Part shown: piece after piece, positions 1-64,000 of the stretch
How the letters are laid out: every line of letters starts with the position of its first letter
Position numbering within the stretch: position 1 is the first letter of the stretch
Source of the DNA: Allomuricauda sp.
GTDB taxonomy: Bacteria; Bacteroidota; Bacteroidia; Flavobacteriales; Flavobacteriaceae
Direction of reading: 5' to 3'
Assembly: GCF_002699205.1 (NCBI RefSeq)
Contig: NZ_PABT01000009.1
Location: forward strand, 1-64,000
DNA length: 64,000 nt
Notes under the pieces: generated by a model
Databases searched by the model: none
What the model was told of the DNA's origin: nothing
The model's input: the letters and a program-made list of their open reading frames with translations, nothing else
Position numbers and translations under genes: made by a program

Positions 1-110
1 GTTTAACCCACGGATAGATCAAATCTGGGCAGTCCATTTGCCATGGTCAGTTTCATCCGGCGAAGGTGGGTCACTTTACTCGGCTTATCCAGCAAGGTAG
101 ATCCCACCTT
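1..110 (+). repeat. IS21-family-like terminal repeat region (partial, at window edge)
   Basis: The stretch carries tandem imperfect units of the form TGGTCAGTTTCATCCGGCG followed by GGTGGGTCACTTTACTCGGC and then TTATCC. This repeated alternation of a GGTGGTCA-type block and a CCGGCG-type block is typical of the ends of IS21-family elements in Bacteroidetes. A related unit occurs in inverted orientation at about 19066-19098, and similar same-orientation units lie at 19174-19208 and 35652-35686. No istA or istB is visible, so the rest of the element would lie left of the window or has been lost. Family assignment is inference from end structure. Confidence 0.55.
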
Positions 111-2342
111 TTAAACCTGTTAACTATAACAATTAAGGATACTTATTTATGTCCTCAAGATTTTGTCTGGGATGAGGATGGGTTCAATGAGATTGAGGCA
201 ATTTTTGAAACAGGTAACAAAGGTACCCATAGAAGCTTCTTGATACTCATGCTTAGGAGCAAAGTATTAAGGAATGATTCTAAATCCTATTTCAGTATTG
301 AGGCCAAAGTACTTAATAAAACAGACGATTCAATTTATGAATCGATTCTATTGAGCGCCTTCAATTTAGATTTCAAAACCCTGAGGAATAAGTTGGATGC
401 TTGGAACCCAAATTCAAGTTGGGTTATGAAAAAGGCGGGACTTTTGGCATTGTTTGATAACCGGGAAGCAATAGGATATCTATCCAAAAACATGGAAAAT
501 CCTGGTTATTCAAGTCAAGAAGAACTTTATATGCTCGAAATGTTGAGTTATTTGAAACAAAGTGTTGAGCATAGATATGACAGGGTTTTGAGTGAGGCCA
601 TTAGTGGCTATAAAAATATGGGATTGGATTCTGTTTCTGAAAACATTGATAACCTTATTGACGATGCGAACAAAGGCAGTGGCAAGATTGAAAGATATGG
701 AGAGGGTAGGTTTAGAATCTCCAATGGGTTTTCATTTAGCAATGATTTCACCAAACCACAGAAAGGCCTGCAATTTCTCCAACAAATGATAGAAACTGGA
801 TTTCCGATTTCAGTCATAAACATTAACTGGAAAAATCCGACCAAGTGCTATCCCTTGTTCAGAACGATATTTGAGTATTTCCCTTTCCCTACTGCTTTTT
901 ATGCATTACAATTTTCGAATGAGAAATTTTTAAGAAGGTTGGGGCAGGATTTTGCCTATTCCGATAATCTGAAATTGAATTTGGATAAAATTCTAGCTAC
1001 AGTTCTAAACTCCTATTTGGAGGACAGCACACCAAATGGAATTAAACAAAATATATTATACTTCGCCTCGGAACTATTCATTGCCGTAGATCCAAAAACT
1101 TGGCAAGACAATTTTCTTAAGATCTGGAACATTGCATCATTCAAGGAGAGATGCCTCGATGACCGATGGTTTGCAGAACGCACATTTACGATTTCATGCA
1201 TTAAATTTATCCAAAATCCGAAAATATTAACCGAATTCCTCCATACTTTACTTATCAATCCTATCTCGGATTATTCAGTTTATCTCACATTCTATCTGGC
1301 CAAGAATCCGATTATTAAAAAACTGGGGGAAACCCTCCAATCAAATGAGGTGGCACAGGCTGTAGACACCTTAATAAATTCAATGCATCAAAATGAGTCA
1401 GCGGTATTCATGACAGGGAATCTTTATGACATTCTCACAGATTCACAAAAAGCGAATATTCGAAAAAATATTCAAAAACTTGATTTTGAGAAAATCGAAA
1501 ATTTAAGGTTATGGAGAGTTTTAATCTACTTTTCAACTGATGACAATGACACCCGTTATAAAATTAAAACTGCTATAATTAAGAACAAAAAATTGTTCAA
1601 TGCCGGTTTCACTAAAAACAGCCTTAGAATGGGTGCGGATTTTATCGAAATTTCAAAATTCACAAACACAAAAGCCCCTGAATATATTTCTTGGTCAACA
1701 ACCGAAGCCAAAGAAATATTTAAAAGATTGTTATCGGAACTAAAAAAGATTGATGGTTATTCAGGTAAAAGTGGACATGATTTTATCTCGATCCTTTCTG
1801 AAATGCAGACATTTCTGAATAGGGAGCAATCAAAAATCAAGGATGTAAAGGAATATAATATGGCGCGTGAAAAAGTCGATAGCCTTTACATCCAAAGTAG
1901 GGGTTATGAATCTCTCAGTGATGGCATAATTTCAACCGAAAATACAGATGTGGTTTGGGCATTAAGTGAATTATCTAGTTTGATGTATCAAAAAAATTCT
2001 ATTCAAGGACTGGAACTGGAAATAAGTTCATTGTTGAATAAGGTTTTGCTTCAATCCGAACCGTCTCTTGAGGCATGCTTGAACTACTTTGCCAGCTGGT
2101 TAAATGATGAACAGCTTTCAAATGGATTTAAAAAATATGATGAAATCATTCTGAAAATCTTAAAACGATACTCCGACAATGAATTGCAGGAATTTGATAA
2201 GCCTTTTGTTTATGAGCAACTTGTGGGAATCGCCAATACATTATCCAATTGGGGAATGATAGATGATTCCATTGAACATTGGAAAACAATAGAGAAACAG
2301 ACTTCTTATAATAATATACGATTCAAGGAGGAAGCTAAATAA
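66..2342 (+). CDS. Large protein of unknown function, 5' end disrupted by an IS terminus
   Basis: I do not recognise the family. The reading frame opens after a stop at 15-17 and its first GTG (66) lies inside the IS21-like end, so roughly the first 15 residues are IS sequence and the native start has probably been lost; the next in-frame ATG is near 249. The remaining 740 or so residues are mostly predicted alpha-helical, rich in Lys, Asn, Ile and Leu, with no signal peptide, membrane span or obvious catalytic motif. The look is that of a long helical-repeat scaffold or sensor. It is followed after 52 nt by the DUF4268 gene and then by the exonuclease-RecQ-UvrD gene on the same strand, which suggests a shared system. 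It could also be the C-terminal part of a larger effector whose enzymatic N-terminus was cut off. Confidence 0.6.
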   Translation: MGHFTRLIQQGRSHLLNLLTITIKDTYLCPQDFVWDEDGFNEIEAIFETGNKGTHRSFLILMLRSKVLRNDSKSYFSIEAKVLNKTDDSIYESILLSAFNLDFKTLRNKLDAWNPNSSWVMKKAGLLALFDNREAIGYLSKNMENPGYSSQEELYMLEMLSYLKQSVEHRYDRVLSEAISGYKNMGLDSVSENIDNLIDDANKGSGKIERYGEGRFRISNGFSFSNDFTKPQKGLQFLQQMIETGFPISVININWKNPTKCYPLFRTIFEYFPFPTAFYALQFSNEKFLRRLGQDFAYSDNLKLNLDKILATVLNSYLEDSTPNGIKQNILYFASELFIAVDPKTWQDNFLKIWNIASFKERCLDDRWFAERTFTISCIKFIQNPKILTEFLHTLLINPISDYSVYLTFYLAKNPIIKKLGETLQSNEVAQAVDTLINSMHQNESAVFMTGNLYDILTDSQKANIRKNIQKLDFEKIENLRLWRVLIYFSTDDNDTRYKIKTAIIKNKKLFNAGFTKNSLRMGADFIEISKFTNTKAPEYISWSTTEAKEIFKRLLSELKKIDGYSGKSGHDFISILSEMQTFLNREQSKIKDVKEYNMAREKVDSLYIQSRGYESLSDGIISTENTDVVWALSELSSLMYQKNSIQGLELEISSLLNKVLLQSEPSLEACLNYFASWLNDEQLSNGFKKYDEIILKILKRYSDNELQEFDKPFVYEQLVGIANTLSNWGMIDDSIEHWKTIEKQTSYNNIRFKEEAK

Positions 2343-2394
2343 AGCTTAAAGAAGAGAATAAATAAAATTATAACACCACTATAACAAACCAACA

Positions 2395-3519
2395 ATGTTT
2401 TTAATAAATAAGCACAATAATAAAATAGAGAAAATATCCGAAAAGACATTTACAGAATTGGGGTTTAAAGAAAGAGAAAACCTTCAGGAATGGCTTGCTG
2501 ATAATCCTATGGCCCTTGGAGAAGAATTGTTGATAATCCAAAAGGAATTTAGTGGATTCAATGACACAAATGAAAGGCTTGATCTACTTGCTCTTGATAA
2601 ACAAGGAAATCTCGTCATTGTGGAAAACAAACTCGACGATAGTGGAAAAAATGTGACTTGGCAATGTTTGAAATATGCTTCATATTGTTCCAGTTTAAAA
2701 AAGTCCCAAATCATAAAAATATATCAGGAATTCCTAGATAAAACCAATTCTTCAATGAAAGCAGAAGAGTCCATTAGTGATTTTTTGGATGGAATCGAAA
2801 TAGAGGAGATTACTCTTAATTCAGGACTTACCCAGCGGCTTATGTTAGTTTCCGGTTCGTTTAGAAAAGAGGTTACTTCCACAGTTATTTGGCTTCTTAA
2901 TTATGGTATCAGACTTCAATGCTTTCAGGTAACCCCTTATGCCCTTGGTGAACAATTGTTCTTAAATGTCGAGCAAATCATACCTATGAAGGAAGCAGAA
3001 GAGTTTTCCATTAGCATGGCCGAGAAAACACAAGAGGATATAGCATCACAAGAAGAAATAAAAAGCAGGCATGTCATTCGAAAAAAATTCTGGAACGAGG
3101 TCATTAACAAAATGAACGGCAAGTCTGATTTATATCAGAATATTAGTTCTAGTAAATACAATTGGATTGGTGCAGGTTCTGGGGTTCGAGGGGTTGGTTT
3201 CAACTTTTCAGCAACAAAAAACTATGGAAGGGCGGAACTTTATATTGACCGAGGGGATAAAAATGAAAATGAGTTCGTTTTTGACTTTCTTTATAACAAA
3301 AAGGAAGAAATTGAATCTAAATTCGGTGGTAAACTGGAATGGGAAAGATTGGAAGGCAAGCGTGCAAGTAGGATAAAATATGAGGATCGGAATTTCAATA
3401 TTTTTGAACCTGAAACTTGGGAATCAACCATTGAAAATATTACCGATGGAATGGTTCGTATGGAACAAACTTTAAAACCCTATTTAAAAGATATAAACAA
3501 GAAAGTGAAAGCACTCTAA
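2395..3519 (+). CDS. DUF4268 protein with PD-(D/E)XK-like nuclease N-terminus
   Basis: The 374-residue protein has two parts. Residues 1-120 contain ERLDLLALDKQGNLVIVENK, a strand-turn-strand with an Asp and a following E-x-K, the arrangement of NucS/endonuclease-like PD-(D/E)XK folds. The C-terminal half, from about residue 220, has the tryptophan-rich WIGAGSG/ELYIDRGDK pattern of DUF4268, a domain found in accessory and restriction-type contexts. There is no signal peptide, so it should act on cytoplasmic DNA. It is the middle gene of a three-gene cluster, 52 nt after a large helical protein and 31 nt before a multidomain helicase. Nuclease activity is inferred from the motif; substrate and trigger are unknown. 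Confidence 0.75.
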   Translation: MFLINKHNNKIEKISEKTFTELGFKERENLQEWLADNPMALGEELLIIQKEFSGFNDTNERLDLLALDKQGNLVIVENKLDDSGKNVTWQCLKYASYCSSLKKSQIIKIYQEFLDKTNSSMKAEESISDFLDGIEIEEITLNSGLTQRLMLVSGSFRKEVTSTVIWLLNYGIRLQCFQVTPYALGEQLFLNVEQIIPMKEAEEFSISMAEKTQEDIASQEEIKSRHVIRKKFWNEVINKMNGKSDLYQNISSSKYNWIGAGSGVRGVGFNFSATKNYGRAELYIDRGDKNENEFVFDFLYNKKEEIESKFGGKLEWERLEGKRASRIKYEDRNFNIFEPETWESTIENITDGMVRMEQTLKPYLKDINKKVKAL

Positions 3520-3550
3520 GGATAGAATACCTAATGTTTGCTATAAACAT

Positions 3551-6500
3551 ATGAATTCAATTGCATTCGTTGATACAGAAATTGAGCCGAAGAGCCGAAA
3601 GATACTTGATATTGGAAGTGTCAAGGGAGATGGTAGCTCCTTCCATAAAACTTCAATAGCGGATTTCATACAATTTCTCAACGGAACCCAGTACATCTGT
3701 GGGCACAATATTTTCAACCACGATATAAAATATATCGGCAAGTCCCTGAATGATGCCGGGATAGCCCCAACCAATGTCATTGACACCCTTTACCTTTCCC
3801 CTCTTCTTTTTCCGACCAAGCCATACCATAGATTGATCAAGGATGACAAGCTACACCCAGAGGAGCTGAACAATCCCCTGAATGACTCCATCAAAGCAAA
3901 GGATCTGTTCCATGATGAAGTTGCTGCCTTTAAACAAATCGACGAAACCTTTCAACAGATACTTTTTTTATTGTTGGGCCCCCAAAGGGAGTTCCATTCA
4001 TTTTTCCGTTTCATCGGTTATTCGAGCAACCATCCGAACGTAGAAGGCTTGATCCAACATAAGTTTGGAAAGGAAATCTGTGAGGGTGCGGACCTGAAAA
4101 AACTGGTTTTGGACCATCCCATTGAACTGGCCTACGCCCTATCTCTTATAAACTCATTCATCCAACATAAAAAAGTAAGATCAATTACACCTCCTTGGGT
4201 ATTGAAGAACTTTCCGGAAGTTGAACGGATCATGTTTCTTTTAAGGAACAAACCTTGCATTACAGGATGCCCTTATTGCAACAATGCATTGGATATCCAC
4301 AAGGGGCTTAAACAGTTCTTTGGTTTTGATTCGTATAGGACCTACGGAGGTGAACCGCTACAGGAAAAGGCGGTCAAAGCCGCTGTCCATAACAGATCTA
4401 TCCTTGCGGTCTTTCCAACGGGAGGTGGAAAATCCATTACCTTTCAGGTTCCCGCCCTAATGAGCGGCGAAAACTCCAAGGGGCTGACAGTTGTGATTTC
4501 CCCTTTGCAATCCCTGATGAAGGACCAAGTGGACAACCTTGAAAAGAATGGAATTACGGAGGCCGTTTCCATAAATGGGATGCTTGACCCAATCGAAAGG
4601 GCAAAGTCCTTTGAACGGGTTGAGGACGGTTCCGCATCCATTCTTTATATTTCTCCTGAGTCCTTGCGCTCAAAGACCATTGAGCGGTTGATCTTGGGAA
4701 GGAAAATAGTCCGTTTTGTAATTGATGAAGCACATTGCTTTTCATCATGGGGACGGGATTTCAGGGTGGATTACCTGTACATTGGTGATTTCATCAAAAT
4801 GGTACAGGAAAGGAAAAATCTTGTGGATGGCATACCTGTTTCCTGTTTTACGGCCACTGCAAAACAAAAGGTAATTGAGGACATTCGGGATTATTTTCGG
4901 GAAAAGCTTTCACTGGAACTGGAAGTGTTCGCTTCCAGGACATCACGGACCAATCTTCAATACAAGGTCTTTGAAAAGGCCGACGAGGAAGAAAAATACC
5001 AAACGGTGAGGGATTTGATAGAGGCGAAAAACTGTCCGACCATCATCTATGTTTCAAGGACCCGAAAGGCCTATTTGCTTGCAGAACGCTTGACCGAAGA
5101 TGGTTTTAATGCCAGACCTTACCATGGTAAAATGGACATACAGGAAAAAACCTCTAACCAAAATGCCTTCATTTCTGGGGAAGTCCCGATAATGGTCGCC
5201 ACATCGGCCTTCGGTATGGGGGTTGATAAAAAGGATGTTGGCTTGGTGGTCCATTTTGAAATCTCCGACTCTCTGGAAAACTATATCCAAGAGGCCGGAA
5301 GGGCCGGAAGGGACGATAATATTATTGCGGATTGCTACTTACTTTTCAATGAGGAAGACCTGGGCAAGCACTTCATCCTTTTAAACCAGACCAAACTCTC
5401 CATCAAGGAAATCCAACAGGTTTGGAAGGCCATTAAGGAAATTACACGGTTCCGGTCAACAGTATCCAATTCCGCACTTGAAATAGCACGAAAAGCAGGT
5501 TGGGATGACAATGTGATGCAAATTGAGACCAGGGTCATGACTGCCATAGCGGCATTGGAAAATGCAGGGTACCTGAAACGGGGGCAGAATATGCCCAGGG
5601 TTTTTGCCAATAGTATCCTCTCGAAAAATGCCCAGGAAGCCATCGATAAAATCCATATTTCTGACAGATTTGAGGGAAGGCAAAAGGAACAGGGTATCCG
5701 GATTATAAAAAAACTCATTTCAAGCAAAAGCAGAAAACAGTCAAATGAGGAAACCGCCGAGTCAAGGGTCGATTACATAAGTGACCATCTGGGAATTTCC
5801 AGAGACGAAGTAATAAACATTGTGTCCCTACTTCGAGAGGAAAATATCCTGGCGGATGCCAAGGACTTGACCGCTTTCATCAGAAAAGGGGAAAACAAGA
5901 ACCGTCCCCTTAAAACAGTGGACCAGTTCAACAAGTTGGAAACATTTCTACTGCCCTTGATTGGGGAACAGGAAAAAACCTTCCATTTAAAGGAATTGAA
6001 TGAAGAGGCTGAAGAAAATGGATGTATTGATACATCGCCCAGTAGAATCAAGACGATCATCAACTTTTGGGCCATTAAGAACTGGGTGAAACAGAAGAAC
6101 CTGCCCTACTCCAAGAACCATGTCGCAATGCTTTCCCTCCATCCTAAAGACGAATTACAGGATAAATTGGATAGGCGTCATGAATTGGCAAGGTTCTTTA
6201 TTGGGTTTCTCTATGAAAAAACGAATTTGAAAACATCCACTTTAGAGACTGGAAAAGAAGAGGTATTGGTTGAATTCTCCGTCCATGAACTGAAAGATGC
6301 TTTTGAAAGTTCCATTTCAAGTTTTGGGAAGAAAGTATCCATTGTAGAGGTGGAAGATGCCCTTTTTTACCTATCCAGAATTGGTGCGCTAAAAATTGAG
6401 GGGGGCTTCCTTGTTGTCTACAACCGACTGACCATTGAAAGAGTCGAACAGGACAACTATAAGCGATATACAAAAGACGATTACCAGCAGCTCAACGAGT

Positions 6501-8365
6501 TTTACGAAAACAAGATACAACAGATCCACATAGTTGGGGAATATGCCAAGAAAATGATAGTCGATTATAGGGATGCCCTTCAATTTGTCGAGGATTATTT
6601 CCAATTGAACTACAGCTCATTTCTAAAGAGGTATTTTCCGGGCAGTAAGGTTGACGAACTCAAGCTGAAAATGACCCCTGGAAAATTCAGGCAGCTTTTC
6701 GGGGAACTGTCCCCTACCCAATTGAAAATCATAAAGGACAATGAAACGCAATATATGGTCGTGGCCGCTGGCCCCGGTAGTGGAAAAACCAAGGTTTTGG
6801 TACATAAACTGGCATCCCTGCTCCTAATGGAGGATGTAAGGCATGAACAATTGCTCATGGTCACTTTTTCGAGAGCAGCCGCGACGGAATTCAAAAAGAG
6901 GCTGCAAAAACTAATTGGCGGCTCTACCCATTACATAGATATAAAGACTTTCCATTCCTACTGCTTTGACCTGTTGGGAAAAATAGGGAATCTTGAAAAG
7001 TCCAGTGAAATATTGAAAAAGGCCATTGAGAAAATCAATAACAACGAAGTAGAGCCCAGTCGGATTACCAAGACCGTTCTGGTAATCGACGAGGCCCAGG
7101 ACATGGATGAGGACGAGTTCAATCTGGTCAAGGCATTGATGGAACGGAACGAGGACTTGCGGGTGATTGCGGTTGGGGATGACGACCAGAATATTTATGA
7201 GTTCAGGGGGGCAAGTGCAAAGTACCTTGAAGAGTTCATACAGGTGAACAGGGCCATCAAGCATGAGCTTATCGAAAACTTCAGGAGCAAAAGCAATTTG
7301 GTCGATTTTACCAACCAGTTCTTAAAATTGATCCGCCACCGATTGAAAAGCGCCCCGATCATTGCAAGACAGACCGATAATGGAAATATAAAAGTGGTCC
7401 ACTACCAGGGCGGAAACCTCATTACACCTCTTGTAAATGATGTTCTTGACACTGGACTTAAGGGTACCACCTGTGTGCTTACCAAAACCAATGACGAGGC
7501 ATTGCAGATTACCGGACTGCTTTTAAAAAACGGAATGCAGTCAAAGTTGATCCAGTCGAATGATGGTTTCAGTTTACATGACCTAGTGGAGATAAGGTTC
7601 TTCCTAAACCATTTGGATTTGGGGGATGATGTGTTTGTCATCACGGATGATAAATGGGAAAGTGCCAAACGGAATCTCAACGACAAATTCCGAAACAGTA
7701 CAAAACTGGACATCTGCAATAACATTATAGGGGATTTTGAGGCAATCAATCCAAAAAAGAAGTACAAATCCGACCTGGAGGTTTTCATCAATGAATCCAA
7801 GCTGGAGGATTTCTACAATGAGAATGGGGAGACTATTTTCGTTTCGACCATCCACAAGGCCAAGGGCAGGGAATTTGACAATGTATTTTTGATGCTTGAT
7901 GGTTTCAAGCTTAATACTGAAGAAAAAAAGCGCCAACTCTACGTTGCAATGACCAGGGCCAAACAAAATCTCAACATCCATCTTAATGGAAATTACCTTG
8001 ACCATAACAGTGCCGATAATTTGGTAAGATTGGAAGACAGGGACATTCATGTACCACCGAAAGAAATGGCAATGCACTTAACATACAGCGATGTATGGCT
8101 TGATTACTTTATAACCAGGCAGCAATTGGTTTCCCAATTGACTAGTGGTGATGAATTGGTTTTCAATGGGGATGGATGCCTGAATTCGGAAGGGCAATCC
8201 GTTTTGAAGTTCTCACAACAGTTTATTAGGCAGATACAGCTAATGGAAGAGCGGGGCTATAAGCCCAAAAGCGTTAAAGTGAACTTTATCGTTTATTGGC
8301 TTAAATCGGAATCGCAGAAAGAGTTCAGGATTGTAATCCCAGAAGTATATTTTGAAAAGGAATAG
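3551..8365 (+). CDS. DEDD exonuclease / RecQ helicase / UvrD helicase triple fusion
   Basis: This 1604-residue protein joins three DNA-processing modules. Residues 1-120 look like a DnaQ/RNase T 3'-5' exonuclease (DxE in FVDTEIEP, then HNIFNHD and a later Asp). A small Cys cluster (CITGCPYC, about 235) follows. The RecQ module has a Q-motif-like segment, Walker A TGGGKS (about 293), DEAH (about 391), TATA and the YIQEAGRAGRD motif VI. A winged-helix-like linker leads to a UvrD/Rep module with AAGPGSGKT (about 1075), VIDEAQD, GDDDQNIYEFRGA, TIHKAKG and LYVAMTRAKQ. All core helicase motifs are intact, so both motors are likely active. RecQ proteins are usually 500-700 residues and rarely carry a second SF1 motor. 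It sits at the end of a co-directional cluster and converges on the mob operon. Function is inferred as DNA unwinding and degradation, possibly in defence. Confidence 0.88.
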   Translation: MNSIAFVDTEIEPKSRKILDIGSVKGDGSSFHKTSIADFIQFLNGTQYICGHNIFNHDIKYIGKSLNDAGIAPTNVIDTLYLSPLLFPTKPYHRLIKDDKLHPEELNNPLNDSIKAKDLFHDEVAAFKQIDETFQQILFLLLGPQREFHSFFRFIGYSSNHPNVEGLIQHKFGKEICEGADLKKLVLDHPIELAYALSLINSFIQHKKVRSITPPWVLKNFPEVERIMFLLRNKPCITGCPYCNNALDIHKGLKQFFGFDSYRTYGGEPLQEKAVKAAVHNRSILAVFPTGGGKSITFQVPALMSGENSKGLTVVISPLQSLMKDQVDNLEKNGITEAVSINGMLDPIERAKSFERVEDGSASILYISPESLRSKTIERLILGRKIVRFVIDEAHCFSSWGRDFRVDYLYIGDFIKMVQERKNLVDGIPVSCFTATAKQKVIEDIRDYFREKLSLELEVFASRTSRTNLQYKVFEKADEEEKYQTVRDLIEAKNCPTIIYVSRTRKAYLLAERLTEDGFNARPYHGKMDIQEKTSNQNAFISGEVPIMVATSAFGMGVDKKDVGLVVHFEISDSLENYIQEAGRAGRDDNIIADCYLLFNEEDLGKHFILLNQTKLSIKEIQQVWKAIKEITRFRSTVSNSALEIARKAGWDDNVMQIETRVMTAIAALENAGYLKRGQNMPRVFANSILSKNAQEAIDKIHISDRFEGRQKEQGIRIIKKLISSKSRKQSNEETAESRVDYISDHLGISRDEVINIVSLLREENILADAKDLTAFIRKGENKNRPLKTVDQFNKLETFLLPLIGEQEKTFHLKELNEEAEENGCIDTSPSRIKTIINFWAIKNWVKQKNLPYSKNHVAMLSLHPKDELQDKLDRRHELARFFIGFLYEKTNLKTSTLETGKEEVLVEFSVHELKDAFESSISSFGKKVSIVEVEDALFYLSRIGALKIEGGFLVVYNRLTIERVEQDNYKRYTKDDYQQLNEFYENKIQQIHIVGEYAKKMIVDYRDALQFVEDYFQLNYSSFLKRYFPGSKVDELKLKMTPGKFRQLFGELSPTQLKIIKDNETQYMVVAAGPGSGKTKVLVHKLASLLLMEDVRHEQLLMVTFSRAAATEFKKRLQKLIGGSTHYIDIKTFHSYCFDLLGKIGNLEKSSEILKKAIEKINNNEVEPSRITKTVLVIDEAQDMDEDEFNLVKALMERNEDLRVIAVGDDDQNIYEFRGASAKYLEEFIQVNRAIKHELIENFRSKSNLVDFTNQFLKLIRHRLKSAPIIARQTDNGNIKVVHYQGGNLITPLVNDVLDTGLKGTTCVLTKTNDEALQITGLLLKNGMQSKLIQSNDGFSLHDLVEIRFFLNHLDLGDDVFVITDDKWESAKRNLNDKFRNSTKLDICNNIIGDFEAINPKKKYKSDLEVFINESKLEDFYNENGETIFVSTIHKAKGREFDNVFLMLDGFKLNTEEKKRQLYVAMTRAKQNLNIHLNGNYLDHNSADNLVRLEDRDIHVPPKEMAMHLTYSDVWLDYFITRQQLVSQLTSGDELVFNGDGCLNSEGQSVLKFSQQFIRQIQLMEERGYKPKSVKVNFIVYWLKSESQKEFRIVIPEVYFEKE

Positions 8366-8479
8366 AATACCATTTGAGGTTGACTAAAAAAATAACCCAT
8401 CCCAATCAGCGGAAGGGCGATTATGATAATTGAACCTAATACTTCATAAAAAACTCATGAGCCTATTGGATTTTCGCCT

Positions 8480-10066
8480 CTATTTGAAGAGGGTGCCAAT
8501 ATCATGATGCACTTTTAGATAATGCTGCTCCAATTCCAATTCTGAAATTCCCAAAGGCTTGGGCAATCCCCTTTCAATTGTTGGTTTCTGAAACTGCGCC
8601 TTCCTATCCTTGCCATCAGCAAACACCACAAACTCCCCCTGCTTCAACCGAAAAAATACCTCGGCCCTACGTTTGGAAACTTCCTTCTCCCCTTCGGTAA
8701 TCCGTCGTTCCAGGTTCAACCCTGAGCTCTTGCTCACACTACGAGTGGGAATCTTTACCAACTCAAAAAAACGTTCATAGTATCTTGCCGTATCAGGGTC
8801 GTTCACCTTTCCAAAGAACTGATAGGATAGATTTGATAGTATCGCCTTGCTCGCCTTCTCCCCGTACATCATATCATTTTGGATCTTGTCCTGCAACACA
8901 TACACACTCACAATGTCATAACTCCTTAGGGTGGCTGGTATTCGGTGCATATTCAACAACCGTAAGGTTGAGGCCTCTTCCAACAACATAAAGGAAGGTT
9001 TCCTATTTCGTTGGCTCATCTGTTTTGAAATCGTATGGATGATAGTGGCGATCACCGGGGAAAGGGATGCATCCTTTTGGGGGTTATTCACTAAGGCAAT
9101 TACGGAAGGGTGATCTTCATTATTGATGTCTAAAGAAATCTCATCTGCGGAAAGCACCATAAAAATCTTTCGCGTACTGATCTTTTTAAACCCATTGGCC
9201 AAGGTACTGAGCACCCCTGCTGTCTGTCGTTCCGACCCAATGCCACTGATAAAGGCATCCGCCATGGCCCGCGAAGTGATGTTCCCTTTTAAAAATTTGA
9301 TAAGGCTCTTGGTGGCCAATTGCTGAAAAACGGCCATCAGATGGGGCAAGGTACAATAGTGTGGATAATCGGTCTTTAATCGCCAAATCAATCCACTGAC
9401 CAGGCCCTCAGCTGCATCCTTAAAGAAGCGGGAAGTACTGTTCTCATCCGAGTCCCGGTGTTCCATCAAGTTCTCCAAGAGCACCCGGGATACCTCATGC
9501 ACACTTTCCTCATCAGGCAGGTATCTAGGAGCGATGGGATTGACCCGATTATAGATGGGACCAAAGGAAACAATCTTAAAGGGTATCTGTTCCCCCTCCC
9601 ATAAGGGGCAGGCCATTTCAGTGATCTCAAAATCCTTGTAATCGTGGATGACCCCTGAGAAATGCTCCTTTTGAAAATGCTTTAAGAAATTGTAGATGAC
9701 ACTCTCCGTCTTTCCGCTCCCTGCAGAGGCCATCACCGACACTCCGCGCCGAATGTTACCCAACACCAAGGGCCTCCCCTTTACCTTCATTTTCACCTCA
9801 AAGACCTTGGAGGGTTTCTTATTGTCTTTGTAGTGGTCCACCAAACCATAGATTACCACATGGGCAAAAAACAGGGGCAGCCAAAGGGCCAATGACCCCT
9901 TAATAAAATCATCCCATCCCCAAAGTAAACCATTGGCCAGGGCCAAAAGAACAATTCCCAAAAACCATATCACAAACCCATATTTTAGAAAGCGATTCAC
10001 TACAAATGAAACCCCTCCTCCAATCAACAAACCTGAAACTATTCCAATCCATCCTAAACCTACCAT
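8480..10066 (-). CDS. Type IV coupling protein (TraG/TraD-like, MobC-type)
   Basis: The 528-residue protein has N-terminal membrane spans (about residues 5-75) followed by a VirD4/TraG-type ATPase. Walker A is ASAGSGKTES near residue 115 and Walker B is FMLLEEAS near residue 360, and a conserved VSVYVLQDKIQ segment follows. Coupling proteins sit at the inner membrane, bind the relaxase-DNA complex and feed it into the type IV secretion channel. It is the last gene of an operon BfmA, DUF5712 relaxase, coupling protein, starting 11 nt after the relaxase gene. The length is shorter than typical TraG proteins (about 650) but matches mobilisation-module versions in Bacteroidetes. Assignment is firm; the exact symbol is not, so none is given. 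Confidence 0.9.
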   Translation of the reverse strand: MVGLGWIGIVSGLLIGGGVSFVVNRFLKYGFVIWFLGIVLLALANGLLWGWDDFIKGSLALWLPLFFAHVVIYGLVDHYKDNKKPSKVFEVKMKVKGRPLVLGNIRRGVSVMASAGSGKTESVIYNFLKHFQKEHFSGVIHDYKDFEITEMACPLWEGEQIPFKIVSFGPIYNRVNPIAPRYLPDEESVHEVSRVLLENLMEHRDSDENSTSRFFKDAAEGLVSGLIWRLKTDYPHYCTLPHLMAVFQQLATKSLIKFLKGNITSRAMADAFISGIGSERQTAGVLSTLANGFKKISTRKIFMVLSADEISLDINNEDHPSVIALVNNPQKDASLSPVIATIIHTISKQMSQRNRKPSFMLLEEASTLRLLNMHRIPATLRSYDIVSVYVLQDKIQNDMMYGEKASKAILSNLSYQFFGKVNDPDTARYYERFFELVKIPTRSVSKSSGLNLERRITEGEKEVSKRRAEVFFRLKQGEFVVFADGKDRKAQFQKPTIERGLPKPLGISELELEQHYLKVHHDIGTLFK

Positions 10067-10077
10067 ATCTGCTTTGT

Positions 10078-11097
10078 TTAAATTCCAATTGATCCTGATT
10101 CCATCGCCTTTCCGATACCTTTTTTGAGTTGCATCATCGCTTTATAGGCCAACTGAGCTTGGTTCGTGGGGATACTTGGCACTTTGATACCCGCCTTGAA
10201 CAACAATTGTTTGGCGGCCTGTTTCTCATTGGAGGGCAAACCCAATAGGGCCGCAAAGAACTGTTTGGGATCCTTGTCGAGAAGGTTTCGGGCCTGGTAG
10301 GTCTCCACAAAGTTCCTGCGGTAGCTGAACTGTTTGTCAAAGCTCTTTTCAGCTGCCCGGTAGAATCTATCCCGATCAAACCCCTGTTTGACCTTCTCCC
10401 CATTAAGGATGGTCTCCGAGGTGCGGAACTTGGAACCTGGGGAGAGGCTATGGGAATTGGTAATATCCTTTCGGCTCACGATGATATGGATATGGCTCTG
10501 GTGGCCTTCCTTGGCCATGCCTGGAACGATACGTTTCCCATGCTGTTTATGGGGTGCCTCCATTTCCAAGGCATTAATTTTTTCATGAAGCTTGGCTATG
10601 TCCCCTTGCTCCCGTCTCTCTTTGATGGCCCTGATCTGATGTTGCAGTTCCAAAATCTTAGTGGCATAAGCTTGGTTCTCCTTGACCTTTTTGTCCTTTT
10701 CGGAATAGGTCCGTTCCCTTTCCAGTTTCGCGAAATACAATACCTCATTGACCGTAACCTCTTTGTCCCTATAAAAAGAAGCCGCATAGGTCTTCATCAG
10801 TTCCCGGGTGTACTGTTTCAGTTTTTCGGGCTCATTTCCGATATGCTTGAGCTCGGCTTGGGAGGGGCTGACCATGATGGAATAGAACTTGGGATCCCGT
10901 TTCGAAAGTTTGGCCGTATTGCCATCGATTTCGGCAATGACCCTCTGGGCATCGATGGCATTTTCCGTTTGGTTGAAAAAAAGCTCTTGTTCTTCGGGGG
11001 CCTTACCTTCGTTCTCCTTTTCCAAATATTTGACAAAATCACTAGCACTGCCGTGATAGTTATCTCCCAAGTGTTGTCTTGTGATGGCGATGTACAT
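10078..11097 (-). CDS. mobB: MobB-like relaxase / mobilisation protein, DUF5712 family
   Basis: The 339-residue protein begins MYIAITRQ and carries the family block PFYSIMVSPS-like (here PKFYSIMVSPSQAEL), a long charged helical insert (about 110-190) and then GHQSHIHIIVSRKD near residue 210. The H-x-H in that last block is the metal-binding signature of HUH-type relaxases, and FVETYQARN follows. It is expected to nick oriT and stay covalently attached to the transferred strand. It starts 2 nt after the BfmA gene and is followed by the coupling protein, the usual order of Bacteroidetes mob modules. The nucleophilic tyrosine is not assigned with confidence, as several Tyr residues are candidates. 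Confidence 0.88.
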   Translation of the reverse strand: MYIAITRQHLGDNYHGSASDFVKYLEKENEGKAPEEQELFFNQTENAIDAQRVIAEIDGNTAKLSKRDPKFYSIMVSPSQAELKHIGNEPEKLKQYTRELMKTYAASFYRDKEVTVNEVLYFAKLERERTYSEKDKKVKENQAYATKILELQHQIRAIKERREQGDIAKLHEKINALEMEAPHKQHGKRIVPGMAKEGHQSHIHIIVSRKDITNSHSLSPGSKFRTSETILNGEKVKQGFDRDRFYRAAEKSFDKQFSYRRNFVETYQARNLLDKDPKQFFAALLGLPSNEKQAAKQLLFKAGIKVPSIPTNQAQLAYKAMMQLKKGIGKAMESGSIGI

Positions 11098-11099
11098 GC

Positions 11100-11687
11100 T
11101 TATAGATTTTTGAGTTTAGTGCGGTATTGTTCAATGGCCCCTGGTTTGAGGTCCAGTTTGAGGTGGTCCTTTCCAAAGCGGTTCTTGGTCACGGACACAT
11201 GATCCAGGACATGGCCAAAATCAGCTTTCAATTCTTCGAGCTGTTCCTTCAAGCGCTCATGTACGATTTTGGGGACCGTGGTCTCCTTGTCCAAGAGTTC
11301 AGGATTGGTGGGCGTGTTGATTTCGGTCAACTGCTTTTCAAAAAATTCAAAGTCCCCTTCCCATTCCTCCCCCTCCTCGGGTTCCAGTTCCTGTTGAAAG
11401 AGGGCCTGCATCATACTGACGGTGGGCAGGGTCTGTTCCTTTTCGATGCTTCGCATAATGGCCACCATGGCATTGAAGCGTCGCTTTATGAACAATTTCA
11501 TACTTGCGATGGTCTCCCCAAAATGTTGGTCCGGGGAGATCCCATGTCGCTCAAAAAACTCCATCATGGCCAACAGGGTCATGGATTGGGATTTGCCAAA
11601 TAACTTGGAAAACCGTCTAAATTTCAGCGCCACCGAGATTTTGATCCTCAGTCCCGCAAACGTCTCTTTTTCGTATCCTTTATCCAT
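11100..11687 (-). CDS. bfmA: BfmA/BtgA-family mobilisation protein
   Basis: The 195-residue protein matches BfmA/BtgA accessory mobilisation proteins: a short basic N-terminus, then FAGLRIKISVALKFRRFSK and SQSMTLLAMMEFFERHGISP, which resemble a ribbon-helix-helix DNA-binding fold, and an acidic linker with a coiled C-terminus. Such proteins bind next to oriT and help the relaxase. It is the first gene of the mob operon. Its ATG at 11685-11687 lies within an 18-nt sequence (11684-11701) that is repeated exactly 42 nt upstream (11726-11743), so its start region, or a binding site embedded in it, is duplicated. Confidence 0.85.
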   Translation of the reverse strand: MDKGYEKETFAGLRIKISVALKFRRFSKLFGKSQSMTLLAMMEFFERHGISPDQHFGETIASMKLFIKRRFNAMVAIMRSIEKEQTLPTVSMMQALFQQELEPEEGEEWEGDFEFFEKQLTEINTPTNPELLDKETTVPKIVHERLKEQLEELKADFGHVLDHVSVTKNRFGKDHLKLDLKPGAIEQYRTKLKNL

Positions 11688-11880
11688 TTTTTCAACAAAA
11701 ATTCCTTGGTTTTACTGGGCCCGGCCCATTTTTTCAACAAAAACCAAAAGCTCAAAATTTTATAAAATACCCCAAACCCCTATAAACAGGGCCTTGCGGA
11801 GCAATCCTAATCGGTAGCGCTGCGCCAGCACGCTATCCTCTTGCTTCTCCGATTTGTCCCGAAGGGACAAAATCGTATCG
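11684..11880. other. Candidate origin of transfer (oriT) region
   Basis: This noncoding stretch lies directly upstream of the bfmA-mobB-coupling protein operon, the usual oriT position in Bacteroidetes. It holds an exact 18-nt direct repeat, CCATTTTTTCAACAAAAA, at 11684-11701 and 11726-11743; a GC-rich palindrome TGGGCCCGGCCCA between the copies; and a strong hairpin at 11850-11875 with arms TTTGTCCC and GGGACAAA around GAA. A weaker hairpin around GGTAGCG and CGCTATCC lies just before it. Function is inferred from position and structure; no nick site can be named. Confidence 0.45.
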
Positions 11881-12046
11881 CTCAACATGGGTCAAGACCC
11901 AGTTGCCTAATCTGTAAAAGTCAAATCGATGGGTACGGAACAAGGAAAGTCAAACCGATCTACCAAAGCAGATCAAAATAATTCCGCACCTAAAATGCTG
12001 TTGAAAACCAACCCTTTAAAGATAGAAAAACCAAGGTTCAGGACAT

Positions 12047-12075
12047 AAAAAAAGCCCATCATAATGGATGGGCTT
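12047..12075 (-). terminator. Rho-independent terminator
   Basis: A 9-bp hairpin with arms AAGCCCATC (12052-12060) and GATGGGCTT (12067-12075) is followed on the minus strand by a run of T (A-run 12047-12053 on the plus strand). It lies 20 nt beyond the stop of the small gene ending at 12095 and probably ends the ssb/radC/small-gene transcript. Confidence 0.8.
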
Positions 12076-12094
12076 CGATGGTGTGTTTTGGGTT

Positions 12095-12292
12095 TTACAT
12101 ATTGAATACAAAATCATAATTGTATAGATTTCGCATGGCTTCATCTTCCAAGAGGGCATCATAGTCCTTATCATGGATTTCCGCAAATTGGCGCAATTCA
12201 GTCCCGGAACGACTTACCACATCTTCCTTGGATACGGAAAGCAAACGTTCCTGGGTTTCGCTATCGAGGTTGGTAAAATTCAAATAGACCAT
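12095..12292 (-). CDS. Small acidic conserved-looking protein
   Basis: A 65-residue acidic protein beginning MVYLNFTNLDSETQERLL, without signal peptide or membrane span. It is the last gene of the ssb, radC, 42-residue protein, 65-residue protein series on the minus strand and is followed by a clear terminator, which supports it being real. I do not recognise a function; small acidic proteins of this kind are common in integrative elements of Bacteroidetes. Confidence 0.65.
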   Translation of the reverse strand: MVYLNFTNLDSETQERLLSVSKEDVVSRSGTELRQFAEIHDKDYDALLEDEAMRNLYNYDFVFNM

Positions 12293-12318
12293 AATTCAAT
12301 GCTTAAAAATTTCATTGT

Positions 12319-12447
12319 TTATAAATCATAAAGGCTAGGGTCAAAACCATCGGGATAATCCCCAAGATCATGTTGCAGTTCCGACCCTATTTCAAGATCG
12401 GTCATTTCAGGATCCACTTTCATCGGATTTGGATTAAAGAATTCCAT
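12319..12447 (-). CDS. Very small acidic protein (42 residues)
   Basis: A frame starting at ATG 12447 encodes MEFFNPNPMKVDPEMTDLEI and ends DPSLYDL. It overlaps the 3' end of the radC-like gene by 14 nt, which suggests translational coupling. The longer upstream version of the frame lies inside radC and is unlikely. The composition is acidic with many Pro and Asp, and the function is unknown. Support is its place in a tight co-oriented series between radC and the 65-residue gene. Confidence 0.5.
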   Translation of the reverse strand: MEFFNPNPMKVDPEMTDLEIGSELQHDLGDYPDGFDPSLYDL

Positions 12448-12883
12448 TATCAGCAAAACTGTAATACCTACCATCAGGCGCAAGGATGATATGGTCCAAA
12501 ACCTTGACATCAAAAAGCTGGGCGGCTTCTTTGATCTTTTGGGTCAATTGTTTGTCCTGATAACTTGCCTTAAGTTGACCAGAGGGATGGTTATGGGTGA
12601 GGATGATCCCAACCGAAAGGGTCTTTAGGGTAATGGCAAAAAGGATGCGCAGATCCACCATGGTACCCGTGATACCCCCATGGGATAATGGATAGATACC
12701 CTTGACCTTGTTGGACTGGTTGAGCAGCACGATCTTAAAGGTCTCGTGCAGGCCTATGGTCTTGTTGTCCCAATTTTGGAACAATAGATTCGCCACCTCA
12801 TTGGAGTTGGTCACGGAAAGGGATTTCAAGGTACTGAGCTTTTCCCGATAACTGATCTGTATTTCATTGACACGGTGTTCCAT
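12434..12883 (-). CDS. RadC-like JAB-domain protein
   Basis: The protein (about 149 residues from the ATG at 12883) is a RadC/JAB domain. It has the metal-binding motif ILTHNHPSGQL (H-x-H-P-S-G) and a downstream D within SYQDKQLT, then VLDHIILAPDGRYYSFAD. RadC-like JAMM proteins are common on mobile elements and phages; a role in DNA repair or recombination is suspected but not proven. The start at 12883 (MEHRVNEIQISY) is preferred to the upstream ATG at 12943, which would add a Pro/Phe-rich tail overlapping the end of ssb. It lies 60 nt after ssb, probably in the same transcript. Confidence 0.88.
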   Translation of the reverse strand: MEHRVNEIQISYREKLSTLKSLSVTNSNEVANLLFQNWDNKTIGLHETFKIVLLNQSNKVKGIYPLSHGGITGTMVDLRILFAITLKTLSVGIILTHNHPSGQLKASYQDKQLTQKIKEAAQLFDVKVLDHIILAPDGRYYSFADNGIL

Positions 12884-12943
12884 TTCAAATGTATTAAGGA
12901 TGAAAAGAAAGGGATGCCCAAAGGCTGGACACCCCCTATCCAT

Positions 12944-13297
12944 TTACTCGGTGGTATTGTTATCACCACCGCCCAACAGTAAGATCTCACTGGCCACCAC
13001 TTCGGTCACATACTTTTTAGTACCCTCTTTGTCCTCATAGGAGCGGGAGGTCAATTTCCCTTCGATGGCAACCTCCTTGCCCTTGGTCACAAAACCTTCG
13101 ATGATGTCCGCCAGTTTTCCCCATGCGATGATGGTGTGCCATTCGGTATTGGTCACCCGTTCCCCTTCGGAGTTCTTGTAGTGTTCATTGGTGGCCATGG
13201 TGAACCGTGCCACACGCTTGCCTTTGTCAAGGTCTGTGATAGTGGGATCCTGCCCCACGTTTCCGATCAACTGCACTTTGTTTCTCAATGTACTCAT
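12944..13297 (-). CDS. ssb: Single-stranded DNA-binding protein
   Basis: A 117-residue SSB with an OB fold: MSTLRNKVQLIGNVGQDP at the start, then VARFTMATNEHY, TEWHTIIAWGKLADI and GKEVAIEGKLTSRSYEDKEG. It lacks the long acidic tail of host SSB proteins and ends GGGDNNTTE, as in many plasmid and element-encoded copies. The start at 13297 is chosen because similarity begins at MSTLRNK; the longer frame to 13348 adds an unrelated segment. It would coat the transferred strand before second-strand synthesis. Upstream lies a hairpin-rich noncoding region. Confidence 0.92.
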   Translation of the reverse strand: MSTLRNKVQLIGNVGQDPTITDLDKGKRVARFTMATNEHYKNSEGERVTNTEWHTIIAWGKLADIIEGFVTKGKEVAIEGKLTSRSYEDKEGTKKYVTEVVASEILLLGGGDNNTTE

Positions 13298-13439
13298 GAT
13301 AAAAAGTTTTAAAGGTCTGCTGCCTTCCTTTATTGGACAGATCAGCAAACAGGGTTAAAAATTTCCCCTCTATTTTTTTGGTCATTGTTTCCCAAATTTT
13401 AAGGGGCGTTTGTTTGCTTCTTACGTGCGTAGCACAATA

Positions 13440-13830
13440 AAAGAAGGGGGTTCTGTCAAGGCTTTTGGACTGAAATCGGGAGGCTCCGCGACGTAGTAAA
13501 ACCCTTGGGTTTTCAAGGAAGTGGAAACCCTATTTCTGGACAAAACCTGTCTTGGCCTTGACAGGTTCGATGAGGGCCTTAGGAATTCCAGCCGACCCAT
13601 TGTCAAGGGAGCGTACGGGAAGTTAAGCGACTGCAGGCGATGGTGTCCTGATAGGAAGTCCTTGGGCCCTGCCCTGTTTTTCGATGCCCCGAAAAACAAC
13701 CAGGGCTTCTTTTATTACGGACCCCTTAAAATTTGATGGGCGGACAGACGGATTTGCGTCCCTTCCCGCAAAGCCCCAAGAAGGGTTTGCAAAGGAAGGA
13801 CGCACCAAAAATCCGTTTGGACGACTTCCA
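13440..13830. other. Hairpin-rich noncoding region upstream of ssb
   Basis: Between ssb and the gene ending at 13902 there are about 600 nt with no credible gene but strong inverted repeats. These are AAAACC/GGTTTT at 13498-13513; AACCTGTC/GACAGGTT at 13544-13567; GTTTTTCG/CGAAAAAC at 13676-13697, extended by GCCCT/AGGGC; and a long composite stem at 13748-13816 (ACGGATTT with AAATCCGT, GCGTCC with GGACGC, inner GCAAA-CCC with GGGTTTGC). It could be a single-strand origin, an oriT or a structured RNA; which one is not determined by the sequence. Confidence 0.55.
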
Positions 13831-13901
13831 TATTGGCCAAATGACAATACATCAACTATTGAGATAGTAATGGGTCAGTAATCCTAGAACTTGGTTTCTT
13901 T

Positions 13902-14462
13902 TTAATCATTCCCGAACAGCTCTGCCTGATCGTTATGGGAAAGTCCGTCCAACTTGGGCGTTGAAGTTTTCATACTGTCCTTTAGGGCCTGTCGCCGTTT
14001 CTCATAGATCCAGACCCTTAACCTTTTCAAAAGACCCATCTCATATTCGGACAGTTGTTGGGGGGCCACTTCCTCCATGGCCTCCATCTGCCCTGTTTTT
14101 TTGAAGGTCTTGGCATACTGGAGCCCACACCAAGTGTAGATATTCACCCATTCGCTGGGCATGGGAGATTCGAAGGTCCTGGGCATCATATAGGCCACTA
14201 CCTCGGTCAAGGAGGCCATATGTTCCCCACGCATCTGGGTCAACATCCGCGCCATGGTGATATTGTTTAAAAGATCTTTGGGCACGGCATCTTGCCATTG
14301 GGATGGATACACAATGATGGGACTTTGCAATAGGTCCAAAAAGTCGAGGACAAAATCGGATTTAGCCTTCTTTAGGGACTTAGGATTAGGGGTTGGATTC
14401 GGCGTTTTTGTTGGCTCCAGTTCAAAGCCAAAATCCAGTTGCACTACGTTTTGTTTTTCCAT
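13902..14462 (-). CDS. Conserved-looking element protein of unknown function
   Basis: A 186-residue soluble protein with a short variable N-terminus containing a TPNPTPNPKS linker, followed by a helical domain with a Trp-rich centre (YPSQWQDAVP, SEWVNIYTWCGLQYAK) and a basic LKRLRVWIYEKRR helix. There is no signal peptide. It lies upstream of ssb in the same orientation, separated by the structured region, in the mobile-element core. I do not recognise its family; a regulatory or replication-associated role is possible only by context. Confidence 0.6.
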   Translation of the reverse strand: MEKQNVVQLDFGFELEPTKTPNPTPNPKSLKKAKSDFVLDFLDLLQSPIIVYPSQWQDAVPKDLLNNITMARMLTQMRGEHMASLTEVVAYMMPRTFESPMPSEWVNIYTWCGLQYAKTFKKTGQMEAMEEVAPQQLSEYEMGLLKRLRVWIYEKRRQALKDSMKTSTPKLDGLSHNDQAELFGND

Positions 14463-14539
14463 GATCTGCGTTTTAAATTGAACAATAGTGGCAGACCGCC
14501 AAACGCAAGGGAAAATTTTGGAGTGGGAAGGAAACGGAA

Positions 14540-14759
14540 TATCGTTACTTAGCCGATAGAAATAATATTGTTAGAACAGATACAGTTCTATCTTGAAATT
14601 AATAGTTCCACTTACTGCAATAGCTTTAGAAACGGAATAGAGGAAATCTACTATTTATATTAAGTACGGTAAGTTATTTGAGCCTAAGCCAGAGAGTATT
14701 ACGGGCATAACCCACTAACGATTTAAGCCGCTCAAAAGGAACATCAAAAAACACTTATT
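14540..14759 (+). ncRNA. Candidate bridge-RNA region of the IS110 element
   Basis: IS110-group elements transcribe a structured guide RNA from the noncoding end upstream of the transposase. This 220-nt stretch is in that position, has no open frame, and starts with a hairpin AGATA-CAGTTC-TATCT (14578-14593). The internal loops that would pair with target and donor cannot be assigned without related copies. The call rests on position plus family knowledge. Confidence 0.4.
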
Positions 14760-15788
14760 ATGAAAGTATATGGAATTGACCTGTCCAAAGAGAAATTTGA
14801 CGTAAGCTATGTTATTACAGGTGAGGAGAAAAAAAGGATTGTAAAAAATGACTTTAAGGGTATCTGCAACTTTTTGAAACAAGTTGAAGATAACTGCATC
14901 CTGGTAGCTGAACATACAGGAACTTATGGAGACCTGTTAGTTCATCTCTGTTACCAGTTCCAAGTCAAAATAGCATTGGTCTCCGGCTATAACATTAAGC
15001 ACAGCTTGGGGTTGCAACGGGGAAAGAGTGATTCGAAGGATGCATATCGTATAAGGAAATACGGTGAGAGGTTCACGGAAGAATTGTACTTAACAGAACC
15101 AAAGTCCGAGTCGGTCAAAGAGCTCAAGGAACTTTATAGTTTGCGGGAACAGTTGTCAAAGAACAGAACATCCCTTTTATTGGGAATGAAAACAAGAAAG
15201 CATGGTCCTTCACAGAGTATTGTGGCTCATAGAAGCTATCAGAGAGCCATTATGAATGTGGAAATTGAAATTGGGTCCATCGAAAAGGAAATCGAAAAAA
15301 TCGTTCAGAGCGATTCCGATTTAAAGGATAACTACAAGCTCATTACAAGTATCAAAGGCATTGGCCCGGTAATCGCAAACAATCTGATCATCAAAACTGA
15401 AAACTTCAAACGTATTACAACGGCCAAAAAGGCTGCGGCCTTTGCCGGGGTATGCCCATATCCAAATTCCTCCGGAAAAACGTCTATGAAGTCCAAGACC
15501 AGTCATCTGGCCGACAAAAAACTAAAATCATTGTTGTTCCTAGCCGCCAAGACTGCCGTGGCGCACAATAAGGAGTACAGTCTGTATGCAGAACGTAAAA
15601 AACTTGAGGGAAAACCTTATTTCCTGATAATGAACAATGTGTCCAATAAAATTTTAAGAACCGTTTATGGAGTGGTCCAAAGTAGGAAACCATACGATAT
15701 CAACCATATTTGCATTGACCCTAGAAATATAGCCAGGCCATACTTGTCGTTTAAGGACAACCAACAGAATTATTTCAAACTTATTTAA
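14760..15788 (+). CDS. IS110-family transposase (DEDD recombinase)
   Basis: The 342-residue protein has the two-domain structure of IS110 transposases. An N-terminal RuvC-like DEDD domain starts with YGIDLSKEKFDV, continues with LVAEHTGTYG and has the GKSDSKDAYRI acidic pair near residue 95. A C-terminal Transposase_20 domain has ITSIKGIGPVIANNL (about 195) and AAFAGVCPYPNSSGK with its catalytic serine. Length and all motifs are normal, so it is probably active. IS110 enzymes catalyse RNA-guided insertion without a classical DDE reaction. Confidence 0.93.
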   Translation: MKVYGIDLSKEKFDVSYVITGEEKKRIVKNDFKGICNFLKQVEDNCILVAEHTGTYGDLLVHLCYQFQVKIALVSGYNIKHSLGLQRGKSDSKDAYRIRKYGERFTEELYLTEPKSESVKELKELYSLREQLSKNRTSLLLGMKTRKHGPSQSIVAHRSYQRAIMNVEIEIGSIEKEIEKIVQSDSDLKDNYKLITSIKGIGPVIANNLIIKTENFKRITTAKKAAAFAGVCPYPNSSGKTSMKSKTSHLADKKLKSLLFLAAKTAVAHNKEYSLYAERKKLEGKPYFLIMNNVSNKILRTVYGVVQSRKPYDINHICIDPRNIARPYLSFKDNQQNYFKLI

Positions 15789-15830
15789 GTATTTGCTTAA
15801 ATAATTATATTTTAGCACAAAATTCGTCCC

Positions 15831-16202
15831 ATGAAACTTGAAATTAGCTGTACCAGAGCAGAGGCAGACCATCAACAAATCCTTCGTTGTAAAGAAGATT
15901 TGAACAGAACCGCTGATTCCATAGAGGATGTAAGTAGATTGATGGCACTTGCAGGCAATGAAGTTCGCTTTAAAATATTGTTCCTGTTGCAAAAGGAGAT
16001 TGAGTTATGCCCTTGCGACTTTGCAGATATTTTGGAAATGAGTGTTCCCGCCGTTTCACAACATTTACGTAAAATGAAGGATGCTAAAATCATTGGTACC
16101 CGCAGGCAGGGTCAGACCATTTTCTATCACATATCAAAGAAGAATGAAGCTTTTTTTGCTGCTATTTTAAGTAATGTTCAATCTAAAAGAAAAATTGCGT
16201 AA
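15831..16202 (+). CDS. ArsR-family metal-responsive repressor
   Basis: The 123-residue winged-helix regulator has ALAGNEVRFKILFLLQKE, a helix-turn-helix at CDFADILEMSVPAVSQHLRK, and a wing at RRQGQTIFYHIS. The Cys residues CPCD next to the recognition helix and an upstream Cys (SCTRAE, ILRCKED) are likely metal ligands. In Bacteroidetes, ArsR proteins of this type take the place of MerR in front of merT-like genes. The merTP gene starts 1 nt after its stop. The IS110 element ends just upstream, so its promoter may now be partly IS-derived. Confidence 0.88.
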   Translation: MKLEISCTRAEADHQQILRCKEDLNRTADSIEDVSRLMALAGNEVRFKILFLLQKEIELCPCDFADILEMSVPAVSQHLRKMKDAKIIGTRRQGQTIFYHISKKNEAFFAAILSNVQSKRKIA

Positions 16203-16203
16203 A

Positions 16204-16806
16204 ATGAAAAAGACGATAACCTCCAAACAAGGTGCTTTTGCTGGCCTTTTCTCGGCGATTGTGGCCTCTCTATGCTGTATTACACCTGTATTGGCATTGT
16301 TTTCAGGTGCCACAGGTGTTGCCTCCACTTTTTCCTGGATAGAGCCTTACAGGCCAGTTTTAATAGGCCTCACCCTTTTGACCCTAGGTTTTGCCTGGTA
16401 CCAAAAAATAAAACCACTCCCACAAGATATTGATTGTGTCTGTGAGGATGACAAGCCTAAATTCATCCAATCAAAAACATTTCTGTTTTTGGTGACCATT
16501 TTTGCGGGTATTATGTTGGCATTTCCCTATTACTCACATTTGTTTTATCCCAATTCAAATATCGAGAAACAGGTCGTTTACGTATCCGAAAACAATGTCG
16601 GTGAATTGAACTATTCCATTCAGGGAATGACGTGTGCGGGTTGCGAAGCCCATATCGAGCACGAAGTCAATCAATTGAACGGTATTTTGGAAGTGGATGC
16701 GAACTACGAAACATCCAGTGCTTTTATAAAGTATGATAAGGGTAAGGTAACACCAGATGAAATAGCATCCGCCATTGCAAAACCAGGTTACAAAATCGTA
16801 GACTAA
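16204..16806 (+). CDS. merTP: Mercuric transport fusion protein MerTP
   Basis: A 200-residue protein fusing a MerT-like membrane transporter with a MerP-like heavy-metal-associated domain. Membrane segments lie near residues 10-40 (with SLCCITPVLAL, the paired Cys of MerT), 45-65 and 95-120. The C-terminal HMA domain carries QGMTCAGCEAHIE (C-x-x-C) near residue 147. MerT and MerP pass Hg(II) across the membrane to the reductase. The start at 16204 follows the arsR stop by 1 nt and is preferred to the upstream in-frame ATG at 16174, which lies inside arsR. No merA lies nearby. Confidence 0.88.
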   Translation: MKKTITSKQGAFAGLFSAIVASLCCITPVLALFSGATGVASTFSWIEPYRPVLIGLTLLTLGFAWYQKIKPLPQDIDCVCEDDKPKFIQSKTFLFLVTIFAGIMLAFPYYSHLFYPNSNIEKQVVYVSENNVGELNYSIQGMTCAGCEAHIEHEVNQLNGILEVDANYETSSAFIKYDKGKVTPDEIASAIAKPGYKIVD

Positions 16807-17015
16807 TGGAAATAATTCTAAAATCCACTGTTACTTGTCCACACTGTGGTCACCAAAAAGAGGAGGAAATGCCAACAACTTCCTGCCAATTCTTCTACGA
16901 CTGTGAGAATTGCAATAAAGTATTAAAACCAAAACAGGGTGATTGTTGCGTTTTTTGTTCATATGGCACCGTGGCTTGCCCGCCCATTCAATCCGGCGCT
17001 AGTTGCTGTAATTGA
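16806..17015 (+). CDS. GDCCVxC-domain small protein
   Basis: A 69-residue Cys-rich protein with TCPHCGHQKEEEMP near the start, CENCNKVLKPKQGDCCVFC in the middle and CPPIQSGASCCN at the end. It matches the GDCCVxC (seleno)protein family, which is common in mer-type operons; this copy uses Cys codons. The pattern suggests zinc or thiophilic-metal binding. Its start overlaps the end of merTP by 1 nt, which implies co-translation. Function in metal handling is inferred from context. Confidence 0.85.
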   Translation: MEIILKSTVTCPHCGHQKEEEMPTTSCQFFYDCENCNKVLKPKQGDCCVFCSYGTVACPPIQSGASCCN

Positions 17016-17239
17016 TGATTTTAACAAACTCCGTATCAAGTCAAATAATCTACAGTTTTACATAACCATGGAAATTTTGGGAAAATAATAGGGCTCAATT
17101 CTTTTAAAAAATTTGGTTTTTAATAGAGTATATAAAAAGAGACTTACGGAACGGCTTTATGCCGTCCCTTGTCCGAGAAAATTATGCGAGCTTAACTTTC
17201 GGGAATATTGGAATAAAAAAATGCCGCATGATCAAACTA

Positions 17240-18106
17240 TTACTTGGAAGATTCGCTTGGGAAGAAAATTTCAATATTCTTTACTACCTCCGAAATGATT
17301 TCATCGGCTCCTGGGATATAATCCTCGGTAATTTGATGCGCTACACTGGTCCTCCAAGCTCTTTTCACATTTGCAATCTTGGTGTCATCCACTAAATCCG
17401 AAGGATTGGTATAAGGTAGATTTTTATGCTCCATTTTTTTAAGGAAAAGAGGAATAATCCTTTCCCAGTCCTTTTTGGAAAATTTTTGGGTCAGATGGTA
17501 CAGATCATAAAAATCCCGTGGTGCCGTGTATGAACGCTGCTTCAGGGCTCTTAGCTTTTCAGCAATCACCTCGTCAATGACATAACATGGGCATTGTTTT
17601 TCACCTTGCAACCCATCGGAATAAGGATGCATAATGGGCAATATTTCGGGTTCCAAAATGATGACCTCGTCTGTACTCACTTCCAATTTAATTTTGGTCA
17701 TCCAACGATCTGGTGGTGGAGGCTGTTGGTTTTTTGAGTGATTGGCCCCCCAATATTTTATGGATACCTGAAATCCTTTGGGCTCGTCATTAAAGACCAA
17801 TCGGGAAATTTCACCTAAACTGAACAGGATTCCGGTCCGAGCTGTAGTGGTCTTGGCAATACCTTCCAGTTTTTCCTTTTCCAGTACGAAGTCCTTCTCC
17901 CTTGCCGTGAAATCCAGATCTTCTGAAAAACGATAATTCTTGATATAGCATTTACGCAGGCATGTCCCTCCCTTGAAAATAAGGTCATCCTTATAGGTTT
18001 CAAAAAAGACCGATAGAAAATGCCCCAGGACATAGTCCTTGTCCACGGTATCGGGAGGCACCTTCCATTCTTTTGATCGCTCTATGATTTCCTTTTGAAG
18101 AATCAT
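17240..18106 (-). CDS. abiEii: AbiEii toxin, nucleotidyltransferase of a type IV toxin-antitoxin system
   Basis: The 288-residue protein has the AbiEii signature: KDYVLGHFLS near residue 22, GGTCLRKCYIKNYRFSEDLDF (residues 46-66, containing the G-G-T and D-x-D of DNA polymerase beta-like nucleotidyltransferases) and a helical C-terminus with AEKLRALKQRSYTAPRDFYDLY. AbiEii enzymes transfer nucleotides, in some cases to tRNA acceptor stems, and cause abortive infection. It directly follows the antitoxin gene with no gap. All catalytic residues look intact. Confidence 0.92.
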   Translation of the reverse strand: MILQKEIIERSKEWKVPPDTVDKDYVLGHFLSVFFETYKDDLIFKGGTCLRKCYIKNYRFSEDLDFTAREKDFVLEKEKLEGIAKTTTARTGILFSLGEISRLVFNDEPKGFQVSIKYWGANHSKNQQPPPPDRWMTKIKLEVSTDEVIILEPEILPIMHPYSDGLQGEKQCPCYVIDEVIAEKLRALKQRSYTAPRDFYDLYHLTQKFSKKDWERIIPLFLKKMEHKNLPYTNPSDLVDDTKIANVKRAWRTSVAHQITEDYIPGADEIISEVVKNIEIFFPSESSK

Positions 18107-18910
18107 CTAATATCCACTTTGGGCCATTTGCAACAGGTTATCCCTTTTGATGTTCAATCGCAACTTCCATTCATTTACAAATTCCCCTCGATCCAGTCCA
18201 CCGGCATCGATCAAACTATACTTTTTGTTCACCTGCTTTCTGGCATATTGGATAAAACCCTGTAAGCTATCCGCATGGAAAAGGGTTGCCAAAAAGCCCA
18301 GTCTTTTCGTCAGGGCAATATTGCCATAGGCCTCCGTATAGGTAATCAACCTTTCATTGTCCCATTTTTCATTGGCGAACGCTTTGATCAAATCGTCGAG
18401 ATCACCCCCATAGCGGGGTTGGTCAAAACAATCCACTATGGTCATTTCCCTATCGGTCACCAAAAAACCATTTGCTCCAAAGCCTTCCACCATGGTACCG
18501 ATATGTTTGCTTTCCTTTACGGTAACAAACTTTACCTTGGAGCCCAGGATGTTTGTATCCCTTTTCCTGTGGATGGTCTTGATAAAAAGGGTATACGGAA
18601 ATCGTTCTGTAAGGTTATGATGGTGCAAAGCCGACCAATAGGCCAAGGTACTACCAGGACTTATGAATGTAGCCAGTACATTGACATTGGAATAATTGGG
18701 TTTGGCATATACCCCTCTTTCTATTCGGTTCAACAACCCCTTTTGATGGAGGTTCTCCACCAATTCATTCACATTATCCCCCAGGCTTTTGGGCAATTGG
18801 ATGGCCAGTTCCTTCAATTTGAAATAAAGGATTTCATGATCCTCCAAATACTTTACCAAAGCAATATGGCTTTCATTGAGATTTTCTGAGATGTATGTAC
18901 TTTTCGCCAT
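18107..18910 (-). CDS. abiEi: AbiEi antitoxin
   Basis: The 267-residue protein has an N-terminal winged helix (about 20-75, LVENLHQKGLLNRIERGVYAK) and a C-terminal AbiEi domain with FISPGSTLAYWSALHHHNL, VTDREMTIVDCFDQPRYGG and RLGFLATLF. AbiEi represses its own operon and neutralises AbiEii without stable contact. An inverted repeat (18931-18947) just upstream is a likely operator. Its stop abuts the toxin ATG. Confidence 0.9.
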   Translation of the reverse strand: MAKSTYISENLNESHIALVKYLEDHEILYFKLKELAIQLPKSLGDNVNELVENLHQKGLLNRIERGVYAKPNYSNVNVLATFISPGSTLAYWSALHHHNLTERFPYTLFIKTIHRKRDTNILGSKVKFVTVKESKHIGTMVEGFGANGFLVTDREMTIVDCFDQPRYGGDLDDLIKAFANEKWDNERLITYTEAYGNIALTKRLGFLATLFHADSLQGFIQYARKQVNKKYSLIDAGGLDRGEFVNEWKLRLNIKRDNLLQMAQSGY

Positions 18911-18930
18911 TACCTTTTATGACACAAAGA

Positions 18931-18947
18931 ACCCTAAAAAATAGGGT
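18931..18947. promoter_or_regulatory. Candidate AbiEi operator
   Basis: A perfect 6-bp inverted repeat ACCCTA-AAAAA-TAGGGT lies about 20 nt upstream of the abiEi ATG (18910). AbiEi proteins bind inverted repeats in their own promoter, so position and symmetry fit an autoregulatory site. Confidence 0.5.
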
Positions 18948-19029
18948 CTATCGTTACACGATTGGTAAATTTAGGGGATTCATTTGAAAAAATAGACTAA
19001 ATGTCTAAAAAGTTTGATATCAAGGAAAC

Positions 19030-19210
19030 ATAGCTCAAAAAGTTAAACCTAGAACCATAGTGGAAACGCCAGACAAAGTATACCACACTCGCCGGATAAA
19101 ATTGAGTACTTTAGATGAAAACAAAACTCTGATATTTAGACCACTAAGACCATTTATTGAGTAGCTCAAATTATCCGTATTTGGTGGTATCAACCATCCG
19201 GCTCATCCAC
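19030..19210. repeat. IS21-like terminal remnants
   Basis: This part of a gene-free stretch (18911-19493) carries two IS21-end-type units. One, in inverted orientation at 19066-19098, reads on the minus strand TTATCCGGCGAGTGTGG followed by a TATACTTTGTCTGGCG block. The other is a plus-oriented unit at 19174-19208, TCCGTATTTGGTGGT then a CCATCCGGCTCATCC block. No transposase is left. It looks like a scar of one or two transposition or deletion events between the abiE operon and the integrase. Confidence 0.5.
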
Positions 19211-19246
19211 TATCCCATGGATTGGATCGAAACCCTACAAAAAAAT

Positions 19247-19283
19247 AATGTCGCAAATGTTGTCAATATTTGCGACATTTTTT
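19247..19283. terminator. Strong bidirectional terminator
   Basis: A perfect 12-bp stem AATGTCGCAAAT / ATTTGCGACATT (19247-19258 and 19268-19279) with a 9-nt loop is flanked by A-runs on the left and T-runs on the right, so it can work on both strands. It probably ends integrase transcription on the minus strand. Confidence 0.82.
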
Positions 19284-19493
19284 AGAAAGTAGCACAATGC
19301 TATTTCTTGTCATAATGTAAAATACTATATTAATTACATTGAAATGGTATCAAGCATTACTATCTGTTGGAAAGTTCCTCAATAGAACCATAAATTTCCA
19401 ATCCTTAAAGTTGAACCCATATTTTCCAAAAACTTTACCTGAATTCGACACTTCCATTGTATAAATAACTCGGCACATCATCTAAACTTAAAC

Positions 19494-20735
19494 TTACCCA
19501 CCGGCATTTCTCTCGACCTCTTTGCTCTTAAAACGAACCAAAAGATTATCGATATCCTCACTTATCTTGGACTCCACTACCCTGGCGTAAATTTGTGTAG
19601 TGGAAAGTTTGGTATGCCCCAAGAGTTTGGATACCGTTTCAATGGGGACATTATTGGAGAGCATTACCGTAGTTGCAAAAGTATGTCTGGCCACATGAAA
19701 GGTCAGGTTCTTATCAATACCACATTCATTGGCAATTTCCTTTAGATAGGCATTTGTCTTTTGGTTCGAATTGATGGGCAAAAGTCCTTCATTCGGCCCA
19801 CCCAAATCATATTTTTCCAAAATCGCCCGCGCCTGGGGGATCAATGGAACCTTGACGGGTTTGTCGGTCTTCTCACGTTTGGTACTTATCCATTGGTTTC
19901 CATCGATTCCCTTGACAATGTTATCCTTGGTGAGTTCCTTTACATCCACATAGGACAGCCCGGTATAACATGCAAAGACAAAACAGTCCCGTATCTTCTC
20001 CAAACGTTCATTCTTAAGCTCGTAGCATTCCAAGTGTTGCAGTTCCTCTTCATCCAAAAATGCTCTATCATACCTGTTATACTTCAACTGGAACTGATTG
20101 AAGGGATTCCTTTCCATCCATTCCAATTTTACGGCAAGGTTCAACATCTTCTTGAATCTTTCCAGATGTTTCATGACACCGTTGTTCCCCAAGGAGAGCT
20201 TCTTATCCGAGCCTTTGTAATTTCTAAGATAGTGCTCGAATTCCGTGACAAAGGCATAGTTCAATTGCTTGAGATAAACATCGCCAACCTTTCTTTCCTT
20301 TGATAAAAACCTGTCAAGGTACCGAGCAGTGGTATAGTAGTTTTTCATGGTACCATATTTTAAGACAACGGACATCCTTTCATTGTGGTAGGAGACAAGA
20401 TCCCTAAGCGTCTTGTCCTTATCGTCCTCACCAAGATAATGTGACTTGATAGCCTCTGCGGTAATTACCCGGTTCTCTTGCAAAAGTTCTTTATGGCACA
20501 CCAACAATGCTCCGTACACGCTGTCCATGTAAGAATTCAGTTCCCTGATCGGTTGGGAACTTCCCTTGACCCGGTTTCTGGCATTGTCCCAATTCTTTGA
20601 GGCCACGTTGCGTTTGAGACTTATCTCTGAGCGCTTTCCGTCCACGGTAATACGGACATAAATGGATAATTGATTTGGAACGCTCCTTGATTTTCTGGTA
20701 AAGAAGACTACCGCGAAAGTGTTTTTTGCTTTCAT
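19494..20735 (-). CDS. int: Tyrosine recombinase / integrase (IntDOT-like)
   Basis: A 413-residue integrase with an arm-binding domain (about 1-90), a SAM-like core-binding domain (about 100-200) and a C-terminal catalytic domain. Visible catalytic residues are the HVARHTF block (H-x-x-R), the second His in LLGHTKLSTTQ and the Tyr in IYARV. At the usual first Arg the sequence reads CYTGLSYVDV, with Ser, a substitution known from IntDOT-like Bacteroidetes integrases. The start at 20735 (MKAKNTF) is preferred to 20780. It lies between IS21 remnants and a tRNA-like att candidate and is the only integrase in the window. Confidence 0.93.
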   Translation of the reverse strand: MKAKNTFAVVFFTRKSRSVPNQLSIYVRITVDGKRSEISLKRNVASKNWDNARNRVKGSSQPIRELNSYMDSVYGALLVCHKELLQENRVITAEAIKSHYLGEDDKDKTLRDLVSYHNERMSVVLKYGTMKNYYTTARYLDRFLSKERKVGDVYLKQLNYAFVTEFEHYLRNYKGSDKKLSLGNNGVMKHLERFKKMLNLAVKLEWMERNPFNQFQLKYNRYDRAFLDEEELQHLECYELKNERLEKIRDCFVFACYTGLSYVDVKELTKDNIVKGIDGNQWISTKREKTDKPVKVPLIPQARAILEKYDLGGPNEGLLPINSNQKTNAYLKEIANECGIDKNLTFHVARHTFATTVMLSNNVPIETVSKLLGHTKLSTTQIYARVVESKISEDIDNLLVRFKSKEVERNAGG

Positions 20736-20901
20736 GTTAAAATGACTTTGGTTAAACAATAATTGTTCATCGAAAGTCAAATCGTGCCCAAAAGCTCTTT
20801 AAAGATAGTACATTTCAAATAAAAGGTTGTACACCGAATTGCACACCTAATTGCACACCTACTATTTGGTTTCAAATGATATCAAATAAATGCACAAAAC
20901 G

Positions 20902-20943
20902 AAAAAAGCACTGAAAATCAATTGATTAACAGTGCTTTTATTT
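20902..20943. terminator. Terminator hairpin beside the att candidate
   Basis: A 10-bp stem AAAAGCACTG (20904-20913) and CAGTGCTTTT (20930-20939) with a 16-nt loop, A-rich on the left and T-rich on the right. On the minus strand it lies just after the tRNA-like 3' end at 20961, as expected for the terminator of a tRNA gene, so it may be carried along from the original insertion locus. Confidence 0.7.
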
Positions 20944-20960
20944 TTATCTATTGCTAGATT

Positions 20961-20985
20961 CGTCGGGGTGGCAGAGCTTGAACCC
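20961..20985 (-). other. tRNA 3'-end-like fragment, candidate att site
   Basis: Read on the minus strand, the sequence GGTTCAAGCTCTGCC then ACCCCGACG resembles the T-arm and acceptor 3' strand of flavobacterial tRNAs with a CGGGGTG acceptor (tRNA-Pro type). No anticodon or D-arm lies upstream, so it is not a tRNA gene. Integrases of this class often use tRNA 3' ends, and it lies 226 nt from the integrase start. The T-loop departs from consensus, so it is either a degenerate copy or an element-encoded variant. Confidence 0.55.
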
Positions 20986-21033
20986 TTTACCATAACCCCA
21001 TATAAACCAGAAGTTTATGTTTTGTTTTCCAAA

Positions 21034-21057
21034 ATAGGACATCCTATAGGACATCTT
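21034..21057. repeat. Tandem direct repeat near att candidate
   Basis: Two adjacent 12-nt copies, ATAGGACATCCT (21034-21045) and ATAGGACATCTT (21046-21057), lie about 50 nt beyond the tRNA-like fragment in a gene-free stretch (20736-21238). They may be arm-type integrase or excisionase binding sites. This is inferred from position only. Confidence 0.4.
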
Positions 21058-21238
21058 CGTGTGAAATTTGAGTCTTTCACGGCTGCAAAAATACCAAATG
21101 GTTTTGATTTAACACAAACGAAAACAAATAATTTCAAATTTAATTACCCAGCATATTCTCAAAAACAATTAAAATCCAGATAATCAGTAAACTTGGATTA
21201 TATCATTTGGGAACCTTCTATATAGAAAACTAAAAAGT

Positions 21239-22156
21239 TTAGGGGTCAAAGAAATCAAATCCTATACCCATCAAAGCGTTTTCCAACTCATAGGTTACTT
21301 CAATAGCATATGGTTTTTTAAGCACACCATGGATTGATTCAGGAGCAAAAACCCGCAGGACTTGTATACTATCCAACGCTTTGTAGTAATCATTATAATT
21401 AAGATCGACATCAAATTTCACCAAAAACAAATCTGAAGATTTGACCAACCTTTCCAAAACCTCACTATTCCCAAAACTATAGTTCACCTTATCCACTACA
21501 AACCTTGAGTTGGACAGGACAGAAATTGATTGATAATTGATACTCCCCAGGGTTTGTTCAATATGCTTTTCACTCAACCTGTATAGGTCACGGGAAAAAT
21601 TGTTCTGCCAAATAGCAGGTATGGGAAACAAAGGGGGTGTTGATGGCATATCATCAAAGGTACCTTCTTCATTGGTAGTCGAATAGATGAATTTGGATGA
21701 GAAATAATAGTCTCCAGCATCATCAAGTCTATTCGCATCATTTTCCGAGCCTGCAATGAAAATAGAAACCCCAAAATCATCTTTGCTACCACCAGCTTTA
21801 TAGTGAATGAATCCACTCCAGACCTTTGCTATTTCGCTCCGAAGCCTTTGGACAAACCGATGTGAAATACTTTTGTCGGCATATATTATTATATGCTGAA
21901 CACGTTTTCCGGTTGGCCCCATTTCGGTCATCACTATCTTGCTCGATACCTGGTTCCATTGACTGAGCTTCAAATCTTCAAAGTAGAGCTCCTCATTTTT
22001 GGTGACGTAAAAAGAATAATGGGGCGTATCCAATTCAAAATCCAAGTTTGAAGAACCTTTGGGGAGCTCAATGGCATCTATCTGTGCACTACAGGAAATA
22101 TTGTGGAATAAGACAATTGACACAACCAAAATCAATCTATGGTAGTAATATGGCAT
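21239..22156 (-). CDS. Secreted protein of unknown function
   Basis: A 305-residue protein with an N-terminal hydrophobic signal segment ending in SCSAQ, which may be a lipobox-like (C) or signal peptidase I site. The middle (VQHIIIYADKSISHRFVQRL) recalls ExbD-like periplasmic folds, but the match is weak. The C-terminus repeats beta-rich DYYKALDSIQVLRVF patterns. It stands alone on the minus strand at the edge of the toxin/tra block. No family is recognised with confidence. Confidence 0.65.
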   Translation of the reverse strand: MPYYYHRLILVVSIVLFHNISCSAQIDAIELPKGSSNLDFELDTPHYSFYVTKNEELYFEDLKLSQWNQVSSKIVMTEMGPTGKRVQHIIIYADKSISHRFVQRLRSEIAKVWSGFIHYKAGGSKDDFGVSIFIAGSENDANRLDDAGDYYFSSKFIYSTTNEEGTFDDMPSTPPLFPIPAIWQNNFSRDLYRLSEKHIEQTLGSINYQSISVLSNSRFVVDKVNYSFGNSEVLERLVKSSDLFLVKFDVDLNYNDYYKALDSIQVLRVFAPESIHGVLKKPYAIEVTYELENALMGIGFDFFDP

Positions 22157-22510
22157 CTCAAATATTTATATAAATGAATCTATCAAATGTTATATGATCA
22201 ATGTCAATGACTTATTTTGCTCTCCTATATACAAAAAATTTTAACCACATAACCAGTAACCCTTGTTTCTTTAAAGGCTTCTAAAAATCCCTGGCCTATA
22301 ACATCATGCATACAGGGAGTTAAAGTCATAAAGATATCGAGGTAAGCAAACCTTCATTGAAAACCAATTTTTCCAAATAACAGTCGGTTAAGCTCGGTTT
22401 AGTTCGCGCCATCTCTAAAAATCCTAAAAAGAAGAGCCCTAAATATGCTATAACCCATCAAACAGGCTCCTCAACAACGATAAAGTTAGCATTGGACCTA
22501 AACCACTTCA
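22157..22510. other. Gene-free stretch without recognised signals
   Basis: About 350 nt between the immunity gene and the secreted protein gene. There are no open frames of note, hairpin terminators or repeats that I can support. The promoter of the gene starting at 22156 should lie near its upper-numbered edge, but no clear TAnnTTTG box was found. Confidence 0.5.
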
Positions 22511-22744
22511 TTAGTCAAAAATGATCTTAACATTCCCTTCCTTATTGCCCTCTTGCACTATTTTTTTAATTAGGGACATTTTTTCGTCTTCGGATATTCG
22601 GATATCATCATGAGGACTTTCCCAATTCTTAATTGAATCTTTGTCGGCATAAAATGCCGGGGTCGTGGTAAGCTCACCTTCAATTTTTAAGGACTTACCC
22701 TCCGTTTCAACTATAATATATGATCTGGTACCAGTTATTTTCAT
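22511..22744 (-). CDS. Imm74-family immunity protein
   Basis: A 77-residue cytoplasmic protein starting MKITGTRSYIIVETEGKSLK, followed by FYADKDSIKNWESPHDD and a helical tail ending VKIIFD. This pattern matches Imm74 immunity proteins. Its ATG overlaps the stop of the upstream toxin-like gene by 4 nt (ATGA), the normal toxin-immunity arrangement of polymorphic toxin systems. Confidence 0.85.
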   Translation of the reverse strand: MKITGTRSYIIVETEGKSLKIEGELTTTPAFYADKDSIKNWESPHDDIRISEDEKMSLIKKIVQEGNKEGNVKIIFD

Positions 22745-24801
22745 CTTTTAAAAATTAGTGTTTCCTTCAAAGTTACTGGGTCTATGGTAAATATCCTAGT
22801 CACATTTTTGTTGGCCTTCAGGGCAGGTAGTTCAACTGTTTCCCAAACGCTGCCTGGTCTTAAATCCTTTCCTATGATAGCTCGGACGTCCCCAACAGCT
22901 TCATTTGCATATAATTTTGATACTTCCTTCCAAGCTTCAAGCGATTGTGGATTAGCTAGATCCCAGTTTGGTAGTTGAATATTCTTGGAATCAATCAATC
23001 CTTCAAGTGTAGTTCCTCCTTTTGATTTTGCAATTTCCAATGCCCTTGTAGCACCGCCTACACCATTGGTCTTTCCTGACCAAAAGAATGATTTATTATT
23101 TCCGGCCCTAAACAATGGGGCCAGTTTTTCCAAGTTGGTTATAAAAGTTTTGGCGCCTTGTTTTGTTACTATTTTTAAAGCTTTTGCCCCTTTTACAACC
23201 TTGAAAGCGGGCTTAAGAATTTTTCCGCCCGGTACGTTGCCAATAATTAGGAATATTCCCGCTTCCGCCCTACTAGCTTCATTACCATCAAAATCCTCTC
23301 CATTAATCAAAATCACAGCATCCTCAATTGGAAGGGCATATCGAGCTACCCCTTTCATCCCCTTCCAAAATGCCTGGGCCAAGTAAGGGTCACTGGTTGT
23401 ACTGACCCCACCAGCAGGCATTAGTAGCTCATGCCATCCATTGAGTTCCTTATTGTAGATGTAATAATAGTATCCATCATCGTTCAGGCTCGGCTCTGAA
23501 AATGAATTACCACCGTTGATCCCTTTTCTTGGGGAGTTTGAACGATAGACCCATCCACCATTATTGAGTCGGTAGAACCTGTTGGGACCGTTCCCGTCCA
23601 AAACATAATTGTTATAGGCCAACGCATCCAGACCTCCTAATTTGCCGGAACCTTTCGGACTTAGAAACCCATCCAAAATTTTGTTCAATTTGTGGGTCAG
23701 AGCAACCTCACTATCCGTATAAAACTCCTCCTTGTGCTCCTCAATGACCCTTTTCTTGATATCGTTGAACATAGCCGCTACCTGGCCCGGTGATTTTCCG
23801 GGGTAGGGACCGACCCCTTGCGCCTGTTTATTGAGAACATCAGTAACATAAGCGTCATTGAAGACTAGGGCATCCAGTGATAACTTAGGTGCATTCTTCT
23901 TGCCCAAGTTCAAAAGTGTCGGTGAATCCCAAAACTGGGGAATGTTATATTTGGAAATCGGAACGGACATAACACCTGAATTACGGTTGTTGTACTGGGT
24001 CAGGTAGGCCGTCATCAGGAATATCTTGTCCTGAAGCCCTTTCTGTCCATAGTAGGAATAATGTTTGCCTGACATAGTGCTGACCAGGGTTCCATTGTCA
24101 ACTATTTTGTACAGACCCTGAGCCCATGAACGGTTCAAAGCTGAGTTATATTCCGGGTCTTCAAAATCCTCCGTGGCAAGATTTTTAACCGAAGTGAGCT
24201 GGGCACCACTGGCGCGACCTAAATTGACCCCCCTGACATTGACATCAAATAAGTAACAGTCTATCCGGTGTTCCACATATGACCCACAGGTTCCCTTGAC
24301 CTGGTTCCACTCATCAAGAAGGTTAAGCTCAAAAGTGTACTGCTCCTGTTCCTTGTCAAATCCATTGGCCTTTTTAGTATGGCTATAAGCTACCGATCTT
24401 GCGTTTGTTTCTACCCGCCTAAGATTCTTTTCATAATTCTTGAAGAAATCCTTCTGGGCCGTTCCAAAGTTTGTATGGTTCGTTCCCAATTGTCTATTGA
24501 TTTCCTTTAGGAAATTGGCCTCCTGCTTTTTTAGCCAATCATCTACCGCTTTTTGTTGGGCTATGGAAATGGCATTTTGCAGATCGAGCATAACCTGCAT
24601 ATTATTATATGTGATTTCAAAATTGAAAGGGTTCTCCTCGGTCTTGGCCACTGTTTTTTTAATTAACGTGCCTGAAACATCCGCCTTTTCTGCATCGATT
24701 GCAGCCTGCTTATCATAATAATGCAGCTCGTACTGAGCATTTACCTTGCCCGCGAAAAGTAAAACGGTGAGAAATAGTAATGTTAAGTATAGGTTCTTCA
24801 T
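22741..24801 (-). CDS. Secreted polymorphic-toxin-like protein
   Basis: A 686-residue protein with a Sec signal peptide (LTLLFLTVLLFAGKVNAQ). A helical N-terminal half (about 50-180, coiled) is followed by a mixed region and a hydrophobic pretoxin-like hinge FLIIGNVPGGKILKPAFK (about 535). The C-terminal domain (about 575-686) carries FFWSGKTNGVGGATRALEIA, PNWDLANP, RPGSVWETVELP and a final DPVTLKETLIFKR. The modular layout, hinge and adjacent Imm74-like gene mark it as a polymorphic toxin whose toxic activity is the C-terminal domain; the biochemical activity is not recognised. Export may be through Sec plus an unknown outer-membrane step, as no T9SS tail is present. Confidence 0.78.
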   Translation of the reverse strand: MKNLYLTLLFLTVLLFAGKVNAQYELHYYDKQAAIDAEKADVSGTLIKKTVAKTEENPFNFEITYNNMQVMLDLQNAISIAQQKAVDDWLKKQEANFLKEINRQLGTNHTNFGTAQKDFFKNYEKNLRRVETNARSVAYSHTKKANGFDKEQEQYTFELNLLDEWNQVKGTCGSYVEHRIDCYLFDVNVRGVNLGRASGAQLTSVKNLATEDFEDPEYNSALNRSWAQGLYKIVDNGTLVSTMSGKHYSYYGQKGLQDKIFLMTAYLTQYNNRNSGVMSVPISKYNIPQFWDSPTLLNLGKKNAPKLSLDALVFNDAYVTDVLNKQAQGVGPYPGKSPGQVAAMFNDIKKRVIEEHKEEFYTDSEVALTHKLNKILDGFLSPKGSGKLGGLDALAYNNYVLDGNGPNRFYRLNNGGWVYRSNSPRKGINGGNSFSEPSLNDDGYYYYIYNKELNGWHELLMPAGGVSTTSDPYLAQAFWKGMKGVARYALPIEDAVILINGEDFDGNEASRAEAGIFLIIGNVPGGKILKPAFKVVKGAKALKIVTKQGAKTFITNLEKLAPLFRAGNNKSFFWSGKTNGVGGATRALEIAKSKGGTTLEGLIDSKNIQLPNWDLANPQSLEAWKEVSKLYANEAVGDVRAIIGKDLRPGSVWETVELPALKANKNVTRIFTIDPVTLKETLIFKR

Positions 24802-24811
24802 CTTTCTGTGA

Positions 24812-26158
24812 TTATCGTTTGATTACCAATTTTGTATAAACTTTGTCATTGACCTGGACATGGATCACATAAATCCCGGATTCGAGGGATCCATTGGAGA
24901 TGGTATGGACATGCTCCCCTGCTCTTAGGAAACCACTGGTCACGTTCTCCACGTTGGCACCACCATAATAGTCCATGAGCCTTACCTGCACATGGGCATC
25001 GGTTTCCAGTTCGTAATGGATAAGAAGGTCATTCACAAAGGGATTGGGGTACAGTTTTATAAAGCTGTCCCCCTGTTCGGCAAAGGCGGCCAAGGCCTCT
25101 TCCGAAATCGGGACGCCATTTTGGGTCAGTAACAACAACATCGGAGGGCCGGGTTCTGACCAATCCAGTACCTGGGTATCCAATCTGCCCAAAAGGTAAT
25201 CCGTACCCTCTATGTTCCCTATGGTAAAGGACATGGAGTTCAATCCGTAATCAAGCGTTGTATAATCGGGATGGTCGGTGTACTGTTTCTCCATGGTAAT
25301 CCGGCCATCAAAGATGGTCAGTTCACCGTTCCTCCAGATCGCCTCACTTGTCATGGAGCTCTCGCCAATCTGAATGGTGCTTTCCACAGTTCCATAGGCA
25401 TCAGAGACCTCTCCGACAGTCAAACTTGCAGGAAAGTTTCGGATCATCTGCGTACCCGACCAGTCCATCTCCACCCATTGCCCTTTCCAACTTCCGGTAA
25501 TGGATTCCGGGATGGTTGCCGTTTCAGTTTGGGGAACGGGCAGGCTTACCCCTTGGTCTTCAGCAATGGTCTCCAAAAGTTCTCCATTTTCAGAGTCTTG
25601 CTGTGCCATTACATCCTCAACTACTTCTTCATTCTCCAATTGCCCCAAGAGCACCTCACTGTTGTAAATGGTATTGTTCCTTAAAATATCCAATGCCCTT
25701 CTCCTATCCTTCGGCACACCATATCCGAAGTAATACATCTTGGCCAACCAGTGCTTTGCCATGGGATGATCACTAATAGTGAACCATTCTACAGCCTTGG
25801 TGTAATCCTGTGGGATGTTGCCCAGTCCCTTTAGGTACAGATAGCCCAAGCTGTAGCTGGCCTTGGCATTGCCCATGTCATGGGCGGCCATGAACTGTTC
25901 CCTCGCACGGTCAAAGCTCAATGTGGTGCCGATTCCGTCCTTGTACAAAATGCCCAGCAAACAGGTGGCAGCTGCATCCCCAGACTCGGAAAGCTCCTTT
26001 ACCTGTTTGAAAACTCGTTTCGACTCCTTTCTGTCAAGATCCCCAAGGTAGATATAGTCCTCTACGGATTTCAGTATGGAATCATTGTCCACATCCTGCG
26101 CCTGGAGGGACATACATAATACAATGGCAAGAAGTGCCATGATCGGATTTCTGTTCAT
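24812..26158 (-). CDS. Sel1-repeat protein with T9SS sorting domain
   Basis: The 448-residue protein has a signal peptide, then Sel1-type tetratricopeptide repeats (about 55-165: AATCLLGILYKDGIG, ASYSLGYLYLKGLG, AKHWLAKMYYFGYG). A beta-rich middle region (about 215-345) and a typical type IX secretion C-terminal domain follow (LYPNPFVNDLLIHYEL ... GIYVIHVQVNDKVYTKLVIKR). It should be exported by T9SS and anchored on or released from the surface. It lies 10 nt upstream of the toxin gene on the same strand, so it may be part of the same transcript and could help display or deliver the toxin. Confidence 0.88.
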   Translation of the reverse strand: MNRNPIMALLAIVLCMSLQAQDVDNDSILKSVEDYIYLGDLDRKESKRVFKQVKELSESGDAAATCLLGILYKDGIGTTLSFDRAREQFMAAHDMGNAKASYSLGYLYLKGLGNIPQDYTKAVEWFTISDHPMAKHWLAKMYYFGYGVPKDRRRALDILRNNTIYNSEVLLGQLENEEVVEDVMAQQDSENGELLETIAEDQGVSLPVPQTETATIPESITGSWKGQWVEMDWSGTQMIRNFPASLTVGEVSDAYGTVESTIQIGESSMTSEAIWRNGELTIFDGRITMEKQYTDHPDYTTLDYGLNSMSFTIGNIEGTDYLLGRLDTQVLDWSEPGPPMLLLLTQNGVPISEEALAAFAEQGDSFIKLYPNPFVNDLLIHYELETDAHVQVRLMDYYGGANVENVTSGFLRAGEHVHTISNGSLESGIYVIHVQVNDKVYTKLVIKR

Positions 26159-26430
26159 ATGATATAGATTAATGGTTTGCTCCGTTGTTGATAGAACCAG
26201 ATGGTCATGTTGTCGGGAACAAGTCCGTTCCCTTTGGAATGTAAAAAGTAGCCATGTACCATAAATACTTGGTTCGGTTCGTTGATAGATTGGGCTTTTT
26301 TCAGTACCCGGAACACAATTGTCCCAGGGTCATGAAATATAGGGGCAAGGTATATCAAAATTTAGGTTTTCACTCAACGATGAAACCTTGGAATTTCTAA
26401 GGTATGGACCTTAGTTTTACTAAGGAAACA

Positions 26431-27087
26431 TTATAGAAGGCCTTTGTTTCTGGCTGTTTCGATAAGGGGATGGGTCTGTCCGCCATCCAGACCGAACAGC
26501 CTGGCAAGTCTCCGTTTTCGCCATTCGATTCCTGAAGTGGACATTTTGAGCTCTTCCGAGAGTTCACGGGTACCCGCCCCTCTGGACAATAGGAACAAAA
26601 GTCTTCGATCGATATCCTCGATCTCCTTGGGGACGGCCATCTCCTTTCTTAAAAAATCCTGGACAGATCGACTATAATAGGTATCCCCGGCCATGACCTT
26701 GCAAATGGACTCCACTATTTCCGGAAAACCCAGTTCACTCTTAATAATAAAACCCTCTGGATTGATTTCCCTAAATATGGTATAGTGGAGGTACTTGTCC
26801 CCAATAGAAGTAAGGAAAATAATTTTTGCATGGCGAACCGCAACCTTAAGATGTCGGGCAAAATCCAATCCAGTGGACTCACTTTCCGAAGTCAACCTGA
26901 AGTCCAAAATGGCCAAGTTGACTTTGTTTCCTGCTTCTATGGTATTCAACGCATCGATATATGTATGGCAGATTTCGACATTGAATCCTAAGCCATTGTC
27001 ATTTTGGTCGATTTCGTCAAATGCCATTTTAAGGGCAAGGCAGGTCAAGGGCTCATCCTCTAAGATCAGTACACGTTTTGGTTCCAA
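26431..27087 (-). CDS. Orphan response regulator with C-terminal HTH
   Basis: A 218-residue protein with a receiver domain (residues 1-130): LILEDEP acidic pocket, phospho-acceptor Asp in LAILDFRL, Thr in IFLTSIGD and Lys in FIIKSE. A C-terminal HTH (about 160-205, RELSEELKMSTSGIEWRKRR) follows. The start appears to be TTG at 27087. No sensor kinase lies nearby. It sits between the tra operon and the T9SS/toxin genes on the same strand and may control either block. No stop-free extension supports a longer N-terminus. Confidence 0.85.
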   Translation of the reverse strand: MEPKRVLILEDEPLTCLALKMAFDEIDQNDNGLGFNVEICHTYIDALNTIEAGNKVNLAILDFRLTSESESTGLDFARHLKVAVRHAKIIFLTSIGDKYLHYTIFREINPEGFIIKSELGFPEIVESICKVMAGDTYYSRSVQDFLRKEMAVPKEIEDIDRRLLFLLSRGAGTRELSEELKMSTSGIEWRKRRLARLFGLDGGQTHPLIETARNKGLL

Positions 27088-27101
27088 ATCAAAGACAAGG
27101 T

Positions 27102-27222
27102 TTAGTTAATGGTTTTGGGACCTACAAAGTTACCAAAAGCGTTGAAACCGGAAACCGTCAATGTATAATTGGTGCCGAATGGCCCACCAATGTCACGGAT
27201 TGGACCATCAACGGTCACTGAG
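27102..27222 (-). pseudogene. Short Ig/adhesin-like coding fragment
   Basis: In a frame different from traN, the minus strand reads SVTVDGPIRDIGG then PFGTNYTLTVSGFNAFGNF and ends GPKTIN-stop. The alternating hydrophobic, Gly/Thr-rich pattern is that of a surface beta-sandwich domain end. It has no start codon and overlaps the traN 3' end, so it looks like a remnant left at a recombination junction. It could also be a chance frame. Confidence 0.3.
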
Positions 27223-28005
27223 CACTATCTTTCGGTGCCCCCTTGATTCATGCAATTCCACTACCAAATGCTCTCCCTTGGCCAATACGAACTTGGGCAA
27301 TACGTACACGAACCTTTTGGATTCACCCTTCTTGATCAAAGTGGGCATTTGGTATCGGTGTATTGGCAACATTTCCAGTTTTTGATGGGAGGCCTTTTTC
27401 TTTTTTGTCCCGGCAATGCTATAAACTTTTAGATAGTCCACCTCAAAATCAATGTTCGAATTATTGGACACTTGCATGACCAAATAGGTCACATCCCCGT
27501 TATAGGCCATTCTCTGTAGCTGAAGTTTAATGCTTCTTTTCCGCTTGGTGGCCAATCGTTCGTTCTTGGTCTTTAAAAGGTAGCTACAAAAACGTTCAAA
27601 GTATTCCCTACGTTTGGCAATACTGTCAAGTACTTTGCCATCTGGTTCTTGGCGAATTGCAATCGGTCTTTCGGTCCCGATACTCTCAGAACCGGCAACA
27701 AAGTGGTTCAACCTGCCGAGTTGTTTTCGGTATTTCAGGATATAGGAATATACCCGTCCATCCTTGGTCAATACCAATAGGTTGCTCTCCCCACCAGGTC
27801 TAGCTTGTACCAACCCAAAGTGCTGCTCTTTTTCGCGGTTATAGGTAAACACAAAATTCGGAGCTCCCACAATACCCTGACGGATAGGTTCAGGAAAGAA
27901 CAGGACCACGTTTTTATGTTCGTTCGCATAGATGGTGTCCAAGACTTCCTGTGCGTTTAATGGATTGGCGAATGCCAATAGCGATATAAGAATCAATGTT
28001 TTCAT
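27208..28005 (-). CDS. traN: Conjugative transposon protein TraN (DUF4138)
   Basis: A 265-residue exported protein with a signal peptide (LISLLAFANPLNAQ) and the DUF4138/VirB9-like beta domain: NVVLFFPEPIRQGIVGAPNFVF, LVLTKDGRVYSYILKY and a C-terminal half with VQVSNNSNIDFEVDYLKVY. TraN is part of the outer core of the type IV channel. It ends the tra operon, 12 nt after traM. Confidence 0.9.
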   Translation of the reverse strand: MKTLILISLLAFANPLNAQEVLDTIYANEHKNVVLFFPEPIRQGIVGAPNFVFTYNREKEQHFGLVQARPGGESNLLVLTKDGRVYSYILKYRKQLGRLNHFVAGSESIGTERPIAIRQEPDGKVLDSIAKRREYFERFCSYLLKTKNERLATKRKRSIKLQLQRMAYNGDVTYLVMQVSNNSNIDFEVDYLKVYSIAGTKKKKASHQKLEMLPIHRYQMPTLIKKGESKRFVYVLPKFVLAKGEHLVVELHESRGHRKIVLSDR

Positions 28006-28017
28006 AGAATTTGTTTT

Positions 28018-28965
28018 TTACTGTCCCCTAGGAACTTTTAAAATGAGTTGATAATTGTCCATGACGGTCACCTTGACTTGTCGGTTGTCCCTTTGAAAAA
28101 GTGATTTGATGCCCCTCACCTGCGGCACGCCACCGATATTGATGTCGTCAATGGCATCCCCCACCACTTCCTGCCTGGCCTCCGCCCGAAAACTGTTCTC
28201 GATATAGATGCCCTCACTGCCATCCTGAAAATCGTAAGCGGCCAATCTAACGGGACTGTGCTCGATATGATTAATGGCAATTATTGCCCTGTTGGGCTTG
28301 AAGCTCACGAATCCGTAAATGGCCGTGTTTCTTGGAATCACAGTGCCATTGATTATAACATCTTCCAAGAGCCGCATCTGTAACCTATAGTGCTGGCGTA
28401 CCGTTTGGGTGCCATCCACCCTGACCAGGATCTGGGAATCCGTTGTTCCATTTACCTGCATTGGCTGTTCCATGGGATATGAGGCAAAGAACAACTGGTG
28501 CTCCAATCCCAATTCCTTCATTTCAATGGATGGGTCTTTGTCATCAACTATTTTGGATGTTGATGCCGTATCCCTTTTGGTATTGCCCAATGCCACTATC
28601 TTGGGCTTGGGATTCCGGTATGTTCCTTGCGAGTAATCAATTCGCCCTTCGTTGTAGATACTGTCAATGACCCGCATCTTTTTCTTTTCCATCAAGTCCG
28701 GGTCATACACTCCCGTGGAATCCAACAGGCTCTCGTCATATATGCTCGGGGCGTTGGTCTGCCGCTCTTCCTTGATGGCATCCAGGGCCTCCAGTTTGGT
28801 TTTGTACTGCTCCTGTTCCTCCCCCAGTTCCGGTACCGGAATCTGGTTATTGTCAATGGTAGGCTCTTCGTCCCCGCCCAATGCCATCATCGCATAGCCC
28901 ACAATGAACAGGACCATGCAGAGAATGACCAGGCCAAATACAATTTTGTTCTTCTCTAGTTTCAT
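28018..28965 (-). CDS. traM: Conjugative transposon protein TraM
   Basis: A VirB10-like bitopic protein. One N-terminal membrane helix (IVFGLVILCMVLFIVGYAM) is followed by a charged, proline-bearing periplasmic linker and a C-terminal beta barrel domain (from about residue 180: QILVRVDGTQTVRQHYRLQ, NRAIIAINHIEHSP, VTVMDNYQLILKVPRG). It spans the cell envelope and links the inner and outer complexes. I use the start MKLEKNK at 28965; an ATG at 28986 would add seven residues and overlap traK by 11 nt. Confidence 0.9.
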   Translation of the reverse strand: MKLEKNKIVFGLVILCMVLFIVGYAMMALGGDEEPTIDNNQIPVPELGEEQEQYKTKLEALDAIKEERQTNAPSIYDESLLDSTGVYDPDLMEKKKMRVIDSIYNEGRIDYSQGTYRNPKPKIVALGNTKRDTASTSKIVDDKDPSIEMKELGLEHQLFFASYPMEQPMQVNGTTDSQILVRVDGTQTVRQHYRLQMRLLEDVIINGTVIPRNTAIYGFVSFKPNRAIIAINHIEHSPVRLAAYDFQDGSEGIYIENSFRAEARQEVVGDAIDDINIGGVPQVRGIKSLFQRDNRQVKVTVMDNYQLILKVPRGQ

Positions 28966-28975
28966 ATCAGTTTGT

Positions 28976-29590
28976 TTAATGTCCATTATGGACTTTTTCT
29001 AAAGTGTTTTCAAAAAAGTTGGTGATCAACAGGCCATGGGTATTGTTCGGAAAGTTCCGGTCCACATGGATCAGGTTGCCCGTAGTGGTCAGCTCATAGG
29101 TATCGGTGACCGATCCCCGGTTAATCTCAAATACAGCGATGGTCTCAAACTTATAGGGTTCCGATTGCAGGTCCACCTTGGATTCTATGCTCAGTACTTT
29201 CTGTACCAGGGAATATTGTAACAAACGGTTATAGACCCCTTCCGCTTTTTTTTGCCGATAAAGGGCATCCACCGAACTGTTGCCCAGCCACAGGGCCTTC
29301 TCTAAGTTTTTCTCATAATTGCTGGCATCGATACCATAGAAATAGCGGTGGAAGAGTTCCAGATGCGCCTTGGCCTCCACTTTGAGGTTTTCCAATTGGG
29401 AGACCATTTTTAACGGGATCACGCTTCCATCCCCGTTGACCACAAAGGCATTGTCCATACTTTCCCTGTGGAGTTTGATGACCATCAGCACTGAAACGAT
29501 ACAGGTCAGCACGGTCCCGATGACCGTGGCCAACACAATAAAGCGGTTGAGCTTTAGGACATCGTATATGTTTTTATAGGGTGTTTTCAT
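28976..29590 (-). CDS. traK: Conjugative transposon protein TraK
   Basis: A 204-residue VirB8-like protein with one N-terminal membrane helix (FIVLATVIGTVLTCIVSVLM) and a periplasmic domain containing SQLENLKVEAKAHLELFHRY, LWLGNSSVDALY and VFEINRGSVTDTYELTTTG. It forms part of the inner-membrane complex of the mating channel and is encoded between traJ and traM. Confidence 0.9.
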   Translation of the reverse strand: MKTPYKNIYDVLKLNRFIVLATVIGTVLTCIVSVLMVIKLHRESMDNAFVVNGDGSVIPLKMVSQLENLKVEAKAHLELFHRYFYGIDASNYEKNLEKALWLGNSSVDALYRQKKAEGVYNRLLQYSLVQKVLSIESKVDLQSEPYKFETIAVFEINRGSVTDTYELTTTGNLIHVDRNFPNNTHGLLITNFFENTLEKVHNGH

Positions 29591-29647
29591 TTCATTAGTA
29601 TTTTTTAGTGCAGATAATATGCAATTATAAATGTGCCTTAGGCACCC

Positions 29648-30478
29648 TTAGGTACCAAAGAGTTTAAAGGTAAAGGAGGTGGCCTTGCGGTACAGTTTGA
29701 ACTTCAACAGCACGATGAATCCAATGGAAGCCAGTTCAATCAGGGGGGCAAAAAACTCACTGCCCCAGTCCGTCCCGAACAGGTTGTTCCAAAAATCCGT
29801 GTTGATCTCCGTGTACAGGGCATTGACGAAGACATTGACCAAAAAGAAGGCCGGTACAAGCATATAGACCCCCGCATAAAGCTTAAAGAAATTATAGGCC
29901 AGTCCCCTGAACTTTTCGAACACGGCCAAGCTGATCACCAAGGGAAAGAAGGCCCGCATAATGCCCAATAAGAAAAAGCGTTCCGCCAGGAACAGCGGAT
30001 AGATGAACAGGTCCATCATCCAAAGGAAAATCCCGATGACAAAGGCCAGCACCTTCAATCCGTACAAGGGGGTCACCAAGGCCTCGTACAACAGTGCCAA
30101 CGCCTTTTTGGCGGCCTCCAGTGCGCCCACATCCCGTTCCAGATCCACATCCTGTAGCTGTAACGGGAGGAGCGCCGGGGCCGTATCCCTGTATTGGGCC
30201 TCAATGGAGACCAAAATGGTATCAAAGATATCCAATACCTGTGTGGAGAATATCACCAAGATCACCATGGCAAAGTTCTTGGCCAGTTCCGTAGGTGTCA
30301 GCCCCCAGGTATGGCCATCGGTCGAAGCGATGCCCTCGTTGTACTTCTTTAAGATGTTCACCAAAAAAAACAGGACGGCCAGTGCCTTCATGCCCGTAAT
30401 GGTGTACTGGGCAAAATCACTGTCCATGATGGTCCGGTAGACCGCATCCACATATTCCAATCCTATTCCCAAGAACAT
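29648..30478 (-). CDS. traJ: Conjugative transposon protein TraJ (VirB6-like)
   Basis: A 276-residue polytopic membrane protein with about six hydrophobic segments (including FVIGIFLWMMDLFIYPLFLAE and FKLYAGVYMLVPAFFLVNVF). It is expected to be the VirB6-type channel component of the inner membrane. It starts 6 nt after traI ends and precedes traK in the normal tra order. TraJ proteins are usually longer (about 330 residues), so the N-terminus is on the short side. Confidence 0.85.
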   Translation of the reverse strand: MFLGIGLEYVDAVYRTIMDSDFAQYTITGMKALAVLFFLVNILKKYNEGIASTDGHTWGLTPTELAKNFAMVILVIFSTQVLDIFDTILVSIEAQYRDTAPALLPLQLQDVDLERDVGALEAAKKALALLYEALVTPLYGLKVLAFVIGIFLWMMDLFIYPLFLAERFFLLGIMRAFFPLVISLAVFEKFRGLAYNFFKLYAGVYMLVPAFFLVNVFVNALYTEINTDFWNNLFGTDWGSEFFAPLIELASIGFIVLLKFKLYRKATSFTFKLFGT

Positions 30479-30484
30479 AGCTTC

Positions 30485-31090
30485 CTAATAATTTGTTTCA
30501 CGATTATTGATCCTGTCCTGCATCTTTCTGAAGGAAATGATCTCCCGGTAGCGACGGGTCTTGGCCTGAATCTCGGCGACCATTTCCTTGGATTTGAGTT
30601 CATGGTCCTTCAATACCTTGGCACGTTCGGCATCCTCCATTTTCAAAAGTCCGCTCGACAGGATGGTGTTGACATAATCCACGCTTTCCATGGAACGCTC
30701 TATGATATCATTGAAGGAATCCGTAATCCTGTCAATTTCCCCCGGTTTGATATAGGGGGAGTTCAATATCTCCTGTAGGTCGTTCTGGACCATATGGAAG
30801 AGCTGTTGGTTGTTCTGGATGAGTTCCTGAACTGCATTGAGCTGTTGCAGAACACTGCTGACCTGTTCGATACGTTCCTTCTGCTGCTGTAAAAACTCCA
30901 CGGTCTTCAACAGTTGGGAGGTCTGTTTGGCGGATTCGACAAGCTGTTTGGCCAGACTGATAAAGTTGGTATTGTCATACACCGGCATCCCCTGGGCCGT
31001 GGCTCGGCCGGGCATAAATAAAGTGAAGGTTAGGGCAAATCCCAGAGTAAGTATCTTTTTCCCAAAAGTGAGCTTTCTAATTGTTTTCAT
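30485..31090 (-). CDS. traI: Conjugal transfer protein TraI-like (VirB5-type)
   Basis: A 201-residue exported protein with a signal peptide (LGFALTFTLFMPGRATAQG) and a long coiled-coil body (FLQQQKERIEQVSSVLQQL, then NNQQLFHMVQNDLQEI). This matches the TraI/VirB5-like pilus-tip or periplasmic factor of Bacteroidetes conjugation systems. Its ATG overlaps the traG stop by 4 nt. Confidence 0.82.
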   Translation of the reverse strand: MKTIRKLTFGKKILTLGFALTFTLFMPGRATAQGMPVYDNTNFISLAKQLVESAKQTSQLLKTVEFLQQQKERIEQVSSVLQQLNAVQELIQNNQQLFHMVQNDLQEILNSPYIKPGEIDRITDSFNDIIERSMESVDYVNTILSSGLLKMEDAERAKVLKDHELKSKEMVAEIQAKTRRYREIISFRKMQDRINNRETNY

Positions 31091-33501
31091 GTCGCTTTGT
31101 CTTTATAGTTAATAAATGTGGTGATGGCTTGTTCCATATCGTTCGTCTTTTCGAAAAGTTCCAATATCTGTGTACTCTCTGTCCCATCCGTCAGATAGGC
31201 GGCAAAGACCTCCGGTGGCACCTCCAAGCGGAAGATGTTGCTCTCCTTTCCGATCTTGATAAAGATCTCGGTGTACTTCCGTTCCCCGCTCAGGTTGTTG
31301 CGGATGGACCGCAGTTGATTCAGGTCATGGGACGATAAGTTCAATCTGGTTTTCAGCTCGTCATAGCCCTTTTCGTTACGGAGGCTGTAAATCACCTGTG
31401 TGTTCTCCAAAATGCTGGCAGAAGTGGAATTATTGGGCAATTGGTTGATGGACTGTAGGATGATGCCAATGGCCCCGTTCTGCTTCCGGATGGCCTGATA
31501 ATAGAATTCCACACTTTCCAGCACGTTCGCAAATTTCAGCTGCTTGGCAAACTCATCGAAGAGGATAATGCCCCGCTCCGAACGGTTTCTCCAAATGGTC
31601 CGTTGGATGGCCGACTTGATGAGCTTGAGCATTACCGAAAGGATTTCCTTGTTGTCGCGCACCTCGTCCAGTTCAAAGACGATCATCCTTTTGTCCTCGA
31701 TGGTATAGGTTTGATCCTCCCCGACATGGAACAGGAAGCTGTAAAGACCATTATCCACATACTCCGAAAGGATGTGCAGAAATCCATAAACACTGAAATC
31801 CTCCTCCCTGATATGGAGCTCCTGGATCAGATTGTCCTTATGATGGTCCACAAACCGGTACAGTGAGGCAAGGGAATGGTGTTCCCGTACAGTTTTGTAA
31901 TAATGGAGCAGCACCTTTTTCATGGCCACTTCCCTACCTTTGGACATCGTATTGCCCTCTGCCAACAGTTCCAATAAGAATACGGCCAGGTCCTCCAGCC
32001 TTTCAGGGGTAAGGTCGGATTCATCCGAAATAAAAAAAGGGTTGATGCCCAGGTTCTTGTCCTGCTCGTACCTCAGGATGATATGGTCATCCGGGTACAG
32101 CTTGGCAAATTTGGCGTAGGAGCCCCCCAGGTCGATAATGACCAGCCGAACACCCGCCTCGAAATATTGGCGGAGTATGTTGTTCGCCAAAAAGGATTTC
32201 CCCTCCCCGGTGGGGGCGAAAATGGCAAAGTTCCGTGCCTTAATGCGTTTTTTCCGTTCGTCCCAGACATCCTTAAAGACAGGAATGTTGTGCTGGCGGT
32301 CACCGAAAAGGATGCCCGTATCATCGGATCTGTAATTCGTATTGTTGATGTACAGGCACAGCGCATGTTTGAGATCCGTTACATACAGATCTTCGTTGGA
32401 GAAGTTGGTGGTATGGCAGGGATGCGAGTTCAAAAAGTAGTGCTTGCGTTCCTCGCCATTGGGCTGATAGGGCACCATGTCCAATTCCTTGAACTCCGCC
32501 TTGACCTTGGAGCCTATCCGTTTGATATGTTCGGTTTCCGGATGCCAAAAAATGATATTGAGATGGCCACGGATGATACGTGACGAATCATCGGTATTGA
32601 TCTGATCCAGGATATGCTGGACCTTTTTGAGGACCACTTTGTTCTGGGAACCAAAATTGGAACTTTTGCTGAGTTCCTCCACTTTCTTGTCCAAGAGCTT
32701 GCGCCATTTGTGTTTGTCATCCAGATAGAGGATGTGGTTGACGATATGGTTCTCGTTCAGGTCCAATCCTAACCCATCGATAAACCCTTGGTGAAAGCTA
32801 AAGTCATCCGAGGTGAATTTTTCATTGGTCTTACTGCTCTGGACCGTTCCGCCAAAACACCCTTCATTGTTGACGGCTATGGCATCAAAATAATGGTCCC
32901 CGATCTCGATATGTTTTTTGTCCAACAAAATATCCGTATCGAAATCTTGGTTGAAACCGTTGTAATAATCGTTTGTATGGGTAAGAATCCCGGCGGGTGC
33001 CATGGGCATCAATGACACTCTCTGGCCATTGTTGATGTAGGAAACGGCATCGTTCACCGCAGTGATGAATTCCGCCACCTGGACGTCCAATTTTCGATAA
33101 TAGCCTTTTTCCGTTTTCCGAAAGGGGTTGACATACTTGGCCGCATTCAAGGCCTTGTCCAAGGGCAGTACAAAGAACAGATGGCTTAGATGTTTTAGGT
33201 ATTCCCTGCCCTTAAAATAATCATGGGTGGCCTTTTCCAAAAAGGTATTATTGGGTAATTGTTTGGCATCATAGCCCACTTTTTGGTAGTTGTCCTGTTT
33301 ATGGATGACCGTACCCGTGGGCAGGGATTTGAAGGCCTGGAACCAAGTGCCGTGCATCTCCTCGAAGTCGGTCTCCGACAGGGAATACACTTCGGGAAGA
33401 TCCACCTTGTAACAAAGTACTACATTGCCATTGGAGGCAAACACGGTATTTCCCTGGATATCCAGAATGGGATGATGGGCATTGAGGTTGATCTTATGCA
33501 T
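31087..33501 (-). CDS. traG: TraG-family conjugation ATPase (VirB4-like)
   Basis: An 804-residue ATPase that powers channel assembly and substrate transfer. The N-terminal DUF3875-like region (1-200) is followed by a VirB4 ATPase with Walker A FAPTGEGKSFLAN (about residue 430) and Walker B ERGIILFDEFAKQL (about 650), then RKQNGAIGIILQSINQLPNN. Size and motifs are normal for TraG. It overlaps traF at its start and traI at its end by a few bases, which points to translational coupling. Confidence 0.95.
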   Translation of the reverse strand: MHKINLNAHHPILDIQGNTVFASNGNVVLCYKVDLPEVYSLSETDFEEMHGTWFQAFKSLPTGTVIHKQDNYQKVGYDAKQLPNNTFLEKATHDYFKGREYLKHLSHLFFVLPLDKALNAAKYVNPFRKTEKGYYRKLDVQVAEFITAVNDAVSYINNGQRVSLMPMAPAGILTHTNDYYNGFNQDFDTDILLDKKHIEIGDHYFDAIAVNNEGCFGGTVQSSKTNEKFTSDDFSFHQGFIDGLGLDLNENHIVNHILYLDDKHKWRKLLDKKVEELSKSSNFGSQNKVVLKKVQHILDQINTDDSSRIIRGHLNIIFWHPETEHIKRIGSKVKAEFKELDMVPYQPNGEERKHYFLNSHPCHTTNFSNEDLYVTDLKHALCLYINNTNYRSDDTGILFGDRQHNIPVFKDVWDERKKRIKARNFAIFAPTGEGKSFLANNILRQYFEAGVRLVIIDLGGSYAKFAKLYPDDHIILRYEQDKNLGINPFFISDESDLTPERLEDLAVFLLELLAEGNTMSKGREVAMKKVLLHYYKTVREHHSLASLYRFVDHHKDNLIQELHIREEDFSVYGFLHILSEYVDNGLYSFLFHVGEDQTYTIEDKRMIVFELDEVRDNKEILSVMLKLIKSAIQRTIWRNRSERGIILFDEFAKQLKFANVLESVEFYYQAIRKQNGAIGIILQSINQLPNNSTSASILENTQVIYSLRNEKGYDELKTRLNLSSHDLNQLRSIRNNLSGERKYTEIFIKIGKESNIFRLEVPPEVFAAYLTDGTESTQILELFEKTNDMEQAITTFINYKDKAT

Positions 33502-33772
33502 AAGAGAAGGAGCTTAGACGTTTATTACTGATGGTCCGGGGAAAGACCTTTTGGATAGCAAGTATATGGGGGTTTTTAACCCACTGTGCCAATGCCCCGA
33601 ACAACAGGGCATTGAACAACAGCAGGGCAACGATGACACCAAGACTGAAGGAAAAAATGATAATCAGCAGGGAACCGATGACCGATACCATTTGCAAGGC
33701 AAACAGGGAAAGGGACAAGCCCATGATCATGGCCTGCTTGCGGATATTTCTATAGACCTCGTACTTTTTCAT
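33494..33772 (-). CDS. traF: Conjugative transposon protein TraF (DUF4133)
   Basis: A 92-residue membrane protein with two central hydrophobic segments (LSLFALQMVSVIGSLLIIIF and VIVALLLFNALLFGALAQWV), matching DUF4133/TraF, the VirB3-like partner of TraG. It follows traE by 1 nt and overlaps the traG start. Confidence 0.9.
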   Translation of the reverse strand: MKKYEVYRNIRKQAMIMGLSLSLFALQMVSVIGSLLIIIFSFSLGVIVALLLFNALLFGALAQWVKNPHILAIQKVFPRTISNKRLSSFSYA

Positions 33773-33773
33773 C

Positions 33774-34061
33774 CTAGACCACTATTCCGATGAGATAAGT
33801 GAAGATGCCCACAACGGCCCCCGCGATCAGCACAAAGACCAGTACCCGGGTAATGCCCTTTTTCAAGTCGGAGTTCTCCCCAAAGAAATGTCCCGCATTG
33901 AACAGAAAGCCCACCAAGAAGATTACCCCGAGTATAATAGGGAAGATGGCCCGTATGGTATCGGAAATATCATTGACAGAATCCTCAATGCCCCCGATCT
34001 GGGCCAAAAGACCATAGGGAACAAAAAATGTTGACAGGGTGAAATACAGTGCTTTTTTCAT
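33774..34061 (-). CDS. traE: Conjugative transposon protein TraE (DUF4134)
   Basis: A 95-residue protein with a signal-like N-terminus, AQIGGIEDSVNDISDTI and two membrane helices, matching DUF4134/TraE, the VirB2-like pilin subunit. It is the first tra gene seen on this strand, so the operon promoter should lie in 34062-34230, between it and the divergent amidase gene. Confidence 0.9.
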   Translation of the reverse strand: MKKALYFTLSTFFVPYGLLAQIGGIEDSVNDISDTIRAIFPIILGVIFLVGFLFNAGHFFGENSDLKKGITRVLVFVLIAGAVVGIFTYLIGIVV

Positions 34062-34227
34062 ATCAAAAAGTGTTTAAAAATTCGTTTGGTTTTGATATTC
34101 GAAAATTACCGTATATTGATACACAAACAACTGAATTTCAGATATTTGTGAATAACGTATTCATTGATATGATTTGGTTTTTATTGCTGCGGATTGGTAC
34201 CAAAATCTATGTAAAAAGCGGAATGCT

Positions 34228-34920
34228 ATGTTGATAACCTTAAAACCTTGGATCTACAAAACCCTCAAAAACGTCAAAAACGTTAAACTTCGACTTCGCT
34301 CAGTTAAAGTTTTTGTCCTTTTGATGTGCAATTTCAATTCGCTTTTTGGTCAGGAAATACCCCGTAAAGAAATTATAGTCATTGACCCCGGACATGGTGG
34401 GGTGGATTCCGGTGCCATTGGGGTATACGGAGTTAGGGAAATGGATGTGACCTTAGGTGTGGCTAGGGGAATCCTTCGATGGAACCATACCCTTTTGGAT
34501 GGCAAATACGATATCTATCTTACCCGTTACACCGATACCTTGATATCCCTTGATGATCGCTCCAGATTGGCAAAAGCCCTGCGTGCCGATGTGTTTGTGT
34601 CGCTGCATTGTAACCATGCGGAAAACCCGGAAACAAAAGGCATGGAGGTTTTTGTACATGGCACACCGCACAACCATAGCAAGGGATCCCTCGCATTGGG
34701 AAGGTCAATTCTGAATGAAGTGGCATGGAACCTTGGCATCAAACAACGAAGCATTGAATCTGCCCACTTTCAGGTGCTGCGGGAAGTTACCACTTGCGCG
34801 TCTGTTTTGGCTGAAATCGCCTTTCTCTCCCACCAGGATGAAGTAGGTTATCTATCAAAGGGCAGGAACATCAGGGCCATCCTATTGGGCATTGACAATT
34901 ATAAAAACCTGGAACTATGA
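34228..34920 (+). CDS. N-acetylmuramoyl-L-alanine amidase
   Basis: A 230-residue Amidase_3 protein with an N-terminal hydrophobic export segment (VKVFVLLMCNFNSLFGQ) and the zinc-site motifs VIDPGHGGVDSGAIG, Glu in REMDVTLGVARGI and ADVFVSLHCNH, plus the late catalytic Glu in SVLAEIAFLS. It cleaves the amide bond between MurNAc and L-Ala in peptidoglycan, which would open the wall for assembly of the mating channel. It is divergent from traE. The start at 34228 (MLITLKPW) is preferred to 34174. Confidence 0.9.
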   Translation: MLITLKPWIYKTLKNVKNVKLRLRSVKVFVLLMCNFNSLFGQEIPRKEIIVIDPGHGGVDSGAIGVYGVREMDVTLGVARGILRWNHTLLDGKYDIYLTRYTDTLISLDDRSRLAKALRADVFVSLHCNHAENPETKGMEVFVHGTPHNHSKGSLALGRSILNEVAWNLGIKQRSIESAHFQVLREVTTCASVLAEIAFLSHQDEVGYLSKGRNIRAILLGIDNYKNLEL

Positions 34921-34985
34921 AAGCATTTTTAATGGAGATCATCAAGGTCATCGGAAAACTATTGGGAATGGTGCTCAAACGGTAA
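34917..34985 (+). CDS. 22-residue amphipathic peptide coupled to the amidase gene
   Basis: The amidase stop overlaps an ATG (ATGA at 34917-34920) that opens a 22-codon frame: MKAFLMEIIKVIGKLLG followed by MVLKR. The peptide is an amphipathic, cationic helix with Ile/Leu on one face. Overlap with the upstream stop suggests translation. It is too short to assign a family; membrane association is inferred from composition. Confidence 0.4.
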   Translation: MKAFLMEIIKVIGKLLGMVLKR

Positions 34986-34990
34986 TGAAG

Positions 34991-35649
34991 TTATTTGCGC
35001 TTGTCCTTGCTGTCCTTTTCAAAGGCCACCAGATTGAACATCTGCCGAATGCGACTCCTAACCCGCTTGTCATAACTTTCCTCCAGCTCCTTGGCATTGA
35101 GGTTGGTGGTGCAATGGGTCTTGATCTGCCGGTTGACAAAAAGCTCATAGCGCGATATCAGGATCTCCCCCATCACATTGCAATCCTTTCCATAATGCCT
35201 TCCCGTGGGTTCCACGCCAAGGTCATCAAAACAAAAGTAATGCCCGTTGCCGTAATCCTCAATGACCTTGAAACCAATGTGGTTGAACCCGAACACAATA
35301 TTTCGGCTGGGAATGACGGAATAGGGTTTTTGGTAGGGCTCCAGGAATTTCAATAGCCGCATCCGGCTGGTCTTGCCACAGCCCACTGGCCCGGTCAGCA
35401 ACAGGCCCTTGTTGGGATCGATGCCGTCCTTTTTGCAGCTGTCATAGTCCTTGATGTGTAGTTGCAGAGTTTCAGCAATATCCTACGGTCTTCCTTGTAG
35501 ATCTTGAACCGTTCCCCGGACATGAGCTTGTCCCTGTGGATAGGGCGGTCAATGTATCCCCCCAGCGGCGGATGAAAGTGAGCACCCTCAAGACTAACGC
35601 AAAAAACTGATTTTCGGTTCACTAAATCGAAAAATTGATTGGCTAACAT
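34991..35649 (-). pseudogene. Element ATPase (DnaC/IstB-like AAA+) broken by a frameshift
   Basis: The 3' part (34991-35401) encodes a AAA+ ATPase core: LTGPVGCGKTSRM (Walker A), YFCFDDLGVEP (Walker B), TTNLNAKELEESYDKRVRSR (sensor and arginine finger) and a C-terminal MFNLVAFEKD. The N-terminal part (ending near 35470) is in another frame and runs to GERFKIYKEDR. Joining IYKEDR to DIAETLQLHIKDYDSCKKDG restores the family sequence, so a single-base indel lies near 35480. The ATPase is common in Bacteroidetes conjugative elements. The 5' end abuts the IS21-like repeat at 35652. The gene is probably inactive unless the indel is a sequencing error or is bypassed. Confidence 0.75.
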
Positions 35650-35651
35650 TT

Positions 35652-35686
35652 TCCGTTTTTGGTGGTCTTAACCATACGGCTCATCC
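35652..35686 (+). repeat. Copy 2 of a 35-nt direct repeat (IS21-end-like)
   Basis: The 35 nt starting TCCGTTTTTGGTGGT match 19174-19208 at 31 of 35 positions, in the same orientation. It lies at the left edge of the chromosomal-looking region and includes the stop codon of the serine hydrolase gene (35681-35683), whose last residues may therefore be repeat-derived. Confidence 0.6.
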
Positions 35687-37360
35687 TAAAGTCTTCGATT
35701 TAGAAAATTTTATTTGCTTGACTCTGTTAGCATCCAAAACAAATACGTTCTTATTTTTCTCATCAAACTTAATTACACCGAAATCCTCAATAACAAACAA
35801 TCCATCCATAATCGGTCGTAAATGCCCCATCTCTACATCATTGATCATGAGGACCAACCCATCAAGCCTAACTTTTAGCACATAAGTACAATCAAGTTCT
35901 TTACTGTAGTAAGACCCTTCCAGCGCCTTAAGGTCTTGGTCCTTTGCTTCCAAGGGCATATAGGCATATAATTCACTTGGATTGTTTCCATTGACCGTAA
36001 CAATCATTTTATAGGGTTTACCATATTTCAAATGAAAATTGACCCTTAGACCATCCGTAACATCCAACATTTGGAATTCATTCCTATCGATTGGCAACAA
36101 CCTATTTTCATTTTGTTCCCCACGTGAATATCTTAGGGTGTCACTTTTCAGGTAAATCTTTCTTGAATAATTCTCTTCGTAACTCCAATAGGAAGCTTCA
36201 AACTGGCGTAATTCATCTTTAGTCAAAGGGACTGGTTCCACCTCGAACGATGTTAGCTTCTGCACTTCCGGTTCAGAAGCAGAAAGTTTATCCTTCAAAA
36301 GGATATCCGCAATTTGATAGGCCTTCCCTGTAGGATTTGAACCTGAAACGCTCGCCAACACAATTATCGAAAACCGTTGCTCTGGAAAACGAATAAACTG
36401 TGTTCGAAAACCTAAAAAAGCCCCACCATGTGAAAGGGTAGGTAACCCTTTATAGGTATCGTGTACCAGACCAAAGGCATAATCAATGGTGTCCCCATTG
36501 TTCAATCGTCCCTTGGTCAACATCAGGTCCAGAAACTTTGCTCCTCCAACTTTTGGTCGATAAAAATTCTGGTCCCATAAATACAAATCTTTGATGGTTG
36601 TTATCAGGTTACCATCTCCCAAGGCATCAAAATTCTGTACATATCGTTTGAAAGTATCGGATTCCTTTCGATAACTCACAACCCTGTTATTAATGATTTG
36701 GCTGTGGTCATCATTGAAAAAAGTATCGTTCATGCCCAAAGGCTTGAAGATGTTCCTATCAGCATACTCCCGAATGGTCATCCCACTGACCCGATTAACA
36801 ATCTCGGCCAATAGGATATATCCGGAATTGGAATAGCTATGTTTCTCACCCGGTGAAAAATTGACATTGGATTGTCGCCCCAAAAGTTGAATTCCATCTT
36901 CAATAGTAAAATAGTCCTCGAACGACGTTCCTGACAGGTACATCAACTCCAAGTAATCACGTAAACCACTTGTATGGTGCACCAGATTACGAATCGTGAT
37001 TACTTTTCCATATCTGGGCAATTCAGGAATATATGCATGGACCTCATCATCCAGGTCAATCTTACCTTCAATGGCCAACAAGGCGATACATGCCGCGGTA
37101 AACTGTTTGGCCATAGAAGCGATATAAAATTTTGATGTTCCAGATATTGGAATCCCGTAATCAAGATTTGCCATACCATAACCTTTGGAATAGACCAATT
37201 TTCCATCTTTAACAATCCCAATAGCGACCCCGGGGGAGTTGGGATGGTCCCATTGGGAAAAAATACTATCGATTTTAGCTTGCTCTTCTGGGTTTATCTG
37301 GGCATTGACATCCAATCCCAAGGCTAGTACAACAAAAAATATGGTGATTACTGCTTTCAT
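35681..37360 (-). CDS. Class C beta-lactamase-like serine hydrolase (A)
   Basis: A 559-residue secreted protein with signal peptide (ITIFFVVLALGLDVNAQ) and a class C beta-lactamase/PBP4* fold. The nucleophile is in ASMAKQFT (about residue 82), with YSNSGY and the third motif LSHGGAFLGF. A C-terminal domain of about 190 residues with beta repeats (YMPLEAKDQDLKALEGSYYS) follows. Likely substrates are D-Ala peptides or related amides and esters in the envelope. The first ATG (37378) would add MNLFIV before the signal; I use the second Met, 37360. The stop lies in the 35-nt repeat. Confidence 0.9.
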   Translation of the reverse strand: MKAVITIFFVVLALGLDVNAQINPEEQAKIDSIFSQWDHPNSPGVAIGIVKDGKLVYSKGYGMANLDYGIPISGTSKFYIASMAKQFTAACIALLAIEGKIDLDDEVHAYIPELPRYGKVITIRNLVHHTSGLRDYLELMYLSGTSFEDYFTIEDGIQLLGRQSNVNFSPGEKHSYSNSGYILLAEIVNRVSGMTIREYADRNIFKPLGMNDTFFNDDHSQIINNRVVSYRKESDTFKRYVQNFDALGDGNLITTIKDLYLWDQNFYRPKVGGAKFLDLMLTKGRLNNGDTIDYAFGLVHDTYKGLPTLSHGGAFLGFRTQFIRFPEQRFSIIVLASVSGSNPTGKAYQIADILLKDKLSASEPEVQKLTSFEVEPVPLTKDELRQFEASYWSYEENYSRKIYLKSDTLRYSRGEQNENRLLPIDRNEFQMLDVTDGLRVNFHLKYGKPYKMIVTVNGNNPSELYAYMPLEAKDQDLKALEGSYYSKELDCTYVLKVRLDGLVLMINDVEMGHLRPIMDGLFVIEDFGVIKFDEKNKNVFVLDANRVKQIKFSKSKTLG

Positions 37361-37508
37361 TACAATGAATAAATTCACAGGTTTTATACCCCCTTCAATA
37401 GAAAAAGAACCTGCCGACTTAACTTTTCAGGTTTGCAATCGGCAAGGTCTTCTACGCAAGATATCCCTGTATTGCGTGGACTACCTAAAATAAGAATAAC
37501 GAGGGGAA

Positions 37509-39191
37509 TTATTTCCTGGCATCAAACAATTGATACAAAAACTTCTCATAGACTTCTTTATTGGTCCTTCTCCCATAAACAGCTTTGGTCTTAAGGGCAA
37601 CAACAATATCCATTGATGGAATAACGGTAATATATTGACCTGCGTTCCCTGTGGCGGTATATGCTCCTTTGAATTCAGGCAATATATCCGGACTGTCCCA
37701 AATCCGCCACATCAATCCTTGTCCCCATTTCCACCATGGCCAATCCTTGAGCCTTGGGTCGACTTGGTACATGTCCGCATAACTAGTGGTAATCGTGGTC
37801 ATTTTAGCCACCCAGGAAGCAGGCAAGACCTGTTCATTTTTCCATTTGCCCTTGCGTAGCATCAGATAACCGACCCTGGCCATATCCCTAGTGGACATTT
37901 CAAAATGATAGGCTTTGAACTTGGATTTGGAGGTATCCCCGGATTTCTGCTGCTTACTGCGGTCCCATTGTTGGAACCCAATTTTCTTGACAATATCGTT
38001 CTCAAAGGCATCGTAGATATTTTGACCGGTCTCCAGCTCAAAGATGTGACCGGCCACATTGAAATCCCAGTTGTTATAAATAAAATAGGTCCCGGGTGCC
38101 TTACTCCCGCGTTCAGGAAACAACCATTCATTCCCGCCAGGATTACTGGCTGCATGAAACACTCCGGATTTAGAGGTCAGGATATCCCATATGGTCGCTT
38201 TTTTTTCGGATTCCAAGAGTCCACCAACATCATCGATGTCCAATTCTTCAAGGGTCTTATTAAGGTCAATGGTACCATCCTCCACATACTTCCCATACAA
38301 CATGGATAGCATACTTTTCCTGACAGATGCGATATAGCTAAGTTCATGGGTATCGCCATAGTCATAGATCATTTTGCCACTTTGGACAACGATAATACCC
38401 GTAGCATGTGTACTGTCTATCGCATAGCGGTAGAGCTGGTTTATTTTATCCTGGCTCCAGCCAAACTCCGAGACGTTCTCCATCATTTCCCATTCAGCTT
38501 CAGGATAGGTAATATATTTTTCGGCCGGAACATCCCTAACATAGCGTACACTGAATCCACAGCCTTTGTTTCCTTGTTCCCTACCGATTTTCGTATTGGT
38601 CGCACCAATCATTCTTTCAAAGGCCCTTTCGGAATCATGACTGTCCGCTACCCAAAAATTGGCATGCTCACCCATAAACCTAAAATCACCGTAATCTGTT
38701 CGCCAGCCTGCCAACTGAACATCAAAACCTGCACCTCCATTTTCCCTTAAGTATGCCACGCTATTACTTGTTCCTCTCCAACCTTCTTTAACGGCCTCAT
38801 CTCTGGACATGCCCACAGTGGTTTCCAAAAGTATCCAATCCTTGTCCGTCGGCAATCGCCAACCCTTGGGAGCCAACTCATTGGCCTTTTCCCATGAATA
38901 AAGGGCTCCATATTTTTTGTAGTACTTGGTACGTTTGGCTTCTTTAACAGAATTTCCCTTATAACCGTATACTGATATGTTCATGGTGTCAACCTCTGGT
39001 AAATAGGCAAAATTTTCTGCCATCCAAACCTGCGTTCCTATTTCCACGGTCGTATAGCTACTCCCATCCCTATGGTCTGTAAAGCTTCCATGCTTTCCCT
39101 TTGGACCATTATATTGTGCAGTCGAAGCGGTAAATCCCATGATAAAGGCCAGTGTAAATACGGGCAAAACCCGTTGTAATCTCAGTTTCAT
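37509..39191 (-). CDS. FISUMP domain fused to a serine hydrolase (B)
   Basis: A 560-residue secreted protein. After the signal peptide, residues 30-215 form a FISUMP (fibrobacter succinogenes major paralogous) domain: YTTVEIGTQVWMAENFAYLP, YGALYSWEKANELAPKGWRLP, GCGFSVRYVRD. Residues 235-560 form a beta-lactamase-like hydrolase with ASVRKSML (S-x-x-K) and YNNWDFN (Y-x-N). At the usual H/K-x-G position the sequence reads TGNAGQYITVIP, so the third motif is altered. FISUMP domains are normally surface modules without enzymes, so the fusion is unusual. A TAACATAATGTTAC element lies about 50 nt upstream (39237-39250). Confidence 0.85.
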   Translation of the reverse strand: MKLRLQRVLPVFTLAFIMGFTASTAQYNGPKGKHGSFTDHRDGSSYTTVEIGTQVWMAENFAYLPEVDTMNISVYGYKGNSVKEAKRTKYYKKYGALYSWEKANELAPKGWRLPTDKDWILLETTVGMSRDEAVKEGWRGTSNSVAYLRENGGAGFDVQLAGWRTDYGDFRFMGEHANFWVADSHDSERAFERMIGATNTKIGREQGNKGCGFSVRYVRDVPAEKYITYPEAEWEMMENVSEFGWSQDKINQLYRYAIDSTHATGIIVVQSGKMIYDYGDTHELSYIASVRKSMLSMLYGKYVEDGTIDLNKTLEELDIDDVGGLLESEKKATIWDILTSKSGVFHAASNPGGNEWLFPERGSKAPGTYFIYNNWDFNVAGHIFELETGQNIYDAFENDIVKKIGFQQWDRSKQQKSGDTSKSKFKAYHFEMSTRDMARVGYLMLRKGKWKNEQVLPASWVAKMTTITTSYADMYQVDPRLKDWPWWKWGQGLMWRIWDSPDILPEFKGAYTATGNAGQYITVIPSMDIVVALKTKAVYGRRTNKEVYEKFLYQLFDARK

Positions 39192-39295
39192 TTAGATTGA
39201 TTTTTGATTAGTAGTTTACATTAAAAGATACCTTGTATAACATAATGTTACAGTTTTTGTCATCTTTTTTTAATATTTGAACCCATAACTATGTC

Positions 39296-41029
39296 TTACC
39301 CCATCCGTAGGCTCCCGACCCAATTGCTTTTGTTGATCGTATAGGTCTGTGCACAAATGGTGACAAGGACAATAAAAATGATAACCAAAATGGCACCTAC
39401 CAAGCTCCCCCAAGGTATGGACGCATGTATGGCAAATGATTCCAGCCATCGTACCCCTATATAGCTTGAGACTGGTATTGCAATTGAAAAAGCCAATAGC
39501 AAGGGCTTGATGAAATTCTTTGAAAGGACGATAAAAATTGAAATGGTTCCGCCCCCTAATACTCTTCGAACGGCAAATTCCCTTTGGTACGCATTGGAAA
39601 GTTGTATCGCTATACCCCATATGCCCAGAAAGACCATAAACAGGGATACCAGGGAACAGCTTATCAATAATGTCCAAACTTTTCGAATGTTCATATGGTT
39701 TCGTTCAATGTTTTGGCCCAGTGACTTGGAACGGAATGGTTGCTCCCCAACATGCCGATCTTCTTTATCAAAATATGCCAAAGTTTGCTTTGAATCGCCA
39801 TATTTTATTGCGATAGCTTGGTTGTCGCCTTGAGATAATTTACTGGGGGAAAGCATTGGCTTCATGGATTTGGAGTGGGTATTGAATTCGCTGTCCCATG
39901 GATTACCTGTAAAATAGTGGTAAGGAGCCTTTTCCTGTACATCTGGCAATTGTCGCCAGGTACCTAAGCAAACCATTAAAATAACAGCTATGACGACTTG
40001 GATCGATAACAAGGCCTTACGCAGTGGCAATGGGAAGCCTTTGTTTTGGAATTCTTTTCCCAGTGCTCCTAAGGGCGGGAGTGCAGCCAATTGCATTGCT
40101 GGGTATATTCCGGCAAGAATCAGCATGAGGAATGCCATGACCAGTATCGAAAAATATAACTTGGGTTGGTATAAGTTGATGTCCAGTTGACTTGAGGTTA
40201 TTGTGTTGATCAAAGGCAAGGCTAATTCCATTAAAACAGCAGCAAGTATCATGGCCATGACGATCTGCACAAAAACTTCCGTAAAAAAACGCATCCTCAA
40301 TGTCCCTTTCCTAGCCCCTATAACTTTTCTTACCCCTATTTCCCGGTACCACTTTATTGAACGAGATAGGATGATACCCATATAATTAAGACATGTCAGC
40401 AATACAAGGATAAAGGGAAGTATCTTAAAAAATTCAATATAGGGCAACCTGCCTCCTTTAGCACTGCCTTGCTGTATGAAGGAATACTTCATCGTATCTA
40501 TGGATACATGCCGCTCCAAATACTTCCGAACGATGGGCCAACCGTTGTTCCAACTAATCTGATAAAGGCCGAGCACGTGACTCGTGGACATCATCACATC
40601 ATATTTCGGTTCGGATTTAAAATTGGACCATTTAAGAAAGGTGAGGGCGCGAGAGATTGTACGTTGTCCTGCAATATGTGGGAAAACCACATTGCTTATA
40701 CCCCTTGTACCCAAAGGATGGAGCACGTTCGAAACTCCGCCAGAACTCGCAATACGGATAGCATTTATAAACAATTGATCCGAATCAAGTTCATCCAATG
40801 CCTTCAAATTTTTTCCATGATCTTTTTTCATCTGAACAGGAGACACCTTTTGGTACAAGGTACCCCCACTCAGATAGAACAAGTTCGAATCCCATTCTTG
40901 ACCTATCCCAAATCCAATCATCAAACAACAGAAAATCCCCAAGATAGTTTTTGAGATATTCCATAGAAAAAACCTGACGAACATTACGTCAATACGCTTA
41001 AAAAATAAATGACCCTGTTCCTTGACCAT
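39296..41029 (-). CDS. FtsX/MacB-type ABC permease, short and without its ATPase
   Basis: A 577-residue membrane protein with two FtsX-like modules: EIGVRKVIGARKGTLRMRFF with following helices near residue 235, and EFAVRRVLGGGTISIFIVLS near residue 460. The periplasmic domains are shorter than in typical family members (about 780-800 residues). No ATPase gene lies nearby. Such orphan permeases may pair with a distant MacB-type ATPase or be decaying. The start is uncertain (MVKEQG at 41029 or MFVRFFLW downstream). Confidence 0.8.
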   Translation of the reverse strand: MVKEQGHLFFKRIDVMFVRFFLWNISKTILGIFCCLMIGFGIGQEWDSNLFYLSGGTLYQKVSPVQMKKDHGKNLKALDELDSDQLFINAIRIASSGGVSNVLHPLGTRGISNVVFPHIAGQRTISRALTFLKWSNFKSEPKYDVMMSTSHVLGLYQISWNNGWPIVRKYLERHVSIDTMKYSFIQQGSAKGGRLPYIEFFKILPFILVLLTCLNYMGIILSRSIKWYREIGVRKVIGARKGTLRMRFFTEVFVQIVMAMILAAVLMELALPLINTITSSQLDINLYQPKLYFSILVMAFLMLILAGIYPAMQLAALPPLGALGKEFQNKGFPLPLRKALLSIQVVIAVILMVCLGTWRQLPDVQEKAPYHYFTGNPWDSEFNTHSKSMKPMLSPSKLSQGDNQAIAIKYGDSKQTLAYFDKEDRHVGEQPFRSKSLGQNIERNHMNIRKVWTLLISCSLVSLFMVFLGIWGIAIQLSNAYQREFAVRRVLGGGTISIFIVLSKNFIKPLLLAFSIAIPVSSYIGVRWLESFAIHASIPWGSLVGAILVIIFIVLVTICAQTYTINKSNWVGSLRMG

Positions 41030-41657
41030 ACCTCCTTAACTTTAAGGAAACGCTTCTATATCATATCAAATGCTATCATCCGACCTCACGTAATCATCAG
41101 AAACTGAGTGAAGGTAATGCAAACTCTTCGGGACATCTACGACGGTAAAACAGGAACCGACAAGGAAAATCGTTAAGTCCCTGTTGTCCTTTTTCAAGCC
41201 ACTGCAATATGTCATCCAATCGGTTGATAAAGTAGTCACAAAGCACTATGGGACAGTTTTAGTTCACTGGTATCAACAACTTTGGTATTGCCTGTATGGT
41301 CCAAAAGGACGGGTATTATCCAGACAATACATGAAACCATTCAATAAAGTGTTCCCTTCATTGCTACAATGACCTCTGAATTGGTTTCATGATGGTACAA
41401 TACAAATATTGCTTCTCAAGGTATCGAAACGCTAACCCAAGTCAAATTGGAGTCAAGTAACACTGGCTTTGAAAGACCATACCAAAAGTAATCAGGGGAA
41501 TATGCATGAACAATAAGATTTAAGGTAGACCGTTAACAAAACGTTATCAATCGAGTAAAAAAAGTGATGAATATATTGGAACTACCTAGCACGTCCATAA
41601 AGCACGAACACTCCCACTCCCAAAACACCCATGATTATGTTAGCATAATATAGAATA
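41030..41657. other. Gene-poor stretch with a regulatory motif and a hidden membrane segment
   Basis: About 630 nt without an intact gene. It contains CGTTAACAAAACGTTATC at 41531-41548, related to the motif upstream of both LRR genes. On the minus strand at about 41587-41670, in a frame shifted from the end of serine hydrolase C, it encodes NILYYANIIMGVLGVG then VFVLYGRAR-stop, a plausible membrane helix with a basic end. The rest shows no recognised signal; it may be decayed coding DNA. Confidence 0.4.
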
Positions 41658-43127
41658 TTACCTTTTGTCCCACAGCTCTTGACCTAGATACAACTTTTGG
41701 GTCAACAAGTATTCATAAACTTGATTGACATTGTCTCCATTCAAAAAGACCACGTACCCATTTTTGGATTTAGGGAACATGATGGCCAAGGTACTTACCC
41801 CTGGGTCTTTCCCGGTATGCAACATGGCGAACTCATCATCACTGAAACCGGTCAAGATTTCCCAACCATACCCAAAAAAATCATTTTCCTTCAACTTCAC
41901 CTGATGTTTCTGCATGTCTTTAAAAAGCTGCTCATCCAACCCTGCCCCGTTGATTACATAGGCCACAAACCTTCCATAATCCTCTACAGTGGTCAATAGA
42001 TTGGCCGCTGCATTGGCCTCATAATATTTTACGGTTTCAATCTGGTTGCCATTTTCATCAAAGTTTTTGGCGTATCTGGATTCATTCATGGAACCGTCCC
42101 ACCAGAATCGGGTATCGTTCATACCTACAGGTTCAAAAATAAAATCCCGAGCCAGGTCCTCCAAGGGCCTTCCCAATTTTTTCTCAATGGCCTTTCTAAG
42201 GTATTCAAAACCTTCCCCGGAATATTGGTATTTTTCCCCGGGATCGAATTGAAAATGCAGTTTATTGGAATCCGTCATGTACCTCCAATTCGGAAATCCA
42301 GTCTGGTGGGTTAAGACCAAATAAGGGGTCAGTTCTTTGTAACGCTTATCCTTCTTTAGGTCTGGATCAATCCAGTATTTATATAAAGGTTCCTGTAAAT
42401 CCAACAACCCATGGTCCACCAATTTCAACACGGTCAATGCAGTCAATGGTTTGGTAAGTGAGGCCACCTTGAAAATAGTATTATAAGGTGCTTTCTTGGT
42501 TTTGTCCAATGTCCCAAACACCTCCACCTTGGTCAATTGACCATCCTCAATGATCCCCAATCCCAAAGCAGGGACCTTGGTTTCCAAAAGCATCTTTTCT
42601 ATAGTAGAGACACTTGCCTTGCCCTTCTCCGGGTCCTGGTGGTCAAAGCTCAATGCTTCGCCCAATATCCAATCCTCCCCTTCTACCAGCCAAACATGGG
42701 TAAACAGGGCCGAGCTCGTTTTGACATCGGTTTTTCCCTTTTCCCTGATGTAAAAATCATGCTTGCCTTTTTGGATGGCCCCATATAAAGTACCGTTGTT
42801 ATATAATGGGAATACCTCCAAACTGTTGCCATCCACTTTCCGGATGGGCTTTATATCAGGATTGGAACAGATGTATTTTCTGGTATTTTCGAAGAAGGAG
42901 GTTTTGTCCTGAAATCCACTTTGGTCGTGATAGAACTTTAAATCGTCCGCAATACGGGCCTCCAAATAAGTGAGGTCGCACTGATTGAAGCCTCTGGCAA
43001 AAAAAATACTGTCCTGTTTCTTGAGGGTATGGAACAGTTCGGAATCCCTACCCACTTGCGCACAAACCTGCAACAAACCGACACAGGTCAACATAAGATG
43101 TGAAATGATAAACTTTGTGATTTTCAT
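41658..43127 (-). CDS. Serine hydrolase with N-terminal SnoaL/DUF4440-like domain (C)
   Basis: A 489-residue secreted protein. The signal peptide ends near VCAQV; residues 30-160 resemble a DUF4440/SnoaL-like cone domain (SIFFARGFNQCDLTYLEARI, HVWLVEGEDWILGEALSF). The rest is a class C beta-lactamase-like hydrolase with ASLTKPLT (nucleophile), YQYSGEGF (Y-S-G in place of Y-x-N) and LHTGKDPGV. The start MKITKF at 43127 is chosen for the signal peptide; the longer frame to 43211 lacks one. The stop codon region overlaps a shifted frame encoding a membrane segment. Confidence 0.88.
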   Translation of the reverse strand: MKITKFIISHLMLTCVGLLQVCAQVGRDSELFHTLKKQDSIFFARGFNQCDLTYLEARIADDLKFYHDQSGFQDKTSFFENTRKYICSNPDIKPIRKVDGNSLEVFPLYNNGTLYGAIQKGKHDFYIREKGKTDVKTSSALFTHVWLVEGEDWILGEALSFDHQDPEKGKASVSTIEKMLLETKVPALGLGIIEDGQLTKVEVFGTLDKTKKAPYNTIFKVASLTKPLTALTVLKLVDHGLLDLQEPLYKYWIDPDLKKDKRYKELTPYLVLTHQTGFPNWRYMTDSNKLHFQFDPGEKYQYSGEGFEYLRKAIEKKLGRPLEDLARDFIFEPVGMNDTRFWWDGSMNESRYAKNFDENGNQIETVKYYEANAAANLLTTVEDYGRFVAYVINGAGLDEQLFKDMQKHQVKLKENDFFGYGWEILTGFSDDEFAMLHTGKDPGVSTLAIMFPKSKNGYVVFLNGDNVNQVYEYLLTQKLYLGQELWDKR

Positions 43128-43231
43128 GATTGATGATTTTTTGATGAATGTATTTTTTGCAAATATCCCGCAACACACTTCAAATCGACCAAAAAGACAT
43201 ACGACAATCACACGACAATCACACGACAGAC

Positions 43232-43771
43232 CTATATGATACTGAAGTTAAGGTCAACATAAAGCTTTCCCCGTTTATCGATTTCAAAGGAATTCCTGAG
43301 GATGACAAACACATTGGACAACACCAAAACAATCATGGTTATGAGAATAAACTTATTGCCCAAATCAAACCAATTCTTCATAAATGAAGCCAGCATAAAA
43401 AGAATAAAGGCCCCAATGGTCCAAAAAATCTGAAGGGTCACCACCTGTTTGTTCATTCTGTTCACTTCTTTTTTGGCAAACATGATAATAAGGGGCACAA
43501 CAATATTCAAAGGAGGCAGCACCGTAAGCGGCAAGGAAGAAAAATTAATGATCTTTAGCCAGGTATGGTCACTATGTACCATAACGGAAGGACTTTCCTT
43601 CAAATCCGAAACCTCTAGTCCTAAAGCCTTTGTCAGTGCATTCAAAGTATGGCCCTTGGGTTCCGCACCTGCCTCAATACGCTGTATGGTCCTTGTGGAA
43701 ACCCCACATTTCTCCGCCAACTGTTCCTGTGTGATGTTCAATTCCTCTCTTTTTTCCTTTATCTTGGACAC
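43232..43771 (-). CDS. XRE-type regulator with membrane domain
   Basis: A 179-residue protein with an N-terminal helix-turn-helix (residues 3-58: LNITQEQLAEKCGVSTRTIQ, RIEAGAEPKGHTLNALTKAL) and a C-terminal membrane part of three to four helices (LTVLPPLNIVVPLIIMF, TIGAFILFMLASFM, ILITMIVLVLSNVFVI). Membrane-tethered XRE proteins are common in Flavobacteriia. It is upstream of hydrolase C on the same strand and may regulate it. Confidence 0.85.
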   Translation of the reverse strand: MSKIKEKREELNITQEQLAEKCGVSTRTIQRIEAGAEPKGHTLNALTKALGLEVSDLKESPSVMVHSDHTWLKIINFSSLPLTVLPPLNIVVPLIIMFAKKEVNRMNKQVVTLQIFWTIGAFILFMLASFMKNWFDLGNKFILITMIVLVLSNVFVILRNSFEIDKRGKLYVDLNFSII

Positions 43772-43924
43772 GATACGTACTTTTTAAAAATAGAAAGGCA
43801 AACCCTTAATTTCAATAGTTTGCTTCATTTCAAATGTCCGATATTTAACAGATTTAAACAATAATTCCTGAGATACCAACGATTATACGGTCTTACAGAA
43901 TAGCACAACCCATTTGGATGCCAA

Positions 43925-43954
43925 CAAAAAAACCAAGGACAAAAGTCCTTGGTT
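43925..43954 (-). terminator. Rho-independent terminator
   Basis: A perfect 10-bp hairpin AACCAAGGAC / GTCCTTGGTT (43931-43940, 43945-43954) with loop AAAA and a T-run on the minus strand, 23 nt after the stop of the lipoprotein gene ending at 43977. Confidence 0.85.
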
Positions 43955-43976
43955 ATCACATCATACTTCAATACTA

Positions 43977-45344
43977 TCATTCAATGGATATTCCCTCCAT
44001 ATTGTTCAATTTTGCGATAAAGCCCCAGTTGAATTGTTGTCTTGCATCCCCGGAAAGCATAAAAACCAGTTCATTCGATCCTTTTTTCAGTTCCAAAGGC
44101 ACTTGCTCGTCCGTAACAATGACCCGTCCTTCCACCCCCTTGTCGGCAGGGGGACGAAAATCCATACCTCCATCAAATCGTATTTTGGAATCAAATAGCA
44201 CCACCAAATGATCGGCATAGTCAAAATTCATGAGTACGGTCCTATCCGAATCCGATACCAAATTACAGGTCAAGACTACGGTTTTGGTCATATCATCATA
44301 ATACCTACTGATATTGATCAAACCATCTTCATCGGCCAAAACGGTTTTAAATTTTACTCGATGCTTTAAAATTGAATCCACTTGCGATTTAAAATTTGTG
44401 GAATCCTTTGCAAAGGGCTGTGATATGTGCCATGTCTTTAGAAATTCTTCCGTATCGGATGGATTCCCTTTATCCACATTTTGTGGTTTTGTTGTATCGC
44501 TTATTTCAGCAACGGAAAAATCACTGAAAAGCACAGGGTCAAAACTGCTGATCAAGCTGATTCCACCTCCCAGATCATCCCGCTTCAAATGGTCTACCGT
44601 AAAAACTGGTTTATCCATATCCTCAATAAAAACGGACATTTGGTCTTGCACCACCATGATTTTCACTTGAATCCATTGCTTAAATTCCAAAAAAGAGATA
44701 CCTTTTTCAGTGAACCGGATGCCAAGAACCTTGCTTGTTTCGGGATCATATATATAGGATAAATCTTCTTCCATAAAATCAATAAAGGAAGTTTTAGAAA
44801 ATACCAGACCCCTATTCTTTAAGGCATTTAAGAGGTTTTCATTGGCCCCTCCCTTGACGATATCTGATTTAAAGGATATCGGTAATAAAGCTTTCTGTTT
44901 TCTGGGAAAAGATGCCTTGCCTTCGTATTTTGGGTAATTGTACAATTGCCATGGCAAATTGCCCCCATGAACAGGGACATATTGTAAGGCATCCTTATAG
45001 CCTCCTTTAGCTGCCCTCAAATAGAGGTACTCAAAATTTTTGGCATCCTGCATCCTAAAACCTATACCCGGAGTAAGACCTTTGGTCCAAAACTCCACTT
45101 GGAAATTCTTAAAGTTCCTGTCCTTGACAAATGCACGTTGGCCCGGCTCCAACCTGAGGGCCTGTTTTCCCTCATCGGTCACCACATGGATACTGAGCAA
45201 GGAGTCCTTGTGATCATAAATGTCCCAGAGGGAATTGCTAAAGGGAATGTACTGCTTTCCATTATGTATTTGTCCTTGCTGTCCGCAGGACAGGGTACTG
45301 ATCAAAATGGCAAAGATTAGGATAGTCAAACTGTTTGTTCTCAT
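43977..45344 (-). CDS. Lipoprotein with LamG/GH16-like jelly-roll region
   Basis: A 455-residue lipoprotein (ILISTLSCGQQGQ, lipobox Cys about 20). Residues 30-270 show a concanavalin-like beta pattern (FQVEFWTKGLTPGIGFRMQ, EYLYLRAAKGGYKDALQYV, IQVKIMVVQDQMSVFIED) as in DUF1080-type domains. The C-terminal part (300-455) has another beta domain. It is divergent from the membrane regulator gene at 45474, and both could share regulation. Enzyme activity is not clear; it may bind glycan. Confidence 0.7.
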   Translation of the reverse strand: MRTNSLTILIFAILISTLSCGQQGQIHNGKQYIPFSNSLWDIYDHKDSLLSIHVVTDEGKQALRLEPGQRAFVKDRNFKNFQVEFWTKGLTPGIGFRMQDAKNFEYLYLRAAKGGYKDALQYVPVHGGNLPWQLYNYPKYEGKASFPRKQKALLPISFKSDIVKGGANENLLNALKNRGLVFSKTSFIDFMEEDLSYIYDPETSKVLGIRFTEKGISFLEFKQWIQVKIMVVQDQMSVFIEDMDKPVFTVDHLKRDDLGGGISLISSFDPVLFSDFSVAEISDTTKPQNVDKGNPSDTEEFLKTWHISQPFAKDSTNFKSQVDSILKHRVKFKTVLADEDGLINISRYYDDMTKTVVLTCNLVSDSDRTVLMNFDYADHLVVLFDSKIRFDGGMDFRPPADKGVEGRVIVTDEQVPLELKKGSNELVFMLSGDARQQFNWGFIAKLNNMEGISIE

Positions 45345-45473
45345 ATTAAAATTTTATTTTTGATTGCTATGGATTGATGAAAGTCAAAAGTAGTTTAGCG
45401 GTACATATGACAGGCCTCAACACCCTGTTCAAATCTGTTCAAGTTTATTCACAGGCGGTAAGCCGTCCCATAC

Positions 45474-46745
45474 ATGGAAGATCACAAAATTCATCTTGCC
45501 CATTGCTTTGACCTCATAGCCCAAAAGTTATCGTGGGGGCCCATAGCGACATGGGGCACTCGCGATTTCCAAATACTCAGTGAATCGATACACAAAGCGA
45601 CGGGTACCCTTTTGAGTGTTTCCACTTTGAAACGGCTCAGTGGGAAGGTCAGTTATACCTCAAAACCCAGCCCAACCACCTTGGATGTATTGGCAGCTTA
45701 TTTGGGATATCCGGATTGGCGTACGTTTGTATCACAAGAAAAGCCCGATCCGATTCAAAAAAAAGAAAAATCAACGACACCTAAGCCGCTTCAATATGCC
45801 AAACCCCTGCTGGTGTTGGCCCTCATAATGGTCACCGTGCTCCTCATGATTTACCGCAAGCCTGTGAACTATGATGCAAACGATTTTGAATTCAATGCCG
45901 AATCGGTCTCCACGGGAATCCCTAATTCCGTTGTTTTTAGGTACAATGCAAAAGCGGCCGATAAGGATGCCAAAGTTGCTATCCAACAAGACTGGGACGA
46001 GGGAAAAAGAGTTTCCGTCAATAGAGAGGACAGTGTGTCGACCAGTATCTACTATTGGCCTGGTTATTTCAAATCCAAATTAGTGGTGGATGATTCCATT
46101 GTAAAGGAAAGGCAGATATTGATTCCCACAGAAGATTGGTTGGGCACCATTGAAACCGACTCCTTGCCCATCTATTTGAACAAAACAGCATATCAATATG
46201 AAAATCGGCTCAGCACCTCAGCTGAAACCTTGCGTTCCCACGGAGTGAATCCCCTTGCCAAGCATACCATTACGGGGTTTTATCTGGTGAGGGATTTTGG
46301 AAGTATCTATACGGATGCGTTTAATTTGTCCCTTAGCTTGAAAAACAATCTTCAATCCGGTGCCAGTCCGTGCCAGGCAGCCCAAATCCAAATCATGCAC
46401 GAAGATGGCCCCATAAGTATGGTACTCTCAAACAAAGGTTGTATTTCCAATATTTCGCTATTTGCCTTTGATTCGATAATCGATGGCAAAAAGAACGACC
46501 TTTCCGGATTTGGGGTCGACATGTCCAAAGGTGTGAAACTGGATTGTGTTTCAAAGGACAGGAAAATGGACATCCGCATCAACGATACATCCGTATTCAC
46601 CTTGAACGTACCAAAATCTCCAAAGAAAATATTGGGCCTCAGGATTCTATTTGAAGGCACAGGAACAGTCAATCAACTAGTTCTGGGAAACGACTCGGGG
46701 GTTGTTCATTCCTTGGGGTCCAAGGATGGTGGGAGAGAAAAGTAA
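45474..46745 (+). CDS. Membrane-anchored protein with N-terminal HTH-like region
   Basis: A 423-residue protein. Residues 10-90 resemble a DNA-binding or death-like helical module often seen in Bacteroidetes sensors (RDFQILSESIHKATGTLLSV, STLKRLSGKVSYT, DVLAAYLGYPDWRTF). One membrane helix (about 110-128, LLVLALIMVTVLLMI) leads to an extracytoplasmic part with PKD-like (FNAESVSTGIPNSVVFRYNA) and jelly-roll segments. It is divergent from the lipoprotein gene ending at 43977, and the periplasmic half resembles parts of that lipoprotein. A role as sensor-regulator of the divergent gene is inferred. Confidence 0.72.
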   Translation: MEDHKIHLAHCFDLIAQKLSWGPIATWGTRDFQILSESIHKATGTLLSVSTLKRLSGKVSYTSKPSPTTLDVLAAYLGYPDWRTFVSQEKPDPIQKKEKSTTPKPLQYAKPLLVLALIMVTVLLMIYRKPVNYDANDFEFNAESVSTGIPNSVVFRYNAKAADKDAKVAIQQDWDEGKRVSVNREDSVSTSIYYWPGYFKSKLVVDDSIVKERQILIPTEDWLGTIETDSLPIYLNKTAYQYENRLSTSAETLRSHGVNPLAKHTITGFYLVRDFGSIYTDAFNLSLSLKNNLQSGASPCQAAQIQIMHEDGPISMVLSNKGCISNISLFAFDSIIDGKKNDLSGFGVDMSKGVKLDCVSKDRKMDIRINDTSVFTLNVPKSPKKILGLRILFEGTGTVNQLVLGNDSGVVHSLGSKDGGREK

Positions 46746-46841
46746 CGTGGTTCCATAACTTGCATAAGAGTCCAACCTCAATGAGCCACCCTGACCCAAT
46801 AGCTTGGGCGGAAGTTACCAAAAACGCTGTATAAATCAATG

Positions 46842-46875
46842 GGCCACTGCAGAACAAAAAGTCCATACAGTGGCC
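46842..46875. terminator. Hairpin between convergent genes
   Basis: Arms GGCCACTG (46842-46849) and CAGTGGCC (46868-46875) with an 18-nt A-rich loop, followed by ACAATAAAAAA. It lies between the convergent genes ending at 46745 and 46989 and may terminate one of them, although the T-run on either strand is weak. Confidence 0.4.
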
Positions 46876-46988
46876 ACAATAAAAAACAGCTATAAAATAC
46901 CCCTTACCAAGAATTTGGCGAAGCAAAAAAACCAGAAGGCTTTAACAAAGAAAACAAGTCCATGGGAAAAAAGGACCAAAATTGTGGA

Positions 46989-48557
46989 TTAGGGACAATT
47001 TGAATTGTAATTGGCCGTCTCATCTTTAACCCAATCGACAGGAGGGACAAAGCCCTCATCGATCTGAATGCAGCTCAAATCATTGTTTTGGGCGTTCATC
47101 AAAAACAATTCTTGATTGACCCCGTTGGCCAGGTTCAGACTGACCAATTGATTTTGCTCACAGGTCAAATAGCTCAATGCCACATTACTGGAAACATCCA
47201 AGGCGGTCAATTCATTGACCCCACAGTATAAGGACTGCAATGCTACATTTTGGGACACATCCAAACTGGCCAACCCATTATCGAAACAACTCAATGAAAT
47301 CAACTTGGTATTCTGGGTCACATCCAAATTGGTCAACGCATTGTAAATACAGCTCAGACTTTTTAATTCCACATTATTACTCAGGTCGAGATTTGTCAAT
47401 TGGTTGTTGCCACAGGACAGTTCCTCCAAAAGAAGAAGCTTGGAAATATCCAAGGTATTCAACTGGTTATTGGAAATGTCCAGATCCATCAATAACGTAT
47501 TTTGGGAGAGGTCCAATTGTGAAAGTTCATTTCCATTCGCCCACAGTGCGATCAACTTAGCATTGTTGGTGAAGTCCAGAGCGGTCAGTTGATTATTGTG
47601 CACCCTTAATTGGACCAGCTCGGTATTGTTTGTCACATCCAAGGAACCCAATTGATTGTCCGATGCTACCAATCGATTCAAATTTGGGTTCTGGGAAACA
47701 TCCAACCCGGTCAGTTGATTTTTATAAACCATCAGTTCCTTTAGCTCTGGGTTATTGGATACATCCAATGAGGTCAGTTGATTGTCGTTACAATATAACC
47801 CTCGAAGATTGGGGAGTTCCGATATATCCAACTGTGTCAAAACATTGTCCTGAACAAATACAAACTCCAAAGCTTGGTTATCGGAAAGATCCAGAGCGGA
47901 AACTTGGGTACCCGATATCAGCAGTGCCCTAATATTAACAAAAGCTTCCAAGCCCGTCATATCGGTCACTTCACCATCCAAACACATAAGTAGTCCTTCT
48001 TGTGCCCAGGCCTCACTGACCTGTATCTCACCATCTTCATTGGTATCAATTATGGATGTCGTATACCCTTCGAGGGTACCATTGGAAGTCTTTCCAAGGC
48101 CTAACAAGCGCGTTTTTAGCGCAGCATCCGGGACATTAACCACACCATCAGGATCCAATGATTCCCCTGATAGCTTTACCGTATGAACTCCCAAATTGCT
48201 ATTGATGGTCAATAAGGCTTCTTTAGCGCCTATTTGTGTTGGCTCAAAAACAACCTCCAATTCAAGGGAAGCTCCCATTTGGATTGTCCTATCAGCGATA
48301 CTACTACCCAAATTAAAATCCGAGGCATTGGTTCCTGAAAAGGCTACCTCTTTAAGCATTAAATCCCCTTCCCCCTCATTGGTCACGGTAGCTTTCATAC
48401 TTTTCACCTCGCCCTTTGGCACATGGCCAAAATCCATACTGCTTTGATCGATTTCAAAAGTACCAGAAGGAACAGTAGGCCCATCGTCCTTGCTACATCC
48501 AAAGGCCCACAACAAAACAACGGCCATAGTGGCCCAAGCAAATTTCATGTCTTTCAT
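46989..48557 (-). CDS. Leucine-rich-repeat lipoprotein (1)
   Basis: A 522-residue lipoprotein (VVLLWAFGCSKDDG). Residues 35-130 form an ASPM/HYDIN-like Ig domain (SMDFGHVPKGEVKSMKATVT). A calcium-loop-like segment DTNEDGEIQVSEA lies near residue 170. Then come about 14 leucine-rich repeats of 21 residues with consensus LTxLDVSxNxxLxxLxCxxN, and a cap NDLSCIQIDEGFVPPVDW. The protein should sit on the cell surface and bind a ligand. It is paralogous to the gene at 50162-51790 and shares an 18-nt upstream motif with it. Confidence 0.88.
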   Translation of the reverse strand: MKDMKFAWATMAVVLLWAFGCSKDDGPTVPSGTFEIDQSSMDFGHVPKGEVKSMKATVTNEGEGDLMLKEVAFSGTNASDFNLGSSIADRTIQMGASLELEVVFEPTQIGAKEALLTINSNLGVHTVKLSGESLDPDGVVNVPDAALKTRLLGLGKTSNGTLEGYTTSIIDTNEDGEIQVSEAWAQEGLLMCLDGEVTDMTGLEAFVNIRALLISGTQVSALDLSDNQALEFVFVQDNVLTQLDISELPNLRGLYCNDNQLTSLDVSNNPELKELMVYKNQLTGLDVSQNPNLNRLVASDNQLGSLDVTNNTELVQLRVHNNQLTALDFTNNAKLIALWANGNELSQLDLSQNTLLMDLDISNNQLNTLDISKLLLLEELSCGNNQLTNLDLSNNVELKSLSCIYNALTNLDVTQNTKLISLSCFDNGLASLDVSQNVALQSLYCGVNELTALDVSSNVALSYLTCEQNQLVSLNLANGVNQELFLMNAQNNDLSCIQIDEGFVPPVDWVKDETANYNSNCP

Positions 48558-48667
48558 AATTAAAAAGATTTAGGAATACATCGAAGCATCCAAAAAACAC
48601 TTCGCTTACAAGTTTTAATTAAAAGTAAAGGGTTATTTCAGCTTGAACAAGGCTATAACACGACCAT

Positions 48668-48685
48668 CGTTAACATAGCGTTAGC
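48668..48685. promoter_or_regulatory. Shared upstream motif, copy 1
   Basis: CGTTAACATAGCGTTAGC lies 111 nt upstream of LRR gene 1 and recurs exactly 115 nt upstream of LRR gene 2 (51905-51922). It is a short direct repeat of CGTTA with an 11-nt period. A near-match CGTTAACAAAACGTTATC occurs at 41531. It is a likely regulator-binding site. Confidence 0.5.
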
Positions 48686-48759
48686 GTCTCAAAAAAAAGT
48701 ATGGTTTTAATAACAAAATGAAATCACATCCGTTCATTTATACCCGATATCCAACACCC

Positions 48760-50045
48760 TTAAGAGTTGATTGGATCAATTTTTTGAACAGGGTCATCTT
48801 GATGGTACACCTTTTGAAAGATTGCCTGTACATCAGGAATCACTCTTGAGGCCATCTTGGAGTGACTGTTCAAGAGCACACAAATACCAAAGTCCTCATC
48901 AGGAAATAGGGCAATTTCATTTCTAAAGTCATTGACGCTTCCACCATGATGTACCATGGTTTTTGTTTCTCGGGCAAACCGATCAACATACTCATGGATG
49001 CGCCAGCCAAAACCATAATAGGATTTTAGTGGCCTGGCCAACGTTGGTAATACTTGCTATGTCCCTTTACTTCAATAAAAGGTGTAAAGGCTTCATTCAA
49101 TGCCGATTCCTCCAAGACCTCAGGATTATGTCCCAATAAAAAACGCATCCATTTGGCCATATCAAGGGCACTGGCATTGATACCACCAGCCGCGATGGCA
49201 TTATAATAGTTATCCTTCAATTTTTGGGGTTCCCAACCCTTACTTGTATTGCTATGGGAAATGGCCCGATTCTGTGAAGCGACCAAAGTCAGATGATCCA
49301 TATTGACGGTGTGCATCCCCAAAGGCCTGAAAAGCCGTTCAGTAAAAACTGATTTCAAATCCTGGCCTGTTTTTTGCCCGACTACCTCTCCACAAAGTGC
49401 AAAGATGGCATTTTGATAGCTGTATATGGTGCCGGGCTTACTTATAGGGACCACTGTTTTGAACCGGCTTGCGATATCCTTAGGAGAAAGACCTGCCTCC
49501 ACCAAATTGGTAAAACTGTGATACGGGGTACCCGACGTATGGGACAAAATGTTTGCCAATGTAATTTTTTGGGTGTTTTCGATGTCCCCCAATTGAAACT
49601 TGGGGACATAATCACTAATTCTATCGTTCCAGTCCAAAAGGACATCATTTTTAAGGCTGGCCGCCAATACACCAGCAAATCCCTTGGACAAAGAGCCCAA
49701 TCTAAATATGGTTTCCTGGTCCACCTTATCGGGCCGCTTGGCGTTTTTCCTTCCAAATCCTTCCGAAACAAGAATGGAGTCTCCTTTGACAATGCTCACA
49801 CCCGCTCCTACAATTTTCCCTGAAGCAATGGCGGCATCAAAATAGGACTTTACGGCAAGCATCAATTCCCGTTGTTTCACCTGATACCGTTGAAGCCCCA
49901 TCGAATCCGCAACAGCTTTCCGTACCATGGGCTTACTAACAGACTTTTGAACATCTTGGACTGGGCCATTGCCAAAAAACACCAATATCAGGGTTAGGAA
50001 AGCAAGCATTGGAAGTACCTTCGGGGAAACCTTAAAATTATGCAT
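48760..50045 (-). pseudogene. Frameshifted serine hydrolase (D)
   Basis: A class C beta-lactamase-like gene split by a frameshift near 49030. The 5' part (49026-50045) encodes signal/anchor, SLSKGFAG (nucleophile), YSYQNAIF and a C-terminal YYQRWPGH-stop. The 3' part (48760-49041) continues as KSYYGFGWRIHEY with VHHGGSVNDF (third motif) and the end. Without the second part the catalytic His-Gly-Gly is lost. The two LRR lipoprotein genes flank it on the same strand. It may be a recent mutation or a sequencing error, as no other damage is seen. Confidence 0.82.
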
Positions 50046-50161
50046 GTTTTAAAATTACCTTTTAAATATAATGCTTCCAAAAAAAATAAAGGGGGCAGTG
50101 TTGTTTACAGGTGATAACCACCTAGCCCATGTAAAGGATAACGCCCCCCTGGGAGGAATTA

Positions 50162-51790
50162 TTACGGACATAGCGAACTATAGCTCGCCGTATCGTCCTT
50201 TAACCAAGAACTATCATTGGGAGGGGTAAATCCTTCATCTATTTGGATACAATCAAGATTATTTTCGGTAGCGGATACATTAGTTAGCAGGCTATTGTTC
50301 CCGTTGGCAAGATTCAGCGAAGTCAATTGGTTTTGCTCACATCGTAGCGACCGTAATTCAGTGTTATCCACCAATCGTAGACTGGTTAACCGATTGGCTC
50401 CACAAGCAAAAGTCCGTAAAGCAACATTCTGGGATACATTCAAACTGGTCAATTGATTGCCTACACAAGCCAAGAGTTGTAATTTGGCATTATTGGAAAT
50501 ATCCAAACTGGTGATTTGGTTGTAATTGCAACGAAGTTCCCAAAGGTTCTTGTTTTGTGAAAGATCAAGGGTGGTAAGGTTGTTACCATCACAAGAAAGA
50601 TCCTCTAAAAGGATATTCATAGACGTGTTCAAATTCGAAATTTCATTGTTGGTCACCGTTAAATGCTTTAATTCGGTATTCTTTGAAACATCCAAATCCA
50701 TAAGCTGGTTGTTATGTACCGCGAGGTCATAAAGACCCGTATTATTGGCAACATCCAAAGTGGTCAACTGATTGTTTTGGACCGCCAGGGTATTGAGGGC
50801 CGTATTGAAGGAAATATCCAGGGAGGTCAAATTATTGTTTGACAGGTATAGTTTCTCAAGGGCAACGTTCTTGGATACGTCCAAATTTGTTAATGCATTA
50901 TTTTGAGCCCATATTTGTTCTAATGCCGTATTGTTTGAAACATCGAGGTTGGTAAGTTGATTATTATCACAATAAAGTCGCTTCAACGCTACATTTTTTG
51001 AAATATCTAAAGCTGATAATTTATTGCTTTGTACCCATAGCTCAATCAGGGCAGTGTTTTTGCTTACATCCAAACCGGTCAGTTCGTTGGAGTCGCAAAC
51101 CAACTTTTCAAGGGCAATATTTTTGGAAACGTCCAAACTGGTCAACTGGTTATCTACCAGGGTCAGCACCTTAATGTTCAGAAATGCCTCGATACCAGTA
51201 AGGTCCGTAATACCCATCCCCACGCAGGCTATACGTCCCGTATAGGCCTCCGCTTCGCCAACCTGGATCTCCCCATCACCATTGGTGTCGATTTTGCTGA
51301 TATCTGACGCCACCAAGCTATCCCCATGGGCCAATAGCCCTGCTTTAAAGTTATCGTCAGGAATATGCACTATGGCATTTGCGCCAAGATCACCTCTACC
51401 AGATAAATTTATCCTATGCTCACCAATATTGCTGACAATGGTCAAAACCGAAGTGTTCTCCCCCTCCTCGATTGGGCTAAAATTCACGTCCATTTCATAT
51501 GTTCCATCGGCTGGCAAAATTACTTCCGACTCACTAAAGTTCACACTGAACCCAGATGTATCAGCGCTGGAAAGCAAATAATCCTTTAATACCAAATCAT
51601 CTTCACCGGTATTGGTTATCTTAATTTTCACCTTTTTTATGGATCCGATCTCTACTTCGCCAAAATCAATAGATTTTTTATCCACTGAAAATGCTGCGGG
51701 AGCCATTTCAGGACCATCATCCTTACTACATCCAACTACCCAAAGTAAGACTACCGCCATAACGGCCAATGTGAATTTCATGTTTTTCAT
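50162..51790 (-). CDS. Leucine-rich-repeat lipoprotein (2)
   Basis: A 542-residue lipoprotein paralogous to the one at 46989-48557, with the same order: lipobox (LLWVVGCSKDDG), ASPM/HYDIN-like Ig domain (IDFGEVEIGSIKKVKIKITN), acidic loop DTNGDGEIQVGEA, about 14-15 repeats of 21 residues with LTSLDVSKNxALExL, and cap NNLDCIQIDEGFTPP. The near-identical signal peptides and caps point to duplication. It carries the same 18-nt motif upstream. A divergent PAS-HTH gene begins at 52130. Confidence 0.88.
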   Translation of the reverse strand: MKNMKFTLAVMAVVLLWVVGCSKDDGPEMAPAAFSVDKKSIDFGEVEIGSIKKVKIKITNTGEDDLVLKDYLLSSADTSGFSVNFSESEVILPADGTYEMDVNFSPIEEGENTSVLTIVSNIGEHRINLSGRGDLGANAIVHIPDDNFKAGLLAHGDSLVASDISKIDTNGDGEIQVGEAEAYTGRIACVGMGITDLTGIEAFLNIKVLTLVDNQLTSLDVSKNIALEKLVCDSNELTGLDVSKNTALIELWVQSNKLSALDISKNVALKRLYCDNNQLTNLDVSNNTALEQIWAQNNALTNLDVSKNVALEKLYLSNNNLTSLDISFNTALNTLAVQNNQLTTLDVANNTGLYDLAVHNNQLMDLDVSKNTELKHLTVTNNEISNLNTSMNILLEDLSCDGNNLTTLDLSQNKNLWELRCNYNQITSLDISNNAKLQLLACVGNQLTSLNVSQNVALRTFACGANRLTSLRLVDNTELRSLRCEQNQLTSLNLANGNNSLLTNVSATENNLDCIQIDEGFTPPNDSSWLKDDTASYSSLCP

Positions 51791-51904
51791 AATTAATAAG
51801 ATTAAGATTTAGGAATTGTGAAGTATCCAAGAACACTTCGTTTTTAAATTTTTGGCCAAATCTAGCCGTTCATGGCAGCGCGGACAAGACTGAATCTTCA
51901 GTTG

Positions 51905-51922
51905 CGTTAACATAGCGTTAGC
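51905..51922. promoter_or_regulatory. Shared upstream motif, copy 2
   Basis: An exact second copy of CGTTAACATAGCGTTAGC, 115 nt upstream of LRR gene 2 and 208 nt before the PAS-HTH gene on the other strand. The PAS-HTH protein is a possible binder. The rest of the 51791-52129 intergenic stretch shows only A/T-rich sequence and the promoter box noted separately. Confidence 0.5.
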
Positions 51923-52085
51923 AATTCCAAAAACATTATTCTTATCCAAACAACCCAAGTCCTTATAAGCATCCTATATTCGATGGATGTGGTTTCCAAA
52001 GATCATGGAACAGGTTTAATTTCAGCCTTGAACCAAACAACAAACATTATGGTTCAATCATTTTTTTTAACTTGGAATACCATAG

Positions 52086-52093
52086 TAGTTTTG
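52086..52093 (+). promoter_or_regulatory. Bacteroidetes -7 box
   Basis: TAGTTTTG fits the Bacteroidetes -7 consensus TAnnTTTG and lies 37 nt before the ATG of the PAS-HTH gene. No well-spaced -33 element is visible, so this is a partial promoter call. Confidence 0.4.
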
Positions 52094-52129
52094 TAGCATC
52101 CCACGGTCAGAGGGACCCAAAATGTATAC

Positions 52130-53044
52130 ATGAAAGAAACAAAGGGACAAGGGAAAGAGACGGAACGGCTGTTGCGGTTGCTGGAAGAGGACAGCAACCT
52201 TGATGGAGAAGCTTTGTCCAGATTGTTGGCACTTCAACAACTGGACAAGTTGAAGCTGATTGCAGAAAACACCATTGATGTCGTTTGTTTACACCATCCT
52301 GCCGATGGACAATATCTATATGCAAGCCCTTCGACGGAACGTATCATGGGATATACCCCGGAAGATCTTAAAGGAAAAGTTCCCTATGATTTTATTCATC
52401 CCGAACAATATTCCAAGCTTCTGAAAAATGTGTCCAATTCTTCCGAGGGCTTGACCTCCATGCCTGAAAAATTGGAATTGAGGTTCAAGACCAAACATCA
52501 TGGTTACCAATGGTTTGAAGGATATACCAAGCCAATATTTGATAAAAAGGACAAAGTGGTATTGGTATTGAGCTGTACTCGGAATATTCAGGACAGAAAA
52601 TTGGCGGAATTGGAACGAAAGGAAAAAGAAATTATCCAACAGAACCTCCTGATGTCTTCCATATTATTTGAAAAAAAGAAGAACATTATCAAAAAAATAG
52701 AACAGCGAATCTTGGAGGTTGAACCGGACACGAGAAAAGAATTGAGAAGCATCCTATGCCATATTCAGGAAACCATGAACCTAGATGAAGATTGGGAGGA
52801 TTTTATGATGCACTATAAAAAAGTACACCCCGATTTTTATACCAACTTATCCACGCATTACCCCGCACTATCTCAAAAGGATATGAAGCACTTGGCTTTT
52901 ATGAGGATAGGGATGACCTCATCGGATATTTCGCGAATCATGATGGTAAAAAAGGAAAGCCTAAGAGTGGTAAGGAACCGATTGAAAAAAAAATTGGGAT
53001 TGGACGCCTCGGAAGACCTGATGACTTTTGTAAAACGTCTTTAG
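52130..53044 (+). CDS. PAS-domain regulator with LuxR-like HTH
   Basis: A 304-residue cytoplasmic protein: short N-terminal helix, a PAS domain (about 45-165: CLHHPADGQYLYASPSTERI, MGYTPEDLKGKVPYDFIHPE, GYQWFEGYTKPIF), a coiled linker and a C-terminal LuxR-like HTH (about 240-300: LSQKDMKHLAFMRIGMTSSD, ISRIMMVKKESLRVVRNRLK). It should sense a small molecule or redox state and control transcription. It is divergent from LRR gene 2, whose upstream motif it may recognise. Confidence 0.88.
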   Translation: MKETKGQGKETERLLRLLEEDSNLDGEALSRLLALQQLDKLKLIAENTIDVVCLHHPADGQYLYASPSTERIMGYTPEDLKGKVPYDFIHPEQYSKLLKNVSNSSEGLTSMPEKLELRFKTKHHGYQWFEGYTKPIFDKKDKVVLVLSCTRNIQDRKLAELERKEKEIIQQNLLMSSILFEKKKNIIKKIEQRILEVEPDTRKELRSILCHIQETMNLDEDWEDFMMHYKKVHPDFYTNLSTHYPALSQKDMKHLAFMRIGMTSSDISRIMMVKKESLRVVRNRLKKKLGLDASEDLMTFVKRL

Positions 53045-53117
53045 GTAGCACCAAGGCTTAATTGAACTTGATGCTTAATTTGGGCCATTAATCCATTGAA
53101 CTTTGGGAAAACAGCCT

Positions 53118-54104
53118 TCATGAATTGGATTTCCAATTCAGATCAACAATCACATTCCCCTTTTTCACCCCACTTTCAACATATCGGTGTGCTTCAACCA
53201 TATGTTCGAGAGGATATCTTTTGTCAATAATCGTTCTCAATTTTCCATCCGCAAACAATTTGGACAGTTTTGTAAGGTATGCTTTTCTTTTTGAAATGGG
53301 TAAAAGACCTGTTGCAGAAAACAGCACCTTTCTTTTACAGAACACTTTGGTCCACCACATCTGTACTATAATTCCTATGGAAAGCACCGGATTCAAATAG
53401 ACACCCGTTTCACTCAAGGAGTTTAAACATTTTTTAAATGAAGTCTTGTTGGCAACATCAAAAATGATATCATAAATCTCTCCATTTTCAGTGAAGGTAT
53501 CGCAGCTATAATCGATAACTTTATCGGCACCCAAGGATTGGACCACTTCCATCATAGAGGTGCTGCAAACCCCGGTGACCTGTGCACCGAATGATTTTGC
53601 TATTTGAACAGCGGCGGTACCAACGGTTCCAGAAGCACCATTGATAAGCACCTTTTGGTTGGGCTTTACTTCAGCGAGTGACACCATAAAGTTCCAAGCG
53701 GCCATAAATGTACAAACCGGCGCCAATTCCTCATCCTTTATCTTCTTCGGCCTTTTTAACAACAGCCTCTTTTCTTGAACACAGACATATTCTGCATAAC
53801 ATCCCAATCCTTTTCCGGAATGTCCAAAAACCTTGTCACCTGTCTCAAATTGGCTAACATGCTTTCCAGTTGACACTATTTCACCGGAAAATTCAGCGCC
53901 CAATATGGGGTTTTTAGGTTTAGTAAACCCAAAAAACAATCTTGTAAAGTATGGCCTCCCCATTCTTTGCAATGGATCTTCCGTAGTAACGGGTATGGCA
54001 TCAATTTTTATTAAGACCTCATCCTCCTTGGGTATGGGCATTTCAATATCTACCAACTGAAGTGCATCTGGTTTCCCGTACTTATTTAGGGTAACAGCTT
54101 TCAT
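53118..54104 (-). CDS. Zinc-free MDR-family quinone oxidoreductase-like protein
   Basis: A 328-residue NAD(P)-dependent medium-chain reductase: GroES-like N-terminus (VLIKIDAIPVTTEDPLQ, AEFSGEIVSTG), a Rossmann fold with VLINGASGTVGTAAVQIAK and ADKVIDYSCD, and a C-terminal helix pair. The structural-zinc cysteines are absent, as in quinone oxidoreductases and NAD(P)H:enone reductases. The start at 54104 (MKAVTLNKYG) is preferred to 54116. The substrate cannot be told; reduction of quinones or enals is typical. Confidence 0.9.
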   Translation of the reverse strand: MKAVTLNKYGKPDALQLVDIEMPIPKEDEVLIKIDAIPVTTEDPLQRMGRPYFTRLFFGFTKPKNPILGAEFSGEIVSTGKHVSQFETGDKVFGHSGKGLGCYAEYVCVQEKRLLLKRPKKIKDEELAPVCTFMAAWNFMVSLAEVKPNQKVLINGASGTVGTAAVQIAKSFGAQVTGVCSTSMMEVVQSLGADKVIDYSCDTFTENGEIYDIIFDVANKTSFKKCLNSLSETGVYLNPVLSIGIIVQMWWTKVFCKRKVLFSATGLLPISKRKAYLTKLSKLFADGKLRTIIDKRYPLEHMVEAHRYVESGVKKGNVIVDLNWKSNS

Positions 54105-54352
54105 CCGTTTGCACATATAATTTTGATTCTAATGGTCGTCATTGAATAACATTTTGAAACGCATGGAACTTCCTTCTGGTCAATCTAAACCGGATTAAAA
54201 CAGCCTTTTACCTTCCTATCCCTGAAACTGAAACTTATTCATAAAAATGATGGAAATCTAGCCTTCCATCATGGGAAAAAGCCAACAACAATATCTCCGA
54301 TATCTACAACTTACTCCGCCTAACCAACCATTGGGAACCCCATGCACTTCAA

Positions 54353-54877
54353 CTATGGGGCCAACGAATAGGTAAATACTATTTTGGTCTGGATGATTGT
54401 TCCATGAACATCCTTTAGCTTGTATACTTCTGAAAACGTAAAAGTATCTCCCTCTGTGTTCAACTTCAATGGAGCGGTCTGAATGCTACAAGTCGAAGTT
54501 AGGCTCAATATTTGGGCACTGAATTTCCAAGATCCCGTTGCAGTGATAGGATAATCACAATCTCCAACACGTTGACCTAGATCGTAACGATAGGTTCGGT
54601 CATCATCAAAAATATAGGAAGCATCCCGGTCACATTCGGAATATTGTTCGAACAGATCGGTCGAAGGGTTCTGCTCTTCATCATCGGTCAGGTCAATTGC
54701 AGATTCCGAAGTTATCTCGGACAATACCCATGTACCGACCAACTGTTCTTCCTGCCCGGTCAATGCACCCACAAAATCCTTGGGACAAGCATTACCCTGA
54801 TCCGAATCACAGGATACTACAATTAAGGCAAAACAAACCCAACCGGCAAAAGCCAAAACATTTTTTTTCATAGCCAT
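54353..54877 (-). CDS. Lipocalin-like lipoprotein
   Basis: A 174-residue lipoprotein (ALIVVSCDSDQG) with a lipocalin-like beta pattern: LVGTWVLSEI near residue 47, then ASYIFDDDRTYRYDLGQ and ATGSWKFSAQILSLTS. The G-x-W motif is typical of bacterial lipocalins. It probably binds a small hydrophobic ligand in the periplasm. The start MAMKKNV at 54877 is preferred to 54919. Confidence 0.8.
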   Translation of the reverse strand: MAMKKNVLAFAGWVCFALIVVSCDSDQGNACPKDFVGALTGQEEQLVGTWVLSEITSESAIDLTDDEEQNPSTDLFEQYSECDRDASYIFDDDRTYRYDLGQRVGDCDYPITATGSWKFSAQILSLTSTCSIQTAPLKLNTEGDTFTFSEVYKLKDVHGTIIQTKIVFTYSLAP

Positions 54878-54899
54878 TTTTATGTTTAAATGATTTACA

Positions 54900-55315
54900 T
54901 ATTTGATTAACGGACACACAAAAGGTTGCCCATTGCATCGGATATTTTTAGAATGTTTTTCAACAAATCTTCCAAGGCATACACCTCATTTTTTAAGGGT
55001 TCCAAACTTCTTGTTCCTATCATACCGATCGCTTCCTGGTTTTCTCAAAACAAGGCAATACCTATGATTAAAAATACGGCTCCTGGTTCACCCAAAACAC
55101 AGGGGCTGTCCAAGGAAATTTTCTGCAAAAAATATGTCATCATGTTAGGAGGAAAATTGTTCTCTACCTCACCTATTTTGTCTCCAAACTCAATATGCAC
55201 TGTTTCCACGCCTTTATTCCCCGTAAAGTTGCCCAAATAGAAGCCGAAAGACAAGGAAAATATAACTTCGTGCCGGGGCAAGGGAATGGGCCAACTGTCC
55301 TTCCCATCGCATCAA
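54900..55315 (-). pseudogene. Decayed gene with in-frame TGA
   Basis: On the minus strand an open frame from about 55310 (KDSWPIPLPRHEVIFSLSFG ... VETVHIEFGDKIGEVENNF) ends in TGA at about 55045 but continues in frame as ENQEAIGMIGTRSLEPLKNE and LLKNILKISDAMGN. Both sides look like genuine protein. The family is not recognised. An in-frame nonsense mutation and no clear start make it a pseudogene. Confidence 0.55.
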
Positions 55316-55420
55316 CAGCCAAGGTAATCCAAGCGTAGACCACTATTTTTTAAATGGGTAAACCCATAGTATATCATTCACCCATATACGCAAGACATAT
55401 TTCAATACTTTCAGACCATT

Positions 55421-56113
55421 TTACAAAACATGCCCTTCACCTCCTTTGTTCACCTTAAACCCCTTGGTCAACAACCAAATCCCCAACACCAGTTCTAAAA
55501 GTGCCGTTGGAGCATTCATCATCAAATATTCCGGAGTGATTACCTCCACATATTCAAACAATAAAAACCCGCTAGCGGAAATGGACAACATGGTGCCAAA
55601 CAAACCCCATAACGGAAGCCAGTCCGGTAACAAATCCGAACGAAGCAACATCCAATAAAGCATCAGGTTTCCCGTACCAAGGGCAAAGACCATAAAAACA
55701 TGATTGGTTTGATCCCTGATTACCTTTAACATCTGGCCAACGGCCTGCCCGACCCCAACATTTCCACTTCCAAAAAGCTCCAATTCTTGCCCTAGGGCCA
55801 GAATGGCAAGCATGACCATGATACCAAAAATCAAAATACAACCGGCAATGATTCGAAAGCTTAAGAAGCCTAGCGCCAAGTCCCTGTCTATTTTTTTTAA
55901 GATGGGAAATAGAAGAACTGCAAATCCCATATAGGTCAAAAACAGAATGAATTGAAACAGCGCACTAAGTTTTACCCCTATGGGATCAACAACCACATTG
56001 GTCAGGAAATCCTTACTGTCCACGGCAGGGGCAATACTCAAGATTCCCACCACAAGGCCCAGTAAAATCAATAGCCCGGCCATTTTATCCCTACGATTAA
56101 ATAATTTCATCAT
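55421..56113 (-). CDS. DUF4386 membrane protein
   Basis: A 230-residue polytopic protein with about six membrane helices (MAGLLILLGLVVGILSIAP, FQFILFLTYMGFAVLLFPIL, LFRIIAGCILIFG-like, YWMLLRSDLLPDWLPLWGLF and others), matching DUF4386. Function unknown. It lies 25 nt after serine hydrolase E on the same strand, so it may be part of the amidohydrolase operon. Confidence 0.88.
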   Translation of the reverse strand: MMKLFNRRDKMAGLLILLGLVVGILSIAPAVDSKDFLTNVVVDPIGVKLSALFQFILFLTYMGFAVLLFPILKKIDRDLALGFLSFRIIAGCILIFGIMVMLAILALGQELELFGSGNVGVGQAVGQMLKVIRDQTNHVFMVFALGTGNLMLYWMLLRSDLLPDWLPLWGLFGTMLSISASGFLLFEYVEVITPEYLMMNAPTALLELVLGIWLLTKGFKVNKGGEGHVL

Positions 56114-56138
56114 GCACGTATTTCATATAAATTTTTAG

Positions 56139-57482
56139 TTACTCCCGTGTCAGCACATGTGTTTTCCCGCCTTGGATAATGGCCAATTGACCATTTTCAG
56201 TGAAAAACCTGATCGCAATCCCCGCAGGTTCATATTTAAATTCACCTTTTGCAGTGGCTACCATCTTCATTTTTGCATCTCCTGGGGCTTGTACAAATAA
56301 TTGTTTCCCTGATCTGGTAATCGATAATTTTACAGGAAAGGATTCACTGGAGTACACGCCAAGGTAGGCGTCCAATTCCTTAGCCCTAGGGTGGTACACC
56401 CTAAAGTCCGGGATATCATAGTGCTTACCGTAAAGCGCATTGACCATGGTGACCGTTATGGTGTTCAAGGTATAGTTCAATCCATTGGATAGGACAACAA
56501 AACCATACTTATCGTCCTCAAAATATCGCATAGCCCCAATAAAACCGTCAATCTCACCATTATGACCATAACTGACATGATCATTATAAGCTATCTTGAA
56601 CAGTCCCATCCCAAAATTCTCCCGTATGGTCTTCATTTTGGACAGGCTTGCCTTGGAGAATAGGCCACCCGTAAACAGGGCATCAGCAAAGACCAATAGG
56701 TCCGACGGGGTAGAAACAATACCCCCCGCTCCCAATCCAATGGAAGGATCTGTTTCCTCCATGAGTTTCCATCGGCCATCATACGTATAGGAACGGCTCT
56801 CCTTCTGGTTCCCATTCATAGGACCTCCAAAATACGTGTGGGCAAGTCCTAGCGGATCGATCAGTTGCTCCCACAAAATCGCTGCATAGGACTGCCCGTA
56901 CACCTTTTCCAAAATAATGGAGAGCAATACATAATTGGAATTGCTGTACCCCCCTTTATCCCCCGGTTCAAACATACTTCCCCCTTGCGCTATGATGTTG
57001 ACCATTTCCTCGGGGGATTTATGGGAAGTATGGTAACTGAGGTAGTTTTCCTTATCATCGGTAAAATTGAACACACCGCTTCGATGGCTCAATAATTGGG
57101 CAATGGTAATCTTTTCCGAATTTTTTATCGAAGGAAAATACCCTTCAATGGTTCCATCCAGATCGAGCATCCCCTCCTCAATGGCCTTAAAAATCAGGAC
57201 AGCGGTAAATACCTTGGAAATAGAACCGATCCCATAGCTTGTGTTTACATCCGGTTGTTGTTCCAATTCCAAATTGGAATATCCCACCTGCTTATCATAG
57301 ACAACCTTGCCATCTTTTAGAATGGCTACGCTGCCCATGAACTTGTCATTGCTTTCCAAGGTATTGAAATAGGTATCCAACCTATGGATATCCATATCTT
57401 GTGCAAAGGTTCCATTAAAGAACATTCCCAAGAGCATCATTGCACAAAGCATCATAATGGGTTTATATGTGAACAATCTCAT
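56139..57482 (-). CDS. Class C beta-lactamase-like serine hydrolase (E)
   Basis: A 447-residue secreted protein with signal peptide (MMLCAMMLLGMFFNGTFAQ), GSISKVFTAV (nucleophile), YSNSNYVLL (Y-x-N) and YGHNGEIDGF (H-x-G), all intact. A small C-terminal domain (about 360-447, LSITRSGKQLFVQAP) follows. The start at 57482 (MRLFTYKPI) gives a clean signal peptide; the longer frame to 57572 does not. It follows the secreted Nudix-like gene and precedes DUF4386 in a compact minus-strand operon. Confidence 0.9.
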   Translation of the reverse strand: MRLFTYKPIMMLCAMMLLGMFFNGTFAQDMDIHRLDTYFNTLESNDKFMGSVAILKDGKVVYDKQVGYSNLELEQQPDVNTSYGIGSISKVFTAVLIFKAIEEGMLDLDGTIEGYFPSIKNSEKITIAQLLSHRSGVFNFTDDKENYLSYHTSHKSPEEMVNIIAQGGSMFEPGDKGGYSNSNYVLLSIILEKVYGQSYAAILWEQLIDPLGLAHTYFGGPMNGNQKESRSYTYDGRWKLMEETDPSIGLGAGGIVSTPSDLLVFADALFTGGLFSKASLSKMKTIRENFGMGLFKIAYNDHVSYGHNGEIDGFIGAMRYFEDDKYGFVVLSNGLNYTLNTITVTMVNALYGKHYDIPDFRVYHPRAKELDAYLGVYSSESFPVKLSITRSGKQLFVQAPGDAKMKMVATAKGEFKYEPAGIAIRFFTENGQLAIIQGGKTHVLTRE

Positions 57483-57571
57483 CTTACTAAATAGGTAACA
57501 GGTCATTTTTTTAAACACCGTTTTATTTTTGAAAATTATTGGGAGGTTACTAAGGATTACTGATTTATCCA

Positions 57572-58129
57572 TTACATACCGGCCAATGGATAAAAGTCCT
57601 CTACCACACGGGAATTCATTTTACCATTTACTTTAAAAAGCCTAAAAGCTCCTCCCCATACCTTGTCGGGCTTACCCAAGATCTGTTTGGTCATTTCCTT
57701 TAATGCCGGAACCGTTGCACCCAATTTGCCCAAGGCCTCCTCCATCGACATCCAATACACTTCCTCATTTTTGGATGGCGACACCAAGGTCCCACGGACA
57801 TAATTGGCCACATAAAGCTGGCGCATATCAGTGGTAGGCTTAAAATCAAAGGTATAGGTAAACAGTCCCCTTAGACCAATCCCGGAAATTTGAACACCAT
57901 AGCTTCCCGCCATTTCATCAATAACCTCTTGTATGCTTTGCGGTTCTTTAAAATAAACCGCCGGGGTCATCCACCCATATGGGGTTTTTCGCATCAGGAT
58001 TTTATCCCCGTCCTTGACCACTGTCAAACGTAGGACGGCTTGATTTACTGGTTCAGGTACTTGGGCACTGCATCGAACAAATACTCCCAAAACCATAAAA
58101 AGCACAAGCATCATTTTTTTCATCCTCAC
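57572..58129 (-). CDS. Secreted Nudix-like protein with degenerate Nudix box
   Basis: A 185-residue protein with a signal or lipoprotein-like N-terminus (LFMVLGVFVRCSAQ), then a Nudix-type fold: AVLRLTVVKDGDKILMRKTP, PAVYFKEPQSIQEVIDEMAG and SYGVQISGIGLRGLFTYTFD. The region where the Nudix box belongs lacks the R-E-x-x-E-E core, so metal-dependent hydrolysis is doubtful. Export of a Nudix fold is unusual. It lies 8 nt after the amidohydrolase gene. Confidence 0.72.
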   Translation of the reverse strand: MRMKKMMLVLFMVLGVFVRCSAQVPEPVNQAVLRLTVVKDGDKILMRKTPYGWMTPAVYFKEPQSIQEVIDEMAGSYGVQISGIGLRGLFTYTFDFKPTTDMRQLYVANYVRGTLVSPSKNEEVYWMSMEEALGKLGATVPALKEMTKQILGKPDKVWGGAFRLFKVNGKMNSRVVEDFYPLAGM

Positions 58130-58137
58130 TATTTTAA

Positions 58138-59607
58138 TTAGTTTCCAAACGGCAATGATTTAATACTTTCCAACATGCCATCAAGTCGATCCCGATTTAG
58201 GTACTGCCCTCTATAAATCAGTGCATGGATATCCTTGGTATGACCGATGTCCTGAACAGGATTTGCGTCCAATAGCAAAAAGTCGGCTTCCCTTCCTGCT
58301 TCAATGGTTCCAAATTGCCCTTCCATACCCAAAAATTCAGCCGCATCGAGTGTAGCCGCACGAAGGGCTTCCATAGGGGTCAATCCGGCAAACACCAGTT
58401 CCTCCAACTCATCATGCACAGCAAATCCGGGATATACAAAACTGTCGCCACCATCGGTTCCCACCAAGATCCGTACCCCGGCGTCAAAAGCCTCCTTGGT
58501 GATCTCCAATCCCTTTCGGTAAAACTTGCGATAAGCTTCCCTTCCATATGCGGTGGAATCCAAGGCGACCACACAATCGGCATCGGCATTCCAAGCATCC
58601 AAAAGCATTGGGGGCATATATTGATTTCTGGTATCCTCTCTAAAACTGGGGTCGTCAGCAAATGCTTCCATCCTGCGCGTCACATGGGTGGGCACATACC
58701 ATGTATCGTTCTTGACCATGATCTCAAAAATATCCGCTATCCGTTCCGGATCGTACAGATCGACCATCGCGTGCATCCATTCCGCTGAAGGGTCTTGGGA
58801 CCTGGCCGACTTCCGAAAGTCCTTGGCGTTAAAGAATCCATCGAACAACAGATCACGGGCATGTTCCAAACTGCGCAATCCTTTACGGGAGGCATCTGCC
58901 ACTGACATCCGAAGGGGAATGTGTCCGCCAACGGCAATATCGTGCTTCTCCGCTTCCTTGGCAATCATGCCAAAAGCCTTCGGGGATAGCCTGAAATACG
59001 TCTTGATCAAATCCACTTGCTGCTCGGCAAAATCATTTACCAGTTCCTTGGCCCGCTTAGGTGTCATTCTTTGATCCCATGGCGGATTCAATTGATAACT
59101 GCTCAAGGCCAAAAAGCGAGGTCCCATCAAAACGCCTTCCAAAATCTGGTGCTGCCATTCCTTCATCTGGTCCAGACATACGGGACCCTTGTCAGGGGTT
59201 TCACAGCTGGAGGTCATATCGCGAACCCCGGTTACCCCATTGGCGATAAAAAGCGGCATCATCCATTCCGTGGTAATAAAGGGGGGCATACGATCCCCGC
59301 GCATATGGGCATGCATGTCCCAAAGACCCGGAATGGCGTATTTCCCTTGGGCATCAATGACCGTTTTAAAATCATTCACATCAACCTCATCGGAGTTCCT
59401 TACGGATTCGATGATTCCCTTGAATACCAAAATGCTTTGGTCAGGACGCACCTCTCCCTTCTTGACATCCACTACATTGACATGGTCAATCAAATACCTT
59501 ATTTCCGAGGAGGGGACATTTTGTCCACTCAAAAAATTAATATGGCCCATGCCTAATAAAAGTACAAGCAATATGGGCCTTGAATGGTTGAAAAAAAAAG
59601 TTTTCAT
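58138..59607 (-). CDS. Secreted metal-dependent amidohydrolase
   Basis: A 489-residue amidohydrolase with a signal peptide (PILLVLLLGMGHINFLSG). The first metal site is GLWDMHAHMRGD (H-x-H), His residues follow in GGHIPLRMS and SLEHARDL, and the final Asp is in LVGTDGGDSFVYPG; then comes MEALRAATLDAAEFLGMEGQ. The architecture fits imidazolonepropionase/prolidase-like amidohydrolases that act on N-acyl amino acids or dipeptides. It is the first gene of an operon with a Nudix-like protein, a serine hydrolase and DUF4386. Confidence 0.9.
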   Translation of the reverse strand: MKTFFFNHSRPILLVLLLGMGHINFLSGQNVPSSEIRYLIDHVNVVDVKKGEVRPDQSILVFKGIIESVRNSDEVDVNDFKTVIDAQGKYAIPGLWDMHAHMRGDRMPPFITTEWMMPLFIANGVTGVRDMTSSCETPDKGPVCLDQMKEWQHQILEGVLMGPRFLALSSYQLNPPWDQRMTPKRAKELVNDFAEQQVDLIKTYFRLSPKAFGMIAKEAEKHDIAVGGHIPLRMSVADASRKGLRSLEHARDLLFDGFFNAKDFRKSARSQDPSAEWMHAMVDLYDPERIADIFEIMVKNDTWYVPTHVTRRMEAFADDPSFREDTRNQYMPPMLLDAWNADADCVVALDSTAYGREAYRKFYRKGLEITKEAFDAGVRILVGTDGGDSFVYPGFAVHDELEELVFAGLTPMEALRAATLDAAEFLGMEGQFGTIEAGREADFLLLDANPVQDIGHTKDIHALIYRGQYLNRDRLDGMLESIKSLPFGN

Positions 59608-59674
59608 GCTTCTCTAATTAATAGTCAATGGTTAGAAGAGGTGACCGATATTCAACTATATTATCAACTGGTTA

Positions 59675-61552
59675 TCAGGGTATTGTCACCCCAACAGAAT
59701 TGGTGGAGGAAGTAGTAGTCCCATCACCCAATTGACCATAACTGTTATTTCCCGCACTCCACAGGGTATTGTCATCCCTATATATCATACTGTGAAAATT
59801 ACCGGCAGACAATAGTTTAACGTTCCCCATCATCTGTACTGGGGTAAAATTGGAAACGGCAGTGGTCCCTGAATGAAAGAGTCCATGTTCATTATTGCCC
59901 AAGCCCCATAAGGTTTGATCCTGGTCCATTATCAACGTATACACATATCCTGCGGATACCTTGGCAACACCGGCCATGATCTGTTTTGGAATGATTACGC
60001 TTTCTGTTTCATTACCCCGCAACTGTCCAAATTCATTATAGCCCATACCCCACAAGGTCCTATCCATTTTAATCATTAAACTGTGACTGTGCCCTGCCGT
60101 AACCATCAGGACATCGGACATCACTTGCTTAGGAGTAGAAATATGAACAAGGGTACCGTCACCCAACTGCCCATATCCGTTGAATCCGGTTACCCATAAG
60201 GTATTGTCCTCCTTTACGATCAAAGAATGGGCAGCCCCGGCAGCTATAGCCCTGACATCGGTCATCACTTGTTGGAAAACAAGATGTATGTTTCCCGAAC
60301 CGCCATTGCCCAATTGTCCAAAAGAATTACTACCAGTACCCCAGAGGGTGTTGTCTGTTTTTAAAATCAATGAATGTGCCTGTCCAGCCGCAATAGCCTT
60401 GACGTCCGTCATGATTTGCTTGGGAACAAAGACATCCGTTTGGGTACCATCGCCCAGTTCACCCGACGTATTGCGACCGGTTACCCATAAGGTATTATCG
60501 GTTTTTAAGATCAAGGTATGTCTTTCCCCCGCAGCTACTGTTTTGACATTGGACATGATCTGCACCGCTTGCAAATACCTGTCCTGACCGGAAACACCCA
60601 ACTGACCATGGTAATTCCAACCGAATCCCCACAAGGTATTATCGGATTTGACCATCAAGGTATGATATCCTCCTGCTTCGATTTGTTTCAGGGGCAGGAC
60701 CGTAAAGTCTTCACCACTGATCACTTCCTTTCCATCGACAGTGACACTGATTTTCCCTGTGCTAGCCCCGTCGGGAACCACCACTACCAAAGTGGTCTCA
60801 GAAGCCGATATGAGGTTGGCAACCATCCCGTTAATAAGAACTTCATTCTCTGATGCCGTAGCGCTGAAATGTTCACCTTCAATAGTGACCCCTTCTCCAA
60901 TAATTCCGCTTAAGGGCGAAAAACCACTGATGCTTGGTGGTTGGTTGACCGTAAACACTTCACTACTTGTGGTGGTCATGCCATTGACGGTCACCTTGAT
61001 ATTGCCCGTTGTGGCCCCTTCGGGCACGGTCACCACCAAAGCGGTTTCCGTGGCACTGGTCACTGTTGCTGAAGTACCGTTAAAAAGAACCTCATTGCCA
61101 CTGGTGGTGGCATCAAAGTTTTCCCCCTCGATGGTCACCTGGTCCCCCACATAACCATTGTCCACAGAAAGAACGGTAATCTTCGGGGAAAACAACACGG
61201 TGAAATCGGTTAAACTGGTCCCAACCTCCCCATTAACGGTTACGGAGACCTTTCCAGTTGCTGCCCCCTCAGGTACGGTCACTATCAATTGGGTCTTCGT
61301 GGCCGTCTTTACGGCGGCCTTGATGTCATTGAACTTCACCGCGTTCCCACTGGCCGTGGTACTGAAATGTTTACCATTTATAGTGACCTCGTCCCCTACC
61401 TGACCACTGGTCGGGGCAAAATCACTAATTATAGGGACAACAGGTTGCCCACCATCTCCGTTATCATCCTTACTACAGGCTCCCAAAAAAATGAGGGAAC
61501 AGACTAAAAAAACTGTTTTGAATTTTCTGATTATACATGTATTCATGTCCAT
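59675..61552 (-). CDS. Lipoprotein with IPT/TIG repeats and RCC1 repeats
   Basis: A 625-residue lipoprotein (LIFLGACSKDDNG). Residues 38-285 hold three IPT/TIG Ig-like domains (ISDFAPTSGQVGDEVTINGK, ITVLSVDNGYVGDQVTIEGE, SISGFSPLSGIIGEGVTIEG), each ending in a VTVNG strand. Residues 290-625 form seven RCC1-type beta-propeller blades with AAGxxHSLILKTDNTLWxxGxN and GQLGDGT. This surface protein likely binds a partner or ligand; no catalytic residues are seen. A polysaccharide deacetylase gene lies just upstream. Confidence 0.9.
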   Translation of the reverse strand: MDMNTCIIRKFKTVFLVCSLIFLGACSKDDNGDGGQPVVPIISDFAPTSGQVGDEVTINGKHFSTTASGNAVKFNDIKAAVKTATKTQLIVTVPEGAATGKVSVTVNGEVGTSLTDFTVLFSPKITVLSVDNGYVGDQVTIEGENFDATTSGNEVLFNGTSATVTSATETALVVTVPEGATTGNIKVTVNGMTTTSSEVFTVNQPPSISGFSPLSGIIGEGVTIEGEHFSATASENEVLINGMVANLISASETTLVVVVPDGASTGKISVTVDGKEVISGEDFTVLPLKQIEAGGYHTLMVKSDNTLWGFGWNYHGQLGVSGQDRYLQAVQIMSNVKTVAAGERHTLILKTDNTLWVTGRNTSGELGDGTQTDVFVPKQIMTDVKAIAAGQAHSLILKTDNTLWGTGSNSFGQLGNGGSGNIHLVFQQVMTDVRAIAAGAAHSLIVKEDNTLWVTGFNGYGQLGDGTLVHISTPKQVMSDVLMVTAGHSHSLMIKMDRTLWGMGYNEFGQLRGNETESVIIPKQIMAGVAKVSAGYVYTLIMDQDQTLWGLGNNEHGLFHSGTTAVSNFTPVQMMGNVKLLSAGNFHSMIYRDDNTLWSAGNNSYGQLGDGTTTSSTNSVGVTIP

Positions 61553-61577
61553 TGATTGTTTAAATAAGGTTACGTAT

Positions 61578-62597
61578 TTACTGTCGTTTTTTGATTATTT
61601 CATGATAGGTGCTCTCAATATCCTTGAGGCTGGGTTCCTGTTTCATCCATGAAACCCTGATTTTTTGGGATGCCATCCAACGGTACAACCAACTGACCCC
61701 CCATTTTCTATAGTAATGATCCGGGAGTTGATACAATGGGTCCTCCAAAGATTGATCAAGGTCTACAATATCGTAACCTTGCTGCTTTAACCGTATGATG
61801 ATTTCTTCTAGGTAATCCGTGTTCAACCGATTGTCATGACAGAGATAGATATGGCTCATGGGGCGCCCATGCTCGGTTTGGGCAACGGTTTCAAAATGTT
61901 CCACCATCGCCATGGTCTTTTCCACATATGCTTCCCCAATGGCCTTGGCCTTTTCCAGCTCCCCTTGTTCGAGATAATATCGGTAAACCACATCGAACAT
62001 CCAATCGGAACTTTCAATGGTAAAGGGTGTGATGACCATATTTCTGGACTCCATAAAGTCTCTCATCCCATGGTGTTGAAGGGAATCTTTCCCCATATCA
62101 TTGAAGGGAAAGCGAAAATACCGAAGCTCTTTGTCATATTTGATGGCCAAGTCCCTGGACAGTTCCTCGCCTTTGACCACATCTGCCATAAAGGCCTCAT
62201 ACCCCACTTCGGAATACCTGGGATGGCTATAGGAATGGTTTCCAATTAAGGACTGTGCATTCGCTATCCATGCTTCCAATAATTTTTCGTTCTTGGCCCG
62301 GAATCGTGTCTTATATATTTTGTCCTCATTGATGAAAATGGTGAAGGGAACGTCAAGGGCGTCCAACATCAACAGCAGGTCCGAGCGGAATCCATTCTGC
62401 TCGTACATTTCGGTATTCGGGATATCGTCCATGGTGATGGAAATTGTTTTGTCCTGTGCTCTACCGTTTTGGAAAAAACATAGCATCAGTAGCATCAAAA
62501 GAAACTTGTCCTGAGCATAGCGAATACCTTGCACCACCAGGTTCCCTGAAACGGCCCGCTTAAAAAATAGTTTTGACCTTATGTTTTCATTCCCCAT
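61578..62597 (-). CDS. Polysaccharide deacetylase (NodB homology)
   Basis: A 339-residue protein. After an N-terminal region with a hydrophobic segment (FLLMLLMLCFFQNGRAQ), the NodB domain has SITMDDIPNTEM (D-D metal motif) and NHSYSHPRYSEVG (H-S-x-S-H motif), then FRFPFNDMG and the C-terminal SHIYLCHDNRLN. It probably removes N- or O-acyl groups from envelope or environmental glycans. The start may lie at a later Met, as the first 20 residues precede the hydrophobic segment. Confidence 0.85.
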   Translation of the reverse strand: MGNENIRSKLFFKRAVSGNLVVQGIRYAQDKFLLMLLMLCFFQNGRAQDKTISITMDDIPNTEMYEQNGFRSDLLLMLDALDVPFTIFINEDKIYKTRFRAKNEKLLEAWIANAQSLIGNHSYSHPRYSEVGYEAFMADVVKGEELSRDLAIKYDKELRYFRFPFNDMGKDSLQHHGMRDFMESRNMVITPFTIESSDWMFDVVYRYYLEQGELEKAKAIGEAYVEKTMAMVEHFETVAQTEHGRPMSHIYLCHDNRLNTDYLEEIIIRLKQQGYDIVDLDQSLEDPLYQLPDHYYRKWGVSWLYRWMASQKIRVSWMKQEPSLKDIESTYHEIIKKRQ

Positions 62598-62648
62598 TTG
62601 TCCTTATTTGTTTTTATCATTCTAACTTCATTTGCGCTATTGGATCCA

Positions 62649-63656
62649 TTAGGACCGACTTCTTTTTTGTAGCCACCACGCCAGTCGGGTATCCTGTTTG
62701 TAATTATTCATCCTCGGTTTCGTCTCTGCCCTTTCAATGATGCCCTTGTTCAAATTGGATACAACGGACCATATGGTCCCAAAGCGCTCTTTTTTTAAAT
62801 CCAGGCAGACACAACCATCGGATAAGATTGCTTTGGCCTTCTGTAGGTCCATACCATCCATGCCACCAAGCAATGTTTCCATTCCTTGATAGCGTTCGGC
62901 GCTTTTGCTCCAGGCTACTCCTTCTGCCTCGAACGCTTTCATCTCCGCACTTTGGAACTGATTGGTGATAAATAGATGCTGTTCTCCTGCTCCGGGCCTT
63001 CTCACAAAACTTCCTTGGGGACATGATTCCACAACGGCCAGCTCACCCATACGATCCGCAATGAGAAAATTACAGGCCGTAGAGATATTGGCCTGCTGAA
63101 CAACTTCAATGGCCTGCTTGGTAACGCTACAGTTCTCCAACACCTTTCTGATAATAAAATGGAATCCAATTCCCGGCTGGACCTTCGTTCCATTGACAAA
63201 GGACATCGCAATGAACAGTCCTTTTTCATTGATCCCGTCCGATCGGCCTATAAATACATCGGATTGCCCGATATAGGCATACCTGTCCATTGGGGCAATC
63301 AATGAACTTTCGGTGAACTTTTTAAAGTCATAACGCATATCATAGTTGCGTCCAATAATAACATCCTCTTTGTTCCTATAGGCAAAAACACTGCACTGTC
63401 CCGTGGTATCAAAAACCCCAAGACTGAGTAAAAAGGCACCCAAAACTTCGGGTCGATCTTGTATCCCACATGCAAACCCCTCAATTTCTTCAATGACCTC
63501 GGGGTAGTATTCCCTTAGCATCTGATAGGATTTCAATCCAAAATCCATCTTTTCATTACTTATAATGGGTACACCAAAATTTACCTTTTCGTATAACAGT
63601 TTCCCATACTTGAAACCCATATCATAATACCTCCCATAAAGTCTTGGATGATACAT
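62649..63656 (-). CDS. C45-family autoproteolytic acyltransferase/hydrolase
   Basis: A 335-residue protein related to acyl-CoA:6-aminopenicillanic acid acyltransferase (peptidase C45). The N-terminal part has LYGRYYDMGFKYGKLLYEKV; the nucleophilic Cys lies in TTGQCSVFAYRN (about residue 100), which would become the new N-terminus after self-cleavage, followed by IIGRNYDMRYDF. It hydrolyses or transfers N-acyl groups. There is no signal peptide. Its ATG overlaps the preceding PD40 stop by one base (TGATG). Confidence 0.88.
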   Translation of the reverse strand: MYHPRLYGRYYDMGFKYGKLLYEKVNFGVPIISNEKMDFGLKSYQMLREYYPEVIEEIEGFACGIQDRPEVLGAFLLSLGVFDTTGQCSVFAYRNKEDVIIGRNYDMRYDFKKFTESSLIAPMDRYAYIGQSDVFIGRSDGINEKGLFIAMSFVNGTKVQPGIGFHFIIRKVLENCSVTKQAIEVVQQANISTACNFLIADRMGELAVVESCPQGSFVRRPGAGEQHLFITNQFQSAEMKAFEAEGVAWSKSAERYQGMETLLGGMDGMDLQKAKAILSDGCVCLDLKKERFGTIWSVVSNLNKGIIERAETKPRMNNYKQDTRLAWWLQKRSRS

Positions 63657-64000
63657 CAGCTTTTATTTTGAATTATTAAACTTCTTCCCAATCGCGCTCT
63701 AATCTTTTCAATAATGTCAGCATCTACCCAGTAAATGTCCTGGTTTCTGGTAAAAAACAAATACTGACCATCCTTGGTCACAAAAGGACACAGTTCATGA
63801 AACCCGGTATTGATATCATCTCCCATGTTTACCGCTTTGGTCCAGTTGTCATGTTCATCTTTAAAGCTGATGTACAGATCGCCTTGCCCATAGCCATTGT
63901 CCCTTATCCCACAGAATAGTATATAAGAAGCGTCCGGAGCCACAAAGACATCGGCCTCATAGGCATCGGTGTTGATGGCCTCATCCAAAAGAATGGAGGG
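63656..64000 (-). CDS. PD40/TolB-like beta-propeller protein (3' part only)
   Basis: The frame is open to the window edge, so only the C-terminal 114 or so residues are seen. They show PD40-type blades: EADVFVAPDASYILFCGIRD, LYISFKDEHDNWTKAVNMGD and CPFVTKDGQYLFFTRNQDIY. Such proteins are periplasmic or surface WD40-like propellers. It is translationally coupled to the C45 gene. The N-terminus lies outside the window. Confidence 0.85.
   Translation of the reverse strand, partial: PSILLDEAINTDAYEADVFVAPDASYILFCGIRDNGYGQGDLYISFKDEHDNWTKAVNMGDDINTGFHELCPFVTKDGQYLFFTRNQDIYWVDADIIEKIRARLGRSLIIQNKS

What the first reader, a model, noticed from the sequence alone, without database searches (positions are those of the whole stretch)
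66..8365. Candidate three-gene defence or DNA-processing system around a DEDD-RecQ-UvrD triple fusion
Three co-oriented genes with 52- and 31-nt gaps encode a large helical protein, a DUF4268 protein with a nuclease-like D...ExK motif, and a 1604-residue protein with a DEDD exonuclease, a RecQ helicase and a UvrD helicase, all with intact motifs. Helicase-nuclease combinations in accessory regions next to mob genes are typical of anti-phage systems, yet I do not recognise this set as a described system. The window contains an AbiE pair further on, which supports a defence-island reading.
Basis: partly seen in the sequence, partly recalled or inferred. Interest (0 to 1): 0.85.

Follow-up and report, generated by a model that had tools for sequence, protein, structure and literature searches.

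The report
Lone helicase-nuclease in defence cargo bay
What looked like a three-gene antiviral system is three unrelated defence-type genes parked side by side on a mobile element, one of them broken; the big one, with two DNA-unwinding motors and a DNA-trimming domain, travels between bacteria on its own and is a good candidate for a one-gene defence.

Summary
The three ORFs are real but are not one system. The 758-residue ORF is the 3' part of a ~1,280-residue SIR2 (DSR2-like) gene whose N-terminal half lies at another contig's end, with repeated IS-like sequence at both junctions. The DUF4268 protein is PADLOC's candidate PDC-S11. The 1604-residue protein (DnaQ-fold exonuclease, Cys motif, RecQ, UvrD) is its own family: four exonuclease acids and key helicase residues are invariant in 105 sequences, but the usual DEDDh histidine is asparagine. 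Relatives of genes 1-2 occur at 0 of 80 related loci, and the closest congeneric copy (91%) lacks both. The fusion is patchy (25 of 395 class genomes; 9 of 71 in the genus), occurs on plasmids, matched no phage record, and is mixed across phyla. Restriction genes lie near it in 6 of 23 stretches, 0 of 24 controls. Seven of nine copies in the genus lie within 15 kb of an ICE coupling gene, four in one cargo bay; that bay, probed in six congeners without the fusion, holds Gabija, SIR2-HerA, restriction-modification, PDC-S06 or SspC genes. Best reading: a stand-alone helicase-nuclease, probably defence, working like Hna or Nhi; WRN-like repair is the main rival. No phage test exists.

The parts
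1..91 (.). End of a repeated IS-like element at the contig edge that interrupts gene 1
   Evidence: Identical at the ends of contigs C37 and C35, 92% at C49 of the same genome; the other junction (L183 1-390) is repeated at C26 (97%) and in part at the end of C34
66..2342 (+). Gene 1: C-terminal part of a broken SIR2_2 (DSR2-like) gene; the coding match to relatives begins at nt 90-99
   Evidence: tblastn of P0002/P0004/P0006/P0008; the N-terminal half on contig C30 matches PF13289 at 9e-13 and PADLOC Dsr2 at 1.9e-37
2395..3519 (+). Gene 2: PDC-S11 candidate; PD-(D/E)XK-like N-terminal part (weak) plus DUF4268
   Evidence: PADLOC PDC-S11 over 1-372 at 1.6e-158; DUF4268 3.5e-32; NucS_C and PDDEXK_4 below cut-off
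3551..8365 (+). Gene 3: DEDD exonuclease - Cys motif - RecQ - linker - UvrD fusion, 1604 aa
   Evidence: stand-alone family
3551..4225 (+). DnaQ-fold exonuclease domain (residues ~1-225); D8, E10, D58, D112 invariant, Asn107 in place of His
4256..4279 (+). C236-x3-C240-x2-C243 zinc-knuckle-like motif (metal binding not tested)
   Evidence: Cys in 103-104 of 105 sequences
4304..5467 (+). RecQ helicase core (residues 252-639)
   Evidence: TIGR00614 271.7 bits, cut-off 219.8; best solved relatives RECQ5, RecQ, RECQ1, BLM, WRN
6704..7990 (+). UvrD-type SF1 helicase (residues 1052-1480)
   Evidence: PF00580 4.7e-33, PF13361 7.3e-20; motifs near-invariant
8480..13348 (-). ICE mobilisation module: coupling protein, DUF5712 protein, 195-aa gene, RadC-like gene, SSB-like gene (the last named by eye, no domain search)
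   Evidence: Pfam; the same genes in congeners
17240..18106 (-). AbiEii toxin-family gene
   Evidence: PF08843 1.2e-32
19494..20780 (-). Tyrosine integrase
   Evidence: PF00589 1.4e-16, PF13102, PF17293
27208..33501 (-). Conjugation genes of the ICE (DUF4138, TraM, TraG among them)

Best explanation
The cluster is cargo of a Bacteroidota integrative conjugative element: three independent defence-type genes that happen to be neighbours. Gene 3 is the one of interest, a self-contained helicase-nuclease that moves as a single gene. Proposed mechanism. (1) It loads on 3'-ended single strands, forks or ends exposed while phage or plasmid DNA replicates or recombines (inferred). (2) The RecQ and UvrD modules, both 3'-to-5' motors in their families, unwind or track the DNA (family knowledge, recalled; motifs shown here). 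(3) The N-terminal DnaQ-fold domain trims the 3' end (fold and the four acids shown; activity inferred; Asn at the usual general-base His position suggests slow or conditional cleavage). (4) The result is loss of invader DNA, or abortive infection if host DNA is attacked (inferred, by analogy with Hna and Nhi). Gene 2 is probably a self-contained, perhaps modification-dependent, nuclease. Gene 1 was a DSR2-like NADase gene and is now broken.
For: Not a system: relatives of genes 1 and 2 at 0 of 80 related loci (56 of the 80 hold at least 3 kb upstream, from the table); none in 8 of 8 congeneric stretches around gene 3, among them the 91%-identical copy with 9.6 kb held upstream; gene 1 in 1 of 395 class and 1 of 395 order genomes, the own genome each time. 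Gene 3 as mobile cargo: 25 of 395 class genomes, own included; 9 of 71 genomes of the genus, own included, in distinct identity classes; 24 of 72,556 plasmid records at E <= 1e-100, 5 with one place covering at least 80% of the query, against 0 of 50,697 phage records at E <= 1e-60 and one weak partial match in a pattern scan of viral contigs that reaches close relatives only; Bacteroidota needs at least 5 label changes on a quick tree; one congeneric copy is split by a DDE transposase gene. Defence setting: restriction genes within 5 kb in 6 of 23 stretches versus 0 of 24 controls, Fisher p = 0.009; N6_Mtase within 10 kb in 3 of 24 genomes, 0.44 expected (partly the same loci); 7 of 9 copies in the genus within 15 kb of an ICE coupling gene, 0.26 expected; three copies in the same bay as the window's stand beside Gabija, type II MTase plus DUF4297-HerA, or PDC-M49A; that bay without gene 3 holds Gabija, SIR2 and HerA, type I REase, type II MTase, PDC-S06 or SspC genes in the 6 bays probed. 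Active-site residues invariant in 105 sequences.
Against: No functional data. Guilt by association also fits other ICE cargo, including repair or element-maintenance genes; on the Aliarcobacter plasmid gene 3 sits beside parA/parB, and at two Flavobacterium loci it lies between trxB- and parA-like core genes (genes named by eye). Three of the seven ICE-linked copies lie on the other side of the mobilisation module, 4 to 13 kb from the coupling gene, not in the bay. The Asn at the DEDDh His position leaves catalysis open. Six annotated plasmid neighbourhoods show no obvious defence cluster right beside the gene: a NERD protein and a helicase near it on the Nostoc plasmid, Cas6 about 4 kb off on the Thiothrix plasmid, HipA or VapC toxin genes 1 to 8 kb off on three others. 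17 of 23 stretches show no restriction hit.
Confidence: 0.66

Rival explanations
1. Gene 3 is a DNA repair or recombination enzyme, a bacterial analogue of WRN (3' exonuclease plus RecQ) with an added UvrD motor, carried as cargo because it helps host or element survive DNA damage or replication stress.
Against: Patchy and mobile, absent from 62 of 71 genomes of the genus; restriction genes enriched around it; it shares neighbourhoods with established defence genes. The own genome already carries two other RecQ-like loci (38-41% identity).
Confidence: 0.22
2. One reading: the 758-residue protein, the DUF4268 protein and the fusion form one three-gene defence system.
For: Co-oriented genes with 52- and 31-nt gaps may be co-transcribed here; all three are defence-type.
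Against: 0 of 80 related loci, 0 of 15 sampled bays (three of these are cut short by contig ends), none in 8 congeneric stretches, no excess co-occurrence in 395 genomes, and gene 1 is interrupted.
Confidence: 0.03
3. Gene 3 serves the mobile element itself: it processes ICE or plasmid DNA during transfer, establishment or replication, or acts against host nucleases or rival elements.
For: Sits beside coupling, SSB-like and RadC-like genes in ICEs and beside parA/parB on a plasmid.
Against: Most ICEs of the genus lack it: a related coupling gene is present in 54 of 71 genomes but gene 3 in 9; other copies lie between core-looking genes.
Confidence: 0.09

Closest known systems
Hna (single-protein helicase-nuclease defence)
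   Same: One protein with ATPase and 3'-5' single-strand exonuclease activity (PMC13381803, abstract read)
   Different: Gene 3 has a DnaQ-fold nuclease and two motors (RecQ and UvrD); that Hna is an SF2 helicase with another nuclease fold is recalled, not tested
Nhi (single-gene nuclease-helicase)
   Same: Single gene, helicase plus nuclease, proposed to respond to phage SSB (PMC12904381, passages)
   Different: Different domain set (recalled); no family named Nhi among the best 25 of 70 PADLOC families listed for gene 3
Gabija GajB and Dpd DpdF
   Same: GajB shares the UvrD part, DpdF the RecQ part
   Different: Only partial coverage of gene 3; no GajA match in genes 1 and 2; in G405 a real GajA-GajB pair lies 1.6 kb from a gene 3 copy as a separate unit
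WRN / RecQ family
   Same: 3'-5' exonuclease domain followed by a RecQ core
   Different: UvrD motor added; Asn at the His position; no RQC or HRDC family among the Pfam matches; that WRN is DEDDy is recalled
DSR2 (defence-associated sirtuin 2)
   Same: The N-terminal half of gene 1 matches PADLOC Dsr2 and SIR2_2; DSR2 is an NADase triggered by phage tail tube protein (PMC11087589, passages)
   Different: The Dsr2 match covers residues 294-466 of the 557-aa piece only; 14 of 20 listed relatives are 1,255-1,304 aa; gene 1 is interrupted
PDC-S11 / GmrSD-associated DUF4268
   Same: Gene 2 matches PDC-S11 full length; DUF4268 is reported as most often associated with GmrS and GmrD domains of type IV restriction enzymes (PMC4619093, passage)
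   Different: No DUF262 or DUF1524 match in gene 2; PDC-S11 is itself only a candidate

Membership tests
RecQ family helicase | Score over the curated recQ_fam cut-off with intact motifs I, II and VI | tested here: met
   TIGR00614 271.7 vs 219.8 bits; GGGK, DEAH and QEAGRAGR near-invariant. The recQ equivalog cut-offs are not reached (310 vs 640; 236.6 vs 1015 bits)
UvrD-like SF1A helicase | PF00580 and PF13361 over cut-off with intact motifs | tested here: met
   115.5 and 72.1 bits; GPGSGKT and DE(A)QD near-invariant
DEDD exonuclease | Four acidic residues on a DnaQ fold | tested here: met
   D8, E10, D58, D112 in 105 of 105; fold matches. That these four bind metal is by analogy
DEDDh subgroup | His five residues before the last Asp | tested here: not met
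   Asn in 101, Ser in 4 of 105
Hna or Nhi systems | Sequence homology to the named proteins | tested here: inconclusive
   Neither name among the best 25 of 70 PADLOC families at E <= 1 for gene 3; the other 45 were not shown and no direct comparison was made
Gabija | GajA-GajB pair | tested here: not met
   GajB-like region only; genes 1 and 2 and 10 proteins of contig C30 show no GajA match
Dpd system | DpdF over cut-off with other dpd genes | tested here: not met
   NF041063 211.8 vs 550 bits; no other Dpd match in genes 1 and 2
PDC-S11 | Full-length match to a PDC-S11 model | tested here: met
   Residues 1-372 of 374, profile 1-372 of 375, E 1.6e-158
DSR2 | Intact SIR2 NADase plus helical sensor domains | tested here: not met
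   SIR2_2 present but the gene is split over two contigs with IS-like repeats at both junctions
Three-gene defence system | Co-occurrence of the three families | tested here: not met
Anti-phage defence gene (gene 3) | Protection against phage | not testable with these tools
   Only context evidence

The most novel reading that the evidence does not exclude
Gene 3 founds an undescribed single-gene anti-phage or anti-plasmid system: two 3'-5' motors of different superfamilies (RecQ SF2 and UvrD SF1) coupled to a DnaQ-fold exonuclease with an Asn-type active site, spread across several bacterial phyla, on plasmids and in ICE defence bays.
Probability: 0.5. Interest if true: 0.72.

Novelty: new variant of a known kind. 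Interest (0 to 1): 0.5.

Why it matters
If gene 3 protects cells by itself, it adds a two-motor, WRN-like architecture to the small group of single-gene helicase-nuclease defences and offers a direct test of how a DNA processing machine tells invader from host. It also corrects a tempting but wrong operon call: tight spacing and shared orientation inside a cargo bay do not make a system. The ICE bay next to the coupling gene is a practical place to look for further defence genes in this group of Flavobacteriaceae.

Tried and rejected
Three-gene system: rejected (see rivals). Gene 1 as a full helical protein: rejected once relatives proved to be ~1,280-aa SIR2_2 proteins. A simple frameshift at the start of gene 1 (my first idea, note): dropped when the first 91 bases proved to be a repeat at other contig ends. 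Gene 3 as part of Dpd or Gabija: rejected on coverage and partners. Phage origin of gene 3: no phage record matched at E <= 1e-60, and only a weak partial hit came from a pattern scan of viral contigs that reaches close relatives only. Linker 600-1050: model too weak (pLDDT 65.3); Foldseek gave no match at E <= 0.001, only weak winged-helix-like hits, so no claim of an RQC domain. RNA families at gathering score and tRNAs in the window: none. Sequence relative in the PDB for gene 2: none at E <= 0.01. Plasmid search with gene 1: no match at E <= 1e-5. Integrase positions were not used for a count, because that list was cut. Empty-site comparison around Flavobacterium loci could not be run. Literature: searches listed 0, 1, 2, 1 and 7 papers; I opened passages of two (PMC5512222; PMC11981726), and neither passage set describes a RecQ-UvrD fusion; the others were seen as listings only, and the library holds only open-licence PMC papers. 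PADLOC comparison of neighbours (121 families among 139 test proteins against 24 among 133 controls) is only suggestive, because several models hit one protein and the per-protein count is not given; the control hits are mostly generic helicase models.
Full report
What is in the window. The window is bases 1-64000 of contig C40 of its genome, so gene 1 lies at a contig edge. The genus is probably that of Flagellimonas onchidii: the 91%-identical relative P0023, named for that species, lies on a 158,277-base contig, and the congener G423 carries a 91% copy on a contig of the same length.

Gene 1 is a broken SIR2 gene. Of the 20 proteins listed for it, 14 are 1,255-1,304 aa long with PF13289 (SIR2_2); ours is only the C-terminal part. 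Four relatives (P0002, P0004, P0006, P0008) were run against both pieces. With P0002, residues 1-550 match contig C30 (L183 nt 2028 down to 400, 58% identity) and 548-1291 match window nt 99-2330 (56%). The C30 piece hits SIR2_2 at 9e-13, PADLOC Dsr2 at 1.9e-37 and ThsA at 2.8e-19. Window nt 1-91 is found identically at the ends of contigs C37 and C35 and at 92% at C49. The other junction, L183 1-390, is found at 97% on C26 and in part at the end of C34. A 7-base stretch is shared at the two junctions (read by eye). I infer an IS-like element inserted in the gene, with the assembly broken at the repeat; the order C30-C40 is an inference.

Gene 2. PADLOC's PDC-S11 covers residues 1-372 at 1.6e-158; DUF4268 at 3.5e-32, with weak NucS_C and PDDEXK_4 similarity below cut-off in front of it. 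DUF4268 is reported as most often associated with the GmrS and GmrD domains of type IV restriction enzymes (PMC4619093, one passage). A self-contained nuclease is the natural reading, untested.

Gene 3 travels alone. It is a large family: a protein search returned 8,000 proteins at E <= 1e-100, which is the cap, and the 120 listed are all at least 76% identical over the full length. Of 215 relatives found in genome contigs the best 80 were kept (65-79% identity). None of the 80 holds a relative of gene 1 or 2 in the held flanks (phmmer E <= 1e-3 on ORFs of 60 aa or more); 24 of the 80 hold under 3 kb upstream (table), which limits that count. The commonest neighbour cluster within six genes occurs at 6 loci. 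On the six annotated plasmids read (of 24 records with a match) it has different neighbours each time. In 395 class genomes gene 3 occurs in 25 (E <= 1e-200), gene 2 in 18 (E <= 1e-10; in 7 of them the best match covers only the DUF4268 end) and gene 1 in 1, own genome included each time; only the own genome has more than one of them. One shared genome between genes 2 and 3 against 1.1 expected is what independence predicts. Gene 1 was also found only in the own genome among 395 order genomes. In the genus, gene 3 occurs in 9 of 71 genomes, own included: besides the own copy at 91% (one), 63% (three) and 42% (three), and G445 in two pieces at 66 and 61%. Stretches around the eight other copies were fetched: none holds a gene 1, gene 2 or P0002 relative. 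The 91% copy stands alone between an SSB-like gene and conjugation-type genes (named by eye). The quick tree places Planctomycetota, Fibrobacterota, Thermodesulfobacteriota and Lentisphaerota copies among Bacteroidota ones (at least 5 label changes, 14 of 91 rows without label); most of these are MAGs and could be mis-binned, but Desulfospira joergensenii DSM 10085 is a named strain.

Is the neighbourhood defence-like? Restriction clusters seen recurrently beside the 80 loci (HNH_2, HNH_4, HsdR, HsdM, McrB-like AAA, McrC; one or two members of each checked by Pfam) were used as queries against 23 gene-3 stretches (ORFs within 5 kb) and 24 control stretches from other places of mostly the same genomes. 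8 of 186 test proteins in 6 of 23 stretches matched, against 0 of 350 in 0 of 24 (Fisher p 0.009 by stretch and 0.0002 by protein; the protein figure overstates, since three hits share one stretch). One test stretch (L157) duplicates L014 of the reference loci and had no hit. The controls are arbitrary places, several near contig starts. N6_Mtase lies within 10 kb of gene 3 in 3 of 24 genomes (66 matches in all), 0.44 expected, Poisson p 0.01; these are partly the same loci, so the two tests are not independent.

The ICE bay. Downstream of gene 3 are a coupling protein, a DUF5712 protein, RadC-like and SSB-like genes, an integrase and tra genes. Related coupling genes occur in 54 of 71 genomes of the genus. 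Of nine gene 3 copies, own included, seven lie within 15 kb of such a coupling gene (121 nt to 13 kb; two have none on the same contig), 0.26 expected if placed at random in a 4-Mb genome. Four of the seven (own, G405, G424, G397) lie in the bay on the 3' side of the coupling gene; three (G423, G411, G422) lie on its other side. The three bay copies outside the own genome stand beside Gabija (G405), type II MTase and DUF4297-HerA (G424) and PDC-M49A (G397); G411 has a type III REase-like gene (10 proteins picked by eye, 7 with a strong match, 1 weak, 2 none). I then fetched 15 bays beside related coupling genes in genomes without gene 3 (chosen by hand; three are cut to about 5-6 kb by contig ends) and scanned 10 proteins from 6 of them, also chosen by eye: 8 of 10 matched PADLOC at E <= 1e-40, covering all 6 bays: GajA/GajB, PDC-S06, type II MTase, HerA and SIR2, type I REase, SspC. 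Because these were picked by eye they show that the bay can hold defence genes, not how often. None of the 15 bays holds gene 1, 2 or 3 relatives beyond weak similarity of gene 3 to GajB-type helicases in three.

How it most likely works. Shown: fold, motifs, strong constraint over the full length, solitary mobility, defence-rich setting. From family knowledge (recalled): RecQ and UvrD move 3' to 5' and DEDD enzymes digest 3' ends. Inferred: the protein loads on exposed 3' single strands of replicating invader DNA and unwinds and trims them. Hna is the nearest documented analogue, a 3'-5' single-strand exonuclease whose output is governed by partitioning between ATPase and nuclease sites and which a phage SSB dysregulates (PMC13381803, abstract); Nhi is a single-gene nuclease-helicase thought to respond to phage SSB (PMC12904381, passages). 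Works like does not mean is: gene 3 was not shown to be homologous to either as a whole. Repair in the style of WRN or DinG remains the strongest rival.

Verdict. The finding's three-gene system is refuted; its defence-island intuition holds; the fusion is a credible stand-alone candidate whose architecture I did not find described in the searches.

Noticed in passing
L208-L210 and L213-L227 (congeneric ICE neighbourhoods): The place beside the ICE coupling gene is a cargo bay with different defence genes in different congeners (Gabija, SIR2-HerA, RM types I and II, SspC, PDC-S06, PDC-M49A, DUF4297-HerA).
   Followed up: partly
L205 7118-8194, L206 11419-12495, L207 7411-8487, L211 12910-13986: A 359-aa gene without a Pfam or PADLOC match (L205 copy scanned) lies directly upstream of gene 3 in four congeners (the three 63% copies and split G445), with otherwise different flanks in L205/L211, L206 and L207: a possible partner in that subclade.
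   Followed up: partly
L211 6552-12697: In G445 the gene 3 relative is split by a DDE transposase gene and has an in-frame stop, so the gene seems dispensable there.
   Followed up: no
L185 2099-5608 (contig C30): Upstream of the SIR2 gene lie a metallo-beta-lactamase-fold gene (272 aa; weak LmuA and PDC-M48B matches) and three genes of 349, 298 and 189 aa without Pfam match: perhaps another defence unit.
   Followed up: no
L006, L044, L064, L072, L076, L070, L156: An HNH-type protein cluster is the commonest neighbour of gene 3, directly upstream on the same strand in 6 of these 7 loci (HNH_2 confirmed by Pfam for L006 and L044 only).
   Followed up: partly
window 14760-15788 and 16174-16806: An IS110-family transposase and a MerT-HMA mercury-transport gene lie as further cargo in the ICE.
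   Followed up: no
gene 3 residues 88-112: An invariant H93-x-L-x-K motif lies near the atypical Asn107; H93 might take the place of the missing general-base His (speculation; this loop has lower model confidence).
   Followed up: no
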